A stretch of 64,000 bases of DNA from Polaribacter vadi (lineage in GTDB: Bacteria; Bacteroidota; Bacteroidia; Flavobacteriales; Flavobacteriaceae): NCBI RefSeq assembly GCF_001761365.1, contig NZ_CP017477.1, positions 3,648,001 through 3,712,000 on the forward strand, given 5' to 3'. Position 1 is the stretch's first letter. Each line of letters starts with the position of its first letter. Below are positions 1 to 64,000 of this stretch, piece by piece. Both the position numbers and the translations under genes were made by a program. Below the pieces are notes generated by a model. That model was given only the letters and a program-made list of their open reading frames with translations. It did no database searches and was not told the DNA's origin.

Positions 1-184
1 TTATTACATATGTTCCGTAAATTTAAACTAGATATCGTAATTTTTAAATTACTATTCTCCTGTAAATATAATTTATTTGAAAAATAGTTTTAACTAAAAT
101 GTAAATTTTATAGTAGCTGTGTTCAACGTATTAATCTGTTTTAATAATCAATTTAACATGTCTGTAAATATTAGTTTTTTTAAA

Positions 185-1015
185 CTAAACTCTAATCGTT
201 AAAATAGGTTTTGATGCTTTTTTTGATAAAGATTTGGTGACACTTGCAGAAAATAAATGCGATAAACCAGTTCTACCACTTGTGCTTAAGGCAATTAAAT
301 CTGCATTAATATTATTGGCAAAGTTTAAAATCCCTTTTTCAATTAAAGCGTCATTATATATATTGATGGAATATTTGGGTAAATCAAATCCTTCAATAAA
401 ATTTTCGATTTTTTCAGTGGCTTCTTGCGTACTTTCAAATTTTGAGGGTGTATTTATTTTTAGTAAATGTATTTTACTATCAAAATGATTTGCAAACTCT
501 AAAAATTTCCTAAAAACTTCTTTTTTATCTTCATTTTTAAAGCTAGAGGCAAATATTAAATTTTTCATTCTAAATTTTTCATTGTCTTTTTTTACGACAA
601 TTACTGGCATTTTGGCTGTTCTTACTACTTTTTCTGTGTTAGAGCCAATAATAATTTCTTCAAACTCAGATTGCCCTTTATAACCCATTACAATTAAATC
701 CGCATTAATTTTATCAGCATATTTTAAAATACCTTCATAGGGAGTTTGTAGTTTTATCGCATAATGCACTTGAGTACTTTTGCTAAAAAAACTATTTTTA
801 AATTCTAAAATACGTTCTCTTATCTTTCTTAAATACAACATGCTTTCAGGAATGCTAAAACTGCTTGCAGGCCCCATATCTACAACACCTGTTGGTAGTT
901 CTATAATGTGTAAAAGGTAAACAACACTATTAGATTTCTTAGCAATTCTTGCTGCCATTTTAGAGGCAAATTCAGATTTTTTTGAAAAATCTATAGGAAC
1001 TAAAATGTTTTTCAT
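185..1015 (-). CDS. Universal stress protein, two UspA domains
   Basis: A 276-residue protein with two tandem Usp folds. The first domain opens with MKNILVPIDFS and carries the ATP-binding type signature GYKGQSEFEEIIIGSNTEKV near residues 112-131. The second starts near residue 150 (KNLIFASSF) and ends with the similar STSGRTGLSHLFSASVTKSL. This tandem form is common in Flavobacteriaceae and is a cytoplasmic stress or nucleotide-sensing protein; the exact role is not known from sequence. It is transcribed divergently from rimP and no partner gene is seen downstream within the window. Confidence 0.9.
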   Translation of the reverse strand: MKNILVPIDFSKKSEFASKMAARIAKKSNSVVYLLHIIELPTGVVDMGPASSFSIPESMLYLRKIRERILEFKNSFFSKSTQVHYAIKLQTPYEGILKYADKINADLIVMGYKGQSEFEEIIIGSNTEKVVRTAKMPVIVVKKDNEKFRMKNLIFASSFKNEDKKEVFRKFLEFANHFDSKIHLLKINTPSKFESTQEATEKIENFIEGFDLPKYSINIYNDALIEKGILNFANNINADLIALSTSGRTGLSHLFSASVTKSLSKKASKPILTIRV

Positions 1016-1081
1016 GGTGGTAGAATTTTTAGGTTAAAATTGATGTATTTAAAGTTACAAAAAAAAATGAATATAATTACG

Positions 1082-1112
1082 TTTGATAAATAGCAAAGTA
1101 TTCGTATATTTG
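1082..1112 (+). promoter_or_regulatory. Bacteroidota-type promoter of rimP-nusA-infB
   Basis: TTTG at 1082-1085 and TATATTTG at 1105-1112 are separated by 19 bases, an exact match to the Bacteroidota sigma-ABfr consensus (TTTG about N19 TAnnTTTG). Transcription would start near 1118, about 90 bases before the rimP ATG. Confidence 0.75.
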
Positions 1113-1140
1113 CACCGAATTTAGCAGTAATTTGATAAAT

Positions 1141-1167
1141 GAGGGGACTTAAAGTCCCCTCTTTTTA
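1141..1167 (+). terminator. Terminator-like hairpin in the rimP leader (possible attenuator)
   Basis: GAGGGGACTT and AAGTCCCCTC are perfect complements around one base, giving a GC-rich stem of at least 8 pairs, followed by five T residues (1162-1166). The hairpin lies downstream of the predicted promoter and upstream of rimP. It could not be the end of the uspA transcript, which runs the other way. Attenuation is an inference. Confidence 0.7.
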
Positions 1168-1210
1168 TACTCAGAAGCAATGTTTTTTGAGGAAATTATA
1201 AGATTTTAGC

Positions 1211-1672
1211 ATGAATCAAACCAAGGTAAAGGATTTAGTAGACGAGGCTTTAGCGCTGAATGAAACGTTATTTTTAATAGATTTGTCAATCTCTGTTAAT
1301 AATAAAATTCAAATCACTGTAGATGGAGATAATGGAGTTCCATTAAGTGAGTGTATTAGAATCAGCAGAAATGTTGAAAATAGTTTAGATAGAGAAGAAG
1401 AAGACTTTTCTTTAGAAGTTACCACTCCAGATATTTCTCATCCGTTAAAAGATAAGAGGCAGTATGTTAAAAATATCAACAGAATATTAACAGTAAAAAC
1501 TGCTGAAGAAGAGTTTGAAGGTACTTTAACAGAAGCAGATACTAATAAAATTGTACTAACTTGGAAAGTTAGAGAGCCAAAACCAATAGGTAAAGGTAAA
1601 GTTACTGTATTAAAAACAGCAACTATAGACTATAAAGATATTAAAGAGGCAAAAGTGAAGATTGTATTTTAA
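1211..1672 (+). CDS. rimP: Ribosome maturation factor RimP
   Basis: A 153-residue protein of the usual RimP length, needed for 30S subunit maturation. The N-terminal domain contains ITVDGDNGVPLSECIRISRNVE, the typical central RimP motif, and the C-terminal SH3-like domain starts near residue 85 with KDKRQYVKNINR. It is the first gene of the rimP-nusA-infB operon, 11 bases before nusA, an order conserved across bacteria. The ATG at 1211 is the only sensible start. Confidence 0.95.
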   Translation: MNQTKVKDLVDEALALNETLFLIDLSISVNNKIQITVDGDNGVPLSECIRISRNVENSLDREEEDFSLEVTTPDISHPLKDKRQYVKNINRILTVKTAEEEFEGTLTEADTNKIVLTWKVREPKPIGKGKVTVLKTATIDYKDIKEAKVKIVF

Positions 1673-1683
1673 GTAAAGATGTA

Positions 1684-2937
1684 ATGGAAAATATAGCATT
1701 AATTGATTCGTTTTCAGAATTTAAAGATAATAAAAGTATAGACAGAGTAACATTAATGTCTATTTTAGAAGAAGTATTTAGAGCTGCCTTAAAACGTAAG
1801 TTTGGTTCAGATGATAATTTTGATATCATTATAAACCCAGATAAAGGAGATTTAGAAATTTGGAGAAATAGAGTTGTTGTTGCAGATGGTTTTTCTGAAG
1901 ATGATAATGAAGAAATTGAATTAACAGAAGCAAGAAAAATTGAACCCGATTTTGAAATTGGTGAAGATGTTTCTGAAGAAGTTAAGTTAATAGATTTAGG
2001 TAGAAGAGCAATTTTAGCATTACGTCAAAACTTAATATCAAAAATATACGAACACGATAGTACAAATATCTTTAAACATTTTAAAGATTTAGAAGGTGAA
2101 TTATATACAGCAGAAGTACATCACATTCGTCACAATGCAATTATTTTGTTAGATGATGATGGAAACGAAATTGTATTGCCAAAAAGTGAACAAATTCGTT
2201 CAGATTTCTTTAGAAAAGGAGATTCTGTAAGAGGTGTTATAAAAACAGTTGAATTAAGAGGAAATAAGCCAGCAATAATTTTATCTAGAACTGCACCAGC
2301 ATTTTTAAATAAATTATTTGAGCAAGAAATTCCTGAAGTTTTCGACGGTTTAATTACTGTAGAAGGTGTTGCAAGAATTCCTGGTGAAAAAGCAAAAGTA
2401 GCTGTAGATTCTTATGATGATAGAATAGATCCTGTTGGAGCTTGTGTTGGTGTTAAAGGTTCAAGAATTCACGGAATTGTACGTGAATTAGGTAACGAAA
2501 ATATTGATGTTATCAACTATACCAAAAACGAACAATTATTCATTTCAAGAGCTTTGAGCCCTGCAAAGGTTACCTCAATGGAAATTGAAATGTATGAGGA
2601 AGAAAGAAATGGTAAAAAAGGACGAGTTAGTGTTTTGTTAAGACCAGAAGAAGTATCAAAAGCAATTGGTAGAGGTGGAGTTAACATACGTTTAGCAAGT
2701 GAGTTAACTGGTTACGAAATAGATGTTAAGAGAGAAGGCTTAGAAGAAGAAGATGTAGAATTAACAGAATTTACCGATGAAATTGAAGACTGGGTAATTA
2801 CAGAATTCAAGAAAATAGGATTAGATACTGCAAGAAGTGTATTAGAAACTAGTGTTGCAGAATTAGTGAAAAGAACTGATTTAGAAGAAGAAACTATCAT
2901 GGATGTTCAAAGAATTCTTAAAGAAGAATTTGAATAA
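1684..2937 (+). CDS. nusA: Transcription termination/antitermination factor NusA
   Basis: A 417-residue NusA. It has the N-terminal RNA polymerase-binding domain (MENIALIDSFSEFK, then a VFRAALKRKFG helix), an S1 domain near residues 135-200, and two KH domains marked by GVKGSRIHGIVRELG near residue 255 and AIGRGGVNIRLASELTG near residue 330. The C-terminal helix-hairpin-helix-like AR domains of E. coli NusA are shortened to about 50 residues, as usual in Bacteroidota. It is cotranscribed between rimP and infB and may feed back on the hairpin in the operon leader, which is an inference. Confidence 0.95.
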   Translation: MENIALIDSFSEFKDNKSIDRVTLMSILEEVFRAALKRKFGSDDNFDIIINPDKGDLEIWRNRVVVADGFSEDDNEEIELTEARKIEPDFEIGEDVSEEVKLIDLGRRAILALRQNLISKIYEHDSTNIFKHFKDLEGELYTAEVHHIRHNAIILLDDDGNEIVLPKSEQIRSDFFRKGDSVRGVIKTVELRGNKPAIILSRTAPAFLNKLFEQEIPEVFDGLITVEGVARIPGEKAKVAVDSYDDRIDPVGACVGVKGSRIHGIVRELGNENIDVINYTKNEQLFISRALSPAKVTSMEIEMYEEERNGKKGRVSVLLRPEEVSKAIGRGGVNIRLASELTGYEIDVKREGLEEEDVELTEFTDEIEDWVITEFKKIGLDTARSVLETSVAELVKRTDLEEETIMDVQRILKEEFE

Positions 2938-3008
2938 TTATTATGGATAGTATTAAAGAAGTAACGTAAAAATTTATATTTTTACAATTATAAAGTTAAA
3001 AAGAATAT

Positions 3009-5894
3009 ATGTCTGTAGGCAAAACAATGAGGCTTAATAAGGTTTTAAGAGAGTTAAACATTTCTCTTGATAGAGCAGTAGAATATTTAGCAAAGAATGG
3101 TCATGAAATAGAAGCAAGACCAACTACTAAAATTTCTGGTGATATCTATCAAGTTTTACAAGATGGCTTTGAAACAGATGCAAATAAAAAAGCTGCATCT
3201 AAAGAAGTTGGCGAGGAAAAACGTAAAGAGAAAGAGGCAATTCGTTTAGAAATAGAAGCTAAATTAGAAAAGAAAAGAACGGAAGAAGCTAAAAAAGAAG
3301 AAGTTCTTAAAGCCAAAGCAGATAAATTAGAGTTTAAAACTGTTGGTAAAATTGATATTGATAAGGTTGGTAAAAAACCTGTTGAAATTAAAGAAGAGCC
3401 AAAGAAAGAAGAACCTAAGAAGGAAGAAGTAAAAGAAACTCCAAAAGAAGTTGCTGTTACTGAAGCTAAAGTTGAAGAAACTAAAGCAGAAACTCCAAAA
3501 GTAGCAGAACCTAAAGTTGCTGAAACTAAAGAAGAAGCACCTGTTGTTGAAAAACCAGTTTTAGAAAAACCTGCTGTTGAAGCTCCTAAAGCTAAAAAAT
3601 CAGTTTCAGAAATCGAAAAGATAGTTTCTAAAGTGGGTACTAAACCAGAACCTAAAAAGGATTCTAAGAAAGAAGAAACAAAAGCTGAAGAAGTAACTGC
3701 AGAAAATGCAGAAGCTATTAAAACTCAGTATAAAAAATTAGACGGACCTAACTTTACAGGTAAGAAAATTGACTTAAAGCAATTTGAAAGACCTAAGAAG
3801 AAAAAGCCTGATGTTAAAAAAGCAGCAACTACAGATCCTAAAAAGAAACGTAAACGTATTAGCAAACCTGGTGGAGGTGGTGTTGGAAGACCAACTGCAA
3901 ATAGACCTTCAGGAAATAGCGCTGCTAGACCAAGAGGAACAGGACCAAGAGGAAGAGCAAACAGTAGAACTCCAATTAAAAAGGAGGAACCTACAGAAGC
4001 AGATATCCAAAAACAAGTAAGAGAAACTCTTGAAAAACTTCAAGGAAAATCTTCTAGAGGAAAAGGTGCAAAATATCGTAGAAATAAAAGAGATGCTCGA
4101 AGAGAGCAGTCAGATGCAGAACAAGAAGCACAAGCATTAGACAACAAAATCTTAAAAGTAACAGAATTTGTTACTGTAAGTGAAGTTGCTACAATGATGG
4201 ATGTTCCTGTAACAAATATTATTTCTGCATGTATGTCTTTAGGAATGATGGTTACAATGAATCAACGTTTAGATGCAGAAACATTAGTAATTGTTGCTGA
4301 GGAATTTAACCACAAAGTAGAATTTGTTGGAGCAGAAGTAGAAGAATCAATTGAAGAAGTAATAGACAAACCAGAAGATTTAATAACACGTGCACCAATT
4401 ATTACAGTAATGGGGCATGTAGATCATGGTAAAACTTCTTTACTAGATTATATTAGAAAAGCAAATGTAATTGAAGGCGAAAGTGGTGGAATTACGCAAC
4501 ATATTGGAGCGTATTCTGTAAATGTTGGTGATCAAAAAATTGCATTTTTAGATACACCTGGTCACGAAGCCTTTACAGCAATGCGTGCTAGAGGTGCTCA
4601 AGTAACGGATTTAGTAATTATTGTAGCTGCAGCAGATGATGATGTAATGCCACAAACAAAGGAAGCAATTTCTCATGCGCAAGCAGCAGGAGTTCCTATC
4701 ATTTTTGCAATAAACAAGATTGATAAGCCAAATGCGAATCCAGATAATGTGAAGACGCAATTATCTCAAATGAATTTGTTGATAGAAGAATGGGGAGGAA
4801 ATATCCAATCTCAAGATATATCAGCAAAAGTTGGAACAGGTATTCCAGAATTATTAGAGAAAGTTTTATTAGAAGCTGAAATTTTAGAATTAAAGGCAAA
4901 TCCTAATAAAAATGCTGTTGGTGCAGTTGTAGAAGCACAATTAGATAAAGGTAGAGGTTATTTAACCACTATTTTAGTACAAGCAGGTACTTTAAAAATT
5001 GGAGATTATTTATTAGCAGGTAAACATAGTGGTAAAGTAAAAGCTATGTTCGATGATAAAGGAAATAATTTACAGACAGCAGGTCCATCAACTCCAGTAT
5101 CTATTTTAGGTTTAGATGGTGCTCCACAAGCTGGTGATAAATTTAATGTTTTTGATGATGAAAGAGAAGCAAAACAAATTGCTTCTAAACGTTCTCAACT
5201 ACAAAGAGAGCAATCTGTAAGAACACAGAAAACTTTAACACTTGCAGAAATTGGAAGACGAATTGCACTTGGAGATTTCAAAGAGTTAAATATAATTTTA
5301 AAAGGAGATGTAGATGGTTCTGTAGAAGCATTAACAGATTCTTTCCAAAAATTATCTACGGAAGAAATTCAAGTAAATATTTTACATAAAGGAGTTGGAG
5401 CTATTACAGAAAGTGATGTATTATTAGCAACAGCATCAGATGCAATTATTGTTGGATTTAACGTAAGACCGCAAGGAAATGCAAGAGTTATAGCAGATAA
5501 AGAAGAAGTTGATATTAGAACCTATTCTATTATTTACGATGCAATTAATGACTTAAAAGATGCCATGGAAGGAATGTTATCTCCTGAAATGAAAGAAGAA
5601 GTTACTGGTAATGTTGAAATTAGAGAAGTTTATAAAATTTCTAAAGTAGGAAATATTGCAGGTTGTATGGTAATGTCTGGTAAAATCTATAGAGATTCTA
5701 AAGTTAGAATTATTAGAGATGGTATTGTTGTTCATGATGGAGTTCTATCATCTTTAAAACGTTTTAAAGACGATGTGAAGGAAGTTGCAAAAGGTTATGA
5801 TTGTGGACTTCAATTAAAGAACTATAATGATATTGAAGAAGGTGATGTTATTGAAGCTTACAAAGAAGTAGCAGTTAAAAAGAAGTTGAAATAA
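3009..5894 (+). CDS. infB: Translation initiation factor IF-2
   Basis: A 961-residue IF-2, the GTPase that brings initiator tRNA to the ribosome. The N-terminal IF2N module ([21 protein letters not shown]) is followed by a long low-complexity Lys/Glu/Pro/Ala linker (about residues 60-330) and a second IF2N-like module near residue 385. The G domain shows GHVDHGKT near residue 470, DTPGHEAF near 515 and NKID near 569; domains II-IV follow. The linker is rich in repeated [18 protein letters not shown] units and may vary in length among strains. A terminator follows at 5914. Confidence 0.97.
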
Positions 5895-5913
5895 ATTCTT
5901 TTTAAATTTATAT

Positions 5914-5952
5914 AAAAAACACCAAAGCTAATTTAGTTTTGGTGTTTTTTTT
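5914..5952 (+). terminator. Terminator after infB
   Basis: An A-rich run and CACCAAA pair with TTTGGTG followed by a run of eight T residues, 20 bases after the infB stop. The A-rich left flank would also give a T tract on the other strand, so it may serve the convergent gene ending at 5963 as well. Confidence 0.85.
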
Positions 5953-5962
5953 GGATGAATAT

Positions 5963-8692
5963 TTAATTTCGTATTAAACTAAAGTACCCAGTTTTACTGA
6001 TTAAATTATTGTCTTTATCAATAATGTCAGCTTTAAACCAATAATTATTAGCAATTAATTTTTCACTATTATAAGTTCCATCCCAACCTAATGACGTGAA
6101 GTTAGTAATTTGATGTATTAGTTTCCCATATCTATCAAAAATTCTCACATTAATGGATCTAAAAGAAGTTTCGTTTAAACCACAGATATTCCAATAATCA
6201 TTTTTTCCATCATCATTTGGAGTAAAGTATTCTTTAAACCCAATTACAGCAACTTCTGTAAAAATAAGTTCTTCACAATTGTTAATATCTCTAACATAAA
6301 TTGTTCTCAAGCCTGCTTCAACATTGTTAAAAGTAAACATTGTAGAATTTCCAGAAAAGTTTACATTATCTAATGAAAACTCATAAGTACTATTTCCTTC
6401 TATTGATACAGTAACAATGTTATTTGTTTCATCCTCTGTATTTACCTCAATATTCGTGAAAATAGCTTTTTCAGGGTTTTCTACAACGAAAGTTTTTGAA
6501 TTAGAACAAAGCAAGCCATTTTCAGCTTTATAAGCGGTTAGTGAAAATTCTCCAACTGTATCTAAAATAAAATCTTTAGAAACACTTATAATGCTTCCTT
6601 GGCTATTTCTCCATTCATAACGATCGTTAGAAGCATCAGCACTAATAATTACAGGAGGTTTTAAACTTGGATTAAAACAAATACTATAAGTATCCTGAAG
6701 ATTTATAATTGGATCAGGGTTTACAATAACATTAAAAGATTGTATTCCTCCACAAGAAAAATCAGCTTCTTGAGCTTTTACAAAAATAGTGGCAGTTTTT
6801 GATGAAAAGGCACCTATTAATTCGTTTGTATTTGTTTGGGCTTCTATGTAACTAGGATAAAATTTCAAACTTGTTCTATCAGAAATTCCTAATTGGTTTT
6901 TAATTGAAGTAGCAATTGCTCTTCCATTAAAATTACCAATTTGATTTCCAGAAATTCCATCAGAATTTTCACAAGTATAAAAATCGCTTATAGTGCCTAA
7001 AGAAACGAAACGAGCTGTAACAGTAAAAGAAGTGGTTTCAAAACATCCATTTTGATTTATAACTTTTACAAAAATTCCTTGATTCGGAATTGAATTATTA
7101 AAGTTTTCTGGATTTAAAATTCGATTATTATCGTTATTTAGATCTGTCTGGTTTTCATAGAAATACAATGTTTCATCTAAACTGGGATTTGTGATTTTTT
7201 GTTTTATAGTATATAAATTAAAAGTTGATAAGCCATCCATGTTATCATCACATTCTACAATTTCTTGATTAGATTTTAAACTTGGCAAAGAATAAACCTC
7301 TACTGTTTTGTAAATTGATATTTTTGAATTATTAACAGTTAAAATAGCTTTCACATTATAGTTTCCTGGTGCTGAATATATATGTTTAACATTTATGCCA
7401 TTTGCAAAGGTTCCATCTCCAAAATCCCAATCGATATTTGTAATGTTTGAATAAGAATCCGCAGAAAAAGAAAACTCATCAACTAAACATTTGTTTTCAG
7501 TTATAATTCTTGAAGCAAAATAAGACTGAATAAAATTAGGCAGACCTTTGGAGCTAAAACCAGGACTTACGCTTTGAGAATCATGCGCATAATTAGCACC
7601 TTCTCCTACAATTTCAGGATTATTAATAACACCAATTTTAGAAGATGGAATTAAATTACCATCACTATCGTTTTCGGAAAGTGCAGCATATATTTTTCCA
7701 TTTGGAGCCAATTGCAAAGAACCTGGAGCGTATTTTGAAGATTGGAAAATAATTTTACCAATTGGTGGATAATCAAATCCAGTAAGAGGTTCAGACATTT
7801 TATGCTGTAATATGGCATAAGAAAATGATCCTCCAAAAAAAGCAGTAGAAATATATAGCAGTTCAGAACTCTGAGAAAATTCTACCCCAAAAGCTCCAAA
7901 ACCAGAACCAAAATCAATCTTTAGTCCAATAATATTATTACTTTTTACAATTCCTGTTTCTGAATCAAAATCGAAAACATATACTGTAAAAGCAAAACTA
8001 ATTACCACAATTTTTTTTGAATCTGGACTAACTTTCATTTGCCCTTTATTTGATCTAAAATCCTCAACTGTGCTGCTTATAGGAGCATTAGAAACTCCTG
8101 TTTCATCAATTTTAAAATTCAAAAAAGTATCTACAGTAGCATCTGCATCTATTTTACCAACTGAAATTAGCCAAATAGATTTTCCGTCTTTATGATGTAC
8201 AGCTGTTAGTCTTTCTGATGTAAATCTTCTTAAATTAATATTTTTATTGATTATTTTTCCTAAAGGGTATGTGTTTGAAATTTCAATTTCAGAATAATGA
8301 AGTCCAGCTTGTGGGTCTTGTACACCATCAGAATTTGTGCTTTGATTTTTTGTTGAAAAAACGTAATAAATTAAATCACTATTTGGTTTTGGAATAATAA
8401 TAGTAGACTGTGTATTATTTTTATCACCAAACAAATTATCACCATTTTCCATAATTTGATGATTTTTGTTCCAAACTGTCTCACCATTTGTGTAAAAAAG
8501 TAAATTACCATTAGTATCAGAAATTGATGCAGATCCTTGTGGAGTATTCATTGCACTGTTTTCTAAAACTTTAATTTTACCATCTTTAAAATTAAAAGCA
8601 GCATTGTTACCAAAATACCAATTTAAAGTCTCATTTTGAGCGAAAAGCCCCAATGAAAATAAAAGGACTAAAATGGAAACATAATTTTTCAT
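5963..8692 (-). CDS. Secreted T9SS type B sorting-domain protein with PKD domain (paralogue 1)
   Basis: A 909-residue secreted protein. It has a signal peptide ending near AQNETLNWYFG, an N-terminal region of about 380 residues that looks like a beta-propeller (repeated NGKIYAA/GNLLFYT strand motifs), a PKD domain near residues 415-460 (WDFGDGTFANG), several beta-rich repeats, and a C-terminal gliding-motility type B sorting domain starting at GFKEYFTPNDDGKNDYW. The family is exported by the type IX system; the ligand is unknown. It is the last of three tandem paralogues, 73 bases from the next. A role as an adhesin or polymer-binding surface protein is inferred. Confidence 0.85.
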   Translation of the reverse strand: MKNYVSILVLLFSLGLFAQNETLNWYFGNNAAFNFKDGKIKVLENSAMNTPQGSASISDTNGNLLFYTNGETVWNKNHQIMENGDNLFGDKNNTQSTIIIPKPNSDLIYYVFSTKNQSTNSDGVQDPQAGLHYSEIEISNTYPLGKIINKNINLRRFTSERLTAVHHKDGKSIWLISVGKIDADATVDTFLNFKIDETGVSNAPISSTVEDFRSNKGQMKVSPDSKKIVVISFAFTVYVFDFDSETGIVKSNNIIGLKIDFGSGFGAFGVEFSQSSELLYISTAFFGGSFSYAILQHKMSEPLTGFDYPPIGKIIFQSSKYAPGSLQLAPNGKIYAALSENDSDGNLIPSSKIGVINNPEIVGEGANYAHDSQSVSPGFSSKGLPNFIQSYFASRIITENKCLVDEFSFSADSYSNITNIDWDFGDGTFANGINVKHIYSAPGNYNVKAILTVNNSKISIYKTVEVYSLPSLKSNQEIVECDDNMDGLSTFNLYTIKQKITNPSLDETLYFYENQTDLNNDNNRILNPENFNNSIPNQGIFVKVINQNGCFETTSFTVTARFVSLGTISDFYTCENSDGISGNQIGNFNGRAIATSIKNQLGISDRTSLKFYPSYIEAQTNTNELIGAFSSKTATIFVKAQEADFSCGGIQSFNVIVNPDPIINLQDTYSICFNPSLKPPVIISADASNDRYEWRNSQGSIISVSKDFILDTVGEFSLTAYKAENGLLCSNSKTFVVENPEKAIFTNIEVNTEDETNNIVTVSIEGNSTYEFSLDNVNFSGNSTMFTFNNVEAGLRTIYVRDINNCEELIFTEVAVIGFKEYFTPNDDGKNDYWNICGLNETSFRSINVRIFDRYGKLIHQITNFTSLGWDGTYNSEKLIANNYWFKADIIDKDNNLISKTGYFSLIRN

Positions 8693-8765
8693 TTTTTTGT
8701 TTCTTTAGAATACTATTTCTAATTTTTTTTTAAAGAACTCTATGAAATTTGTTTTTATAATACTA

Positions 8766-11477
8766 TCAATTTCTAATTAAACTAAAATTTCCAGATTGTT
8801 TAATAACGTTATCATCTATATCAATAATTTCTGCTTTAAACCAATAATTGTTGGTCATTAATAATTTTCCATTATAGGTTCCATCCCATCCTAGAGAATT
8901 AAAATCTGTTATAGATCCTATAATTTTTCCATATCTATCAAAAATATAAACATTTACAGATTTAAAACTTGTAGCTGTTAAACCTTTAATATTCCAAAAA
9001 TCATTGTTTCCATCTCCATTTGGTGTAAAGAATTTTTTAAAACCAATTACAGAAACGTTTGTTTGTATTGGTTCTTCACAATCATTAAGATCTTTTACAT
9101 AAACTGTTCTTAAACCAGCTTCAACATTTGTAAATGTAAATGATGTTCCATTTCCAAAAAAGCTTGTATTGTCTAAAGAAAATTCATAATTGCTGTTACC
9201 ATTAACATTTAATGTAATTGTGTTGTTTCTTTCATCTTCTGTGTTTACATCTATTTGAGAGAAAGTTGCAATATCAGGATTTACAACAGCAAAATCATTT
9301 CTAACAGAACACATTAAACCATTTTCAGATTTATATACTGTTAACGAGTATTCTCCAATGGAACTTAAAATAAAATCTTTATTTATACTTACAATAGTTT
9401 CACTACTATCTCTCCATTCAAAACGATTGTTAGCAGCATCTGCACTAATAATAACGGGTGGTTTTAAACTTGGATTGTAACAAATTGTATAAGAGTCTTG
9501 TAAATTTATGTTAAGGCTAGTGTTTACAGTTAAATTTATGGGTTCTATACCTCCACAACCTGAATTATTATCAATTCTTAAATATATTATTGTTGTTGTA
9601 GATGTAAAGTTTAATGGTAATTCATTTTTTGTTGTTAAAGCATCTGTCAGATTTTTATAAAATCTCAACTTCGATGCTCGAGTAACATTAAACATAGATC
9701 TTATTTCTAATTCTTTTATCTTTAAATCGAACAAACCTTCTGAATTATTCAGAATATCATCAGAATTTTCACAAACAAACATTGGAGGAATGTTTCCTAG
9801 ATCTACATAAGTGGTTCTAATAAAAAAATTACTAACATTTACACAACCATTTTCACTTATAGCTCTTATAAAGAGTTCTTGAGGATTGCTTTCGTTTTCA
9901 AAATTCTCAGGATTTGGAATTCTATCAATATCATTTTGAGCATTTGCTAACGATTTATAAAAATATAGTTCGTGTTCGAGACTTGGATTTGTTATTTTTT
10001 CTTCAATATCAAACAAATCAAAAATATCAACTCCATCATTGCTAATGTCACATTGCTCAAGCGTTTGATTTGGTTTTAACTCAGGAAGAGGAAAAACTAT
10101 TATATTTTTATAAACAGAATTTACTGTATTATTTATAGTAATATCTGCTTTTACTAAATAACTTCCAGCTGTTAAATATTGATGACTAGGTTTCATTTGA
10201 TTAGAAGTATTACCATCACCAAAATCCCACAAAATATTTGTTACAGGTGCATAAGCATCAATTTCGAAATTAAAAGTATCGAAAACACATTTGTTTTCAG
10301 TAATAATTCTATTTCTTAAATACGATTGAATAAAATTTGGTAATCCTTTAAAAGATGCTCCAGTTTGTAAATCTTCGGATAAATGATTAATTGTTGGGTT
10401 TAAGTCTTCAGGATTTTCAATAATTGTAATTTGTGTTGAGGAAGAAATAGAGTTTTCATTTTGAACATAAGTAGATACATAAATCTTTCCATTGCTACCT
10501 AATTGTAAACTACCAAAATAAACTTCTGAAGATCTAAATAATTGTTTTTTTGGATTAAAAAGAGGGTCAGTTGGAAAAGGGTTTTCTAATAAAAATTGAT
10601 TAATACTGCTATAACTAAGAGGAATAACATCTGCAGTGTAGTATAGTATTTTAGAATCTTGAGAAAACTCTAATCCATAAGCAGATTTAGGATTAAAAAG
10701 AGCAGTGGTTGTAAATATTTTTTCTCTTAAAATAATTTCTCCTGTTTCATTATTAAAATAGTACAAATCAATATTTGTGTTTCCATAATCTGCAACAGCT
10801 ACGTGTTTTCCATCAGGAGAAACTTTCATAGCACCAATTTTAGATGTTGTTTCTTCTTGAGCTGTAACTATGGGTGCATTTAATCCTGTTTCATCAATTT
10901 TATATAGTGTAAAAGTATTTATAGGTGTGCCTTCAATTCTTGCAATTGGTCCAAAAACAATAAGCCAAATAGATTTTCCATCTGCATGATGAACTGCTGT
11001 TATTTTCTCTGATGCAGAATCTCTAATAGCCTGAAATTTATATAAAACTCTACCTAAAGGATATTGGCTTGTAATTTCAACTTCAGATAAGAAAATTCCT
11101 TCAGATACAATAGGATTTGTAGAAGATGTTGTTTTGGTTGTAAAAATATAAAAACGTTCATCTGAACCAGGTTTGGGAATAATAATAGAAGTTTGGGTGT
11201 TTTCGATAGTTGTTGCTAAACCATCACCATTTTCCATTATTTCGTGGTTTTTATTAAAAACTGTTTTTCCATTTGTGTAAAAAAGTAAATTTCCTTCTCT
11301 ATCAGAAATTGAAGAGCAACCTGCAGGAGTATTCATTTCTCCATCAGTTAGAATATTAGTTCTTGGATTTTTAAAGTTGATGCCAGCTCTATTTCCAAAA
11401 TACCAATTATCAGCTTCTCTTTGAGCATTAATACTTAGAGATATCAGTATAAAAAAGAAGACGACAAAAGTTTTCAT
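8766..11477 (-). CDS. Secreted T9SS type B sorting-domain protein with PKD domain (paralogue 2)
   Basis: A 903-residue protein with the same architecture as its downstream neighbour: signal peptide (ends near SINAQREADNWYFG), N-terminal propeller-like region, PKD domain (WDFGDGNTSNQ) near residue 415, beta-rich repeats and a type B C-terminal domain starting GFKKFFTPNGDGNNDFW. The two are clear tandem duplicates along their full length, including the shared ending YFSLIRN/NFSLIRN and the SYTICYNPSLKPPVIISADA block. It lies three bases downstream of the 1479-residue paralogue, so the three are probably cotranscribed. Confidence 0.85.
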   Translation of the reverse strand: MKTFVVFFFILISLSINAQREADNWYFGNRAGINFKNPRTNILTDGEMNTPAGCSSISDREGNLLFYTNGKTVFNKNHEIMENGDGLATTIENTQTSIIIPKPGSDERFYIFTTKTTSSTNPIVSEGIFLSEVEITSQYPLGRVLYKFQAIRDSASEKITAVHHADGKSIWLIVFGPIARIEGTPINTFTLYKIDETGLNAPIVTAQEETTSKIGAMKVSPDGKHVAVADYGNTNIDLYYFNNETGEIILREKIFTTTALFNPKSAYGLEFSQDSKILYYTADVIPLSYSSINQFLLENPFPTDPLFNPKKQLFRSSEVYFGSLQLGSNGKIYVSTYVQNENSISSSTQITIIENPEDLNPTINHLSEDLQTGASFKGLPNFIQSYLRNRIITENKCVFDTFNFEIDAYAPVTNILWDFGDGNTSNQMKPSHQYLTAGSYLVKADITINNTVNSVYKNIIVFPLPELKPNQTLEQCDISNDGVDIFDLFDIEEKITNPSLEHELYFYKSLANAQNDIDRIPNPENFENESNPQELFIRAISENGCVNVSNFFIRTTYVDLGNIPPMFVCENSDDILNNSEGLFDLKIKELEIRSMFNVTRASKLRFYKNLTDALTTKNELPLNFTSTTTIIYLRIDNNSGCGGIEPINLTVNTSLNINLQDSYTICYNPSLKPPVIISADAANNRFEWRDSSETIVSINKDFILSSIGEYSLTVYKSENGLMCSVRNDFAVVNPDIATFSQIDVNTEDERNNTITLNVNGNSNYEFSLDNTSFFGNGTSFTFTNVEAGLRTVYVKDLNDCEEPIQTNVSVIGFKKFFTPNGDGNNDFWNIKGLTATSFKSVNVYIFDRYGKIIGSITDFNSLGWDGTYNGKLLMTNNYWFKAEIIDIDDNVIKQSGNFSLIRN

Positions 11478-11480
11478 AAT

Positions 11481-14400
11481 TTATTGTTTCCTCAAAAGTG
11501 AAAAGTTTCCTTTTTTATTGATGGTTGGTTTTGTGGTATCAGCAGGAATTAATGTAATATTGAACCAATAATCATCAGATGGTAATAATTTACCTTGATA
11601 CATTCCATTCCAACCTTGGCTATCTATTGGTTCTTGTGCTACTAATTTTCCATATCTGTTAAAAATATTGATGCTCACATTTGGATAAAAATCTTTGTTA
11701 GCGCCTTTTACAATCCAAGTGTCGTTTTTTCCATCACCATTTGGTGTAAAGAATTTAGGAAACTGAATTACAGAAACTAACAACATTTCATCTGGTGCAC
11801 AACCATTTTTATCGTTTACAATTATTTGATACACACCACCTTCTAAGTTTTCAAAAAGCGGTTCATCTTGAAAACCGATGATTGGAATTCTTGAATTATC
11901 ATCTGTATTAATAACTGCAAACTGATAGTCTCCAGGACCTAAATTGTTTGTAATTGTATCTATTGAAATCGATAAATTATCTTCACTACCAATGTTATTG
12001 CCTTCATCTATAATTGTAATAAAACTGCGCTCTAAAATAGCTGGATTGGATTCGTTAACAACAATATTTTCTGTTCTTTCACACAAAGTACCATCAGTAG
12101 TAGTTGCAGTAACTGTATAGGTTCCACCACTTGTAATGTTTATATTATCTCTAGAAACTGTGTTTAGAACAGTTCCATTTTCATCTTGCCAAATGTAAGT
12201 GTAGACATCTCTTGCATTTTCTGCAGCAATGTTTAAAGGCAAATCATTTAAACATAAAATTTGAGGTGTTGTCACTGTAAAATCGGGTAATGTGTTGATG
12301 ATAACATCAAAAGTGGCATCATCATTAACACAAAGCGTATTTTTATTTTCAATACGAACAAAAATAGTTTCTGTAGTATTTGTATTTTGATAAGGAGAAA
12401 TAATGGCATCAGTTCCAGCACTTGCATCTGCTTGCGAGTTATGGAAAGTAACATTAAAATCGTTTGGACTTTGAGTTGCTCCTAAAATTTCAGTTATTTT
12501 ACTATCTAAATCGATATTTTGAATAATTCCATTGGCATCATCACCATCTAAAGCATTATCACAATAGGCTAAATTGGTTGGTACCTCAAAAACGGGTTCA
12601 GGGTTTACAATTACATCAAAATTAGAAATTCCGTTTGCACATTGTGTATCATCATTAAAAATACGCACAAAAATTGTTTCTCTATTTGGAGTGCTATTTG
12701 AATATGGAGAACTTAAAGGATTATCTCCATTTCTAGCTTCAGCCAAAGATCTATGATACGTAACTGTATGCGTATTTGGGTCTTGAGTGCCTAAAATACC
12801 AGCAGTTTGAGAATTTAAATCAATAGATTGTGAAAAACCATTTCTTGCAGAACCATCGGAATTTTCATCACAAATTTCTAAATCATCAACAAAATTGGCA
12901 ATTGGAATAGGATTTACAACCACATTAAACGAAGTATGATCTGTAAAACAAGCAGTTGCGTTATTAATAACTCTCACAAAAATTGGTTGCGAATCACGAG
13001 TTGTATTTGCAAAAGGTGATGTTTGAGCATTATCTCCAGTATTGGCATCAGCTGCAGAAAGGTGATAGGTTACTGTAAAATCAGCAGGGTTTTGCCCATT
13101 TAAAATACCAGCAGTTTGGGATTCTAAATCAAAAGATTGTACAATTCCATTGGTTTCATCACCATCAATGGCATTATCACAAAGTTCTAAATCTGGAACA
13201 TTTTCAGCTTTAGGAACTGTATTTGTTTTTAAATATAATTCACCAGTTCCAGAACAGTTATTGTTGTTTTTATTGGTGATTTTAAAATAAATAGTTTGTC
13301 TTGTAACATCTGAAGGAAAATTGATGTTTCTGTAATTTCCAATGTCAGGAATTTCATTTACAACAGCAGTTCTATCTGCTCTAGTTTCAAAATAAGAGAT
13401 TTCTAAATCTGGTTGTAAAAGAGGAGGGAAGAATGCTAAAATTTCAGCATTAGCTTCCCTAAAATCGAAGTTTGTAATTCCATCAGTATCATTATTTGCA
13501 GGACCATTTGTGCCATCAGTTTGTAAAAAATCGTCACAAACAGCATCAAATTCTTTGTTGTAAGCCACATCTGCAGCAGCTTCTACTTCTAAATTTATTT
13601 TAGAAATTCGGTAACAATCTTCAGAGGAAATAGTTCTTACCCAAGCTTCTCCATTTTGATTTACAGGATAACGTAATTCATCTGTAACCAAAGGAGTTCC
13701 TGCAATTGCATCTGCTTCAGTAGCAAAATATTGGAAAGTTTCATTGGCAGAATTTGTAGAAATACTAATTTCTGCTTCTGTAAGATTTACAGTCGATATT
13801 CTGTCTAAATCATCATCACATTGCAATAAATCTACTTCTGCAGTTACAATTGGTAAAGGATCAACAACTAGTTCTAAAGTTGCATCTGCATCATAACAAT
13901 CAGTATTGTCTTTATTTTCTACTCTTACATAAACTGTTTGAGAGTTCGTAACAGAATAGTTCGCATTTTTATCTATAATTGTTGTAGCATCATTTATATC
14001 TGCACCAATTTTAGTTGTGTGATATGTAATATTATATTGATTATGATCTAAAGTTCCATAAATTTCAGAATGTTTTGTGTTTAACAGAAATGTATTTACA
14101 ACACCATCAGTATCTGAACCACTTTCTAAATCATCACAAATTCTATAAGGTTCTGGTTGTGTAGGAATTGGTAAATCTGTAACAGCTAAAGTAAAATTTG
14201 TAATTTCAAAACAAGCATCGATAGCTTTTTTGTTGTGCACTCTAGCAAATATTGTCTCAGAACTAAAAGCTGTAGGGTTTGTATATACTTTTGGTAAAGC
14301 CTCTGAATTGGATAAAGCATTTGCTTTAGAAGTAAAATAAAGTACTTCAAAAGTATCAGGATCTAAACCATTCAAAATTTCATTGTTTTTAAGAGTCTCT

Positions 14401-15920
14401 AAATCAAAAGAGTTAAAACCATCTCTGTCAGTATCACAAAAAACAATATTTGCAGGTTGTGTAGCAACTGCAGCATCAAAAACTTCTATGTTAAAGGCTC
14501 CATTATATTCTATATTATTTCCACAGTTATCTTCTAAAGTAATTTTTAATGTATAATTTCCTGTATTTGCTACCTTTTGTAGATTGGTTAAAATTAAATT
14601 CGGATCTGTAGAAATCTCTTCTGCACGAACACCATCACTATAAGTCCAGCTATACGTTTTATTGACTCCTTCAACTTCTTGAGAAAGTATAGTTTTATCT
14701 TCACCTACACAAAATTTTAAATTTTGATTATTTAAAGAAGCATTGGTTACAGCATCTGTAATTTCAATCTCAAGAAAGAAAGATTGTATAAAAGGAGGTA
14801 ATCCTTCTGTAGAGATTCTGGTATTTAAAAAAAGACCATTTTCTTCGAAACCAATTTCATTAGTAGTTCTATCACTAAAATCGTTTTCAGGATAATTAAT
14901 AACTCCTAAATAATTTTGGCGACTTCTAGCATAATAAATTTTTCCATTTGCAGCTAACTGAAGAGCTCCTCTATAACCAGCACTTGTATCGTAAATCAAT
15001 TTTGCACTTGCATTTATGTCAGAAATATTTCTAGAATCTAAACTAAACTGCCAAATAGATGAATATTGAGGAGAGTTTCTGTTGCCATTATTGTCTAATT
15101 GACTATGTACACCTGTTGAAATGTATAATTTTTTACTATCTCTAGAAAATTCGACACCATAACCATTACCAATGTTATTTCTTATAGAGCCACCATTTGT
15201 AATTTTTCCATTTAATGCATTAAAATCAAAAATATATGTTCCAGAATTGGCACTTGCATTTACAAGCGTTTTACCATCAGGAGATATTTTTAAATAACCT
15301 CTTAAATTGTCTAAATTATTGTTATGATTAGAAGTTATAGGAGAGTTTACTACACCATTTTTATCAATGAGATAAGCGTAAAAATTATTTCTATCAGAAG
15401 TTATTACCCAAAATGTATTACAATCACTACCTCTAACAGCCGTAATTTTTTCTCTAGATAAACCAGACGAAATTAATGGAGTGTTTTTCGTAGTAACTGC
15501 TCCTAAACCATTATTAAGTCTCATATCTACTATGGAAAAAGCAACTCCATTTCCATCAGTATCAAGTGTTTGTTGATTTCCAACAGTAAAAATATAGTAA
15601 ATATTATTGTCTAAGGGTTTTGGAACAATTATAGCAGATTGTGCACTTGAAGAGTTTCCTAATAATCCAGTACCACTCATCATAACTCCATCATTCCTAT
15701 CATAAACAATTGAACCATCTGTGTAAAATTGTAATTCGCCATTTGCATTTGAAATAGAAGCAGAACCTTCATCAGTAGAAAGTCCTCCATTTAGAAAATT
15801 GGGTGGGTTTGTGGTAAAATCTAAACCAGCATTTTCACCAAAAAACCAATAGTTAGCTTCTTTTTGAGAAAATATATTTAATGTAAAAAAAATGATTAAA
15901 ACTAGAAATAATTTCTTCAT
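11481..15920 (-). CDS. Large secreted T9SS type B sorting-domain protein (paralogue 3)
   Basis: A 1479-residue secreted protein, first gene of the three-gene run. The signal peptide ends near FSQKEANYWFFG; the N-terminal propeller-like region matches the two shorter paralogues. The PKD part is followed by at least seven repeats of about 90-100 residues, each with a CD(N/D)xxDGxxxxFDL-like acidic segment and a TVFVRV/TIFVRI strand, a pattern typical of repetitive flavobacterial surface proteins. The C-terminal type B domain starts at QFPKFFTPNGDGKNDTW. The acidic segments could bind calcium (inference). Repeat number may vary between strains. Confidence 0.85.
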   Translation of the reverse strand: MKKLFLVLIIFFTLNIFSQKEANYWFFGENAGLDFTTNPPNFLNGGLSTDEGSASISNANGELQFYTDGSIVYDRNDGVMMSGTGLLGNSSSAQSAIIVPKPLDNNIYYIFTVGNQQTLDTDGNGVAFSIVDMRLNNGLGAVTTKNTPLISSGLSREKITAVRGSDCNTFWVITSDRNNFYAYLIDKNGVVNSPITSNHNNNLDNLRGYLKISPDGKTLVNASANSGTYIFDFNALNGKITNGGSIRNNIGNGYGVEFSRDSKKLYISTGVHSQLDNNGNRNSPQYSSIWQFSLDSRNISDINASAKLIYDTSAGYRGALQLAANGKIYYARSRQNYLGVINYPENDFSDRTTNEIGFEENGLFLNTRISTEGLPPFIQSFFLEIEITDAVTNASLNNQNLKFCVGEDKTILSQEVEGVNKTYSWTYSDGVRAEEISTDPNLILTNLQKVANTGNYTLKITLEDNCGNNIEYNGAFNIEVFDAAVATQPANIVFCDTDRDGFNSFDLETLKNNEILNGLDPDTFEVLYFTSKANALSNSEALPKVYTNPTAFSSETIFARVHNKKAIDACFEITNFTLAVTDLPIPTQPEPYRICDDLESGSDTDGVVNTFLLNTKHSEIYGTLDHNQYNITYHTTKIGADINDATTIIDKNANYSVTNSQTVYVRVENKDNTDCYDADATLELVVDPLPIVTAEVDLLQCDDDLDRISTVNLTEAEISISTNSANETFQYFATEADAIAGTPLVTDELRYPVNQNGEAWVRTISSEDCYRISKINLEVEAAADVAYNKEFDAVCDDFLQTDGTNGPANNDTDGITNFDFREANAEILAFFPPLLQPDLEISYFETRADRTAVVNEIPDIGNYRNINFPSDVTRQTIYFKITNKNNNNCSGTGELYLKTNTVPKAENVPDLELCDNAIDGDETNGIVQSFDLESQTAGILNGQNPADFTVTYHLSAADANTGDNAQTSPFANTTRDSQPIFVRVINNATACFTDHTSFNVVVNPIPIANFVDDLEICDENSDGSARNGFSQSIDLNSQTAGILGTQDPNTHTVTYHRSLAEARNGDNPLSSPYSNSTPNRETIFVRIFNDDTQCANGISNFDVIVNPEPVFEVPTNLAYCDNALDGDDANGIIQNIDLDSKITEILGATQSPNDFNVTFHNSQADASAGTDAIISPYQNTNTTETIFVRIENKNTLCVNDDATFDVIINTLPDFTVTTPQILCLNDLPLNIAAENARDVYTYIWQDENGTVLNTVSRDNINITSGGTYTVTATTTDGTLCERTENIVVNESNPAILERSFITIIDEGNNIGSEDNLSISIDTITNNLGPGDYQFAVINTDDNSRIPIIGFQDEPLFENLEGGVYQIIVNDKNGCAPDEMLLVSVIQFPKFFTPNGDGKNDTWIVKGANKDFYPNVSINIFNRYGKLVAQEPIDSQGWNGMYQGKLLPSDDYWFNITLIPADTTKPTINKKGNFSLLRKQ

Positions 15921-15945
15921 TTAATATTGTTTGAATAATTTATGT

Positions 15946-15953
15946 CAAATATA
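15946..15953 (-). promoter_or_regulatory. Candidate -7 element for the secreted-protein operon
   Basis: On the minus strand TATATTTG matches the Bacteroidota -7 box exactly and lies about 25 bases before the ATG at 15920. No clear TTTG is found 19 bases upstream, so support is partial. Confidence 0.45.
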
Positions 15954-16137
15954 TTTAAAAAGGTTAAGAAGTTAGGGTTTTTAACATTCTTAAATAAAGC
16001 AATAATTTAAAGATTTTTCAAAAGACTGTAACAAATACTAAATTTATGCTACATATATATAAAATTATATTTCTTATCCTAAAAAAAAATAACGAAATTG
16101 CTTGTCTAAAAATTGTTCAACCTTAAAAACTAAAAAT

Positions 16138-17481
16138 ATGTCTGATGATTTTGATTTGTTAGAAACGAACTCTAACCAAAAAACTGAAAAAGTAGAAGTA
16201 AACTGGGGTAAAGCTGTAGATTCCATGAAATCTAAATTGGCACAAGAGGAAGATCCAGAAAAACGCCAAAAAATTCTAAATGCTACATTAGATGATGTTG
16301 TGCAGATGGCCGAAAAAGATAGAACTACACTTTTAGACGCTATAAAAGATCTAACAGATTATCAAGATGAAGTGGGCATTATGTTCGAGAAATTTTCGTC
16401 ATTAAATCCTGCTGAACAAAAAGTAATCGATGATGCTCAGAAAGAATTAGAGAGAGCTAGAATAGAATTAGAAGACGCTCAAAACAAACCAGACACTTGG
16501 TGGAATAATTTGTGGGGAAGGAAATCTAAAATCAAAAAAGAAGAGCAGGAATTTGCAGAAGCAGAAAAAACACGATCAGGAGCAGACAATAAAGCAAAAG
16601 CATTATTTCAACAAAGAATAGAAAGTGCAGATATACAAACACTTTTAGGTGAATTATCTTTTAAATCTCAAGCTGCTGTAAATCGATTAAAAAACAGAGA
16701 AGTTGAAATTAAAGAAGTTGAAGAAAAGTTGAAAATGGCAATTGTAGAAGCTTCTAAAAATCATACAAAAGCATTAGAAAAGAAAAAAGAAACTGAAGAT
16801 AAATTAGAAGAGCAATATGCTTTGTTAAAACAATCTCGCCAAGAATTAGATGAAATTGCAGACAAACAATCCACAGCATATTCAGAGGCAATTGGAAAAG
16901 TAACCACAATTGAGCAAAAAGTTGAGGAATTAGAAGGTTTAAAAAATGCTTACACAACGTTGGCTGCAAGTAAAGATAGTTTTGTGCATAAACACAATTT
17001 AACGATTAAAGTTTTAACTTCTTTACGTTCAAATTTGCAAACTCATAGAGCAAAACTAAAGTCAGATACAGAAGAGCGTTTAAAATATTATGATGGTTAT
17101 GTTGTGGCTTTAAAAGCAAGAACAGATCAAGAATTTGCAGCAATTTTGGAGCATTTAGGAGTAAAAACAGATGAGCATATTGGAGCTACTTTAGCATCTA
17201 TGCACTCTGCAAGTGCAAGAGCTCGTCAAGAAATGATGGATAATATTCCTGTTCACGAAAAAGTTATGAATGGGGTTTATAGTACGTATGCAGAGGCTTT
17301 ACAGGAAATTAGAGAAAAGGATTCTGACATACAAAAGAATTTTGCAGACAGATATGGAATTGATATGAAAGAGATTTTTGAGGACTATTATAAAGCAGAT
17401 AAGGAAGCTTCAAATTTAGATGTGGATAAAACTCCAGAAACTCCAAAGAAAGATATTTCTAATGACGATATGTTAAGCTAA
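16138..17481 (+). CDS. Coiled-coil protein, first gene of the AAA+/NudK cluster
   Basis: A 447-residue cytoplasmic protein with no signal peptide; the ATG at 16138 (MSDDFDLLE) is chosen over an upstream TTG. Most of it is predicted long helix: heptad-rich, charged stretches near residues 95-150 and 190-280 (for example KKKETEDKLEEQYALLKQ). A WWNNLWGRK segment near residue 122 breaks the coil. The C-terminus is acidic and disordered. The overall look recalls TelA-like or filament-associated coiled-coil proteins, but I cannot assign a family. It starts the plus-strand cluster, and its distance from the later genes is filled by a repeat and a toxin-antitoxin pair. Confidence 0.8.
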   Translation: MSDDFDLLETNSNQKTEKVEVNWGKAVDSMKSKLAQEEDPEKRQKILNATLDDVVQMAEKDRTTLLDAIKDLTDYQDEVGIMFEKFSSLNPAEQKVIDDAQKELERARIELEDAQNKPDTWWNNLWGRKSKIKKEEQEFAEAEKTRSGADNKAKALFQQRIESADIQTLLGELSFKSQAAVNRLKNREVEIKEVEEKLKMAIVEASKNHTKALEKKKETEDKLEEQYALLKQSRQELDEIADKQSTAYSEAIGKVTTIEQKVEELEGLKNAYTTLAASKDSFVHKHNLTIKVLTSLRSNLQTHRAKLKSDTEERLKYYDGYVVALKARTDQEFAAILEHLGVKTDEHIGATLASMHSASARARQEMMDNIPVHEKVMNGVYSTYAEALQEIREKDSDIQKNFADRYGIDMKEIFEDYYKADKEASNLDVDKTPETPKKDISNDDMLS

Positions 17482-17540
17482 TCTTTCTGTAAAGATGTAA
17501 TAATTCAAGTTATATGTTTATTAAAACTATATAATTTTTA

Positions 17541-17630
17541 GGGCGTTTCCCTGATGAAAAATCAGGGTCAGGCTTTCCATTATATCTTTTTTCAGAAAAG
17601 AAAAAAGGATGTCATTTCAATCCTTAACGC
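17541..17630. repeat. Dispersed structured repeat, copy 1 (variant)
   Basis: The element is bounded by GCGTT (17543-17547) and AACGC (17626-17630), encloses a hairpin CCCTGAT/ATCAGGG (17549-17567) and a second hairpin CTTTTTTC/GAAAAAAG, and contains the core TTTCCAnTATATCTTTTT ... AAAAAGGATGTC shared with copies at 26741 and 62971. Similar intergenic repeats are, from memory, widespread in Bacteroidota. Confidence 0.7.
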
Positions 17631-17681
17631 AACAGCATTTTTGAAAATGTATTTATTTTTTAAAGTTACAGATGTTATTTG

Positions 17682-17733
17682 ATTTTTATATTTATAAAAT
17701 ATAAATATAAAATATAATTATTTGTTATATTTG
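17682..17733 (+). promoter_or_regulatory. Promoter and A/T-only tract upstream of the toxin-antitoxin pair
   Basis: Bases 17682-17723 contain only A and T with repeated ATATAAA units, followed by TATATTTG at 17726-17733, an exact -7 box 17 bases before the antitoxin ATG. The repeated AT units could be operator sites for the ribbon-helix-helix antitoxin; that is inference. Confidence 0.5.
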
Positions 17734-17750
17734 TATAAAATTAATTTAAA

Positions 17751-17996
17751 ATGGCAACATTCACATCTTCGTTACCTGATAGTTTATTAGATAAATTATC
17801 AGTTTTAGCAAAAGAATTAAAACTTCCTAAAAATAGGCTTATAGAAAATGCTTTAGAGTTATACTTAGAGCAAATAGAAAAAGCGAGTTATATAAAATCG
17901 TATAAACAAGCTGCTACAGATGAAGATATTTTAAAAGTTGCAGAAGAAGGGGTGCAAGAATACTTTACTGCTATCAATGATACAGAAACTAACTAA
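17751..17996 (+). CDS. Ribbon-helix-helix (CopG-type) antitoxin
   Basis: An 81-residue protein whose N-terminus fits a ribbon-helix-helix DNA-binding fold: a short strand (ATFTSSLPDSL) then two helices (LLDKLSVLAKELKLPKNRLIENALELYLEQI). The C-terminal part (about residues 50-81) would bind the toxin. It overlaps the MazF-type toxin gene by one base (TAATG), the usual coupling of toxin-antitoxin pairs. It probably represses its own promoter. The pair sits inside the AAA+/NudK cluster and looks like an inserted module. Confidence 0.85.
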   Translation: MATFTSSLPDSLLDKLSVLAKELKLPKNRLIENALELYLEQIEKASYIKSYKQAATDEDILKVAEEGVQEYFTAINDTETN

Positions 17997-18328
17997 TGAA
18001 GCAAGGCGAAATTTGGGAATTGTATTTAAATCCTACAAAAGGCAGTGAGCAAAATGGAAGAAGACCTGCTGTAATTATTAGTGGCGATATGTTAAACAAA
18101 TATTTACAAGTGGTAATTGTTTGTCCGTTAACAACGAGCATCAAAAATTACAAAGGAAATTTAATTTTAAAACCAAATGCAAAAAATGGTTTATCTAAAA
18201 TTTCTGAAGTTTTAACCTTTCACGTTCGTTCGGTTTCTAAAACAAGATTGGAGCAAAAAATTGGTGAGATTCCGTTAAAAGATATTGAAGTTATCAAAAA
18301 AACCTTAAATGATATTTTGAAGTATTAA
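17996..18328 (+). CDS. MazF/PemK-type toxin (mRNA interferase)
   Basis: A 110-residue protein of the MazF/PemK family. It shows the characteristic opening KQGEIWELYLNPTKGSEQNGRRPAVIIS (contacts near the active site), VVIVCPLTTSI in the middle and SEVLTFHVRSVSKTRLEQKIG towards the end. Family members cut single-stranded mRNA; the cleavage site here is unknown. The RRP and T residues typical of the active centre are present, so it is probably functional. It is translationally coupled to the antitoxin and ends two bases before the next cluster gene. Confidence 0.9.
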   Translation: MKQGEIWELYLNPTKGSEQNGRRPAVIISGDMLNKYLQVVIVCPLTTSIKNYKGNLILKPNAKNGLSKISEVLTFHVRSVSKTRLEQKIGEIPLKDIEVIKKTLNDILKY

Positions 18329-18330
18329 AT

Positions 18331-19368
18331 ATGATTACAACTCCATTAGATTCTGCTATTTTAAACTCTAAAGAGCAATACATTTTTTACCATAAAATGG
18401 TCGATTTTGCTCTGAAAGAAATTATTGTGAGCATGCAACAAAAGAATTTGTGTACACAACAAGAATTAATTTTCTTCAAACAATATTCAGATTTATTGTT
18501 GTATTCTATTGAGGCAATGCGTATTAAATATATGTATGATGAAGAAGATAATATGAAAGTAGATTTAACAGACTCTGGTTTTCCTAATTATTTGGAGTTT
18601 CGATTTCTGTTTAATGATTTAGAGTTAAGAGAACAGCATTTAGACAAATTAGTGGATACAGATGCTTTAAAAGAACAATTTTTAGATACACTTTTACGTA
18701 AAAAAGAATCAATTAAAAAATCCGATTTATTCAAAGCTTCGTCTATTATTTATTACACAACAGTAGATAAAAAATACATCTTTAATCGATTTGTGCAAGG
18801 CAAAATTTTAGAAGCGCCAAAAGATACAAATTACGATTATGTTACAAGCTGGAGTTTTTATGATGTAAGTCATAACAGGCCTTTTATTTGCTTTATGTAT
18901 TTTGATTATGATGGAAAAAATGCCATCAATGATAAGGAGAAAATTTATCAAACGTTAAAAGAAAGTGCAGATAGGGAAATGGCTTTAGATACTATGGCGT
19001 ATAATATTGATAGAAAATTACCAAATTTAATTCCAAAGCATTTTAAAAGAATCGATTTAGGACCTTTTCATAATGTATTTGCAAAAGATGAAAACGAAAT
19101 TACACATGCCATTTTAAGCGGAATTGCTTGTAAAACAATTCCATTAGAATCGTATGCAGTTTCCATGAATATTGATGAAGTATTTGCTGGAGAAACATTC
19201 ACAGAAGGTAGCTTTTTTAACAAGCAAACTATGCAAAAATGGAGTGATGTTTTAAAGCAGAAATATCTTTTTGCTCCACATAGAATCATTCAACTTTTGC
19301 ATAATCAAGTTCCTAGAACTTTAGATACATTAGCAAAAGAACCTATTTTGATGAGTGAAATTAAGTAG
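18331..19368 (+). CDS. Unassigned 345-residue protein of the AAA+/NudK cluster
   Basis: I do not recognise the family. The protein is soluble (no signal peptide or membrane segment), helical in the first 100 residues (MVDFALKEIIVSMQQ), then mixed alpha/beta with a possible beta-domain (SWSFYDVSHNRPFICFMYFDYDG near residues 171-193). It has few conserved-looking catalytic patterns. It starts two bases after the toxin gene and is followed 156 bases later by the AAA+ ATPase, with which it probably forms a functional unit because the following genes overlap or abut. Confidence 0.75.
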   Translation: MITTPLDSAILNSKEQYIFYHKMVDFALKEIIVSMQQKNLCTQQELIFFKQYSDLLLYSIEAMRIKYMYDEEDNMKVDLTDSGFPNYLEFRFLFNDLELREQHLDKLVDTDALKEQFLDTLLRKKESIKKSDLFKASSIIYYTTVDKKYIFNRFVQGKILEAPKDTNYDYVTSWSFYDVSHNRPFICFMYFDYDGKNAINDKEKIYQTLKESADREMALDTMAYNIDRKLPNLIPKHFKRIDLGPFHNVFAKDENEITHAILSGIACKTIPLESYAVSMNIDEVFAGETFTEGSFFNKQTMQKWSDVLKQKYLFAPHRIIQLLHNQVPRTLDTLAKEPILMSEIK

Positions 19369-19406
19369 ATAGTTTTCAATTAGAGATAAACAATTGAAAC
19401 GAATAA

Positions 19407-19439
19407 AGACCTCACAGGTTTTTAAAACCTGTGAGGTCT
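19407..19439. repeat. Perfect palindromic repeat
   Basis: Two 16-base arms (AGACCTCACAGGTTTT and its complement) flank one T. It lies between the 345-residue gene and the AAA+ gene. The CTCACAGG...CCTGTGAG type is one of several dispersed flavobacterial palindromes (from memory). It has no T tract of terminator type beyond its own arm. Confidence 0.8.
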
Positions 19440-19524
19440 GAAATACAAAATGATTTAAAAGATAAAAAAGGATAGATTGACGAGCTGAATTTTGAACTTG
19501 AACATTAAACCTTGAAACAAAAAA

Positions 19525-21483
19525 ATGAACCACAATTCCACATTTCCAATAAAACAAAATGAACTTGATATGCTTCGAGATGAAGCAACTGGGTATTTAA
19601 AATCTGTTCAATGGGAGCAAAGTAATAAAGCAAAAAGTAGAGATAAAGACGCTAAAGATGATTCTATCTTGCTGTATTTATCAAGAGCAAATAATGGGAG
19701 CAATTTAGAAATTACATCAATTTCTAAAACTATTTTAGGGTTAAAAAAACGGTTATTACCAGATTCAATTGCAATTCCTGTACATTTAAATCAGACGTTG
19801 TTTGCGGTTCAAGAAGGCCTTACTTTAGGAATTTGGATTAAAGATTCCTACTATGATGCATCAGGTTTATCTTCTTTAAACGAACGTAAATCAGCATTAA
19901 ACTCATCAGGAAAAAGAGAATTTGAAAGTAAATTACAAACAGCAACAGCTTTTCAATTATTTGCAACTGCTTATAAAATTTTACACGATTTAAAATCTTT
20001 TGCAAGTGACGATTTATCTGTGATGAAGCAGAAGTTTGCAGGAATTCCAGAAGTATCATTTTTATCACCTTTAAAAGGAATTGCGTGTGCTTTGTTTTAT
20101 TTTGATAAATATTTAGGACATCCAGAAATTATAAAAACCGACAAAGATGTTGTCGATTTTACAGTTGTTTATTTTGAAGCTTTCATTGATGAAATTCAGT
20201 TGCGAAAAAGCAATTTAGAATATACAGAAACGATTGTTGATAGAACGTATAAATTAGAAAATTCAGATTTTGCAGTTGCTGGTTGGGAAAATGTTTTTCA
20301 AGGAACTGCCAAAAGTGTTGAATTTAATAAAATTCAGTTTGAGCAAATTGTTGGGAACAAAGATGCCAAACATTTTGCACGCAGATTAACAGAAAGAATG
20401 TTGAGTTATGATTTTGAGGCGCAAAAAAATCCGTTTCAAGAATTAGGAGGTTTTATGCCTGTTTTTATGGGGTATGGAATTCCAGGTACAGGAAAAAGTA
20501 TGTTAATTGCAGCCATTGCAACTCGCTTAAAGGAACATTGTGATCATTTAGATATTCCGTTTTTATTTCATCCAATGCCAGATACATTGATTTCTACTTT
20601 TCAAGGAGGCTCTGCAGAAAAAATGGTGGAATGGATGAAGCCAATGCAAGATCCAACAAAAATTATTTTTGCACCTATTGATGATGCAGAAAATAATTTG
20701 CAAGAAAGAACTGCACAAGGAGTTTCTGCAGGAGTTAAAGAAGTTATTGGAGTTTTCTTGCGATATACAGAAGGTGCTTATGCAGTAAATTATGGAAATT
20801 CTTCTGTGGGTTTATTTACAAACTTACCAGAAATGTTAGACAAAGCTGTGCTTTCTAGAATTCAAGGACGTTTTAAAATTGATGGAGCAAGAACTGAACA
20901 CGATTTTTTAGATCAAGATTATATTTGGTGGAAAAAATTTGAAAAAACAATTCCAGATTTTGTAAACATGCAAAACCCTAGGAATTACGATTTTCTAAAA
21001 GACCAAGGTGTTACAAAAAGCATGGGAGAAATTCTAAATTCAGTTGAAAAGCCAAGTGAAGAAAGAGTTTTAGAAGCCTATGAAAAAGCTGTTCAAAAAC
21101 ATACAACAAACGAACATCATTTTTTTGCAACGTTGTATAAAGAAATTCAGAAAATATTTCCATTCTTTTCATCAAGAGATGTAAGAAATATTCAATCTGC
21201 CATTTCATTACGTTTAACAGATTTTGATTTGGAGCAAGATTGGTTTGAGAATCCTGAAATTTATTTCAAAAAAGACTATCAAACAAAATTTAATATGTTG
21301 CAAGAATTAATGAAAAGCAACATGAAAGGTTTAGATTTTTCTGAAATTAGAAGACAAGAAGTGGTACGTTATTTAGACAATGTTGCCACAATTGCAGATA
21401 CAGATTTTAAGCGTAAAGTAGATGCAAGAGTAAATCAATTAAACATCGATTTAGAAGCAAGAAGAAATTTTGAAAATGAGTAG
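19525..21483 (+). CDS. AAA+ family ATPase of the AAA+/NudK cluster
   Basis: A 652-residue protein with one AAA+ module in its second half. Walker A is GIPGTGKS (residues 318-325, Lys324); a Walker B-like strand IIFAPIDDAE (380-389) has Asp386-Asp387 and Glu389 rather than the usual DE; sensor 1 and arginine finger region reads TNLPEMLDKAVLSRIQGR (Asn433 to Arg449), close to classical AAA proteins. The first 300 residues are a helical domain of unknown function. It overlaps the nudK gene by eight bases (ATGAGTAG), so the two are translationally coupled. It may remodel membrane or coiled-coil partners encoded around it; that is inference. Confidence 0.88.
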   Translation: MNHNSTFPIKQNELDMLRDEATGYLKSVQWEQSNKAKSRDKDAKDDSILLYLSRANNGSNLEITSISKTILGLKKRLLPDSIAIPVHLNQTLFAVQEGLTLGIWIKDSYYDASGLSSLNERKSALNSSGKREFESKLQTATAFQLFATAYKILHDLKSFASDDLSVMKQKFAGIPEVSFLSPLKGIACALFYFDKYLGHPEIIKTDKDVVDFTVVYFEAFIDEIQLRKSNLEYTETIVDRTYKLENSDFAVAGWENVFQGTAKSVEFNKIQFEQIVGNKDAKHFARRLTERMLSYDFEAQKNPFQELGGFMPVFMGYGIPGTGKSMLIAAIATRLKEHCDHLDIPFLFHPMPDTLISTFQGGSAEKMVEWMKPMQDPTKIIFAPIDDAENNLQERTAQGVSAGVKEVIGVFLRYTEGAYAVNYGNSSVGLFTNLPEMLDKAVLSRIQGRFKIDGARTEHDFLDQDYIWWKKFEKTIPDFVNMQNPRNYDFLKDQGVTKSMGEILNSVEKPSEERVLEAYEKAVQKHTTNEHHFFATLYKEIQKIFPFFSSRDVRNIQSAISLRLTDFDLEQDWFENPEIYFKKDYQTKFNMLQELMKSNMKGLDFSEIRRQEVVRYLDNVATIADTDFKRKVDARVNQLNIDLEARRNFENE

Positions 21484-22054
21484 AATAAAAAACCTTAAAA
21501 AGACATTATTATCTGATAATTATTATACACTTTCTAAGTTTAATTTCGATTATCAAAAATCTGATGGAAGTTGGGTAAATCCAATGCGTGAAGTGTATGA
21601 ACGTGGTCATGGAGCAGGAATTCTGTTATATAACACCACAAAAAAGACAGTAATTCTCATCAAGCAATTTAGGTTGCCAACGTATTTACACGATCATAAA
21701 GACGGATTTTTAATTGAAATTCCTGCAGGCTTGTTAGATGAAGATAATCCTGAACAATGTATTATTAGAGAAACTGAAGAAGAAGTTGGTATTCGAATAA
21801 AATCTGTAAAGAAAGTGTATGAAGGATATTCTTCTCCAGGCGTTTTAACTGAAAAAATGCATTTTTTTGTGGGTGAATATACAGAGGATATGAAAGTGAG
21901 TAAAGGTGGAGGTTTGGCAAGTGAAAATGAAGATATTGAAGTGCTAGAACTTCCATTTACAGAAGCTGTAAGAATGTTAAATGAAGGAGAAATTGTAGAC
22001 ACAAGAACCATTGTGTTATTACAATATGCACAAATTCATAAATTGTTAGATTAA
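21476..22054 (+). CDS. nudK: NudK-type Nudix hydrolase (GDP-mannose pyrophosphatase family)
   Basis: A 192-residue Nudix protein. The Nudix helix shows AGLLDEDNPE then RETEEEVG, with the spacing of E. coli NudK, and the family signatures LSDNYYTLSKFNFDY, ILLYNTTKKTVILIKQFR, SPGVLTEKMHFFVGEY and EDIEVLELPF all match NudK by memory. NudK hydrolyses GDP-mannose and related sugar nucleotides in E. coli; the substrate here is not known. Translation starts at the ATG at 21476 inside the AAA+ gene end, implying coupling, and the next gene starts one base after its stop. Its place in this cluster suggests a nucleotide-derived signal or substrate (inference). Confidence 0.9.
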   Translation: MSRIKNLKKTLLSDNYYTLSKFNFDYQKSDGSWVNPMREVYERGHGAGILLYNTTKKTVILIKQFRLPTYLHDHKDGFLIEIPAGLLDEDNPEQCIIRETEEEVGIRIKSVKKVYEGYSSPGVLTEKMHFFVGEYTEDMKVSKGGGLASENEDIEVLELPFTEAVRMLNEGEIVDTRTIVLLQYAQIHKLLD

Positions 22055-22055
22055 A

Positions 22056-23291
22056 ATGCAAAAACTAAAACAAGCAAATCTATACAGAAACGAACTAATT
22101 CCCATTAGTGGAAAATTAGTAGAACGTTACAATAAATGTTTGGTAAAATTAGGTTTTACACCAACCAAATTAACGTCATTTTTTATAGATGGAATTGGTT
22201 GGAGTCCAGAAATTGCTGAAGAAAAAAATGAGGTTTTTTACTTAAATAATGGCGAAGCAAATCCGCATGCAATTATAATTACACCCTTGCAAAAAGGACT
22301 GCCAATTTACAATCCATTTCATTCTTTTGATAGAGAATTAATGAAATTGGTGTTTAAAACACACAATGAGAAAATCAATAATATTACAAGAGATTCAGCT
22401 ATTTGTGTAGATTTTGATCAAAATATAGATGCTTTTTACGAACCTTTAGATGTTTTAAAATACCAAGATGTAAAGATCAGTTTTCGGTTGATAGACGATT
22501 TAGATAGAGCAAAAGAAGCACAATTACAACTCATAGAAAAGTTCCATAAAGACAACAATTTTATTGATGAAAATTTGCATCAACAGTTGTTATCATCAGC
22601 AAAAAAATATGGCGATTTAAGAGAAAGAGATTTAAGTTTAGAGCCGATTGTTTTTACAACAGATTCGTTTTTTACAGAAGCTTTTGGAGGAGTTTATTTA
22701 TTAAGAAACTTTATTACACCTATCTTAATTTTCGAGAAAAAAGAAGCCTATAAAGAAGCGATTAATGATACCACTTATGATGTTTTAATGTTTCATATTT
22801 CGCAACCTGAACTGGTTACACAATTAAGAGATCATTTAATTATTGAATGTAATTTGGCACAAGAAGTACCCACAAAAAGATACGAACGCATTAAAAGTTT
22901 TATTTTTGGAGAAGCTTTAAAAGATACCCAACACCCTGTAAATGATATCTTAATAGACAAAATGTTATTCAAAAGTTATTTGAATAAAATTGATTTAGAA
23001 ACACGTAAAAAAGTAATGAGTGTAGAGCGTTATTTGGATAAAAAACAAACAAACAAAGACACTAAAATTAATGATATTGTAGATCAAGAATTTTATTTTG
23101 CGTTACACAAACCACATTCGTCATTAAGAGCAAATCATCAAGATTTAATTTGGAAATTACTGATAAACATTGCACCAAAAGATGTGTTATTTTGGTATTG
23201 GTATGACAAAGAAGATTTTTACAAAAACTTTAAATCGTGGCAGGAAACAAAGCAAGATTGGGTAGTGGAAACGATCAAGAATGGGTTTTAG
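22056..23291 (+). CDS. Unassigned 411-residue protein of the AAA+/NudK cluster
   Basis: No family recognised with confidence. It is a soluble alpha/beta protein without signal peptide. Notable features are a GWSPEIAEEKNEVFYLN stretch near residue 47, a helical central part, and an aromatic, Trp/Tyr-rich end (DVLFWYWYDKEDFYKNFKSWQETKQDWVVETI). It begins one base after the nudK stop, so it belongs to the same transcript. It is followed by a 437-base gap that contains a MITE-like element and nested palindromes. Confidence 0.75.
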   Translation: MQKLKQANLYRNELIPISGKLVERYNKCLVKLGFTPTKLTSFFIDGIGWSPEIAEEKNEVFYLNNGEANPHAIIITPLQKGLPIYNPFHSFDRELMKLVFKTHNEKINNITRDSAICVDFDQNIDAFYEPLDVLKYQDVKISFRLIDDLDRAKEAQLQLIEKFHKDNNFIDENLHQQLLSSAKKYGDLRERDLSLEPIVFTTDSFFTEAFGGVYLLRNFITPILIFEKKEAYKEAINDTTYDVLMFHISQPELVTQLRDHLIIECNLAQEVPTKRYERIKSFIFGEALKDTQHPVNDILIDKMLFKSYLNKIDLETRKKVMSVERYLDKKQTNKDTKINDIVDQEFYFALHKPHSSLRANHQDLIWKLLINIAPKDVLFWYWYDKEDFYKNFKSWQETKQDWVVETIKNGF

Positions 23292-23350
23292 GTCTATTGT
23301 AAGAAAATTGAAATCATAAACCAAAATAGAAAAGTTTAAAATTGTATATT

Positions 23351-23585
23351 TATAATTACTATTGTTCGATTAAATTTTGCTTCTATGGTGCTTTATAACA
23401 TTATTGTGTTTTTTTTATTAATATTTCGCTCTTACAGAGCTAAAAATCCCAGAGGGATGAAATATTAATAGAAAATTATTTCAAAATTTTGTTAAGCCCT
23501 AGAAGGGCGATATATTAAATATTTGGTTATTTAGTATGAGTTTTGGAAGTTTATAAAGTTTTTAATCGGACAACAATAATTTATA
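23351..23585. mobile_element. MITE-like element with about 24-base imperfect terminal inverted repeats
   Basis: The left end (23351-23374) and the complement of the right end (23561-23585) share TCGATTAAA/CCGATTAAA and an AT-rich outer part, 17 of 20 bases in the inner block. No coding capacity. Inside is a cloverleaf-like structure: an 11-pair stem (23417-23427 with 23459-23469) enclosing hairpins GCTCT/AGAGC and TCCC/GGGA, plus a third hairpin GCCCT/AGGGC at 23496-23508. The element separates the 411- and 173-residue genes. Confidence 0.6.
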
Positions 23586-23607
23586 ATCATAAAATATTGA
23601 ATTTGAA

Positions 23608-23699
23608 ATCCTGCAAGGTTTTTTTTGAACCTTGTAGGTATAGTAGGATAAAAATTAAATAGAAATAATACCTACAAGGTTTTGAAAACCTTGCAGGAA
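23608..23699. repeat. Nested palindrome (CCTGCAAGG family)
   Basis: Two hairpins, CCTGCAAGGTT...AACCTTGTAGG (23610-23638) and CCTACAAGG...CCTTGCAGG (23671-23697), are near-complements of each other, so the whole forms a larger inverted repeat with an AT-rich centre. It ends about 30 bases before the next start codon, so the structure may fall in the 5' leader of that gene. Confidence 0.75.
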
Positions 23700-23728
23700 A
23701 AACCAAAAACTAAACTTCAAACTCAACT

Positions 23729-24250
23729 ATGACACTAGAACTAATAATTTTCATCGCCTCAATTTTATTTGGAGCCGTTATTTTCTGGAGAGAGTCTCAA
23801 GGAAATGGTGTGTATCGTTTTTTTAACAAAATGATGAATTCCAAAGAATTACAAATGCAAGCAACCAATAAAAAAGGCTTTGTGTATCAGCAATCATTTT
23901 TATTAAGATTGGTATTTATTACAGCCTTATTTTTAATCGGAATTGTAATCACGCGTTTTTTAATTCCAATAGATTTAGCAACAATTTCGCTTTTTGCTTC
24001 CATGATTTTTGGGACTTTAATAGGCACATATTTGGCAGGATTTATTTTTAAATCATCAGCAATTATAGACGAACAATCAGAATCTTTAGAAGATAAATTT
24101 CAAGATGTTGTAGAAAGTGGAAAAGGGTTTATCAACGATTTAAAAGCCAAAGAACCAGTAGCTATAGAAAAAGCACAAGAAGAAATAGAGAAGCCAAAAG
24201 TAGAGGCGAAAAGCGCAAGAGAACGATTGAAGGATAAAGGTTTGTTATAG
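23729..24250 (+). CDS. Small membrane protein of the AAA+/NudK cluster
   Basis: A 173-residue protein with three predicted membrane segments: residues 3-20 (LELIIFIASILFGAVIFW), about 59-80 (LLRLVFITALFLIGIVIT) and about 87-110 (ATISLFASMIFGTLIGTYLAGFIF). The C-terminal 60 residues are charged, probably coiled-coil and cytoplasmic (EKAQEEIEKPKVEAKSARERL). No enzymatic motif. It resembles a membrane anchor and could recruit the AAA+ or coiled-coil protein (inference). It is separated from upstream cluster genes by inserted repeats. Confidence 0.8.
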   Translation: MTLELIIFIASILFGAVIFWRESQGNGVYRFFNKMMNSKELQMQATNKKGFVYQQSFLLRLVFITALFLIGIVITRFLIPIDLATISLFASMIFGTLIGTYLAGFIFKSSAIIDEQSESLEDKFQDVVESGKGFINDLKAKEPVAIEKAQEEIEKPKVEAKSARERLKDKGLL

Positions 24251-24268
24251 TCGTATTTAGTTATTTTG

Positions 24269-24946
24269 ATGAATATATTTGAAGATTTTATTAAATTTTA
24301 TAATAATCGGAATTCTGATAATTGGAATTTTGCAGAAAATTATATTCCTGATTTTTTCGAACTAAAATATCTAATTCATTGGGATTATGGAATTATAGAT
24401 AATTTTCCGTTTGACAAATATCCATTGGAAAATGGGACATTTGAAGAAATGAATAAGAGAGTTAGAATTGAACAAGAATTTAATGTTCTTTTAAAAGAGG
24501 AAAAATTTTATAAACAAATTTCGATCTTAGAATTAGCAAAAAGATTTAATGTTACATTTTCACATAAAACAATTGATTTAATTCCTGAAACACCAGGAGT
24601 TTCAGTTTTAGATAATTTAAGCATAGCTAAACTCAAAAAATCATTAAAATTACTTTCAAAAAAAGATAAGTTAAACTTATTAATTTTTGATGCAGGTTAT
24701 CATAAACACCATTTTGATTTCAAAGAAAAATATATAAATATTGATTTAGAAAAATATTTTGAAATCCAAGATATATTTAGCTTTCAATTAGATACTTGTC
24801 TGTTTCCAGATAACCGAGATTGGTGTTTAATAACTACTGAAGAAGTCCCAATATTATTTGGATGTAAAAAAGAAATTGAAAATGAGATAATAAATAAATT
24901 CGCTTTAGAATTATTTGAATTAAAAAATAAAGAAGAAATACATTAA
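24269..24946 (+). CDS. Orphan protein, immunity-like in appearance
   Basis: A 225-residue soluble protein from ATG 24269; a TTG just before is not needed. I do not recognise a family. The composition (very rich in Asn, Lys, Phe, Ile) and the C-terminal DTCLFPDNRDWCLITTEEV motif recall immunity proteins of polymorphic toxins in Bacteroidota, but this is a weak resemblance. It lies between the two membrane proteins of the cluster, is more AT-rich than they are, and looks like a later insertion. Confidence 0.6.
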   Translation: MNIFEDFIKFYNNRNSDNWNFAENYIPDFFELKYLIHWDYGIIDNFPFDKYPLENGTFEEMNKRVRIEQEFNVLLKEEKFYKQISILELAKRFNVTFSHKTIDLIPETPGVSVLDNLSIAKLKKSLKLLSKKDKLNLLIFDAGYHKHHFDFKEKYINIDLEKYFEIQDIFSFQLDTCLFPDNRDWCLITTEEVPILFGCKKEIENEIINKFALELFELKNKEEIH

Positions 24947-25008
24947 ACAAATATTAAGTACGAGTAAGAAACTTCAAACTTCATACTCCCAACTTCAAAC
25001 ATATAAAT

Positions 25009-26685
25009 ATGATCAAAACATATTGGCATAAAGGAACAAAACAAAAAAGAAACCTAATAATTCTAGGCATCATTTTTCTTGCACTAATTTTCTTTCTAAG
25101 AGACGATTATCAACCAGCATTATTGTTTTTTAGAAAGTTTATTTTCATCATTTTACTGTGTTTAACTGTACTGTTTTTTGGATTAAGAAAATTCAGGAAA
25201 TCAGCAAAAACAGGCAGTAGAATCGGAATTTTAGCACTATTAGCAATCTTTTTCGGCGCAATTTATTACGTAGGTTTTTATTCAAAAATGTACGTTTATA
25301 TGCAAACCTATAATGTATTTAACGATTTAAATAGAATCGAAATTGTAGAATTGCCACTAACGCAAAACGAAAGAATTCAGCCTTTAAGAAACATTTTTTC
25401 GATGGCGAACGAATCTGTAGGCGAAACCAAAGACGTTTCTTTGCCACATTTGGTAAGAGTAGACGATTCCAATCAATGGACAATGGCTATTCAGCCAACT
25501 GAAAAGTATTATTGGCAAGGAATTAAAGACAATACAGAAGAGATTTTTTCGGTATCAAGTACCACACCTTTTCCACGTTTTTCGAGCGAAAACAGAATTC
25601 CTGTAACCTTTTCAATTGGCGAATCTTTACGATTTAGTAGAAATACCTACAATGCAGTTGTGCAACGTTTAAACCCTTGGATGCTGTTTAATTACGAACC
25701 AAGTGACACTTATTATATGAAAAACGACAAAGGTGCTTGGGTGCAAGTCGTAAGTCTCATAAAGTGGAAAGGTTTCTTTTTTCCTTATCCAAGTTTTGGT
25801 GGAGTCATGGTTGTAGAAAATGGCGAGCATAATTTTAGCGATTATTTAGAGCGAATTACCATCGGAAAAGGAACGTACATTTCTCCACAAGAAATGAAAA
25901 ACTACAACTATTTAACCAAGCAAAATACCTTGTCAGAAAAAGTATCGCGTTTGCAAGCAGAAAGTTTAAAGTTTTTGGCAGGTTTTTCAGATCCTTTACC
26001 TTGGAATATGAAAAGTGCCGTAAAAATTCCATTAGCACCAAAAGACCAAAATCAGCAACCTTATGTAACCGATTTCGATTTTTCTGACACCAAAGTTGGT
26101 GCCTTTTCAGGCTTGTATCATTGGTTTGGTTTAGAACCAATTGGTAATGAAAGAACCAGTTTAAGTTACAGCGTTTTTATTCCTGCAGATGGTTCAAATA
26201 ACTTTTATTTTTACGATCATGCTTCCAAAAAAGAAGGTTATGCAGGCGTTTCTGCAATGCCCTTAAAAGTAAAAGAATCTAAAAAAGAGTACGATTGGAG
26301 CTCAAATGCGCCAGTAGAATTTAGGCCTTATATAAAGAATATTGCAGGTAAAAAAAGGATGTTTTTTCTAGGCACAGTTTCCACGATTAGCAAAGACAAT
26401 CCTCAGCAATTTGATGGTTCTGCAACTCCAGATTTGGCTTTGGTAGATAGCGAATACAGAGATGTTGTTTGGATAAATGCTAAAAAACCAAGTACTTGGA
26501 ATCAGGAATTGTACATGCAATTAAATGAAGCTTGGAGAACCAGCGAAAACACCAACATATATTTCGAAAAAGAGAAAACTGTTTTAGAGCAAAACCGTCA
26601 AATTTTAGATTCCATTCAGTTATTATCTAACCAACAAAAAAGATGGAAGATATACAACGTTTGCAAAAACAAATCGATTCTATAA
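25009..26685 (+). CDS. Membrane protein of the AAA+/NudK cluster, apparent C-terminal frameshift
   Basis: A 558-residue protein with three N-terminal membrane segments (about residues 15-31, 41-57 and 71-92) followed by a large, probably extracytoplasmic domain of about 400 residues (rich in aromatic residues, with YPSFGG and GLEPIGNERTS motifs) and a C-terminal coiled coil (EKTVLEQNRQILDSIQLL). In the present reading frame the coil ends in an unlikely tail after an A6 run at 26636-26641. One extra A would continue it as MEDIQRLQKQIDSIKMNN and stop at 26699. No family recognised. It is the last gene of the cluster. Confidence 0.75.
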   Translation: MIKTYWHKGTKQKRNLIILGIIFLALIFFLRDDYQPALLFFRKFIFIILLCLTVLFFGLRKFRKSAKTGSRIGILALLAIFFGAIYYVGFYSKMYVYMQTYNVFNDLNRIEIVELPLTQNERIQPLRNIFSMANESVGETKDVSLPHLVRVDDSNQWTMAIQPTEKYYWQGIKDNTEEIFSVSSTTPFPRFSSENRIPVTFSIGESLRFSRNTYNAVVQRLNPWMLFNYEPSDTYYMKNDKGAWVQVVSLIKWKGFFFPYPSFGGVMVVENGEHNFSDYLERITIGKGTYISPQEMKNYNYLTKQNTLSEKVSRLQAESLKFLAGFSDPLPWNMKSAVKIPLAPKDQNQQPYVTDFDFSDTKVGAFSGLYHWFGLEPIGNERTSLSYSVFIPADGSNNFYFYDHASKKEGYAGVSAMPLKVKESKKEYDWSSNAPVEFRPYIKNIAGKKRMFFLGTVSTISKDNPQQFDGSATPDLALVDSEYRDVVWINAKKPSTWNQELYMQLNEAWRTSENTNIYFEKEKTVLEQNRQILDSIQLLSNQQKRWKIYNVCKNKSIL

Positions 26686-26740
26686 AAATGAACAACTAGG
26701 GTATGCAAAACTTGTTTCAGTATTTTGTTTTATTTTTTTA

Positions 26741-26814
26741 GGAGCTATTTCCAGCTTTCCACTATATCTTTTTGCGAAAAGCAAAAAGGATGTCGTTTCA
26801 ATCTGGGCTAGACT
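26741..26814. repeat. Dispersed structured repeat, copy 2
   Basis: Outer stem AGC...GCT and CCAG...CTGG with a five-base left bulge (TATTT), and a distal hairpin CTTTTTGC/GCAAAAAG, with the core TTTCCACTATATC and GGATGTCGTTTCAATC. It is nearly identical to copy 3 at 62971 outside the hairpin tip. It follows the last gene of the AAA+/NudK cluster. Confidence 0.75.
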
Positions 26815-26961
26815 TGTTTGCTGATTTTTAGGGTTTGGATGATTTTTTGTGTTTCGATAACGTGTTTGTGCAAGCTTATTTCTGATTTTAAGCTTTTAAG
26901 TCGTGAGTAGAAAGTAAGTAAAAAGTCAGCAATTAAGTTTTAGCCACTGGCTTTTTCCTAA

Positions 26962-28806
26962 TTATTTACTTAATGCTTTTAATATTCTTTCCTCGTTTAT
27001 TACTATATCTCGAAACAAAACGTGTGGAAATTCATTATATTTTGATGTTTTAAATGCCTCTAAAATATTAGATAGAGTAGAAGCTGTAATTAGAGATAAA
27101 TTCATTTCTGTATCCATTTCACAGTCTGTGACAAAATCATCACTAAATTCTGGAGCAACAAGTAAAATTTTAACAATTCTGAAATTATTTTTCAGAGCTA
27201 AATTTTGATAAGATTTTAATTGCCTTGAAACAGAACTAAACTTATTATAACCTTTTTCCTTGCTTGTTTTACATTCTACAATTATAATTTCGTTGTTTTC
27301 CAAGTTTAAAAGAATATCAATCATATCCTTTTTTGTATTCAGATTATTTTTAAAAGTGTCATCTACATTAAACCCTAAACCTTGAAATATTATTTTTGTT
27401 AAATCCTCGAATTTAATTCCGAGTTCACTTTCCTTGACTGTAATTCCGTTTTCTTTTAATAAATTGAGATTTCTGTAAGCAACGTTTTCATAATTTTCTA
27501 AATATAAATTCTCAACATCTTTATAATGTTCTAGTATATTTAAAATATCGTCACCACGTTGTTTTACTCCATTATCTTTAATGAAACTGGTTAAATCTTC
27601 TTTAAGAATTAAGTCTAAAATATCTCTCGGCTTTATATTGTAATCAAGTAAAAAATCTGCTTTTAAAACAAATTCATCCTGTAATTCAAATTGATCTTTT
27701 ATCTGTTTATTTAGTTTTGGAAGAGATTGATTAAGTTCAGATAATAATTTATCAAAACCATCTAAAGAAATACCCACTTTTTCATCACGCTCAACATTTT
27801 CAAAGTGTTCAACAAGACTATTTATTTTATCGCCTAAAGTACTTCCTTTTAAATTTGAAATATTTAAACCCTTTTCACAAAGTTCATTTAAAGTCTTTTT
27901 CTTTTCAGTTAAAGTGCTTCCTGGTTTATAAATATCTTCTAGAAGTAAATTATTAAAAGATACTCCTTCTTTAATTATTTCCTCAATTTTTTGAGCGTAA
28001 GATAATTTTCTATCGATATTATGCTCTCTACCAATTTGGTTTATAATTGGTTCTCTCAATAATTTCAGAGTTCTTCTATAAAATTTAGTAGCGATTTCTT
28101 TTTTTCTGACTTTACGTAACAATCTTACCATTTCGTCTGCAACATAGATTGTATTTTCTTTATTTGAAAAAAAGATAACTCCAATATTTTTTAAACCTTT
28201 TATGACTTCTTGAATATCAATTTTTTTTATTGGTAAAATTGAGTAGTTTATTAACTTAACTTCTTCTTGTGATAATCCTAATTCTTTTGATAAAGTTATA
28301 ATTATTGATAATTCATCTGAAGTTATTTTAGCGTCTCTATTATTTGCTATATCATTTTGATAAGCAGTTTGTAAACAAGATTTATAAATTCTATAATCTC
28401 GTTTTCTGATAGCACTTAATTCAGATTTATCATTATCAAAGTCAGAGTTTAAACCTTTAATTTTTGCTTTCAGATTTTTAATTTCTGTTTCATATAATCT
28501 TGAAAACCAATCTTGTTTCATTATGCAATTTCCATCACGTATAATTATATCAATTAAAATATCTAATTGTGATGTAATTTCTTGAAATTCACATTTGATA
28601 TGTTCTTGAAATTCATTTGAAGTTAAGGCAAATACATTAGATATATTTTGATTATCAACTGATTTTAAACCTTTATCAGACGAACTTAAAATTTTATCAA
28701 TTTCTTTTCCGTTTTTTGGGTTTTTCGTGATAATATTATCTATTATTTTAATAAATGAGTTCTTTTCAATTGAACCAAGTTTATCTAAAATTTTTTCTAA
28801 TTTCAT
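26962..28806 (-). CDS. Mrr-like PD-(D/E)XK nuclease-domain protein
   Basis: A 614-residue protein. The first 450 residues are helical and unassigned, with coiled-coil stretches (ETEIKNLKAKIKGLNSDFDNDKSEL). The C-terminal 150 residues look like an Mrr-type restriction nuclease: FEDLTKIIFQGLGFNVDD near residue 470, MIDILLNLENNEIIIVECKTSK with Asp near 496 and E-C-K near 509-511, then a QLKSYQNLALK helix. Such domains cut DNA, often modified or foreign. The gene stands alone against its neighbours, suggesting a defence role (inference). The candidate -7 box is at 28879-28886. Confidence 0.75.
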   Translation of the reverse strand: MKLEKILDKLGSIEKNSFIKIIDNIITKNPKNGKEIDKILSSSDKGLKSVDNQNISNVFALTSNEFQEHIKCEFQEITSQLDILIDIIIRDGNCIMKQDWFSRLYETEIKNLKAKIKGLNSDFDNDKSELSAIRKRDYRIYKSCLQTAYQNDIANNRDAKITSDELSIIITLSKELGLSQEEVKLINYSILPIKKIDIQEVIKGLKNIGVIFFSNKENTIYVADEMVRLLRKVRKKEIATKFYRRTLKLLREPIINQIGREHNIDRKLSYAQKIEEIIKEGVSFNNLLLEDIYKPGSTLTEKKKTLNELCEKGLNISNLKGSTLGDKINSLVEHFENVERDEKVGISLDGFDKLLSELNQSLPKLNKQIKDQFELQDEFVLKADFLLDYNIKPRDILDLILKEDLTSFIKDNGVKQRGDDILNILEHYKDVENLYLENYENVAYRNLNLLKENGITVKESELGIKFEDLTKIIFQGLGFNVDDTFKNNLNTKKDMIDILLNLENNEIIIVECKTSKEKGYNKFSSVSRQLKSYQNLALKNNFRIVKILLVAPEFSDDFVTDCEMDTEMNLSLITASTLSNILEAFKTSKYNEFPHVLFRDIVINEERILKALSK

Positions 28807-28878
28807 ATTTTTTCTTTTTTTAGCAATATTTTTTAGCTTGTGGCTAACTCTATTCGGATATTTCTAATTCATTACATC

Positions 28879-28886
28879 CAAAGTTA
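28879..28886 (-). promoter_or_regulatory. Candidate -7 element of the nuclease gene
   Basis: On the minus strand TAACTTTG is an exact TAnnTTTG box, 73 bases before the ATG at 28806. A good TTTG at the right distance is not present. Confidence 0.4.
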
Positions 28887-29015
28887 GCTAATTTATTGGT
28901 TTTACTCTAAAATATCAACAGGAAAAACCCCTTTAACTATAAAAGAGAACTGAAGATAATAAATAAGCAATACAATTTTTCTCTAAATATAAAAAAAATA
29001 ATTTCATCTAAAATA

Positions 29016-29043
29016 TTTCCTTGGATATATTTTCCTTGGTAAA
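29016..29043 (+). promoter_or_regulatory. Double TTTCCTTGG operator-like site upstream of osmC
   Basis: TTTCCTTGG occurs at 29016-29024 and again at 29031-29039, centres 15 bases apart. The second copy reads TTTTCCTTGGTAAA, an imperfect palindrome (TTTnCC/GGnAAA), and overlaps the expected -33 region. A third copy is upstream of the pirin gene at 31491. Likely bound by the MarR protein encoded at 31025 (inference). Confidence 0.55.
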
Positions 29044-29058
29044 TAAAAAAATGTTTTG

Positions 29059-29066
29059 TAACTTTG
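29059..29066 (+). promoter_or_regulatory. -7 element of the osmC-type gene
   Basis: TAACTTTG matches TAnnTTTG exactly. The -33 region falls on TTGG within the second TTTCCTTGG site, so a repressor there would block polymerase. Confidence 0.6.
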
Positions 29067-29128
29067 TACTAGAATTGTAAGCAAGATTTTTAAAGTAATT
29101 ATTTTACTTGGAAAAAAATAAAAGCATA

Positions 29129-29530
29129 ATGAAACAACAATCTGAAGTCCTTTTATCAGAAAAAAAATACCAAGGAGAAGCAAAAATGAGAAATCATTTT
29201 ACGGTTTTAGATGAACCTATAAAAGCTGGTGGAGGAGATACAGGTCCAACTCCTGTTGAATATTTGTTAACAGCAATTGGAGGTTGTGTAGCCATGACTT
29301 TAAGAATGTATGCAGAAAGAAAAGATTGGAATCTTGGCGAAATAAAAGTAATTGTTTCACAAAAAGAAGCGCTAACTTCTTCAGGAATTAAAAAATCGTT
29401 AATAGAAGAAATCTCTTTTGAAAACAAAATTACAGCCGAACAAAGAATAAAATTACTGGAAATTGCAGGAAAATGTCCTGTAGCAAAAATGGTAAAAGGA
29501 GAAACCGAAATTGCAACGAGTATTGTGTAA
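29129..29530 (+). CDS. OsmC family protein
   Basis: A 133-residue OsmC/Ohr-type protein, from the ATG at 29129 (MKQQSEVLLS) rather than an upstream TTG. The two family cysteines are present in GGCVAMTLRM (near residue 52) and AGKCPVAKM (near 115); the family reduces organic peroxides through these thiols. The region PIKAGGGDTGPTPVEYLLTAIGGC is typical. It begins the redox island and is probably controlled by the TTTCCTTGG sites upstream. Confidence 0.92.
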   Translation: MKQQSEVLLSEKKYQGEAKMRNHFTVLDEPIKAGGGDTGPTPVEYLLTAIGGCVAMTLRMYAERKDWNLGEIKVIVSQKEALTSSGIKKSLIEEISFENKITAEQRIKLLEIAGKCPVAKMVKGETEIATSIV

Positions 29531-29532
29531 AT

Positions 29533-29580
29533 CAGTTGGCAGTGGTTCAGTCTTCAGTTGGCAGTAAATCAGTTGGCAGT
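29533..29580. repeat. CAGTTGGCAGT direct repeat, three copies
   Basis: The 11-base unit CAGTTGGCAGT occurs at 29533, 29555 and 29570 with related TCAGTT fragments up to about 29595. It lies just after the osmC stop and shows no coding or hairpin potential. Confidence 0.8.
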
Positions 29581-29642
29581 CTCAGTTTTCAGTTGATCAC
29601 TGTTGGAGATTGACTGTATAAAATTAGTGAAAGTTCAGAAAA

Positions 29643-29688
29643 TGTCAGTTCGAGTGATTTTTATTTTTCGAAAAATTGTATCGAGAAC
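29643..29688 (+). repeat. TGTCAGTTCGAG...TATCGAGAAC repeat, copy A
   Basis: It starts TGTCAGTTCGAGTGATTTTT and ends TTGTATCGAGAAC, with an inner stem ATTTTT/AAAAAT and outer GTTC/GAAC. It lies 27 bases before the flavin reductase ATG. Copy B is at 31519. This family is, from memory, common in flavobacterial intergenic DNA. Confidence 0.75.
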
Positions 29689-29715
29689 AGGTTAAAAATA
29701 AAAAAATATATTAAA

Positions 29716-30249
29716 ATGAAGAAAATATTAGCCTTTGCAGGAAGCACAAGCTCAACATCTATCAATAAAAAATTAGCAACGTTTGCAGCAGAAAATTTAG
29801 TAAATACTTCTTTTGATGTCATCGATTTAAGAGATTTTACAATGCCAATTTATAGTGAAGACGAAGAAAAAAACGGTTTTCCAGAGGACGCTAAGAAATT
29901 AAGTTCATTATTAGATAATTATGATGGTTTTATACTGTCTCTTGCAGAACATAATGGGTCTTATGCAGCAGCATTTAAAAATATTTTTGACTGGTGCTCT
30001 AGACTTGAAAACAAAGTTTTTAGAAACAAATCATTATTATTAATGGCTACTTCTCCTGGTGCAAGAGGAGGACAATCTGTATTGAGTGATGGAGTTGCTA
30101 AATTCCCTTTTATGGGAGCAAAAGAAATTATTTCTTACACTTTACCATCTTTTTACGATAATTTTAAAGAAAACAAAATTGTAAATGATGAATTATTATC
30201 TCAATTAAAAGAAAAAGTTAAGCAGTTTGAAAGTACACTAAAAGAATAA
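29716..30249 (+). CDS. NADPH-dependent FMN reductase family protein
   Basis: A 177-residue flavodoxin-fold reductase. The FMN phosphate loop is GSTSSTSINKKLA at residues 9-21; EHNGSYAAAFKNIFDW near residue 76 and a SPGARGG loop near residue 116 are typical of the chromate/azo/quinone reductase family. It probably performs two-electron reduction of quinones or similar electrophiles using NAD(P)H. It is two bases from the glutaredoxin-like gene, so they are cotranscribed. Confidence 0.9.
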   Translation: MKKILAFAGSTSSTSINKKLATFAAENLVNTSFDVIDLRDFTMPIYSEDEEKNGFPEDAKKLSSLLDNYDGFILSLAEHNGSYAAAFKNIFDWCSRLENKVFRNKSLLLMATSPGARGGQSVLSDGVAKFPFMGAKEIISYTLPSFYDNFKENKIVNDELLSQLKEKVKQFESTLKE

Positions 30250-30251
30250 TT

Positions 30252-30500
30252 ATGAAAATAGTTTTATACGGAAAACAAGGACACGCATATACAGTTGCCT
30301 TTAAAAATTTCTTAAATTCAACAGATATTCCTTATGTCTACAAAGATATTTCTAAAGATGTAGAAGCAAGAGAGCACAGTAAAGAGTTATATGATGGAGT
30401 TGCAAAATTTCCAACATTATTTGTTGATGATAAAGTTTTTTTAACACCAACAACTGAAGAGTTTAACAAAATAATGCAAGATTTAAAATTAAGAGCGTAA
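30252..30500 (+). CDS. Glutaredoxin-like protein without cysteines
   Basis: An 82-residue protein with a thioredoxin/glutaredoxin pattern: a first strand (MKIVLYGKQGHAY), helix, second strand (IPYVYKDI), and the cis-proline strand KFPTLFVDDKVF. The CPYC active site is replaced by HAYT after the glycine, and the whole protein has no cysteine, so it cannot act as a thiol reductase. It may bind glutathione or a partner. It is coupled to the flavin reductase upstream. Confidence 0.8.
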   Translation: MKIVLYGKQGHAYTVAFKNFLNSTDIPYVYKDISKDVEAREHSKELYDGVAKFPTLFVDDKVFLTPTTEEFNKIMQDLKLRA

Positions 30501-30880
30501 AAAAGTTTGAAGAGTGAAGTTGGGAGTTAGAAGCTTGAAGTTGGGAGATTGAAGAGTGAAGCTTGAAGAGTAAAGAGAGAACCCCACAACAGCTATGTTT
30601 TCTATGTTCCTATGTGTTCGTTTTTTATAAACAAGAGAAGAGAAGCAAGAGTCAAGAAAATAGAGGATAGAGAAGAGAGAAAAGAAAATAGAGAAAAGAG
30701 AAAAGAGAAAAAGGAAACAAGAAAATAGAGAAGATTTAACGTACAACCTATGTTTTCTATGTTCCTATGTGTTCATATTTTGAAACAAGAAAGAAGACAA
30801 AGATTGGAAGAATGAAGTTGAAATTGTTAAAAAGTTTCATCAAATGTCAGATTGATCTTGTCGAAGTTTTTTTAGTTTTA
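30501..30880. repeat. Low-complexity intergenic region upstream of marR
   Basis: No gene is seen. It holds a purine-rich tract with GAAGTTGGGAG/TTGAAGAG units (30505-30585), a second GA-rich tract (30640-30740), and a 27-base direct repeat at 30593-30619 and 30748-30774 that starts CTATGTTTTCTATG. A fragment of another repeat (TGTCAGATTGATCTTGTCGAAG) is near 30845-30866. Confidence 0.75.
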
Positions 30881-31013
30881 ACCACGAACCACGAACCACG
30901 AACCACGAACCACGAACCACGAACCACGAACCACGAACCACGAACCACGAACCACGAACCACGAACCACGAACCACGAACCACGAACCACGAACCACGAA
31001 CCACGAACCACAA
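30881..31013. repeat. Heptamer tandem repeat (ACCACGA), 18 perfect units
   Basis: ACCACGA is repeated 18 times without error from 30881 to 31006, then once as ACCACAA. It ends 11 bases before the MarR ATG. Unit count is likely to vary in the population. The apparent open frames through it on both strands are products of the repeat, since seven is not a multiple of three and every frame reads a 21-base super-repeat. Confidence 0.97.
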
Positions 31014-31024
31014 AGCACTGAAAA

Positions 31025-31462
31025 ATGGGAGATATTTCAAAAGACATAAAATCTAAATTCACAAATAACAAAGTGAAAGCATTAATCAATTTAAAATATA
31101 CCTCAAATTGGTTGAGTAGTAAAGAAAATGAGTTTTTTAAACCTTATGCAATTTCGCCTCAACAATATAATATTTTAAGGATTTTAAGAGGAGCAAAAAC
31201 AAAAATGAAGGTGCAAATTGTAAAAGAAAGAATGATTGAAAGAGCACCAAATGCAACTCGTTTAATGGATAAGTTATGTGACAAAAACTTAATAGAAAGA
31301 GAACGTTGTGAGGATGATAGAAGAGTGGTTTTTGTAAAAATAACAAACCAAGGTTTAGAGCTGTTAAAGACTATTGATGAAAATAAAAACATTTCTTTTT
31401 TAGAAAACTTAACAGAAGAGGAAGCTGCAGTTTTAAGCGATCTTTTAGATAAAATTAGATAG
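31025..31462 (+). CDS. MarR family transcriptional regulator
   Basis: A 145-residue winged-helix protein: the recognition part is MKVQIVKERMIERAPNATRLMDKLCDKNLIERERCEDDRR, ending in the typical wing D(D)RRVVFVKIT near residues 94-107. Two cysteines flank the wing and could sense oxidants, as in thiol-switch MarR proteins (inference). It lies in the middle of the redox island and is the likely ligand of the TTTCCTTGG sites at 29016, 29031 and 31491. Its own start is preceded by the heptamer repeat. Confidence 0.92.
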   Translation: MGDISKDIKSKFTNNKVKALINLKYTSNWLSSKENEFFKPYAISPQQYNILRILRGAKTKMKVQIVKERMIERAPNATRLMDKLCDKNLIERERCEDDRRVVFVKITNQGLELLKTIDENKNISFLENLTEEEAAVLSDLLDKIR

Positions 31463-31490
31463 AAAAAATTTAATCAAATATTTTCCTTGG

Positions 31491-31504
31491 GGAATAGTAT
31501 TGTT
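31491..31504 (+). promoter_or_regulatory. TTTCCTTGG operator-like site upstream of pirin
   Basis: TTTTCCTTGGGGAA, with TTCC/GGAA dyad symmetry, shares the TTTCCTTGG core with the two sites upstream of osmC. It lies 28 bases after the MarR stop and 80 bases before the pirin ATG. Confidence 0.5.
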
Positions 31505-31518
31505 TGAAAATAACGAAA

Positions 31519-31565
31519 TGTCAGTTCGAGTGATTTTGATTTTCCATCAAAATTGTATCGAGAAC
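31519..31565 (+). repeat. TGTCAGTTCGAG...TATCGAGAAC repeat, copy B
   Basis: It has the same ends as copy A at 29643, but the inner stem is ATTTTGAT/ATCAAAAT: sequence changes keep pairing. It lies 19 bases before the pirin ATG, so it would be in the pirin leader. Confidence 0.75.
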
Positions 31566-31584
31566 TATTCAAAATCTACAAATC

Positions 31585-32454
31585 ATGAAAAAACTAAAAT
31601 CAATACAGCATAAAACAGCAAGTCCTTTTGTAAATATGGGACCTATAAAATTACGTCAACCTTTGCCAATTCAAGGCATAGAAAATGTAGATCCATTTTT
31701 GCTATTACATCATTATGGCCCTTATGCAATTTCAGAATTTAACAATCCTTTCGATTTAGGTCCTCATCCTCATAGAGGTTTTGAGCCAATTACTTTGTTA
31801 TTTAAAGGCGAACAATTTCACAGAGATTCTTTAGGAAATGAAATGGTTGTAAAAGCGGGTGGTGTTCAATGGACAACTGCTGGACGTGGAATTATTCATG
31901 CAGAAGCACCCACCAAAGAGTTTGTGAAAAAAGGTGGAGATTTAGAGGGAATTCAGTTGTGGCTAAATCTTCCTGCAAAAGATAAAATGAGTACACCAAA
32001 TTATCAACATTTAGAAGACGAACAAATTCCAAAACTATTTTCTGATGATAAAAAAGTGCAATTAAACATTATTGCAGGAAATCAACATAAAGAAAAAGGA
32101 TTGATAAAAACACAGACAGCAGTAAATGTGTTTACAGCAAATGCTGATGAAGGAGGAAAAATGGAAATTGAAATTCCAGCAACGCATCAATCTTTAATTT
32201 ATTTATTGGAGGGAGAAGTTTTGGTAAATGAATCAGATCGTCTGAAAAAGGGAGAAAATCAAATGATTGTTTTCAATCAAGATGGAAATATCATTCAATT
32301 TGAAGCAAAAACGGCAAGCACATTATTGATTTTGTCTGGAGAACCTATCAACGAAAAAATAACCCAATATGGGCCTTATGTAATGAATACGCAAACTGAA
32401 ATTTTAGAAGCAATGCGTGATTATCAAGCAGGAAAAATGGGGTATTTGTATTAA
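31585..32454 (+). CDS. Pirin family protein (long form)
   Basis: A 289-residue bicupin. The N-terminal cupin shows the pirin metal motif PHPHRGFEPITLLFKG near residue 62, HRDS(L) near residue 79 and GRGIIHAEAP near residue 104. Some pirins have quercetin dioxygenase activity; others act as redox regulators. It is the first of two pirins in tandem, upstream of the conserved YhhW-like form, and probably belongs to the MarR regulon. Confidence 0.93.
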   Translation: MKKLKSIQHKTASPFVNMGPIKLRQPLPIQGIENVDPFLLLHHYGPYAISEFNNPFDLGPHPHRGFEPITLLFKGEQFHRDSLGNEMVVKAGGVQWTTAGRGIIHAEAPTKEFVKKGGDLEGIQLWLNLPAKDKMSTPNYQHLEDEQIPKLFSDDKKVQLNIIAGNQHKEKGLIKTQTAVNVFTANADEGGKMEIEIPATHQSLIYLLEGEVLVNESDRLKKGENQMIVFNQDGNIIQFEAKTASTLLILSGEPINEKITQYGPYVMNTQTEILEAMRDYQAGKMGYLY

Positions 32455-32499
32455 AAAAGCGCTTTCTAAAATGAAGTTTTAGAAAAACATTAACATATC

Positions 32500-32568
32500 A
32501 TTCCTGTAAAAACAGGAATTTAAAAGAAAACAATTTTTAATAAAAACTCTGAAACAAGTTTAGGGTGA
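32500..32568. repeat. Palindrome ATTCCTGT...ACAGGAAT with CTGAAACAAGTTTAG fragment
   Basis: ATTCCTGT and ACAGGAAT around four As (32500-32519) are followed by TCTGAAACAAGTTTAGGGTGA (32549-32569). Both look like remnants of one dispersed flavobacterial repeat. It falls between the two pirin genes. Confidence 0.65.
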
Positions 32569-32582
32569 TAAACAATTTTATT

Positions 32583-33290
32583 ATGAAAAAAACAATTCAC
32601 AAAGCAAACACAAGAGGATTTGCAAACCATGGATGGTTAGTAGCCAACCATACTTTTAGTTTTGGTAATTATCAAAATCCAGAAAGAATGAATTTTGGTA
32701 TGTTAAGAGTATTTAATGATGATGTAATTCAGCCAAAGATGGGTTTTGGTACACATCCTCATAGAAATATGGAAATTATAACGATCCCTATTTCTGGAGC
32801 ATTATCTCATAAAGATAATATGAACAATCAACGTTCTATAGAAGTTGATGAAATTCAGGTAATGAGTGCTGGAACTGGAGTAACACATTCCGAGTTTAAC
32901 GATAGTAAAACAGAAGCAGCAAATACTTTGCAATTATGGATTATTCCAGAAAAAGAAGAAGTAACACCTTTTTACGATCAGAAAAAATTTGATGCTAGTA
33001 AAAGAAAAAATAAATTTTTAACCTTAGTTTCTCCAAGAGATAAGCAAGTAGAAGGCTCTTTACCAATAAATCAGCAAGGTTATATTTTGATGATTGATTT
33101 AGATAAAGATTTTGAGACAGAATACACTTTAAATAATGGTGCTTATTTTTTCTTAATTGATGGTGAAGTTGAAATTGCTGATGTAACTTTAGAAAAAAGA
33201 GACGCTGTTGGAATAACAGATACAGATAAGGTTTCAATTAAAGCACATAAGGAAAGTAAATTATTGGTAATTGATGTACCAATGAATTAG
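32583..33290 (+). CDS. Pirin family protein (YhhW-like)
   Basis: A 235-residue bicupin, starting at ATG 32583 (MKKTIHKANTRG) rather than an upstream GTG. The first cupin contains GTHPHRNMEIITIPISGALSHKD and GTGVTHSEFN, the metal-binding His/Glu set of the YhhW/pirin family. A quercetin dioxygenase type activity is known for E. coli YhhW. It ends at a bidirectional terminator shared with the aldehyde dehydrogenase gene. Confidence 0.93.
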   Translation: MKKTIHKANTRGFANHGWLVANHTFSFGNYQNPERMNFGMLRVFNDDVIQPKMGFGTHPHRNMEIITIPISGALSHKDNMNNQRSIEVDEIQVMSAGTGVTHSEFNDSKTEAANTLQLWIIPEKEEVTPFYDQKKFDASKRKNKFLTLVSPRDKQVEGSLPINQQGYILMIDLDKDFETEYTLNNGAYFFLIDGEVEIADVTLEKRDAVGITDTDKVSIKAHKESKLLVIDVPMN

Positions 33291-33315
33291 TAAAACAAGA
33301 ATTTTATTATAATGT

Positions 33316-33357
33316 AAAAAAAAACCTGTTTAACAAATTTGCTAAACAGGTTTTTTT
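33316..33357. terminator. Bidirectional terminator between pirin and aldehyde dehydrogenase
   Basis: AAAAACCTGTTTA pairs with TAAACAGGTTTTT around a ten-base loop. A- and T-runs on both sides serve both convergent genes. Confidence 0.9.
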
Positions 33358-33376
33358 AGTTTTTATAATCTTAATT

Positions 33377-34765
33377 TTAAGATTCACTAAACAATACAGC
33401 TTTCACATTTACAAATTCTTTCATTCCAAAACCTCCATGTTCCCTTCCAAAACCAGAATCTTTTACACCTCCAAAAGGCATTGCAGGATCTGCAATTCCA
33501 AAAGAATTGATAAAAACCATACCAGTATCAAAATAATCTTGTGCTAATTTTGTAGCTTTTTCTTCATCTTTAGAGAAAATTCCTCCACCTAAACCAAATC
33601 TACTGTCGTTTGCAATTCGCATGGCATCTTTTTCATCTTTTGCTTTAATTAAAGAAGCTACAGGTCCAAAAAGTTCATCATCATAAGCAGGTTGTCCAGG
33701 TTTTACATTTCCTAAAACTGTAACAGGATAGTAAAAACCATCACCTTCTGTCATTTTTCCACCACATAAAATTTCGGCACCTTTTTGTACACTTTCTTCA
33801 ACTTGTTCATGTAAAGTTTCACGTAAATCTTCTCTAGCCATAGGTCCCATATCAGAACTTTCATCCATTGGGTTTCCAACTTTAATATCTTTCATTGCTT
33901 TTACAAAAGCATCTTTAAACTGATCGTAAACTGCATCTACAACCACAAAACGTTTTGCAGCAATACAAGTTTCACCATTGTTATAAATTCTACCTTGTAC
34001 ACATTTTTCTACAGCCAATTCAAGATCAGCATCTTCTAAAACAATGTAAGCATCATTACTTCCTAACTCTAAAACTACTTTTTTAAGTTCGGCAGTTGCT
34101 TTTTGCCCTACTTTTTTTCCAGCTCCAGAACTACCAGTTAAAGTAACTCCTCTAACATTTTTATGTTTTATGACAGTATCAGATTGGTCGTGAGAAATTA
34201 ATAATGTTTTAAATAAATTTTCTGGCAAACCAGCTTCCGTGAATATTTTTTCTAATAGTAAACCTGTTCCAGTTACATTCGATGCGTGCTTTAATAAAAC
34301 TGCATTACCAGCCATTAAATTTACAATTGCATATCTAATTACTTGATAAGATGGATAATTCCAAGGTTGAATTCCATAAATAATTCCAATTGGTGAATAA
34401 CTTACAATTCCTTTTCCACCACTAAATAATTCACGATGCTCGTCTTTTAATTCTTCTACACCTTTTTTGGCTGTATATTTACAAATGCCTGCACATAAAT
34501 CGACTTCTTGATTACTTTGAGGAAGTATTTTTCCCATTTCATTTGTCATCAATTTAGAAAGTTCGTCTTTATATTCAACCAATTTTTCTCCAATTGCTTC
34601 GATTACAGTCGCACGTTTTTCTAAAGATTGATGTCTCCAATCTATAAATGCTTTTTGAGTTTTTTCAATCGCTGAATTCAGCTCAGCATCAGAAATATGA
34701 TTATACGTTTCTAAAGTTTTTCCTGTGGCAGGATTTATCGTTTTTATTGTTTTGTCTTTACTCAT
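33377..34765 (-). CDS. NAD-dependent aldehyde dehydrogenase (succinate-semialdehyde type)
   Basis: A 462-residue aldehyde dehydrogenase from ATG 34765 (MSKDKTIKTINPATG); a GTG further upstream overlaps the SDR gene and is less likely. The catalytic parts are LELGSNDAYIVLEDADLE (Glu) and NNGETCIAAKRF (Cys); MPFGGVKDSGFGREHG is near the end. The ELGSNDAY and WNYPSYQVIR patterns fit the Sad/GabD-like NAD-dependent succinate-semialdehyde group. Ten bases after the SDR gene, so an operon: SDR and aldehyde dehydrogenase act on carbonyl compounds. Confidence 0.9.
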   Translation of the reverse strand: MSKDKTIKTINPATGKTLETYNHISDAELNSAIEKTQKAFIDWRHQSLEKRATVIEAIGEKLVEYKDELSKLMTNEMGKILPQSNQEVDLCAGICKYTAKKGVEELKDEHRELFSGGKGIVSYSPIGIIYGIQPWNYPSYQVIRYAIVNLMAGNAVLLKHASNVTGTGLLLEKIFTEAGLPENLFKTLLISHDQSDTVIKHKNVRGVTLTGSSGAGKKVGQKATAELKKVVLELGSNDAYIVLEDADLELAVEKCVQGRIYNNGETCIAAKRFVVVDAVYDQFKDAFVKAMKDIKVGNPMDESSDMGPMAREDLRETLHEQVEESVQKGAEILCGGKMTEGDGFYYPVTVLGNVKPGQPAYDDELFGPVASLIKAKDEKDAMRIANDSRFGLGGGIFSKDEEKATKLAQDYFDTGMVFINSFGIADPAMPFGGVKDSGFGREHGGFGMKEFVNVKAVLFSES

Positions 34766-34775
34766 CTTTTTAATT

Positions 34776-35516
34776 TTATTGTTGTTCACTTGGTAAAATG
34801 TGAATATTATTAATATTGGCTCTCGCTGGCTGATTTACTGCATAAAAAATTGCGTTTGCAATATCTTCTGCCTGTAAGGTTGTCATTTTCATCATCCCTT
34901 TTAATTCTTTTTTGATATCCTCATCTGTAATTGTTTCTAATAAAGAAGTATCTACAGCACCTGGTTCTATTGAGGTTACATTAATTCCATACTTTTTTGA
35001 AATCTCTTTTCGCAAACCTTCAGAAAACATTTGCACTGCAGCTTTTGTTGCGCAATAAACTGCACCTCCAGGAAAATAATTATAAGCCGCTGTTGATGAA
35101 ATGTTAATAATATGCCCACCTTTATTTTCGATTAAAGTTGGTAAAACAGCTTCTACACCATTTAAAACACCTTTAATATTTACATCAACCATGGTGTTCC
35201 ACTCATCAGTTTTTAATTTTTCTATATATGATAATGGCATTAAACCAGCATTATTTACTAAAATATGTACAGAGCCAAATTCTTTCTTTGCTTTTTCAAC
35301 TACTTTTTTAAAATCTTTACTTTTAGTTACATCAGCAGTAACCACCAAAGCAGTTCCTTTTTCAGCTTTAATTTTTTTGGCTAATTCTTTTAATTTGGTT
35401 TTACTTCTTGCAGTCAATATAACTTTAGCACCTTCTTTCGCCATTTTTAAAGCGGTTGCTTCTCCAATTCCACTTGATGCTCCTGTAATAATTACTACTT
35501 TATCTTTAATATTCAT
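34776..35516 (-). CDS. Short-chain dehydrogenase/reductase
   Basis: A 246-residue classical SDR: TGASSGIG nucleotide loop near residue 12, NNAG near residue 89, Ser in NISSTAAYN and the active pair in YCATKAA near residue 156. YdfG-like members reduce small hydroxy/carbonyl acids; the substrate here is not known. First gene of an operon with the aldehyde dehydrogenase, divergent from the Old Yellow Enzyme gene. Confidence 0.93.
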   Translation of the reverse strand: MNIKDKVVIITGASSGIGEATALKMAKEGAKVILTARSKTKLKELAKKIKAEKGTALVVTADVTKSKDFKKVVEKAKKEFGSVHILVNNAGLMPLSYIEKLKTDEWNTMVDVNIKGVLNGVEAVLPTLIENKGGHIINISSTAAYNYFPGGAVYCATKAAVQMFSEGLRKEISKKYGINVTSIEPGAVDTSLLETITDEDIKKELKGMMKMTTLQAEDIANAIFYAVNQPARANINNIHILPSEQQ

Positions 35517-35634
35517 AGTTTGTATATTTTAAATTCATACAAATTTCCTTATTTTAAAGGGTTTTAATGATTGCAATCGATTGGGATTTTGACTTGAATG
35601 AAAACCCAATTGTTAATGATTTCTAAATATTTGA

Positions 35635-37749
<2,115 letters not shown>

Positions 37750-38718
37750 TTATTTAACCATTTTTACAGAATTGATATTTCCACTTCCATCATATTCTTT
37801 TATAGAGTTGCTTGGATCTAAATACCAATTGCCATCAACAATAAATTTATAGTGATGTTTACCACCAGAAAGTTGGGTGGTAAATATCCAACCGTTTGCT
37901 GTTTTAGTCATTTTATAGTCAGTTTCTGACCAGTTATTAAAAGAACCAGCTAAAATTATTTCTTTTGCATCTTTAAAATTTTCTAGTAAAAAAGTCACCT
38001 CTTTTTTTATGGAGAATACAGAGTTATATTCACCAAATTCATTGATTGCTTTATTTGGATTTATGGGGTCTTCAATCCATTTACCATCAACAATAAATTT
38101 ATATTCGTAATAATTTGGTTTTAAATTTAAATTTAAACTCCAACCATTTGCAGTTTTTTTCATTTTATAAAGTTGCTCATCCCATCTATTAAATGAACCA
38201 CTTAAAATTACTTCTTTTGCATTTTTATATCCATCTAAAAAGAATTTTGCATTTCCCTTTTCTGAAATTTGTACAGGTAGAATCCGTAAATTATAGGTAT
38301 CTAATTTTGCTCCAAACCAAGTTTGAGAAGGAGAAATGTTTACAGTGTTTTCTGAAGGTTCTGCCCAGAAATCATTATTTACAACAAATTTAAATTCCCA
38401 ATTAAAATCTTCATCAAAATCGGTAATTTTCTTTTTTAGTTGATAAATGTTCGCATCAATTTTTACCATTTTCCATTTTTTGCGAGACCAATTATTAAAG
38501 TTACCAGCAACAACTACTTTTTCGATGTTAAAATCATCAAAGTCTAACTTTTCTTGTGTTTTATGATGTGTACCTCTTTCATATTCTCTTTTATCAAAAG
38601 TAAATACAATAAAATCTCCATCAATTTTATAGCCTTGAATAGCTGTATTTTGAGAAAATCCTGCAAAGGAAAAACTCAAAAATAATAAAAGGATTATATG
38701 TGTAAATTTGTTTCTCAC
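37750..38718 (-). CDS. Secreted protein with three glycogen-binding-like (CBM48/AMPK1) domains
   Basis: A 322-residue secreted protein from a GTG at 38718 that overlaps the previous stop by four bases (GTGA). A signal peptide ends near AGFSQN. Three domains of about 85-90 residues carry the AMPK/CBM48 motif: VVVAGNFNNWSRKKWKM, VILSGSFNRWDEQLYKM and IILAGSFNNWSETDYKM, each followed by YEFKFVV/YKFIVDGKW. Such domains bind alpha-glucans. No enzyme domain is attached. It may act with the preceding aspartyl-protease-like protein, though the link is unknown. Confidence 0.85.
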   Translation of the reverse strand: MRNKFTHIILLLFLSFSFAGFSQNTAIQGYKIDGDFIVFTFDKREYERGTHHKTQEKLDFDDFNIEKVVVAGNFNNWSRKKWKMVKIDANIYQLKKKITDFDEDFNWEFKFVVNNDFWAEPSENTVNISPSQTWFGAKLDTYNLRILPVQISEKGNAKFFLDGYKNAKEVILSGSFNRWDEQLYKMKKTANGWSLNLNLKPNYYEYKFIVDGKWIEDPINPNKAINEFGEYNSVFSIKKEVTFLLENFKDAKEIILAGSFNNWSETDYKMTKTANGWIFTTQLSGGKHHYKFIVDGNWYLDPSNSIKEYDGSGNINSVKMVK

Positions 38719-39689
38719 TCTTTAATAAAAGGGTATTTTATAAAATATAATTTTTCTTTTTGATAGTTGATAATAACTCTTTTTTGTGCAAAAAAGTCGT
38801 GTCCTAAAATACCATCTAAATTTGTGCCAAAGGCTTTGTTCATATTATTTAAGTTGGTAATAATCGTTTTCATAGGTCCAAAATAAATCTTGTCAGTCAA
38901 TTTTACTCTGTGTAAATCTCCATATAAAACTTCAATTTTTTTAGAGCTTGCTCCAGTTAATTGTATTCTTTTCTTAGGATAAAAATGCTTCAAAACTTTT
39001 TTGTTAATTCTAGAATTTATTTGATTGAACTCTGCACCAGTATCTAATCCAAAAGTGACTTTTTGTTTATTAATACTGGCTTTAAGAACAATTGTGTGTT
39101 TTTTTAAAGTGAAATTTATGCTATCAACTATCGTCTCTAAATAACCTTCCTTACTTAATTTTAAACCAGATTTATCTACTTTAGATAACGTAATCTGATT
39201 CAAATATAAATCCACAAAAACTTCGTAATCTTTTAAAATAGCATAGCCAATAATGCCCAGTAATTTAATTTTTTTGCTTTTTTCGATATGAGATAAATCA
39301 ACCACATCAGAATTTTTATTTTTTAAAGTTAGGTTGTCAAAAGAAATATTTTTAATCGTTTTTTCTATAGGATTATCAACAGTACTTAAAATACCAGAAG
39401 TTTCGCCTTTTTTTTCATAGTTAAATCGATACGTTTTAAAATGAACTTTATTTAAAATGAGTGCTTCAGAACCAGTATCAATTATAAAATTTCCTTTTTT
39501 ATCATTTAGAACTCCTTCTATAACCATTAATCTGTCTACTAATTTAAAAGGAATTCTTGTTGTAAATTCATTAATTTTTTCTGCTTTAGAAAAATACAAA
39601 GGAATTTCAGGGAAAAGTCTGTCATCATCTGAATTTGCTACAGAAATTTGACTATAAAGTATAATTAAAAGGATGAGATAATTCTTCAT
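38715..39689 (-). CDS. Secreted retropepsin-like aspartyl protease
   Basis: A 324-residue protein with a signal peptide (ends near SVANSDDDR) and two aspartyl-protease motifs: FIIDTGSEALIL (Asp71) and FGLDTGAEFNQI (Asp216), each starting a pepsin/retropepsin half-domain. Two motifs in one chain suggest a pepsin-like bilobed enzyme rather than a retroviral half-dimer. A later NLDGILGHDFF stretch is the usual psi-loop partner. It probably works in the periplasm; the target is unknown. It overlaps the next gene by four bases. Confidence 0.85.
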   Translation of the reverse strand: MKNYLILLIILYSQISVANSDDDRLFPEIPLYFSKAEKINEFTTRIPFKLVDRLMVIEGVLNDKKGNFIIDTGSEALILNKVHFKTYRFNYEKKGETSGILSTVDNPIEKTIKNISFDNLTLKNKNSDVVDLSHIEKSKKIKLLGIIGYAILKDYEVFVDLYLNQITLSKVDKSGLKLSKEGYLETIVDSINFTLKKHTIVLKASINKQKVTFGLDTGAEFNQINSRINKKVLKHFYPKKRIQLTGASSKKIEVLYGDLHRVKLTDKIYFGPMKTIITNLNNMNKAFGTNLDGILGHDFFAQKRVIINYQKEKLYFIKYPFIKE

Positions 39690-39821
39690 ACTATAAAGAC
39701 GCTTAAAAACAATCTTATGTTACATAAAGATAGAATTTTCTTAGAGTTTAGGTTTATAAATATTCAAATAATTTATCGATATTTGTTAATTAATTAAAAC
39801 ACTACAAAACACAATAAAAAT

Positions 39822-40004
39822 ATGGGAATGAATAAAAATACTGTTCTAGGTTGGGCAACTTTTTTAATGATAGGAATGGGGGTTGCACTAATCTTATTAG
39901 GTGCATACAAATACAATGATGTAGCTGGTTGGGGTTTTGCTACAGTTGGTATTGGTTTTTTCTGTATTGCTTGGGTTTTTAATGCTTTAAAAGGTAGAGT
40001 ATAG
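39822..40004 (+). CDS. Small two-helix membrane protein
   Basis: A 60-residue protein with two membrane helices (WATFLMIGMGVALILLGAY and GWGFATVGIGFFCIAWVF) and no soluble domain. It resembles a short family that, from memory, is annotated as CAL67264 family in Flavobacteriaceae. Function unknown. It is 102 bases upstream of ettA on the same strand and commonly sits there. Confidence 0.8.
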   Translation: MGMNKNTVLGWATFLMIGMGVALILLGAYKYNDVAGWGFATVGIGFFCIAWVFNALKGRV

Positions 40005-40106
40005 GTTTGATTATAGGTTTCTATTTTAAAAATAGAAAGTCATAAAATAGTATTTAGATTAAAACAAGTTGGTTTAATCTTTTAATTTTTAAATAAATAA
40101 TGAATT

Positions 40107-41798
40107 ATGAGTGATGATAAGAAAGTAATCTTTTCGATGAATAAGTTGTCTAAAACTTACCAATCAACAGGAAAACAAGTTTTAAAGGATATTTATTTAA
40201 GTTTTTTTTACGGAGCAAAAATTGGAATTCTTGGTTTAAATGGATCAGGAAAATCAACCTTATTAAAAATTATTGCTGGCGTAGAAAAGAATTATCAAGG
40301 AGATGTAACTTTTGTACCAGGTTACAAAGTTGGTTATTTAGAACAAGAACCACAATTAGATCCTGAAAAAACGGTTTTAGAAGTTGTAAAAGAAGGAGTT
40401 GCAGAAACTGTAGCAATCTTAGATGAATACAACAAAATAAACGATATGTTTGGTTTGGAAGAAGTATATTCTGATGCAGATAAGATGGAAAAACTAATGA
40501 ACCAACAAGCAGAACTTCAAGATAAAATTGATGCTGCAAATGCGTGGGAATTAGATACCAAATTAGAAATTGCCATGGATGCTTTAAGAACGCCAGATTC
40601 TGATAAAAAAATTGGCGTACTTTCTGGAGGTGAAAAAAGACGTGTTGCTTTATGTAGATTATTATTACAAGAACCAGAAATTTTATTATTAGATGAGCCA
40701 ACAAACCATTTAGATGCAGAATCTGTGCATTGGTTAGAGCATCATTTAGCACAATATAAAGGAACTGTAATTGCAGTAACGCACGATAGATATTTCTTAG
40801 ATAATGTTGCTGGTTGGATTTTAGAATTAGATAGAGGTGAAGGAATTCCTTGGAAAGGAAACTACTCTTCTTGGTTAGATCAAAAATCACAAAGAATGGC
40901 ACAAGAAAGCAAAACAGCTTCTAAACGTCAAAAAACTTTGGAACGTGAATTAGATTGGGTTCGTCAAGGAGCAAAAGGTCGTCAAACAAAACAAAAAGCA
41001 CGTTTAAAGAACTATGACAAATTAATGAGTCAAGATCAAAAACAAGTTGACGAAAAGCTAGAAATTTATATTCCTAATGGACCAAGGTTAGGAACAAACG
41101 TTATTGAAGCAACTGGAGTTTCTAAAGCTTTTGGAGATAAATTATTATATGAAAACTTAGAGTTTAATTTACCACAAGCAGGAATTGTTGGAATTATTGG
41201 ACCAAATGGTGCTGGTAAAACAACAATTTTTAAAATGATAATGGGCGAAGAAAAGCCTGATGCTGGAAGTTTTAATGTTGGTGAAACTGCTAAAATTGCC
41301 TATGTAGATCAAGCACATTCAAACATTAATCCTGACAAATCTATTTGGGAAAACTTTTCTGAAGGGCAAGATTTAGTAATGATGGGAGGCAAGCAAGTAA
41401 ACTCTAGAGCGTATTTAAGTAGATTTAATTTTTCTGGAAGTGAGCAAAATAAAAAAGTGGAAACACTTTCTGGAGGAGAACGTAATCGCTTGCATTTAGC
41501 AATGACTTTAAAAGAAGAAGGAAACGTTTTACTGTTAGATGAGCCAACCAACGATTTAGATGTAAATACTTTAAGAGCTTTAGAAGAAGGTTTAGAAAAC
41601 TTTGCAGGTTGTGCAGTTGTTATTAGTCACGATAGATGGTTTTTAGATAGAGTTTGTACACACATTTTGGCTTTTGAAGGAAATAGTGAAGTTTACTTTT
41701 TTGAGGGTTCTTTTTCTGATTATGAAGAAAATAAAAAGAAACGTTTAGGTGGAGATTTAATGCCAAAACGTTTGAAGTACAAAAAATTAATTCGTTAA
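40107..41798 (+). CDS. ettA: Energy-dependent translational throttle protein EttA
   Basis: A 563-residue ABC-F protein with two ATP-binding cassettes and no membrane segments. Cassette 1: GLNGSGKST near residue 42, LSGGEKRR and LLLDEPTNHLD; linker with basic RQGAKGRQTKQKARL (P-site tRNA interaction motif); cassette 2: GPNGAGKTT, LSGGERNRLHLAM and LLLDEPTNDLD. EttA binds the ribosomal E site and controls translation according to ADP/ATP ratio. Length and both signatures fit the EttA group. A strong terminator follows at 41840. Confidence 0.95.
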   Translation: MSDDKKVIFSMNKLSKTYQSTGKQVLKDIYLSFFYGAKIGILGLNGSGKSTLLKIIAGVEKNYQGDVTFVPGYKVGYLEQEPQLDPEKTVLEVVKEGVAETVAILDEYNKINDMFGLEEVYSDADKMEKLMNQQAELQDKIDAANAWELDTKLEIAMDALRTPDSDKKIGVLSGGEKRRVALCRLLLQEPEILLLDEPTNHLDAESVHWLEHHLAQYKGTVIAVTHDRYFLDNVAGWILELDRGEGIPWKGNYSSWLDQKSQRMAQESKTASKRQKTLERELDWVRQGAKGRQTKQKARLKNYDKLMSQDQKQVDEKLEIYIPNGPRLGTNVIEATGVSKAFGDKLLYENLEFNLPQAGIVGIIGPNGAGKTTIFKMIMGEEKPDAGSFNVGETAKIAYVDQAHSNINPDKSIWENFSEGQDLVMMGGKQVNSRAYLSRFNFSGSEQNKKVETLSGGERNRLHLAMTLKEEGNVLLLDEPTNDLDVNTLRALEEGLENFAGCAVVISHDRWFLDRVCTHILAFEGNSEVYFFEGSFSDYEENKKKRLGGDLMPKRLKYKKLIR

Positions 41799-41839
41799 TT
41801 TTTTGTTTTAAATAAAGATGATTATAAATAATCATTTTC

Positions 41840-41878
41840 AAAAAAGAACCCTCACTTTTAAAGTGAGGGTTCTTTTTT
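41840..41878. terminator. Bidirectional terminator after ettA
   Basis: GAACCCTCACTTT and its exact complement form a long stem bordered by A6 and T6 runs. It serves ettA (plus) and the small membrane gene ending at 41945 (minus). Confidence 0.93.
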
Positions 41879-41944
41879 GAAATCAACTTTGTAGTGTGAA
41901 CTTTAAAAAAAAAGTTGATAATATATTTTAATAAGTGATTTAAT

Positions 41945-42169
41945 TTAAGATTCAGATTTTTTAAGATTCAAGAAAAATTTAAAAAATTTAATTGTTAACA
42001 TTGCTGAAGAACTTAAAAAAGGAAAAACAGCAAAAAAGAAAGTCATTACAATTAATCCATCACTAATATTTTTAATGTTACCAATGGCCATCAAATAAAG
42101 ACCAGAATAATATAAAACGATTGATGTAAAAAGAAGCAATACAACTTGTTTAATTGTAGCTTTATGCAT
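41945..42169 (-). CDS. Small membrane protein, unassigned
   Basis: A 74-residue protein with two membrane segments (VVLLLFTSIVLYYSGLYLMAIG; LIVMTFFFAVFPFLSSSAMLTI) and a basic C-terminus. No family recognised. It stands alone, and a terminator downstream supports it as a real short transcript, although the small size leaves some doubt. Confidence 0.6.
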   Translation of the reverse strand: MHKATIKQVVLLLFTSIVLYYSGLYLMAIGNIKNISDGLIVMTFFFAVFPFLSSSAMLTIKFFKFFLNLKKSES

Positions 42170-42288
42170 GATTTTGGGGATGTATGGGGTTTAAGGCATG
42201 CAATATAAAAATAATATTTAGTTTAAAAAAAATATTGTTTTTATAATATCTAACATTTTTTTAATGAGCTAAGGCAATTATAAATTGA

Positions 42289-43920
42289 TTAATGTTTTTC
42301 TACAAATTCATTAGGTGCAAAGTAGATTTCTTTTGCAGTCCACCTTTTTTGTAAATTTTTTAAAGCTGTTTTAAAGAATGTAAAATCTTTACGTTTTTTT
42401 GCTGTCCAACCAATTTCTGCATACGCAGCAATTCTAGGGAAAACTCTGTAATGCATGTCACCATTAGTTGGTATCCATTCTCCCCACATTTGGCAACCTA
42501 GGCCTATTATTTTATCATGATATTTTTCATCTAATTTATCTGGAATAGGATCAAAAGAGTAGGCTTTAGATAAAGGTAAATTTTTATATTCATAATCTAA
42601 ATAGGTATAAGTATGAAGAGAATTAACAATTTCATAGCCATTTCTAGCAGCTGTTTCTGCTAATTTCACATCACCTTTCCAAAAATGAACGATACTTTTT
42701 TCTGCTAATTTTTGTGAAGTTTTAGTATCGTTTTTATCTTGATACTCATGCAAATTATGTCCCATAATTTCATTCCAACCCATCATTCTTCTTCCTTTAC
42801 TTTCTAAGTATTTAGAAATATTATTTGTAAAGTAAACCTGTAAATCTGCAGGAGTTGCTAAATTCTTTTCTTTCATATATTTCTGAACAGATTCAGAAGA
42901 TTTCCAGTGGTTATATTTTACTTCATCTCCACCAATATGAATTACTTCAGATGGGAAAAGAGCCATAACTTCCTCTAAAACATCTTTTAAAAACTGATTT
43001 GTTCTTTCGTTTGTAACATCAAAAACATCTTTACCAACTCCAAATTTTATAGGAACTTCAGTTTCTTTTTTTGAAGTTCCTAACCAAGGATAAGAAGCAA
43101 TTGCAGCAGTAGAATGCCCAGGCATTTCTATTTCAGGAACAATGGTAATGTGCCTGTCTTTTGCATACTTAATAATTTCCTTAATTTCTTCTTGAGTATA
43201 AAAACCTTCATGAGGTTCTGCAGATTGAATAGGACTTTCCCATTGCAAAGGACCAATTTGAGTACTTTTTCTTTTCGAGCCAATTTCGGTTAATTTTGGA
43301 TATTTCTTTATTTCAATTCGCCAACCTTGATCATCTACCAAATGCCAATGAAAAACGTTCATTTTTAAAAAAGCCATTTCATCTAATAGCAGTTTTACTT
43401 GTTCCATTCCTTTAAAATACCTAGCTTCATCCAACATAAAAGCTCTCCATTTAAAATTAGGAGCATCTTTAATTGTAACTTCTTTAAGTGTTAGTTGTTT
43501 TTCGTATTTGGAAAAATCAGCATTATAAGAACAAAGCTGCATTAAGGTTTGTGTTCCATAAAACCAACCAGTTGTGTTTTTTGCACAAATAAGTATTTTA
43601 TCTTCAGTTATTGTTAGCTCATAACCTTCATCAGCTAAATTTTCATCAACTTTAAAAACAATAAAATTCTTTTTTAAACTTTGATAATTGGTGGTTTTTA
43701 AATCGAAACTAAAATCATTTTTAAAATAATTTTGTAAACTAGTTACAATATTTTTAGTGTCATTGTCAAAAACAAGTTGAGTTTCTTTATCAATTTTAAA
43801 TGTTTTACTTCCAGAAATTACTTCTAAAGGACGAGGTATAATTTGTATTTCTTGAGATAATACAGTTTGTGAATTTAAAACAATACATAAACTAAAAAGT
43901 AGTAGGGAATTGATTTTCAT
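42289..43920 (-). CDS. Family GH20 beta-N-acetylhexosaminidase
   Basis: A 543-residue secreted enzyme with a signal peptide (ends near VLSQEIQI). The N-terminal GH20b domain spans about residues 25-145. The catalytic barrel begins near KWRAFMLDEARYFKG; the acid pair is HIGGDE with Asp332-Glu333, and WHLVDDQGWRIEI and VPEIEMPGH are further family blocks. It releases N-acetylglucosamine or N-acetylgalactosamine from chitin or glycoprotein glycans. It is at the end of a run with a barrel protein and the FdhF/FdhD genes. Confidence 0.95.
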   Translation of the reverse strand: MKINSLLLFSLCIVLNSQTVLSQEIQIIPRPLEVISGSKTFKIDKETQLVFDNDTKNIVTSLQNYFKNDFSFDLKTTNYQSLKKNFIVFKVDENLADEGYELTITEDKILICAKNTTGWFYGTQTLMQLCSYNADFSKYEKQLTLKEVTIKDAPNFKWRAFMLDEARYFKGMEQVKLLLDEMAFLKMNVFHWHLVDDQGWRIEIKKYPKLTEIGSKRKSTQIGPLQWESPIQSAEPHEGFYTQEEIKEIIKYAKDRHITIVPEIEMPGHSTAAIASYPWLGTSKKETEVPIKFGVGKDVFDVTNERTNQFLKDVLEEVMALFPSEVIHIGGDEVKYNHWKSSESVQKYMKEKNLATPADLQVYFTNNISKYLESKGRRMMGWNEIMGHNLHEYQDKNDTKTSQKLAEKSIVHFWKGDVKLAETAARNGYEIVNSLHTYTYLDYEYKNLPLSKAYSFDPIPDKLDEKYHDKIIGLGCQMWGEWIPTNGDMHYRVFPRIAAYAEIGWTAKKRKDFTFFKTALKNLQKRWTAKEIYFAPNEFVEKH

Positions 43921-43963
43921 TTCTTTTATATAATTAATGAGTTTAAAAATAGGCTTTTTTATA

Positions 43964-45502
43964 TTAATTCATCTTTAAAAAAGATAAATGATATTTTATT
44001 CCAAAATTTACAAATGTGTTGCTTAAGCCACCACCTTTTGCTTTAACATATCCAGCAGCAGTTCTAAAACTTAAATTATCGGATACTTTATAATTTAAAC
44101 CAGCACTCGGTTTTACAATAAAACCTTCACCAGTACTAATACCTCCTCCACCTGCTGCACCAGCCAAACCTTGTACAAAAAATGTGATTTTATCACTTAA
44201 AAAAGGATTTGTTCTAGCACCTAAACCAACAAGGCCTTCTGCATAAGCACCAGCATCACCAAAACTAGCAAATGAGGTTTGCCCAGCAATAAAGATGTTT
44301 TTATTTAAATCTAAATTAATTTGAACCGAAATTTGATGCATATCTTCTGTAAGGTTTGTATCTCTTTTTGCATCAAAATACATATCATGCTTTGTAATTA
44401 CTTCCAAACCTTTAAAGATTCCTGATTCAAACGTTTTTTCATTTGATTTTATACCATTTCTTTCTACATAATATTTTAAACCAATTCCATAAGATGATGT
44501 ATAAAAATGTGCGTCTGGAGATAAAACATATCCTTTGTTGATGGCAACATAAATATCTTTAAATATTTTTTGTTCGATAGAAATATCTGGATATAATAAA
44601 AAACCACCTTTAGTGTCTACACCACCTCCACCTCCTGCACCTAAACCGAATTTAGCCAGAATATTTGTACGATTTTTGTTGAATGAATAGTGATAACCAC
44701 CACCTAAAAAAACATCCATATAACCAGCTTTTATACCTGAGTATGCTCCGTCTACTTTTAAGAAAGCAAACCAATTATCAGAAAAATAATTCGCAAATTC
44801 AAAACCAGCAAGTCTAATAGTTGCATCATTAAATTTTTGCACATTCACATTAGTGGCATCACCTTTTATCATTAAATTATTCAAATGAAATAGTAAAGAA
44901 GTTTTCTTTGAGTTGATGTTCCAATCAGAATTTTCTAAATCAGCAAAACTGTATTCATTTTCAGATTTCTTATAATTGGTATAATTATATCCTAAAGGAA
45001 TTTCTAAACTAACATTAAATTGATGTCCTTTAATTTCTCCACCATCAAAAAAATCGACATAACTCCAACCAGAATTTATGGAGAAGTTTTTAAAATCGTA
45101 TCCTAAATTAAAGTGAGGTAAAATAAATGCGCCTCCACCATCTGGAGCTCCAGCACCACCTCCAGCACCAAAATGAAAACCAGTATCAATATAAAAATCT
45201 TCACCTAAATATTTTTTAATTCCTGCATTAACACCTAAAGTAAAAAAACCACCTCTTATACCAGTTACAGCTCCATAAAGTCCAAGACCAGCATAAGACC
45301 AATCGTTAATCATTAAATTATAATGAATACCAGTAAAACCCATATTTGCTTCATTTACAATGCTGGTTTCTGGCATTTTAATAGATAGAAAATCGATTTT
45401 TCCGAACGCTTTTTGCGTTTTCTTTTCAGGAACTATGTCATTTTGAGCTACTAATTGTTGACTTAAAAATGCAATTGCGAATAAAAATAAATATTTTTTC
45501 AT
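43964..45502 (-). CDS. Outer-membrane beta-barrel-like protein with three glycine-rich motifs
   Basis: A 512-residue protein with a signal peptide (ends near LVAQNDIVP) and alternating beta-strands throughout. Three similar glycine-rich segments follow strand pairs: HFGAGGGAGAPDGGGAFILP near residue 115, LGAGGGGGVDTKGGFLLYP near 290 and LAGAAGGGGISTGEGFIVKP near 460. This threefold pattern suggests a barrel built from repeated hairpin units. Function unknown. It sits nine bases after the FdhF-type gene and 43 bases before the hexosaminidase gene. Confidence 0.75.
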   Translation of the reverse strand: MKKYLFLFAIAFLSQQLVAQNDIVPEKKTQKAFGKIDFLSIKMPETSIVNEANMGFTGIHYNLMINDWSYAGLGLYGAVTGIRGGFFTLGVNAGIKKYLGEDFYIDTGFHFGAGGGAGAPDGGGAFILPHFNLGYDFKNFSINSGWSYVDFFDGGEIKGHQFNVSLEIPLGYNYTNYKKSENEYSFADLENSDWNINSKKTSLLFHLNNLMIKGDATNVNVQKFNDATIRLAGFEFANYFSDNWFAFLKVDGAYSGIKAGYMDVFLGGGYHYSFNKNRTNILAKFGLGAGGGGGVDTKGGFLLYPDISIEQKIFKDIYVAINKGYVLSPDAHFYTSSYGIGLKYYVERNGIKSNEKTFESGIFKGLEVITKHDMYFDAKRDTNLTEDMHQISVQINLDLNKNIFIAGQTSFASFGDAGAYAEGLVGLGARTNPFLSDKITFFVQGLAGAAGGGGISTGEGFIVKPSAGLNYKVSDNLSFRTAAGYVKAKGGGLSNTFVNFGIKYHLSFLKMN

Positions 45503-45511
45503 CGGATAAAA

Positions 45512-47803
45512 TTATCTTTTTTTAATGGTAATTATTGTTGATTTAGAGTTGGGTGTATTGCTAATATCAGCAGTACTTTTTATAGGTACTAAAACATTTG
45601 CCTCAGGAAAATACGTTGCAGTACATTGTTCTGGAATGCTATATGGAATTGCTAAAAAACCTTTAGCTTCTCTTACTTCTCCATTAAAATGACTCGTTAA
45701 ATCTACTAAATCAAGTTTTTCTAAATGAAGTTTTTGCATGTCTTTTGGATTCATGAAAATTACTCTACGTTCGTTTAAAACACCTCGATATCGATCATTT
45801 AAACCATAAATTGTGGTGTTGAATTGATCGTGAGTTCTAATTGTCATTAAAATAAATTGATTTTCTTCTAACTTAATTTCTGAGGGTGAATTGATACTAA
45901 AATTTGCTTTACCTGTATTCGTTGGTTTAAAATCGTTTTCTCTTGCGTTGTTTGGTAAATAAAAACCTTTACCAACTCTTACACGTTCATTATAATTTTC
46001 AAAACCTGGAATTACTGCTTCAATTTCATTTCTGATAAAATCGTAGTTTGATACTAATTTTGTCCAATTTACAGAAGACTTTTTTAATGTTGCATTTGCC
46101 AACCCAGCAACAATGGCAGGTTCACTTAAAAGATGTTCAGAAGCAGGGTTCAAATGTCCTTGAGAATTATGAATAACGCCCATAGAGTTTTCTACGGATA
46201 TAAATTGTTCTCCAGTACTTTGTATATCTTTTTCAGATCTACCTAAACAAGGTAAAATTAATGCTTTTTTTCCGTGAATTAAATGACTTCTATTTAGTTT
46301 TGTAGAAACATGCACTGTTAAATTACACTTTCTTAAAGCTTCTGCAGTAAATTCTGTATCTGGAGTTGCAGAAACAAAATTACCACCCATTCCAAAAAAT
46401 ACTTTTGCTTTGTTTTTGTGCATGGCTTCAATAGAATTTACCACATCAAAACCATGTTTTCTTGGTGATTTAAAATTGAAATTTGCATCTAATTTATCTA
46501 AAAAATCATCCGACATTTTTTCCCAAATGCCCATAGTTCTATCTCCTTGAACATTAGAATGACCACGAACTGGGCATGTTCCTGCACCTTGTTTGCCAAT
46601 ACTTCCTTTTAACAATAAAATATTTACAATTTCTCTAATAGTATCTACAGAATTTTTGTGTTGCGTAAGTCCCATTGCCCAACAAATAATTACCTTTTTT
46701 TTATTGATAATTAAATCTGCAGCTTCTTTTATTTTTTCAAGTGATAAACCTGTTTGAGGTACTAAATAATCAATAGAATACGTTTCTAAATCATCTAATA
46801 AGTCTTCAATTCCATGTGTTTTATTTTTAATAAAATCATAATCAAAAACAGAATAAGGAGTATCTTCCTCTTTTTTAAGCATCAATTTTAAGATGATTTT
46901 TAGCAAAGCAACATCTCCATTAATTTTAACTTGCAGAAATAAATCGGTTAAATCTTGACCAGAACCAACCCATTTTAAAGGGTTTTGTGGATCTTTATAA
47001 TTCATTAAACCAACTTCTGGCAAAGGGTTTATAGTGATTATTTTACTCCCGTTTTTTTTAGCTTCACCCAAAGCTGTTAACATTCTTGGGTGGTTTGTGC
47101 CTGGGTTTTGACCCATTACAATAATTAAATCTGTGTGATTAAAATCATCTAAAGTTATAGATCCTTTTCCAATTCCTAGCGTTTCAGAAAGTGCAGCACC
47201 ACTAGATTCGTGACACATATTAGAGCAATCAGGTAAATTATTAGTACCAAATTGACGAACAAAAAGTTGATATAAAAAAGCAGCCTCATTACTTGTTCTT
47301 CCAGAGGTGTAAAAAATAGCTTCATCAGGAGAATCTAATCCATTTAATTCATCAGCAATTAAAGAAAAAGCATCTTTCCAAGAAATTTCTTTATAATGGT
47401 TTGCGCCTTCAGGTAAATAAACGGGTTGTGTAATTCTTCCTTTTTTTCCGATTTCGTAATCAGATAATTTTGCTAAATTAGGAACAGAATACGTAGAAAA
47501 AAACATTGGTGAAACACGATTTTTAGTTGCTTCTTCAGCTACAGCTTTTGCGCCATTTTCACAATATTCTGCTAAAAAAGCACGCTTTTCATCTGGATCT
47601 GGCCAAGCACAACCTGGGCAATCAAAACCATATTTTTGGTTTAAGTTTTTAAGTAATTTAATTCCTTTTACCAACCCAACCTCACCAACAACATGATTTA
47701 AAGAAGATTTAATTGCTTTTACACCAACTGCCGATTTTGGAATATCTGTAAGTTCTATTCCTGTAAATTTTTCTGGTGGTTGTGCATCTGTTTTTTTAAT
47801 CAT
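45512..47803 (-). CDS. FdhF/YdeP family molybdopterin oxidoreductase
   Basis: A 763-residue molybdopterin enzyme of the FdhF/YdeP type. The N-terminal part contains YGFDCPGCAWPDP, where the two cysteines and later YCENGAKA recall an iron-sulfur site; a molybdopterin part contains YTSGRTSNEAAFLYQLFVRQFGTNNLPDCSNMCHESSG, ITINPLPEVGL and GSIGKQGAGTCPVRGHSNVQGDRTMG; the C-terminal domain includes IRTHDQFNTTIYGLNDRYRG. Members act as formate-dehydrogenase-like or acid-resistance oxidoreductases; the substrate here is unknown. It follows fdhD by two bases. Confidence 0.93.
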   Translation of the reverse strand: MIKKTDAQPPEKFTGIELTDIPKSAVGVKAIKSSLNHVVGEVGLVKGIKLLKNLNQKYGFDCPGCAWPDPDEKRAFLAEYCENGAKAVAEEATKNRVSPMFFSTYSVPNLAKLSDYEIGKKGRITQPVYLPEGANHYKEISWKDAFSLIADELNGLDSPDEAIFYTSGRTSNEAAFLYQLFVRQFGTNNLPDCSNMCHESSGAALSETLGIGKGSITLDDFNHTDLIIVMGQNPGTNHPRMLTALGEAKKNGSKIITINPLPEVGLMNYKDPQNPLKWVGSGQDLTDLFLQVKINGDVALLKIILKLMLKKEEDTPYSVFDYDFIKNKTHGIEDLLDDLETYSIDYLVPQTGLSLEKIKEAADLIINKKKVIICWAMGLTQHKNSVDTIREIVNILLLKGSIGKQGAGTCPVRGHSNVQGDRTMGIWEKMSDDFLDKLDANFNFKSPRKHGFDVVNSIEAMHKNKAKVFFGMGGNFVSATPDTEFTAEALRKCNLTVHVSTKLNRSHLIHGKKALILPCLGRSEKDIQSTGEQFISVENSMGVIHNSQGHLNPASEHLLSEPAIVAGLANATLKKSSVNWTKLVSNYDFIRNEIEAVIPGFENYNERVRVGKGFYLPNNARENDFKPTNTGKANFSINSPSEIKLEENQFILMTIRTHDQFNTTIYGLNDRYRGVLNERRVIFMNPKDMQKLHLEKLDLVDLTSHFNGEVREAKGFLAIPYSIPEQCTATYFPEANVLVPIKSTADISNTPNSKSTIITIKKR

Positions 47804-47805
47804 TC

Positions 47806-48603
47806 TTAAAAATTATTTATACTGTTAGGGTTGGCGTAAACCGTCATTTTATTATTTCTTGTAAAACCAATTAAGCAAATTCCGAACTCTTTTGCAAAAT
47901 CAACAGCCAAAGAGGAGCATGCTGAAATAGCAACAATTACAGGAATTTTAGCAATAAAAGATTTGGTTACAATTTCGTAAGAAACCCTACCACTTACCAA
48001 TAAAAAATGTGCGTTTTTTAAATTTTGAGTAATCAACAAATCTCCAACTGATTTATCAACAGCATTGTGTCTTCCTAAATCTTCTTTTATTGTTAATAAC
48101 TCTTGATCTTTATTAAAAATAGCAGCTGCATGACTGCCTCCTGTTTTTTTGAAAGTTTCTTGAAAATTTTTCATAACAAGATGCATTTTATGCAAACTAT
48201 CCGCAGAAATTTGAATCTTTTTCTCTAAACTTTTTCCAACTACATTTAAGTCTCCTAATTCTCTTTTGCCACAAATGCCACAAGAGGAAACAGAGAGTAA
48301 AGTTCGTTTATTTAAATAGCCTTTTCCTAATGCATCATTTTGAATATCAACATTTATGATAGCTGGTATTTTTGAAATTTCTTTTATAATTTGGAATACT
48401 AATGGAGCGTCTTTTTTATAAATATCTTCAGCAAAAAGTAAACCTGTTATTAGCTCAAAATCGTTGTTTGGAGTTCTCATAACAACAGTGTAAGGTTCGT
48501 TGTTAATATTTATTTGAAGTGGCGCTTCTACAACTAAAAAATCATCAATTTTTACAGCGCTATTTGGTGATATTTTTAAACTTTGATAATTAGCTGCTTG
48601 CAT
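47806..48603 (-). CDS. fdhD: Formate dehydrogenase accessory sulfurtransferase FdhD
   Basis: A 265-residue FdhD, which transfers sulfur to the molybdenum cofactor needed by FdhF-type enzymes. The conserved SCGICGKREL, with both functional cysteines near residues 107-110, and GGSHAAAIF, LGRHNAVDK and SGRVSYEIVTK all fit the family. It is the first gene of the run with the molybdoenzyme, two bases upstream, consistent with maturation of that enzyme. A promoter with an exact -7 box precedes it. Confidence 0.95.
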   Translation of the reverse strand: MQAANYQSLKISPNSAVKIDDFLVVEAPLQININNEPYTVVMRTPNNDFELITGLLFAEDIYKKDAPLVFQIIKEISKIPAIINVDIQNDALGKGYLNKRTLLSVSSCGICGKRELGDLNVVGKSLEKKIQISADSLHKMHLVMKNFQETFKKTGGSHAAAIFNKDQELLTIKEDLGRHNAVDKSVGDLLITQNLKNAHFLLVSGRVSYEIVTKSFIAKIPVIVAISACSSLAVDFAKEFGICLIGFTRNNKMTVYANPNSINNF

Positions 48604-48628
48604 TTTATTTTAAAGTTATTTTACCAAA

Positions 48629-48636
48629 CAAATTTA
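48629..48636 (-). promoter_or_regulatory. -7 element of the fdhD operon
   Basis: On the minus strand TAAATTTG is an exact TAnnTTTG, 26 bases before the fdhD ATG, with a T-rich tract (TTTT) at the -33 distance of 19 bases. Confidence 0.55.
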
Positions 48637-48651
48637 ATGAAAAATTAATAG

Positions 48652-48690
48652 TGTAAAAAAAAAGTCTCGATCTTTAAAATCGAGACTTGG
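48652..48690 (-). terminator. Terminator after the methyltransferase gene
   Basis: Read on the minus strand, AAGTCTCGAT pairs with ATCGAGACTT around a seven-base loop and is followed by a run of nine Ts. It terminates the minus-strand run that ends at 48789. Confidence 0.9.
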
Positions 48691-48788
48691 GCTTTAGTGT
48701 CTTATACCCCTAAAAATAAAACACATAAAGTAGTTACAAATATAATCTTTTATTTTAATTAGAAAAGATAAAATTTATAAATTATTTA

Positions 48789-49982
48789 TTAATTTGATAC
48801 ATTTTTGGCTACTTTCTTACAGATAACCAATTTAGATATATTGTTTACATCGGTTGTAAAGAAAATATACGTATTTCCACCATCTTTTATTTTGGTTTCT
48901 TTTCTGATTTGTGCCACAGTTTTGGGAAAATTTCGGGTAGTAATATTTGCTTTATGATCAGGTAACAGTTTTTTTAGTTTTTTCTTATCATAAGAAATTA
49001 CGTGTTCAATTTTAAAAACTCTTCCTGGAAAATTAATGAGCGTTTTTGATGTGTATAAGTGTGAGTGTTGCTGTAATTTGTAAATATTTAATTTTTCTGA
49101 TATTTGATGAAAACCACCAGACTTTAAAATAGCAACATTGGGTTCATATAAATAGGAGAGAGGTTCTGAATATGTGGAGTTTACTTCTTCATTAAAATCA
49201 AATTCAAAACACTGGTTTTTAGTTTTTAGAATATTAATTGTTTTAATCTGTATTGTATTTGTGTAATTTTTTTCTAGTAAAAAAAGGACTTCCTTAACTT
49301 CGTTATGAAGTGCAACAATATGAATTTCTTTTACATTTTGTAACTCTCTAATGGTGTTTTTGAGATCTAAAATAGGCGAAACTTTTATTAAAATTTGATG
49401 GGCTTTTGTAAATAAAAAATCAATTTTAGGTGGAATATATGGCTGACAATCTTTCAACATAAAAACTTTTCCTTTTACATCATCTCTTCTGGAAGGATCT
49501 ATGTAAATGCAATCGAAAGTTGTGTTATTTTCTTTTAAGTAATCCAAACCATTACCACAAAAAGTATCAATATTTTTGATATGTAATTGTTTGTAATTGT
49601 GTTTCACAATGGTTGATAATTCTTCGTTAATTTCACAATGAATTACTTTTTTGAATTGCTTTGAAAAATAATAACAGTCTACGCCAAATCCTCCTGTAAT
49701 ATCAATAATTGAATCACCAGCAATAATTTTTGATTTATAGTTTGCTGTTGTTTCTGATGAGGTTTGCTCAATACTAATTTTTGCAGGATAATAAATGGTA
49801 TCAGAAGAAAACCAAGTTGGTAGTTTTTTTGTTGATTTTTGTTTTGCAAGTATTTGATTGGCTAATTCTTGAATGGAAATAGTAGCAAAAGGACTTCCTT
49901 TTAAAATCAGTTTTGTGATTTCTGATTGTAAATTATCAGTAATAAATTGCTGAACATCCTCATTTAAAATATCAAAATTCAA
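48789..49982 (-). CDS. Class I SAM-dependent methyltransferase with THUMP-like C-terminal domain
   Basis: A 397-residue protein. The N-terminal helical part (EVQQFI-like EDVQQFITDNLQ) is followed by a methyltransferase core with DITGGFGVDCYYFSKQFKKVIHCEIN near residue 94 (motif I) and DCIYIDPSRRDDVKGKVF near residue 156 (a DPxR motif as in RNA or DNA methyltransferases). The C-terminal part forms the THUMP-like domain. The start is TTG at 49982: an in-frame stop lies three codons upstream and no ATG is available early. It lies six bases after the transporter gene. Confidence 0.85.
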   Translation of the reverse strand: MNFDILNEDVQQFITDNLQSEITKLILKGSPFATISIQELANQILAKQKSTKKLPTWFSSDTIYYPAKISIEQTSSETTANYKSKIIAGDSIIDITGGFGVDCYYFSKQFKKVIHCEINEELSTIVKHNYKQLHIKNIDTFCGNGLDYLKENNTTFDCIYIDPSRRDDVKGKVFMLKDCQPYIPPKIDFLFTKAHQILIKVSPILDLKNTIRELQNVKEIHIVALHNEVKEVLFLLEKNYTNTIQIKTINILKTKNQCFEFDFNEEVNSTYSEPLSYLYEPNVAILKSGGFHQISEKLNIYKLQQHSHLYTSKTLINFPGRVFKIEHVISYDKKKLKKLLPDHKANITTRNFPKTVAQIRKETKIKDGGNTYIFFTTDVNNISKLVICKKVAKNVSN

Positions 49983-49988
49983 AAGAAA

Positions 49989-51071
49989 TTATAGGTTTTT
50001 GGTTAATGATTTTACAATCTTATTGTCGGCTAAAAACTCTTTTAAAATAACTTTTAAAGCTGTATAAGTTGGTACAGCAGTTATCATTCCTAAAATACCA
50101 AATAGCAAACCTCCAATAATAATAATTAAGAAAATTTCTAACGGATGCGATTTTGTTGTTTTTGAGAAAATTATTGGCTGACTTGCAAAATTATCGATAA
50201 TTTGAGCAATAAAATACCCAATCATTACATAAATAGTTGTTGGTAATATTTCCGTTTGAAAATCTTGTTGAAGATTACTTGTCATCGATAAAATTAACAT
50301 AATTACAAATCCAATAACAGGTCCTATATAAGGTATTAAGTTTAGCAAAGCACACAAAAATGCAATCACAACAGCGTTTGTAATGCCAAATGTTAACAAG
50401 ATAATTGTGTATAAAACAAATAAAATTATAATCTGAAAAATAAGCCCAATAAAATATCTTGATAGTAAATCATTAATAGTTTCTAGAGATTTAGAAAATC
50501 TACTTTCTGTTTTATCTGGAATTAACGTCATAATTCCATTTTTTAATAATCGATTGTCTTTCATAAAGAAAAACGTAATAAATAATACCGAAAACAATCC
50601 AATACTTAAAGAACCAAGTGTTTCTAAAAGATAGTTTAATAAATTAGGAATTGCTTTAAATTGAGATGTTAAATCGATGTTTTTTAGTTCGCCTAAAACA
50701 TCAATTCCTTTTGATGAAAAGTAGTTTGTAATTTGACTAAAAAGATTTTGAATATCGGTTTCTAATTGATCGATTTGTAAGAGAGATAAATTTCTACCTT
50801 GTTCGATTATCAACGGAATAAAAAGTACAAATATACCTGCTAAAACCCCTAACATTAAAATCATTGTGGTTACAACAGCAATGGTATTTGGGAATTTTAA
50901 TCGTATTCTTAAAAACTTAATAAATGGTCTTGCAATTAAAGAAACAATACTAGCAATTACGATGTAAACAATTACAGATTGAATTTTATATAAAAAAAAC
51001 AAAAGTAAAACAATGCCTAAAATAATAGCCATTGCTCTTAAAATTCCCTTCGAAATTGTTCTTGATGTCAT
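49989..51071 (-). CDS. AI-2E family transporter
   Basis: A 360-residue polytopic membrane protein with about seven to eight helices and the family's typical arrangement: paired N-terminal helices, a soluble helical stretch (about residues 85-140), then helical C-terminus with LIPYIGPVIGFVIMLILS and HPLEIFLIIIIGGLLFGILGMITAVP, which are signature blocks. Family members export small molecules (such as AI-2) or ions. Start ATG shares one base with the upstream stop (TAATG). Confidence 0.93.
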   Translation of the reverse strand: MTSRTISKGILRAMAIILGIVLLLFFLYKIQSVIVYIVIASIVSLIARPFIKFLRIRLKFPNTIAVVTTMILMLGVLAGIFVLFIPLIIEQGRNLSLLQIDQLETDIQNLFSQITNYFSSKGIDVLGELKNIDLTSQFKAIPNLLNYLLETLGSLSIGLFSVLFITFFFMKDNRLLKNGIMTLIPDKTESRFSKSLETINDLLSRYFIGLIFQIIILFVLYTIILLTFGITNAVVIAFLCALLNLIPYIGPVIGFVIMLILSMTSNLQQDFQTEILPTTIYVMIGYFIAQIIDNFASQPIIFSKTTKSHPLEIFLIIIIGGLLFGILGMITAVPTYTALKVILKEFLADNKIVKSLTKNL

Positions 51072-52348
51072 TAATTATATCCTTTAACTTGGCCCATACT
51101 TAATTCACTGCCACTTTCAAAAGTGTGATTTGTTGGTAATAATGTTCCACTTTCTGTAGTAATCCAATTTTCCCAAGTTGCAGAAGTTCCATTCATTCTA
51201 CCATTTTTTAAATACATTTTATAGCTATTTGGTACAAAATTATCATCTAAAATCCATACGTAAGAATCTCCAGGAGTTGTACCTCCAGATGTGTAGGTAA
51301 CTCTTAAAACCTCTTGGTTATCAAAATTTTCTATGGTTCTGATAGTTCCATTATCAAATAATTTATGAGGTGCAACCAACCAAAAAGAATCGTTATTAAA
51401 GATATCCCAAGCTCTTTTTACAATTTTTTCATCTGTATCTTCTTGTTTTACACCTTCAAAAAAAACGGTACTTTTATCAATATCTTGTGGATATAAATGT
51501 ACTCGAAAATTATCCCAAGAAACATCTACAATATGGTTTTCTTTATCCCATTTAAAAGCTCTTTTTCCACCAAAACTCCATTCTAAAAATTTAGTATTTT
51601 TATAATTTTCGTGTTTAATGGCTTTTAATATTTTGTTTGCTAAAGCATCTGCATTTTCATTGTAGGTTTTTACATTGTTAATTGGTATTTCTAATCCAAA
51701 TAAAGAAAGGGTGTGATTTGTTGGTAGTTTTATGCCAGATTTTGTGTTTTTAAAATTGGTCCAAGTTGCAGAAACTCCACCAATTGGAATAACGTTCGTC
51801 CACATTTTGAACGATGTTGGCATGTAATTATCATCTAAAAACCACAAATAAGAATCTCCAGGAGTTGAGCCACCAGAAGTATAGGTAATCATTAGTGCTT
51901 GTTTGTTTTCGTAATTTACAATACTTCTCTTTGTGCCAGCATCAAATATTTTATAAGGTGCAATTAGCCAGAAAGAATCGTTGTTAAAGTAATTTTCTGC
52001 TGTTTTTACAAGTTCTTGATTGTTAACTTTTGTATTGTCAACAAAAACTTCGGATTTCTTTGGTTCTTTTGTGTTTAAAATCACCTTGTTTTCATCCCAA
52101 GAAACTTCTACAATATTTTTTTGTTTGTACCATTTATAAAAATGAGCATTTCTAAAATCCCACTCAATAATCTCTGTAGTTTCAAAAGCTTTGTGATTTA
52201 TGGCGTTAAACATTTTAGTTGCCAAAGCTTCTGCTTCTACACCTTGTTTTCCTTGAGGTAATTTTTCGTTTTTAACGAAATAAAAAATAATTCCTGCAAC
52301 AATAAGTACTACTAGGAGAATTCCTAAAAACTTAAAAAATTTCTTCAT
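51071..52348 (-). CDS. Membrane-anchored protein with a tandem-duplicated domain
   Basis: A 425-residue protein with one N-terminal membrane helix (FLGILLVVLIVAGIIFYFV) and two copies of a domain of about 190 residues. Copy 1 (about 40-230) and copy 2 (about 235-425) both show WDF-SFG start, VSWD, NNDSFWL(I/V)AP(Y/H)K(I/L)FD, YTSGG(S/T)TPGDSY, a SATW motif and LPTNHT. No catalytic pattern is recognised. It is translated just before the AI-2E transporter with a one-base overlap, so they probably act together. Confidence 0.85.
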   Translation of the reverse strand: MKKFFKFLGILLVVLIVAGIIFYFVKNEKLPQGKQGVEAEALATKMFNAINHKAFETTEIIEWDFRNAHFYKWYKQKNIVEVSWDENKVILNTKEPKKSEVFVDNTKVNNQELVKTAENYFNNDSFWLIAPYKIFDAGTKRSIVNYENKQALMITYTSGGSTPGDSYLWFLDDNYMPTSFKMWTNVIPIGGVSATWTNFKNTKSGIKLPTNHTLSLFGLEIPINNVKTYNENADALANKILKAIKHENYKNTKFLEWSFGGKRAFKWDKENHIVDVSWDNFRVHLYPQDIDKSTVFFEGVKQEDTDEKIVKRAWDIFNNDSFWLVAPHKLFDNGTIRTIENFDNQEVLRVTYTSGGTTPGDSYVWILDDNFVPNSYKMYLKNGRMNGTSATWENWITTESGTLLPTNHTFESGSELSMGQVKGYN

Positions 52349-52478
52349 TTTACGCTTTCAATTTTAAAACACAAATTTATTACTTTTTAAAGGAACTTAT
52401 TTATTTTGAAGGTAATAATCTAATATGTGTTTTGGTGTTAAAGTTTTTTTTAAAATAGATGACAATTTTACTCTAGGT

Positions 52479-53366
52479 TTATCCATGAGTAATATTTATC
52501 AATTTAAAATCATTAAAGATCTTTGTAAACTTTTTAGGCAACTCTTTAGAAACCTTTATTTTTTCTTTCGTAAACGGATGTGAAAATTCTAAAGAACCTG
52601 CATGCAAATACAGACCTTTTCCGTTTAAAATTTTATCTTCTAAAAAATACATTTTATCACCCAAAATTGGATTTCCAATTGCTAATAAATGTTTTCTTAA
52701 TTGATGTTTTCTGCCTGTTTTAGGTGATAATTTTACCAAATTTAAAAATTCAAAGCGTTCAGATTTTTCAGTTTGTAAAACTTCAAATTTTGTAAATGCT
52801 TCTTTTTCATCAACAGAAAAAATGATTTCTCCTTGGGTTTGTATTTTGCCAATCGCAGTTGCAAAATATGTTTTTTGGATCTCTTTGTTTTTAAATAAAT
52901 CTCCTAATTGCAGAATTGATGAACTTGTTTTTCCAATTAATAGAAGTCCACTTGTTGGGTAATCTAATCTGTGAATTGGTTGTGGTTTTACAGCATCTAT
53001 TTGATTACTTTTTTTTAAGTTTTGTGTTAAACCATTTGCAATAGTTACAAATTTATTGCCACTGACTAAAATGCCAGCTGGTTTATAAATAATAGCTAAA
53101 TAATCATCTTCAAATAAAACTTGTAAATCTAATTTTAACCTTTCAAAAGTTGAGGATTTTTCGGATTCAAACAACTCGATTCTTTCTCCTCCAGAAATAT
53201 ATTTTGAGGTGGTTGCTAAAATTCCATCAATAAAAATCAACTCTTTTTTGATGGCTTTTTTAATACCAGATTTTGTTGGAATCGTTTTAAAGATGCCAAC
53301 TCCGTATTTTTGAAAACGAATTGGTGTTTCTAATTTTTTGGCAATGTGAGTTTCTATAGTATTCAA
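52479..53366 (-). CDS. RluA family pseudouridine synthase
   Basis: A 295-residue pseudouridine synthase with an N-terminal S4-like RNA-binding part (IKKELIFIDGILATTSKYISGGERIEL) and the catalytic motif HRLDYPTSGLLLIGK with Asp135. Other family blocks are IYKPAGILVSGN and HQLRKHLLAIGNPILGDKMYF. It modifies uridine in rRNA or tRNA. The start is TTG at 53366; there is no ATG before residue 230, and homologues start at this point by memory. Confidence 0.9.
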   Translation of the reverse strand: MNTIETHIAKKLETPIRFQKYGVGIFKTIPTKSGIKKAIKKELIFIDGILATTSKYISGGERIELFESEKSSTFERLKLDLQVLFEDDYLAIIYKPAGILVSGNKFVTIANGLTQNLKKSNQIDAVKPQPIHRLDYPTSGLLLIGKTSSSILQLGDLFKNKEIQKTYFATAIGKIQTQGEIIFSVDEKEAFTKFEVLQTEKSERFEFLNLVKLSPKTGRKHQLRKHLLAIGNPILGDKMYFLEDKILNGKGLYLHAGSLEFSHPFTKEKIKVSKELPKKFTKIFNDFKLINITHG

Positions 53367-53383
53367 AAATATAATAAATTAAA

Positions 53384-53411
53384 AACGGATTATTTTTAAA
53401 AATAATCCGTT
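53384..53411 (-). terminator. Terminator after the tricorn-like gene
   Basis: AACGGATTATTTTT and its exact complement form a long AT-rich stem. Read on the minus strand it is followed by TTTTTAATTT. It ends the transcript of the 53420 gene just before the pseudouridine synthase start. Confidence 0.75.
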
Positions 53412-53419
53412 CAAATATT

Positions 53420-56400
53420 CTAATTATTAGAAGTTTTATAGCCTTTTGGTCTTTTAGAACGAATTGGTGCTTTTGGCTCTGATTTCATTTTAAATTCATT
53501 CAAATTCAATAATCGAAGAGCTTCTTCAACAGCTTTTTCTAATTGAGGATCTTGACCTGCCAACACTTCTTTTGGTGTTTGGTGCACTTCAATATCTGGT
53601 GCAACTCCTTCACCTTCTACAGCCCAATTTCCATCAACATCAAAAAAGCCACCTCTTGGAGCAACCATTCTTCCTCCATCAATAAAAGGAGGAGTATCCC
53701 AAGTTCCAACTAAGCCTCCCCAAGTTTTAGTGCCCACTAAAGGACCCAAATTTTTCTCTTTAAACATGTATGGAAGTAAATCTCCACCTGAACCAGCTCT
53801 TTCATTTATAATCATCACTTTTGGTCCCCAAATTCCAGCCATTGGTGTTGTCCAAGGTTTTCTGCTTTCGGTTTTACTATTAAAATACCCAACCACTTCT
53901 CTAGACATGATATCAATCATATAATCTGCAGCAGAACCACCTCCATTATTTCTTTCATCAATAATAACTCCTTTTTTATCTTGTTGAGAAAAATAATATC
54001 TATTGAAAGATGTAAAACCAGGATTGCTAGTATTTGGAACATACACATAAGCTAATTTTCCTTTAGAAAGTTCATCAACTTTTCTTCTATTACTTTCTAC
54101 CCAATCTATAGAACGCAAACTTCTTTCGCTATAAGTAGGTGTTATTAAAACTGTTCTTGCATCTTTTGTGGATGGTTTATCATTTACTTTTATATAAATC
54201 TCTCTTCCAGCAGTTTGCTCTAATAATTTATATGGATTCATTGCTGATGTTAGGGCAACTCCATTAATTTCAATTAAATAATCGCCTTCATTTACATTAA
54301 TTCCAGGAATTCCTAAAGGCGCTTTGATAGTAGGATTCCAACGTTCGCCTTTATAAATTTTAGCAAAACGATAAAATCCGTCTTTCTTTTCGAAATCTGC
54401 TCCTAATAAACCCACAGGAACTCTATCAATATTTGGTAAATCTCCACCAGAAACATACGAATGCCCAATAGCAACTTCACCACTCATAATATCAACTACA
54501 TAATTCAAATCGCTTCTATGTTTTACATCATTTATCCAAGGAGAATACCATTCGTAAATGTCATTCCAAGGGGCACCATGCACATTATCTACGTATAAAA
54601 AATCACGCATATATCTCCAGCCTTCTTTAAAAATTTGATGTGCTTCCGCTTTTGGGTCAACTTTAATTTTAAGATTCGTATTTAAGGTTTCTTTACCAAG
54701 TTTATCAGCTTTAGTGCTTTCTAAACTCCAATTCCCGTTTTTAGAAAGTAATATTGATTCTCTATCATTTGAAGCATTCATTGAAGAAACTTCTGTAGCA
54801 AAAATGGTAGCTTTTTCTTTAGAAACATCATAAGAATGTAATGTTAATCCACTAGCATTAGGAATAGATTCAGCAATAAAAACTTTATTTTTTGGGCCTT
54901 TTAATAATCCAGTATAATTTCTTGCAGGTAAATCTAAAACAACAGCTCTGTCAAATAATCCTTTTTCATCTATAATTGTTTTATTTTCTTCGGATGATTT
55001 TTTGTCAGACTTTTTATCTTCTTTCTTGTCTTTTTTATCATCATCTGTTTTCTCTTTTTCTAAAGATTCTTCATCTGTTTTTGGTAAAGTTGGTGCTTTA
55101 TCTGTAGAATTTAAAACAACTGTATATAAGGCTCTTGTAACACTTGGATCGTAAGAACTCATGTCTAACCAACCAGTTTGCAAACCATAATCTGTACTTG
55201 CTAATGTATAAATATACTTTCCTGATGCATCCCAAACAGGTGAAATTGCATCTGCAATTGGATCTGTAATTTGAACAATTTTCTGTGTACTAATTTGGTA
55301 TGCATAAATAGATTTAAAATTATTATTATTTTGTTTTGCATAGGCTATCCAATCGCTATCTGGAGAAAATTTTGGATTCATCGTTCTGTTTGGATGTGCA
55401 AAACCATCTGCATCAACTTTAGTGATTTTTTTATTTTCTATATTGATAATCCAAATTACAAAATTAGTATCTGTATAGGCAATATGTTTTCCATCTGAAG
55501 ACCAATCTGGCTGAAAGTAAAAAGTAGGATTTGGTAGTTTTATAAATTCTTGATTATCGCCATTTTGATCTGCCAATACTAATTCATATTCTCCATTTTT
55601 ATCAGAAAACCAAGCAACTTTATCGCCTTTTGGAGACCAAATTGGTGAACGATCTGCTACTCCAGAAGAATTTGTTAAGTTTCTCCACGTTCCATTTTCT
55701 TTAGGAATTGTAAAAATTTCTCCTCGATGTTCAAAGATTGCTCTTTTTCCATTTGGGGAAACATTTGGATTTGTTAAGTTTCTTCCAGTAACATTCATCC
55801 ATCTTGTTCTAGAGTAATTTAAATCCCCTTTAACAGTAATTACAATTTGATTTGTTTCTTTGGTTTCTGGATTTAAAAAATGCAAATAACTTCCTTGTTC
55901 GTAAACAATTCCGTTTTTATTGGCATCAATATTTTTAACATCAAATTTCTTGTGAAATGTAATTTGTGTTTCTGTTTTTGTGTTGATGTTATAAGACCAA
56001 ATATTTGCTGTGTAATCTCTTTCTGAAATATAATATACATCTCCATTAAACCAAACAGGGTTTACATGTCTTTCTCCATCTTTTTGTGGAGTTTTTATCA
56101 ATTCTTTTGTTTTTAAATCTACAATCCAAATAGGCATTGCTTGGCCACCTCTATAATTTCTCCATTCAGCATCCCAACTTGTAATTGGTGTATAGGCAAT
56201 ATATTTATTGTCTTCAGAAATTTCTCCATAAGCAGCTCTTGGAATTTCAAAAGGTTCTGGCATGCCACCTTCAGTAGAAATCGTATAAAATTTATTGGTT
56301 TGTGTAGGTTTAGATTCTCTGTTAGATCTGAATAATATTGTTCCATCTGGAGTCCAACCTTGTACAATATCTGCTGCAGAATGATAGGTTAATCTTTTTG

Positions 56401-56686
56401 GTTCTCCACCAGTTGCAGCAACTATATAAATATCTGTATTTCCATCATATTCTGCTGTAAAAGCAATCCATTTTCCATCTTTAGAAAATTGTGGATTAGA
56501 TTCTTCACCTTCATCACTTGTTAAACGAACAGCATTGCCACCATTTATAGGAACTTTCCATAAATCTGCTCCATAAACAAAAACAACATCAGTATTTGAT
56601 AAGGTTGGTTGTCTTAACAATCTTGTGCCTTGTGAAAAAATAGAATAACTAAAGATTAAAGTAAAAAGAAGGATAATTTTTTTCAT
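53420..56686 (-). CDS. Tricorn-type serine protease (S41 family)
   Basis: A 1088-residue secreted protease from ATG 56686 (MKKIILLFTLIFSYSIFSQG), chosen because it gives a proper signal peptide; an ATG seven codons upstream also exists. It has N-terminal beta-propellers with repeated WSPDG-like motifs (FSKDGKWIAFTAEYDGN; WSSDGKHIAYTD), a Lys/Glu/Asp-rich linker near residues 550-580, a PDZ domain near 760-840, and the S41 catalytic part (NNGGGSAADYMID; NERAGSGGDLLPYMF with the serine). Tricorn degrades peptides from proteolysis; here it may act in the periplasm (inference). Confidence 0.93.
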   Translation of the reverse strand: MKKIILLFTLIFSYSIFSQGTRLLRQPTLSNTDVVFVYGADLWKVPINGGNAVRLTSDEGEESNPQFSKDGKWIAFTAEYDGNTDIYIVAATGGEPKRLTYHSAADIVQGWTPDGTILFRSNRESKPTQTNKFYTISTEGGMPEPFEIPRAAYGEISEDNKYIAYTPITSWDAEWRNYRGGQAMPIWIVDLKTKELIKTPQKDGERHVNPVWFNGDVYYISERDYTANIWSYNINTKTETQITFHKKFDVKNIDANKNGIVYEQGSYLHFLNPETKETNQIVITVKGDLNYSRTRWMNVTGRNLTNPNVSPNGKRAIFEHRGEIFTIPKENGTWRNLTNSSGVADRSPIWSPKGDKVAWFSDKNGEYELVLADQNGDNQEFIKLPNPTFYFQPDWSSDGKHIAYTDTNFVIWIINIENKKITKVDADGFAHPNRTMNPKFSPDSDWIAYAKQNNNNFKSIYAYQISTQKIVQITDPIADAISPVWDASGKYIYTLASTDYGLQTGWLDMSSYDPSVTRALYTVVLNSTDKAPTLPKTDEESLEKEKTDDDKKDKKEDKKSDKKSSEENKTIIDEKGLFDRAVVLDLPARNYTGLLKGPKNKVFIAESIPNASGLTLHSYDVSKEKATIFATEVSSMNASNDRESILLSKNGNWSLESTKADKLGKETLNTNLKIKVDPKAEAHQIFKEGWRYMRDFLYVDNVHGAPWNDIYEWYSPWINDVKHRSDLNYVVDIMSGEVAIGHSYVSGGDLPNIDRVPVGLLGADFEKKDGFYRFAKIYKGERWNPTIKAPLGIPGINVNEGDYLIEINGVALTSAMNPYKLLEQTAGREIYIKVNDKPSTKDARTVLITPTYSERSLRSIDWVESNRRKVDELSKGKLAYVYVPNTSNPGFTSFNRYYFSQQDKKGVIIDERNNGGGSAADYMIDIMSREVVGYFNSKTESRKPWTTPMAGIWGPKVMIINERAGSGGDLLPYMFKEKNLGPLVGTKTWGGLVGTWDTPPFIDGGRMVAPRGGFFDVDGNWAVEGEGVAPDIEVHQTPKEVLAGQDPQLEKAVEEALRLLNLNEFKMKSEPKAPIRSKRPKGYKTSNN

Positions 56687-56763
56687 AATAAATGCATTTT
56701 GATTCATTTTTTAAAGATAAAAAAATCAAATTAAAAATAAGCATGAAAAAAAGTAAAGAAAAT

Positions 56764-57180
56764 CTATTTAGCAAATAACTGCCCAATATCTTGAAAAGCT
56801 TTAAATTCTAAAGCATTATTTTCTGGATCTTTAAAAAACATCGTTGCTTGTTCACCCACTTTTCCTTTAAAACGGATACAAGGTTCAATTTCAAATTTTG
56901 TGTTGGCTGCTTTTAATCTATCAGCTAAAGAATGCCAATCTTCCCAAGTTAAAACAACACCAAAATGAGGTACAGGAACATCAAAACCATCCACAGGATT
57001 TGAGATTCTTTGTGGTTTAAAATCTTCTTTTTGATGAAGTACCAATTGATGTCCAAAGAAATTAAAATCTACCCAACTTTCTGTAGATCTACCTTCAGAA
57101 CAGTTTAAAATATCTCTGTAAAATGTTCTGCAAGGTTCTAAATTCTGAACAGGAATTGCAATGTGAAAAGGTTGTATCAT
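56764..57180 (-). CDS. VOC family (glyoxalase/dioxygenase fold) protein
   Basis: A 138-residue protein with two beta-alpha-beta-beta-beta modules of the vicinal oxygen chelate fold. Metal-ligand type residues are seen in QPFHIAIPV (His), [17 protein letters not shown] (His) and NALEFKAF (Glu). VOC members include glyoxalases and ring-cleaving dioxygenases; the substrate here is not known. It stands alone, transcribed after the tricorn-like gene's upstream region. Confidence 0.85.
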
Positions 57181-57242
57181 TTAAAGTAGATTTTAAGAGT
57201 CGTTTTTTTGATGGTTGTTTATCAAAATAAAAATACAAAAAA

Positions 57243-58004
57243 TTATATACGTAACAAATCATCATGAATAAAAGTATAGTCTAAAACCTCTTGTATTTTT
57301 TTAGAGCTGATAATTTTCCATTCATACACTTCATTTTCTTCAAATTTTGGTACTTCAAAATCATTATTTAATTTTGCCAGTGTATAAAATTCTCTTCTTG
57401 TTGGGTGATGATTTGAACAGGCGTTAAAAGTTTCATTCCAGCAATTCTGAGCAATAATTTCTTGAATAATTTCAATACAATCTTCTTTATGAATCATATT
57501 TACAAAGCCTTTTGGCTGTGGAATTTTCTTTCCATTTTTAAACCAATTTGCAGGTTGTCTTTCATCACCAAATAAACCCGCAAAACGAATAATTGTAGTC
57601 TCAAAAAAAGTGTTTTCTCTAAACAAGTTTTCAATTTCTGTAAGAGGTAATTTTAAAACGGCATCTTCCTCTGTCATTACTTTATTTAATTTTCCATACA
57701 CAGAAGTAGAGCTTATAAAAATTACTTTTTGGATTGACGATTCTTGTATTTGAGCAATCAAATTTTCAAAACCATCTACATCTTTAGAGGTAATGGCTAT
57801 AATTAAAATATCAGAATTTAAGAAACTATCATATTCTTCGAAATCGCTAATATCAACTATATAAGGTTCAATACCATTCATTTCTAAAAGCTCTAATTTT
57901 TCTTCGGATGTTGTAGAACCTTTTACAGTATACCCTTCATTTATAAAAGAAATTGCAAGGGTTTTTCCTAGCCAACCACAGCCTAAAATGCTTATTGTAT
58001 TCAT
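57243..58004 (-). CDS. NAD(P)-dependent epimerase/dehydratase-like protein (SDR, YeeZ-like)
   Basis: A 253-residue atypical short-chain dehydrogenase. The nucleotide loop is ILGCGWLGKTLAISF at residues 5-19, which has GxGxxG form; FISSTSVYG near residue 96 supplies the usual Ser/Tyr region, without a conventional YxxxK. FNACSNHHPTRREFY near 195 is conserved in this subgroup. It resembles E. coli YeeZ (uncharacterised). Function not known. Confidence 0.85.
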   Translation of the reverse strand: MNTISILGCGWLGKTLAISFINEGYTVKGSTTSEEKLELLEMNGIEPYIVDISDFEEYDSFLNSDILIIAITSKDVDGFENLIAQIQESSIQKVIFISSTSVYGKLNKVMTEEDAVLKLPLTEIENLFRENTFFETTIIRFAGLFGDERQPANWFKNGKKIPQPKGFVNMIHKEDCIEIIQEIIAQNCWNETFNACSNHHPTRREFYTLAKLNNDFEVPKFEENEVYEWKIISSKKIQEVLDYTFIHDDLLRI

Positions 58005-58093
58005 ATATAATTGATGTTAATTTTATGGAATTATAGCAAAGATACAATGCCTTAATTTAAGATTTTGTTAACGTTTGTACTTTTTGTAAATCG

Positions 58094-58101
58094 TAAATTT
58101 G
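58094..58101 (+). promoter_or_regulatory. -7 element of the DUF2911 gene
   Basis: TAAATTTG, an exact TAnnTTTG, lies 32 bases before the ATG. TTTG occurs 16 bases upstream at 58074-58077, slightly short of the usual spacing. Confidence 0.5.
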
Positions 58102-58132
58102 AGATAATTATAAATTAAATAATTCAGTAATT

Positions 58133-58981
58133 ATGAAAAAAATAATACTATCACTATTTGTAGCGGCTTTTGCTTTTTCTACAAATGCACAAATTAAAAC
58201 ACCAGCACCAAGTCCTGCTCAAAAAATTGTACAAACTGTTGGTTTAACAGATGTAACTGTAGAGTATTCTAGACCTAGCATGAAAGGAAGAAAAATCTTT
58301 GGAGGTTTAGAAGATTATGGAAAAGTTTGGAGAACAGGTGCAAATGCAAACACAACACTTACTTTTTCTACAGATTTTATGGTAGATGGTAACACTTTAA
58401 AAGCAGGAACGTATGCATTATATACAATTCCTGGAGAAAAAACTTGGGATGTAATGTTATATACAGACGCAACAAATTGGGGAGCTCCAGCAAAATGGGA
58501 TGAAGCTAAAGTTGCAGCAAAAGTTACTGTAGATGCCATAGAAATTCCTATGAATATTGAAACGTTTACAATTTCTTTTGACGATTTAACAAATAATTCT
58601 GCTGTTTTAGGAATTATGTGGGAAAATGTTTATGTGCCTTTTGAGTTTAAAACTCCAACAGAAGAAATGGTTTCTAAGCAAATTACGGCTTTAATGGCTG
58701 GGCCTTCTGCACAAGATATGTATGCATCTGCTGTATATTATTTAGAAGCTGGTAAAGATATTAAACAAGCACAAACTTGGATTGACAAAGCTGTTGCAAT
58801 GACTGCTGATGCTCCAAAATTTTGGTATTTACGTCAGCAATCTTTAATCCATGCAAAAGCAGGAAATAAAAAAGGTGCAATTGCTGCTGCAAAAGAATCT
58901 TTAAAACATGCAGAAATAGCTAAAAATGATGGTTATATAAAAATGAACAAAGAATCTTTAAAAGAATGGGGAGCAATGTAA
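58133..58981 (+). CDS. Secreted DUF2911 domain protein
   Basis: A 282-residue secreted protein, signal peptide ending FSTNAQ at residue 20. The DUF2911 domain begins TPAPSPAQKIVQTVGLTDVTVEYSRP and includes KIFGGLEDYGKVWRTGANANTTLTFS near residue 55 and a WDVMLYTDATNWGAP stretch. A C-terminal helical part (residues 190-282) looks like TPR-like helices (DMYASAVYYLEAGKDIKQAQTWIDKA). This family is abundant in Bacteroidota and its function is unknown. A terminator follows directly. Confidence 0.9.
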   Translation: MKKIILSLFVAAFAFSTNAQIKTPAPSPAQKIVQTVGLTDVTVEYSRPSMKGRKIFGGLEDYGKVWRTGANANTTLTFSTDFMVDGNTLKAGTYALYTIPGEKTWDVMLYTDATNWGAPAKWDEAKVAAKVTVDAIEIPMNIETFTISFDDLTNNSAVLGIMWENVYVPFEFKTPTEEMVSKQITALMAGPSAQDMYASAVYYLEAGKDIKQAQTWIDKAVAMTADAPKFWYLRQQSLIHAKAGNKKGAIAAAKESLKHAEIAKNDGYIKMNKESLKEWGAM

Positions 58982-59004
58982 ATTGTAACTTTCTTTAAAA
59001 AATT

Positions 59005-59038
59005 AAAAATCTCAAGTTTAAGCTTGAGTTTTTTTTTT
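59005..59038 (+). terminator. Terminator after the DUF2911 gene
   Basis: CTCAAG and CTTGAG pair with A/T flanks on each side and are followed by ten T residues. Confidence 0.88.
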
Positions 59039-59079
59039 GTGCTAACTTTATATTGATTAAATTAGGTGAAAAATACAGA

Positions 59080-60069
59080 ATGAATCTAGCCGTTTTTAGT
59101 ACCAAACCTTATGATAAAGAATATTTTGAAAAATTCAAAAATGAATATGATATAAAAATCTCTTATTATGAAGCAAATTTAAAACCAAATACAGCAAAAT
59201 TAACCAAAGATTTTGATGCAGTTTGTGTATTTGTAAATGATGTACTCAACAAAAAAACTGTTGAAACTATTGCTAAAAAAGGCGTGAGATTAATTGCTTT
59301 GAGATGTGCTGGTTTTAATAATGTAGATTTAAATGCATGTAAAGAAAATAATATAAAAGTTGTGAGAGTGCCAGCTTATAGCCCAGAAGCTGTTGCAGAA
59401 CATGCAATGGCACTTATTTTAACATTAAACAGGAAAACGCATAAAGCCTATAACAGAGTTAGAGAAGGTAATTTCTCGCTAACGAATTTAATCGGTTTTA
59501 ATTTATATAAAAAAGTTGTTGGTGTTGTTGGAACAGGGAAAATAGGAGCTGCATTTTGTAGAATAGCCAAGGGTTTTGGTTGTGAGGTTTTGGCTTATGA
59601 CATTAATAAAAATGAAGAACTGGAAAAAAATGGAGTGAAATATGTTTCTTTGGAGGAACTTTTTAATAAAAGTGATGTTATTTCGCTTCATTGTCCTTTA
59701 AACGAAAAGACAAAACATATTATTGATAAAAGTTCCATCGAAAAAATGAAAAAAGGTGTTTTGTTAGTAAACACAAGTAGAGGTGCATTAGTAAATACCA
59801 AAGATGTAATTACAGGTTTAAAATCAAAAAAAATTGCCTTTTTAGGAATTGATGTGTATGAGCAAGAAGAAAATTTGTTTTTTAAAGATTTGTCAGAAAG
59901 TATTATTAAAGACGATTTGCTACTAAGGTTAAACAGTTTTCCAAACGTGTTGATTACTTCTCATCAAGCTTTTTTTACCAAAGAAGCTATGACAGAAATA
60001 ACCACCACAACTTTAAACAATATTCAAGAGTTTATGAATGATGAGAAATTGACGAATGAAGTGAGTTAA
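59080..60069 (+). CDS. 2-hydroxyacid dehydrogenase (D-lactate dehydrogenase type)
   Basis: A 329-residue NAD-dependent D-2-hydroxyacid dehydrogenase from ATG 59080 (MNLAVFSTKPYD); an upstream TTG is not needed. The NAD loop is VGVVGTGKIGAAF near residue 147; catalytic residues are in NTSRGALVNT (Arg), DVYEQEENLFF (Glu) and LITSHQAFFTKEA (His). Sequence fits the LdhA group, which reduces pyruvate to D-lactate. Its stop overlaps the stop of the next convergent gene by bases 60066-60069. Confidence 0.93.
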   Translation: MNLAVFSTKPYDKEYFEKFKNEYDIKISYYEANLKPNTAKLTKDFDAVCVFVNDVLNKKTVETIAKKGVRLIALRCAGFNNVDLNACKENNIKVVRVPAYSPEAVAEHAMALILTLNRKTHKAYNRVREGNFSLTNLIGFNLYKKVVGVVGTGKIGAAFCRIAKGFGCEVLAYDINKNEELEKNGVKYVSLEELFNKSDVISLHCPLNEKTKHIIDKSSIEKMKKGVLLVNTSRGALVNTKDVITGLKSKKIAFLGIDVYEQEENLFFKDLSESIIKDDLLLRLNSFPNVLITSHQAFFTKEAMTEITTTTLNNIQEFMNDEKLTNEVS

Positions 60070-61037
60070 TACTCCAAACCAATAACTTTTCGAACATCAT
60101 CTAAAGTTTGCATTAAATCTTTAGAGAATTCAAAAGTCATAATATTACTTTCTTTTTTGTTCTTTCTAATTAAGTGATTAAAATGTTCAGTTTCGTAACT
60201 ATAACCAATGGTTTCGTAGCCAAAATCGATAGTTTCTTCCTTGTTATTTTTTATGATAGTAACAGTTGAAGGTTCGTGAAATTTCGTATTTATTTTTACG
60301 ATAGCCTTTTCAAAAGTAAAAATCGCTTCTGTAGGTGTGTTTTCTAATAAAGTGCTCTTTAAATGTGCTTTTGCGTTTTCATACTCAAAAATAATTGAGC
60401 AACTAGAATCTGCACCGTTTTCAAAAAACGTAGCTTCTGCTTTGATGTTTTTTGGTTTTCCTAAAGTTGATAATGCAGCAAAAATTGGATAAATACCAAT
60501 GTCTAACAAACTTCCTCCACCAACTTCTTTTTTAAAAACTCTGCTATCTGTATTATAAGGTGTATAAAAACCAAAATCGGCTTTTAGTTCTTGTAGTTTT
60601 CCGAATTTTTCTTGTTGTATTATTTCTAAAACAAAATCATAATGAGGTAGAAAATACGTCCATAAAGCTTCCATTAATAAGGTGTTATTTTCTTTGGCAA
60701 CAGCAATCATTTCTGAAACATCTTGCAAATTCATAGCAAAAGGTTTTTCGCATAAAACTGCCTTTTTATTTTGTAAACATAAAATAGAATGTTCTTTATG
60801 AAAACTATGTGGAGTTGCAATATAAACAGCATCAATATCAGGATCTTTTGCCAATGCTTCATAAGAATTATAGGCTTTTTTTGCATTGTATTTTTTAGCA
60901 AAATCATTGGCATTTTCTTGACTCCTAGATGCAACTGCAACTAATTCTGCATCTTCTATAGTTGCTAAATCTGTTGCAAATTTATTAGCTATTTTTCCAA
61001 GTCCAATAATTCCCCATTTAATTGTTTTATTTTCCAT
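60066..61037 (-). CDS. Gfo/Idh/MocA family oxidoreductase
   Basis: A 323-residue NAD(P)-dependent sugar or inositol dehydrogenase family protein. The Rossmann fold opens WGIIGLGKIANKFA at residues 8-21, and AVYIATPHSFHKEH and LCEKPFAMNLQD (catalytic Lys in EKP) are the diagnostic blocks. The C-terminal domain has GGGSLLDIGIYPI with the catalytic-site Asp/His region. Substrate unknown. It is convergent with the 2-hydroxyacid dehydrogenase gene, sharing four bases at the ends. Confidence 0.93.
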   Translation of the reverse strand: MENKTIKWGIIGLGKIANKFATDLATIEDAELVAVASRSQENANDFAKKYNAKKAYNSYEALAKDPDIDAVYIATPHSFHKEHSILCLQNKKAVLCEKPFAMNLQDVSEMIAVAKENNTLLMEALWTYFLPHYDFVLEIIQQEKFGKLQELKADFGFYTPYNTDSRVFKKEVGGGSLLDIGIYPIFAALSTLGKPKNIKAEATFFENGADSSCSIIFEYENAKAHLKSTLLENTPTEAIFTFEKAIVKINTKFHEPSTVTIIKNNKEETIDFGYETIGYSYETEHFNHLIRKNKKESNIMTFEFSKDLMQTLDDVRKVIGLEY

Positions 61038-61114
61038 AATATTTTTTTTTAAATCATTTTTTAATTTAATAATTGCTCAGTGTTTACAAAACGTTATCAA
61101 GTTTAATAATTAGG

Positions 61115-62839
61115 TTAATTAGTTTCAATTGTATCTAAATCCTCAAATTTATCTTTTGTAGGGATAAAAGTTTGTAAAATAATTGCAATTCCCATCACCA
61201 AAGCACAGCCTAGTAAATTGAGCCATAAATAAGGCAACCAATCTAAAAAGTAAACAGCAATAATGATAACTTGAGTAATTAATGCAGCAATAAAAACGGC
61301 ATTTCCTCTTACATATTTTACAAAAAATGCCAATAAGAAAATTCCTAAAACATTACCATAAAATATAGAGCCAATTATATTTACTAATTGAATTAAATTG
61401 TCAACTAAATTAGCGACACAAGCCACAGAAATAGCAATAATTCCCCAAGCTAACGTGAACCATTTAGAAGCTTTTACAAAATGTTCCTCGCTTTTTTCTT
61501 CTTTTACATTTCGTTTGTACAAATCTATAGCAGTTGTGCTTGCTAATGCATTTAATTCAGATGCTGTAGATGACATTGCTGCAGATAAAATAACAGCTAA
61601 TAACAAACCAATTAATCCTCTTGGAAGATTATTTAAAATAAAATGAATAAACACATAATCTTTATCATTCGATTCTATTTTCTCTAACAAATTTTCTTCA
61701 TCAAGTTTGTCAATAATTACTTTCGATTTTGCTTTAATAGCCAAATCTCTTTCATTTAACTCCTGAATTTGTTGTTTTTCATCAACTTGAAATCCATCTA
61801 AAAAAAGTGCTTTTTTACTGTTTTCTATGTTGATGTGTTCTTGCTCCAAAGCTTTATATTCATCAACATATTTAGATTTTTGAACCTCAAGATTTGCACC
61901 AGGATTAAAATTTAATGGAGATGGATTAAATTGATAAAACACAAAAACCATCACACCAATCAAAAGAATAAAAAACTGCATTGGTACTTTTAAAAGTCCG
62001 TTAAAAATTAAACCTAACTGACTTTCTCTTACAGATTTTCCAGATAAATAACGTTGCACTTGACTTTGATCTGTCCCAAAATAAGACAACATTAAAAATG
62101 TTCCACCTAAAATACCTGTCCAAACTGTGTATCTATTACTCAAATCGAAAGAAAAATCCAACACTTCCATTTTATTACTGGCTCCAGCAATTTCAAGCGC
62201 ATTTGTAAACGTAATATTTTCAGGAAGCTGACTCATAATCATAAAAAATGCAATGAGCATTCCAATAAAAATGATAATCATTTGTTGTTTTTGAGTAACA
62301 TTTACGGCTTTTGTTCCTCCAGAAACTGTGTAGATAATTACCAAAAAACCGATGATAATATTCAGCGTCATTAAATCCCAACCTAACACTGCACTTAAAA
62401 TAATTGCAGGCGCAAAAATGGTAATTCCAGCAGCCAAACCACGTTGAATTAAGAATAAAATAGCAGCTAAACTCCTGGTTTTTAAATCGAATCTACCTTC
62501 CAAAAACTCATAAGCTGTGTAGACTTTTAATTTATGATAAATAGGTATAAAAACTACACAAATAATAACCATGGCAATTGGCAAACCAAAATAGAATTGC
62601 ACAAACCCCATTCCACTATGAAACGCTTGTCCTGGAGTAGATAAAAACGTAATTGCACTAGCTTGAGTAGCCATTACAGATAAACCAATTGTCCACCATT
62701 TTGAATCACTTCCACCTTTAATATAGTCAGTTACATTGCTGTTTTTACGAGTAACATAGGTTCCATAAGCAACTATAAAGATTAAAGTAACAGATAAAAT
62801 TATCCAATCTACAAGATGCAATTTGCTCTCTATTTCCAT
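61115..62839 (-). CDS. Sodium:solute symporter (SSS family)
   Basis: A 574-residue membrane transporter with about 13 helices. The first helix starts LHLVDWIILSVTLIFIVAYG; SNVTDYIKGGSDSKWWTIGLSVMATQASAITFLSTPGQAFHSG is the typical entry region, and FGTDQSQVQRYLSGKSVRESQLG is the family signature. It uses a sodium gradient to import a sugar-like or acid solute; the substrate is unknown. It is preceded by a 35-residue membrane protein gene three bases away. Confidence 0.93.
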   Translation of the reverse strand: MEIESKLHLVDWIILSVTLIFIVAYGTYVTRKNSNVTDYIKGGSDSKWWTIGLSVMATQASAITFLSTPGQAFHSGMGFVQFYFGLPIAMVIICVVFIPIYHKLKVYTAYEFLEGRFDLKTRSLAAILFLIQRGLAAGITIFAPAIILSAVLGWDLMTLNIIIGFLVIIYTVSGGTKAVNVTQKQQMIIIFIGMLIAFFMIMSQLPENITFTNALEIAGASNKMEVLDFSFDLSNRYTVWTGILGGTFLMLSYFGTDQSQVQRYLSGKSVRESQLGLIFNGLLKVPMQFFILLIGVMVFVFYQFNPSPLNFNPGANLEVQKSKYVDEYKALEQEHINIENSKKALFLDGFQVDEKQQIQELNERDLAIKAKSKVIIDKLDEENLLEKIESNDKDYVFIHFILNNLPRGLIGLLLAVILSAAMSSTASELNALASTTAIDLYKRNVKEEKSEEHFVKASKWFTLAWGIIAISVACVANLVDNLIQLVNIIGSIFYGNVLGIFLLAFFVKYVRGNAVFIAALITQVIIIAVYFLDWLPYLWLNLLGCALVMGIAIILQTFIPTKDKFEDLDTIETN

Positions 62840-62842
62840 CCT

Positions 62843-62950
62843 TTAAACTGTAAAATAAGTGGTGATAAAATAAAATGCGATGATGTAAATAACATTGGCG
62901 ACTAAAACCAATGTGTATTCCTTTTTCCAAGTATATTTTTCTTGTTTCAT
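62843..62950 (-). CDS. 35-residue small membrane protein upstream of the symporter
   Basis: ATG 62950 to TAA 62843 encodes 35 residues: a charged start (MKQEKYTWKKEY) and one membrane helix (LVLVANVIYIIAFYFITTYF). It ends three bases before the symporter ATG, a tight operon arrangement. Similar short proteins precede SSS transporters in flavobacteria (memory), so it may be a transporter subunit or translation coupler. Confidence 0.75.
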   Translation of the reverse strand: MKQEKYTWKKEYTLVLVANVIYIIAFYFITTYFTV

Positions 62951-62970
62951 TTTATATTATTTTTATTTTG

Positions 62971-63115
62971 AAGCTATTTCCTGCTTTCCACTATATCTTT
63001 TTAATTTCGTCATTGCGAATCAAGCTTTTTGCTTGATGAAGCAATCTGTTTGTCAAAAAAAAAAAGTGCTTTTTAAAAAGCAATTAAAAAGGATGTCGTT
63101 TCAATCAGGGCTAAA
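62971..63115. repeat. Dispersed structured repeat, copy 3 with nested insert
   Basis: The outer part matches copy 2 almost base for base (AGC...GCT; CCTG...CAGG with TATTT bulge; TTTCCACTATATC; GGATGTCGTTTCAATC). Bases 63006-63083 form an insertion at the hairpin tip, with its own CGTCATTGCGAA/GAAGCAATCTG repeat and hairpins TCAAGC/GCTTGA and GCTTTTT/AAAAAGC. Confidence 0.75.
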
Positions 63116-63189
63116 CTTATTTATTTTAAACAGTACTTTTTAAGAGCAAATTATTTTTTTATTTATAATCAGAAAAAACATTTTATTAC

Positions 63190-63259
63190 AAACTTCAAAC
63201 TTCAAACTTCAAACTTCAAACTTCAAACTTCAAACTTCAAACTTCAAACTTCAAACTTC
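63190..63259. repeat. Heptamer tandem repeat (AAACTTC), 10 perfect units
   Basis: AAACTTC repeats ten times exactly from 63190 to 63259, ending ten bases before the stop of the deacetylase-type gene. Related AACTTCA units occur at 24968-25000, and their complements at 30505-30585. Confidence 0.97.
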
Positions 63260-63269
63260 CAACCACAAA

Positions 63270-64000
63270 CTACCTACTCTTAACAGACAACATATTCGCA
63301 AACAATTTATAAGCGCCAGAAACACCTGCAGGTAATTCTCTAAAGAAACTTAAACCTGTGTAGATGTAATTTCCTTTGCCATATTTTGCAATTAGTAAAC
63401 TTCCATTTTTTGGCAATTCTCCTTTATCATACATAGAAAGTAAAGGTGTAAAATTTGGATCCCAAGCATTTGGAAAATACAAACCTCTTTCTTGTACCCA
63501 ATCTTTAAAATCTTCATCAGTAATTTTATTCGGATAATTTAATAATTGGTGATTGCTATCTAAAATAGTTACGTCTGCAAATTCGTCTGTAACTCGATCT
63601 CTAGAAAGGCTTAATTTATATGGTGATCCAACATCAACACCTCTGTTTGTGTTGTATTGAACAATCATATTACCACCTTTTTCAACATACTCTAACAAAT
63701 ATTTTTGTTTAAATTTTAGCTCTTTAACCACATTATACGCTCTAATTCCTAAAACAATGGCATCATAACTTTTTAAATTGTCTTCATTAATATCAGCAGG
63801 GTTTATTTCATCTACAGTATACCCAATTTGACGTAAACTTTCAGGAACAGCATCTCCAGCACCTTTTATATAGCCAATTTTATCACCCGTTTTTTTAATG
63901 TTTAAACGAACAACTTTTGCTTCAGAATTTAATAAAATACGTTGTTTAGGAATGTGGCTGTAATTTATTTCAAACAATTCTTTCGTGTATTCTTTTCCAT
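63270..64000 (-). CDS. C-terminal part of a PIG-L family deacetylase-type protein (5' end outside window)
   Basis: At least 243 residues; the frame stays open to the right edge, reading into GKEYTKELFEINYSHIPKQRIL, so the gene starts outside. The visible part is the C-terminal region that accompanies PIG-L deacetylases in flavobacteria (from memory): a glutamine-amidotransferase-like fold with IGYIKGAGDAVPESLRQIGY, YDAIVLGIRAYNVV, GGNMIVQYNTNRGVDVG and YGKGNYIYTGLSFFRELPAGVSGAYKLFANML. The catalytic deacetylase domain would be upstream, so the call rests on this accessory part only. Confidence 0.75.
   Translation of the reverse strand, partial: GKEYTKELFEINYSHIPKQRILLNSEAKVVRLNIKKTGDKIGYIKGAGDAVPESLRQIGYTVDEINPADINEDNLKSYDAIVLGIRAYNVVKELKFKQKYLLEYVEKGGNMIVQYNTNRGVDVGSPYKLSLSRDRVTDEFADVTILDSNHQLLNYPNKITDEDFKDWVQERGLYFPNAWDPNFTPLLSMYDKGELPKNGSLLIAKYGKGNYIYTGLSFFRELPAGVSGAYKLFANMLSVKSR

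Follow-up and report, generated by a model that had tools for sequence, protein, structure and literature searches.

A conserved AAA ATPase gene set with lineage-specific membrane partners in Flavobacteriaceae and Alphaproteobacteria

Six genes of the window (the whole 64,000-nucleotide stretch of Polaribacter vadi DNA that was analysed) almost certainly form one system, which very probably represents a real, still unnamed cell-envelope machine and not a chance cluster. Four encode a cytosolic core, two encode membrane partners, and a NUDIX hydrolase gene lies among them as an optional accessory. The six stay linked in many marine bacteria, and the four core genes also occur in unrelated bacteria. 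The seven one-strand genes claimed in a preliminary description are all present on the plus strand (window coordinates):

16138-17481, + strand: coiled-coil protein, 447 residues; core
18331-19368, + strand: 345-residue soluble protein without a Pfam family; core
19525-21483, + strand: classical AAA ATPase, 652 residues, PF00004; core
21476-22054, + strand: NudK/AdpP-type NUDIX hydrolase, TIGR00052; optional accessory
22056-23291, + strand: DUF6638 protein, 411 residues, PF20343; core
23729-24250, + strand: three-TM protein, 173 residues; Flavobacteriaceae membrane partner
25009-26685, + strand: membrane protein with three TM segments and a large soluble domain, 558 residues; Flavobacteriaceae membrane partner

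As described, the NudK gene (ATG at 21476) overlaps the end of the AAA gene (21483) by eight bases, and the 411-residue gene starts one base past NudK. The right end placed at 26699 has to be moved: that stop belongs to another frame, and the 558-residue open frame ends at 26685. Hydropathy analysis identified three TM segments in the 173-residue protein, in keeping with its earlier reading as a three-helix membrane protein, three in the 558-residue protein, and none in the coiled-coil, 345-residue, AAA and 411-residue proteins. The 411-residue protein, previously called unassigned, does have a family, PF20343/DUF6638 (127.6 bits, cut-off 27), the function of which is unknown.

Conservation of the gene set in Flavobacteriaceae

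Among 40 hand-chosen Flavobacteriaceae loci, the six genes occur in the same order on one strand in 38; the remaining two genomes retain all six at separate sites. The coiled-coil, 345-residue, DUF6638, 173-residue and 558-residue genes are each found in 39 of the 40 loci. The AAA and 345-residue genes are present in an identical set of 94 out of 299 Flavobacteriaceae genomes, and the 558-residue gene gives a strong match in 95, namely these 94 and one more. Order conserved in 38 of 40 loci, against 21 for the most frequent other flanking family, together with the matching presence patterns across 299 genomes, confirms that the gene set goes beyond chance. The genes had been read as serving one process; conserved order and matching presence bear this out for the six, which were found together in other genomes. 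The toxin-antitoxin pair and the 226-residue gene, rightly set aside as extraneous, occur in none of the 40 loci and are local insertions.

One single-contig genome (G132) keeps all six genes with the set split over three places: the coiled-coil, 345-residue and AAA genes near 1.83 Mb, the DUF6638 and 173-residue genes near 2.585 Mb, and the 558-residue gene near 2.678 Mb. The joint presence of the six is therefore not explained by linkage alone. Another genome (G187, an assembly of about 60 contigs) contains the 558-residue gene and NudK and lacks the AAA, 345-residue, coiled-coil, DUF6638 and 173-residue genes, so the 558-residue protein may act alone, or this genome represents a recent loss or an assembly gap.

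The NudK protein belongs to the YffH/AdpP subfamily (TIGR00052, 161.4 bits, cut-off 79.55) and falls below the threshold of the NudK equivalog PRK15009 (212.9 against 234). Its gene lies between AAA and DUF6638 in 12 of the 40 Flavobacteriaceae loci and in none of the 85 proteobacterial loci, counted within the loci at E 1e-3. The tight AAA-NudK-411 coupling seen in the window is therefore a local feature, and the proposal of NudK as a constant central member, hence of a 'nucleotide-controlled' complex, is not supported. A nucleotide-sugar or ADP-ribose controlled process centred on NudK would account for the gene overlap seen here and for the position of NudK in those 12 loci; with the gene not found in 28 Flavobacteriaceae loci nor in any proteobacterial one, we consider this reading highly improbable.

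Within the genus, the AAA gene is patchily distributed (13 of 35 genomes), as might be expected of an anti-phage or conflict system. Weak profile similarities point the same way: the AAA core resembles IetA (2.3e-06; Vibrio AAA, 6.8e-07), and the S. meliloti AAA resembles TRIP13 (1e-05). These signs are countered by a low rate of evolution (against the window proteins, the median identity is 77% for AAA and 82% for the coiled-coil protein) and by a core without a recognised effector nuclease or protease. Moreover, the AAA protein is unmatched in phage records at E 0.01, and viral contigs give one weak match to the AAA core. A role in conflict is therefore very unlikely.

A constant cytosolic core with exchangeable membrane partners

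The cytosolic four-protein core is an ordered unit across two phyla. The order coiled-coil, 345-residue, AAA, DUF6638 is conserved in Vibrio and alphaproteobacterial loci, and the four-gene core also recurs in rhizobia. All four genes are present, in this order, in 75 of 80 alphaproteobacterial loci, DUF6638 in 77. The first gene in the proteobacterial operons encodes a homologue of the coiled-coil protein (hhalign, 96.6% probability), and the 345-residue protein likewise has a proteobacterial homologue (99.4%, E 4.9e-21).

The integral-membrane proteins that the Flavobacteriaceae and alphaproteobacterial lineages add to this core are their own and unrelated to each other. Of the 80 alphaproteobacterial loci, 24 contain DUF2333, 51 contain DUF1523, none contains both and five contain neither; one full-length locus (L137) lacks DUF6638 as well as both modules. 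Since DUF2333 and DUF1523 are mutually exclusive beside a fixed four-gene core, we conclude that the cytosolic core is constant and the membrane proteins are exchangeable. In the one Vibrio locus read, neither upstream neighbour tested has a TM segment and the next downstream gene is annotated mfd, so that no membrane partner is recognised there.

Short charged motifs mark the ends of two proteins. The coiled-coil protein carries an acidic N-terminal motif, M-S/A-D/E-D/E-FDLLE, and an acidic C-terminal one, usually D/E-D-L/M-L-S/G (16 sequences), the latter absent from the proteobacterial homologues. The 173-residue protein ends, behind a variable linker, in a basic tail, KSARxRLKDKG, found with at most two substitutions in all 17 aligned sequences. 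The large soluble domain of the 558-residue protein is probably extracytoplasmic; this protein has no Pfam family over cut-off, and a sequence search of the PDB at E 1 gave nothing related to it.

The AAA ATPase and a proposed remodelling machine

The ATPase matches PF00004 with 39.1 bits (cut-off 21.2). Walker A (GxPGTGKS/T), Walker B (IDD), the sensor-1 Asn and two Arg residues are conserved in all 17 aligned sequences (13 from Flavobacteriaceae, four proteobacterial). Pore loop 1 reads F-Q-G in all 13 of the former and Y-Q-G in all four of the latter; an aromatic-X-Gly pore loop 1 is a feature of peptide-threading AAA proteins. The Walker B position usually occupied by Glu is Asp in 17 of 17, which could slow or otherwise change ATP turnover; the PF00004 assignment is based on the score and the remaining motifs, not on this Glu, and makes no claim of normal catalysis. 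Among the solved AAA structures that score best are VCP, proteasomal ATPases, Pch2/TRIP13, Vps4 and katanin. A classical AAA with an aromatic pore loop argues for ATP-driven protein threading or remodelling at the inner membrane, and threading is, judging from the sequence, its likely mode of action.

The AAA protein would form a hexamer, the aromatic pore loop (F/Y-Q-G) of which would thread a protein. The 345-residue protein (AF2 model, mean pLDDT 88.4) and the DUF6638 protein, whose predicted models have no convincing match to a known fold, would serve as adaptors. The coiled-coil protein would be the scaffold or polymer undergoing remodelling, joined to the AAA or membrane subunits via the end motifs, acidic on its own termini and basic on the 173-residue tail. 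The 558-residue protein would sense or hold something outside the inner membrane, and NudK would be an optional local addition outside the mechanism. The role of such a machine would likely be the upkeep or reshaping of an inner-membrane assembly; the envelope role proposed earlier is one that we infer only from the membrane partners. To this model as a whole, a membrane-associated, ATP-driven remodelling machine built from six genes, we give slightly less than an even chance.

Msp1 and FtsH pull proteins out of the membrane, and the AAA protein could likewise act in membrane-protein extraction or quality control, pulling on the 173-residue, 558-residue or other proteins with the coiled-coil protein as adaptor instead of substrate. 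The aromatic pore loop, the 558-residue gene in every genome with the AAA gene and the conserved 173-residue tail are all compatible with this. However, Pfam up to E 1 lists no protease domain in any core protein, and membrane partners that vary by lineage beside a constant coiled-coil protein better fit the latter as the constant client. We therefore regard extraction as unlikely.

Comparison with known systems

None of the named systems searched matched this gene set, as the preliminary description had anticipated. The TelA/Ter stress systems resemble the set in having a helical protein encoded in what looks like a stress operon; a profile comparison with a single TelA sequence gave no similarity (hhalign probability 0.2%), and TelA (PF05816) was not found in the window's genome (G000). 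The likeness to IetAS is confined to the ATPase core, and the conserved set is without an IetS-type partner, no protease being listed in it by Pfam or PADLOC. The NUDIX accessory shares its subfamily with AdpP and differs from GDP-mannose pyrophosphatase NudK in its sub-threshold equivalog score and in being inconstant in the system.

The closest parts list, a cytosolic coiled-coil protein, a classical AAA and membrane proteins, is that of Vps4/ESCRT-III, Vps4 being among the solved relatives of the AAA protein, and of the bacterial PspA-AAA neighbourhoods. The coiled-coil protein might accordingly be a diverged PspA/Snf7 relative in a phage-shock or ESCRT-like membrane-stabilising system. Phage-shock neighbourhoods containing AAA ATPases do exist (PMC11237479), and PspA is unmatched in the genome that contains the window. 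Against this, the coiled-coil profile aligned to eight PspA sequences with an hhalign probability of 0.4%, Pfam at E 0.01 gives no PspA or Snf7 match among 34 members, and at least two genomes (G011, G014) carry both the AAA protein and PspA. By sequence comparison, the set has no PspA/Snf7-related partner, and Pfam up to E 1 lists no MIT domain on the AAA protein of the window, of Vibrio or of S. meliloti. It also differs in two extra core proteins, the 345-residue and DUF6638 proteins, without a recognised counterpart. A PspA- or ESCRT-like identity is thus decidedly unlikely.

Under the remodelling model, the polymer might be unrelated to PspA/ESCRT-III: the AAA protein would drive a different coiled-coil scaffold via two adaptors whose folds are unrecognised, and the same cytosolic engine would be coupled, depending on the lineage, to entirely different membrane subunits (173- plus 558-residue proteins, DUF2333 or DUF1523). 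We advance this version as a possibility on the doubtful side. If true, about one third of the sampled Flavobacteriaceae (94 of 299) and many Alphaproteobacteria would carry an unnamed ATP-driven envelope machine, constant at its cytosolic engine and exchangeable at its membrane end. DUF6638, DUF2333 and DUF1523 would gain a common context, and the machine would be a new example in which to study how AAA engines and coiled-coil proteins became partners outside the PspA/ESCRT line.

Conserved gene order and local insertions in Flavobacteriaceae

The open frames that the preliminary description placed in the set are present in the window as described. Pfam and NCBIfam searches assigned the AAA protein to PF00004, the NUDIX hydrolase NudK to TIGR00052 and the 411-aa protein to PF20343 (DUF6638); the coiled-coil, 345-aa, 173-aa, 226-aa and 558-aa proteins matched no family over cut-off. 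The 81-aa gene product is a ribbon-helix-helix protein above the Pfam cut-off, and the 110-aa product is MazF-like (NCBIfam, 4.3e-14), under the equivalog cut-off. As seen among the 120 listed AAA relatives, the named organisms were all Polaribacter except one Lutibacter. Near position 26640, the final 15–17 codons of the 558-aa gene (25009-26685) are out of frame relative to its nearest relatives, and the change adjoins a run of A; it reflects either a frameshift that occurred in nature or an error of sequencing.

Besides the window's own genome, 106 full-length AAA matches were found (13 in the same-genus search, 93 in the Flavobacteriaceae search). From these, 40 loci were picked by hand (2 and 38, respectively; AAA identity 67–94%, long contigs favoured), and ~20 kb was fetched around each. 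The order coiled-coil, 345-aa, AAA, DUF6638, 173-aa, 558-aa is kept on a single strand in 38/40 loci, which bears out the proposal that these genes form one system and answers the suggested check of neighbourhood conservation. AAA is present in all 40 loci, and each of the other five genes in 39. One exception (L107, genome G248) lies on a 27.9-kb contig, and that genome carries its coiled-coil and 345-aa genes elsewhere, on different contigs; in the second (L104, genome G132) the set is not in one place. As a baseline, the commonest non-set family, an ABC-F-like gene (by eye) ~5.7 kb upstream, occurs in 21/40 loci. Median intergenic gaps across the 40 loci range from -17 to 164 bases, values somewhat too small as they were taken from the longest open frames, with scattered insertions of up to 4 kb. 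The set is likely transcribed in operon-like fashion. Pairwise distances of the six genes among loci correlate at 0.75–0.92, values that shared species history alone could yield.

Local features of the window are as follows.

17562-17635 (-): Flavo-1 RNA match in the gap that separates the coiled-coil gene from the toxin-antitoxin pair
17751-18328: ribbon-helix-helix/MazF-like pair, an insertion between the coiled-coil and 345-aa genes; 0/40 relatives
26744-26813 (-): Flavo-1 RNA match directly beyond the operon end
26962-28806 (-): 614-aa protein without a Pfam family; 0/40 relatives
62973-63116 (-): third Flavo-1 RNA match in the window

The toxin-antitoxin pair and the 226-aa orphan, rightly set aside at the outset, are each absent from all 40 Flavobacteriaceae loci, as is the 614-aa gene. 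Close to the C end, the latter's product weakly resembles NucS (E 0.027) and may perhaps carry a nuclease domain there. NudK had been regarded as a tightly coupled member. It occurs in only 12/40 Flavobacteriaceae loci, every time between AAA and DUF6638, and was matched in 0/85 proteobacterial loci; it is best read as a local extra to the system. In the same gap, several Flavobacteriaceae (L079, L081, L085, L088) carry membrane-like ~210-aa proteins that start alike, with IQDYxSxGYxFLLxLGV (by eye). Palindromic repeats (aggtttt...aaaacct, by eye) lie at about 19410-19439, 23610-23640 and 23670-23699, inside two long intergenic gaps.

Co-occurrence across genomes

Among 299 Flavobacteriaceae genomes, AAA matched in 97, reduced to 94 on dropping G059, G080 and G260 because those matches covered the ATPase core only at <22 bits. 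The 345-aa gene is found in the same 94 genomes, in further support of the one-system proposal. The 558-aa gene matched in 96, of which G153 (18.4 bits) was dropped; the remaining 95 are the 94 plus G187. A Fisher test on these counts (94/0/1/204) gave 2.8e-78, a figure that is not independent evidence, the genomes being related. More telling for co-occurrence without adjacency is G132: its genome is one contig, and although the set is dispersed to three separate sites there, all six genes are kept. The sole exception is G187, where the 558-aa gene and NudK were the only ones found among the genes tested. Within the genus, AAA occurs in 13/35 genomes (window's own excluded), and the distribution is therefore patchy.

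A proteobacterial core with exchangeable membrane partners

Across the phylum (392 genomes, window's included), PF20343 occurs in six, all Flavobacteriaceae and the same six that carry a full-length AAA; beyond the family, everything that the AAA query matched in this sample was short and weak (<24 bits), almost always in the ATPase core. PF20343 was found in 0/14 control genomes. Of 30 plasmid records matched by the AAA query, 20 from Burkholderia were dropped as matching the ATPase core alone. The other ten (Vibrio, Sinorhizobium, Shinella, Rhizobium) all have a DUF6638 match nearby, one covering only 15% of the protein. Five plasmid loci share the order coiled-coil (~360 aa), ~370-420 aa, AAA (631-638 aa), DUF6638. 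Profile comparisons support homology of the first two genes to those of the window: probability 99.4% (E 4.9e-21) for the 345-aa protein, and 96.6% (E 6.3e-10) for the coiled-coil protein, where coiled-coil composition may inflate the score. Among these five, DUF2333 follows DUF6638 in Sinorhizobium and Shinella, and not in the Rhizobium locus or either Vibrio locus; the two Vibrio upstream neighbours checked have no TM segment.

A search with the Vibrio DUF6638 protein returned 245 relatives; the named ones seen among the best 120 belong to Vibrio, Rhodobacteraceae and a few other Alphaproteobacteria or unplaced Pseudomonadota. When a single genome of each species was scanned with the proteobacterial AAA, at least 540 of 587 candidate stretches were confirmed as relatives, of which the best 80, with alphaproteobacterial record titles, were kept. 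These contain the coiled-coil gene in 78, the 345-aa gene in 79, AAA in 80 and DUF6638 in 77; the complete foursome is present in 75, always collinear and on a single strand. In four of the five incomplete loci (L130, L163, L165, L166), the contig is short or the locus starts near AAA; the fifth, L137, is full-length and lacks DUF6638. In L126 (Sinorhizobium meliloti pSymB), an endonuclease-domain gene and an IS4-like element (11410-13155) split AAA from DUF6638.

Among the same 80 loci, DUF2333 occurs in 24 and DUF1523 in 51, never both; 48/51 DUF1523 loci also encode an 88-aa two-TM protein. Of the five with neither, L148, L163, L165 and L172 end ~2 kb or less from AAA, and the last is L137. 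TM segments are predicted in DUF2333, DUF1523 and the small proteins, and comparison of the 558-aa protein with DUF2333 showed no relation. The cytosolic core of four genes thus stays the same, and what changes from lineage to lineage is the membrane module.

Protein features and comparison with known systems

AAA has the hallmarks of an active classical AAA ATPase, but the usual Glu of Walker B is Asp in 17/17 sequences. Its pore loop reads F-Q-G or Y-Q-G in the 17 aligned sequences; known classical AAA machines use an aromatic pore loop to grip the polypeptide that they thread. Top-scoring solved relatives (best 60 of 75 by profile) include VCP, proteasomal ATPases, Pch2/TRIP13, Vps4 and katanin, with the matches covering the ATPase core. 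The 345-aa and DUF6638 models (pLDDT 88.4 and 91.3) found no convincing relative as whole models in the PDB; part of either may hold a known fold. Acidic motifs are conserved at both ends of the coiled-coil protein, the C-terminal one being absent from proteobacterial counterparts, and the 173-aa protein has a conserved basic tail after a variable linker. These look like a set of putative docking motifs, whose assignment to binding partners is a guess.

We conclude that the set is a genuine conserved system, best read as a machine that is powered by ATP and sits at the inner membrane. No named system had been recognized earlier, and none was matched in the open-licence literature searched, against which the system is apparently undescribed. 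In a Pseudomonas fluorescens type VI locus, DUF2333 is reported to lie near one amidase gene and one NUDIX gene (PMC5256989), an arrangement that echoes the pairing of membrane partner and NUDIX gene at the set.
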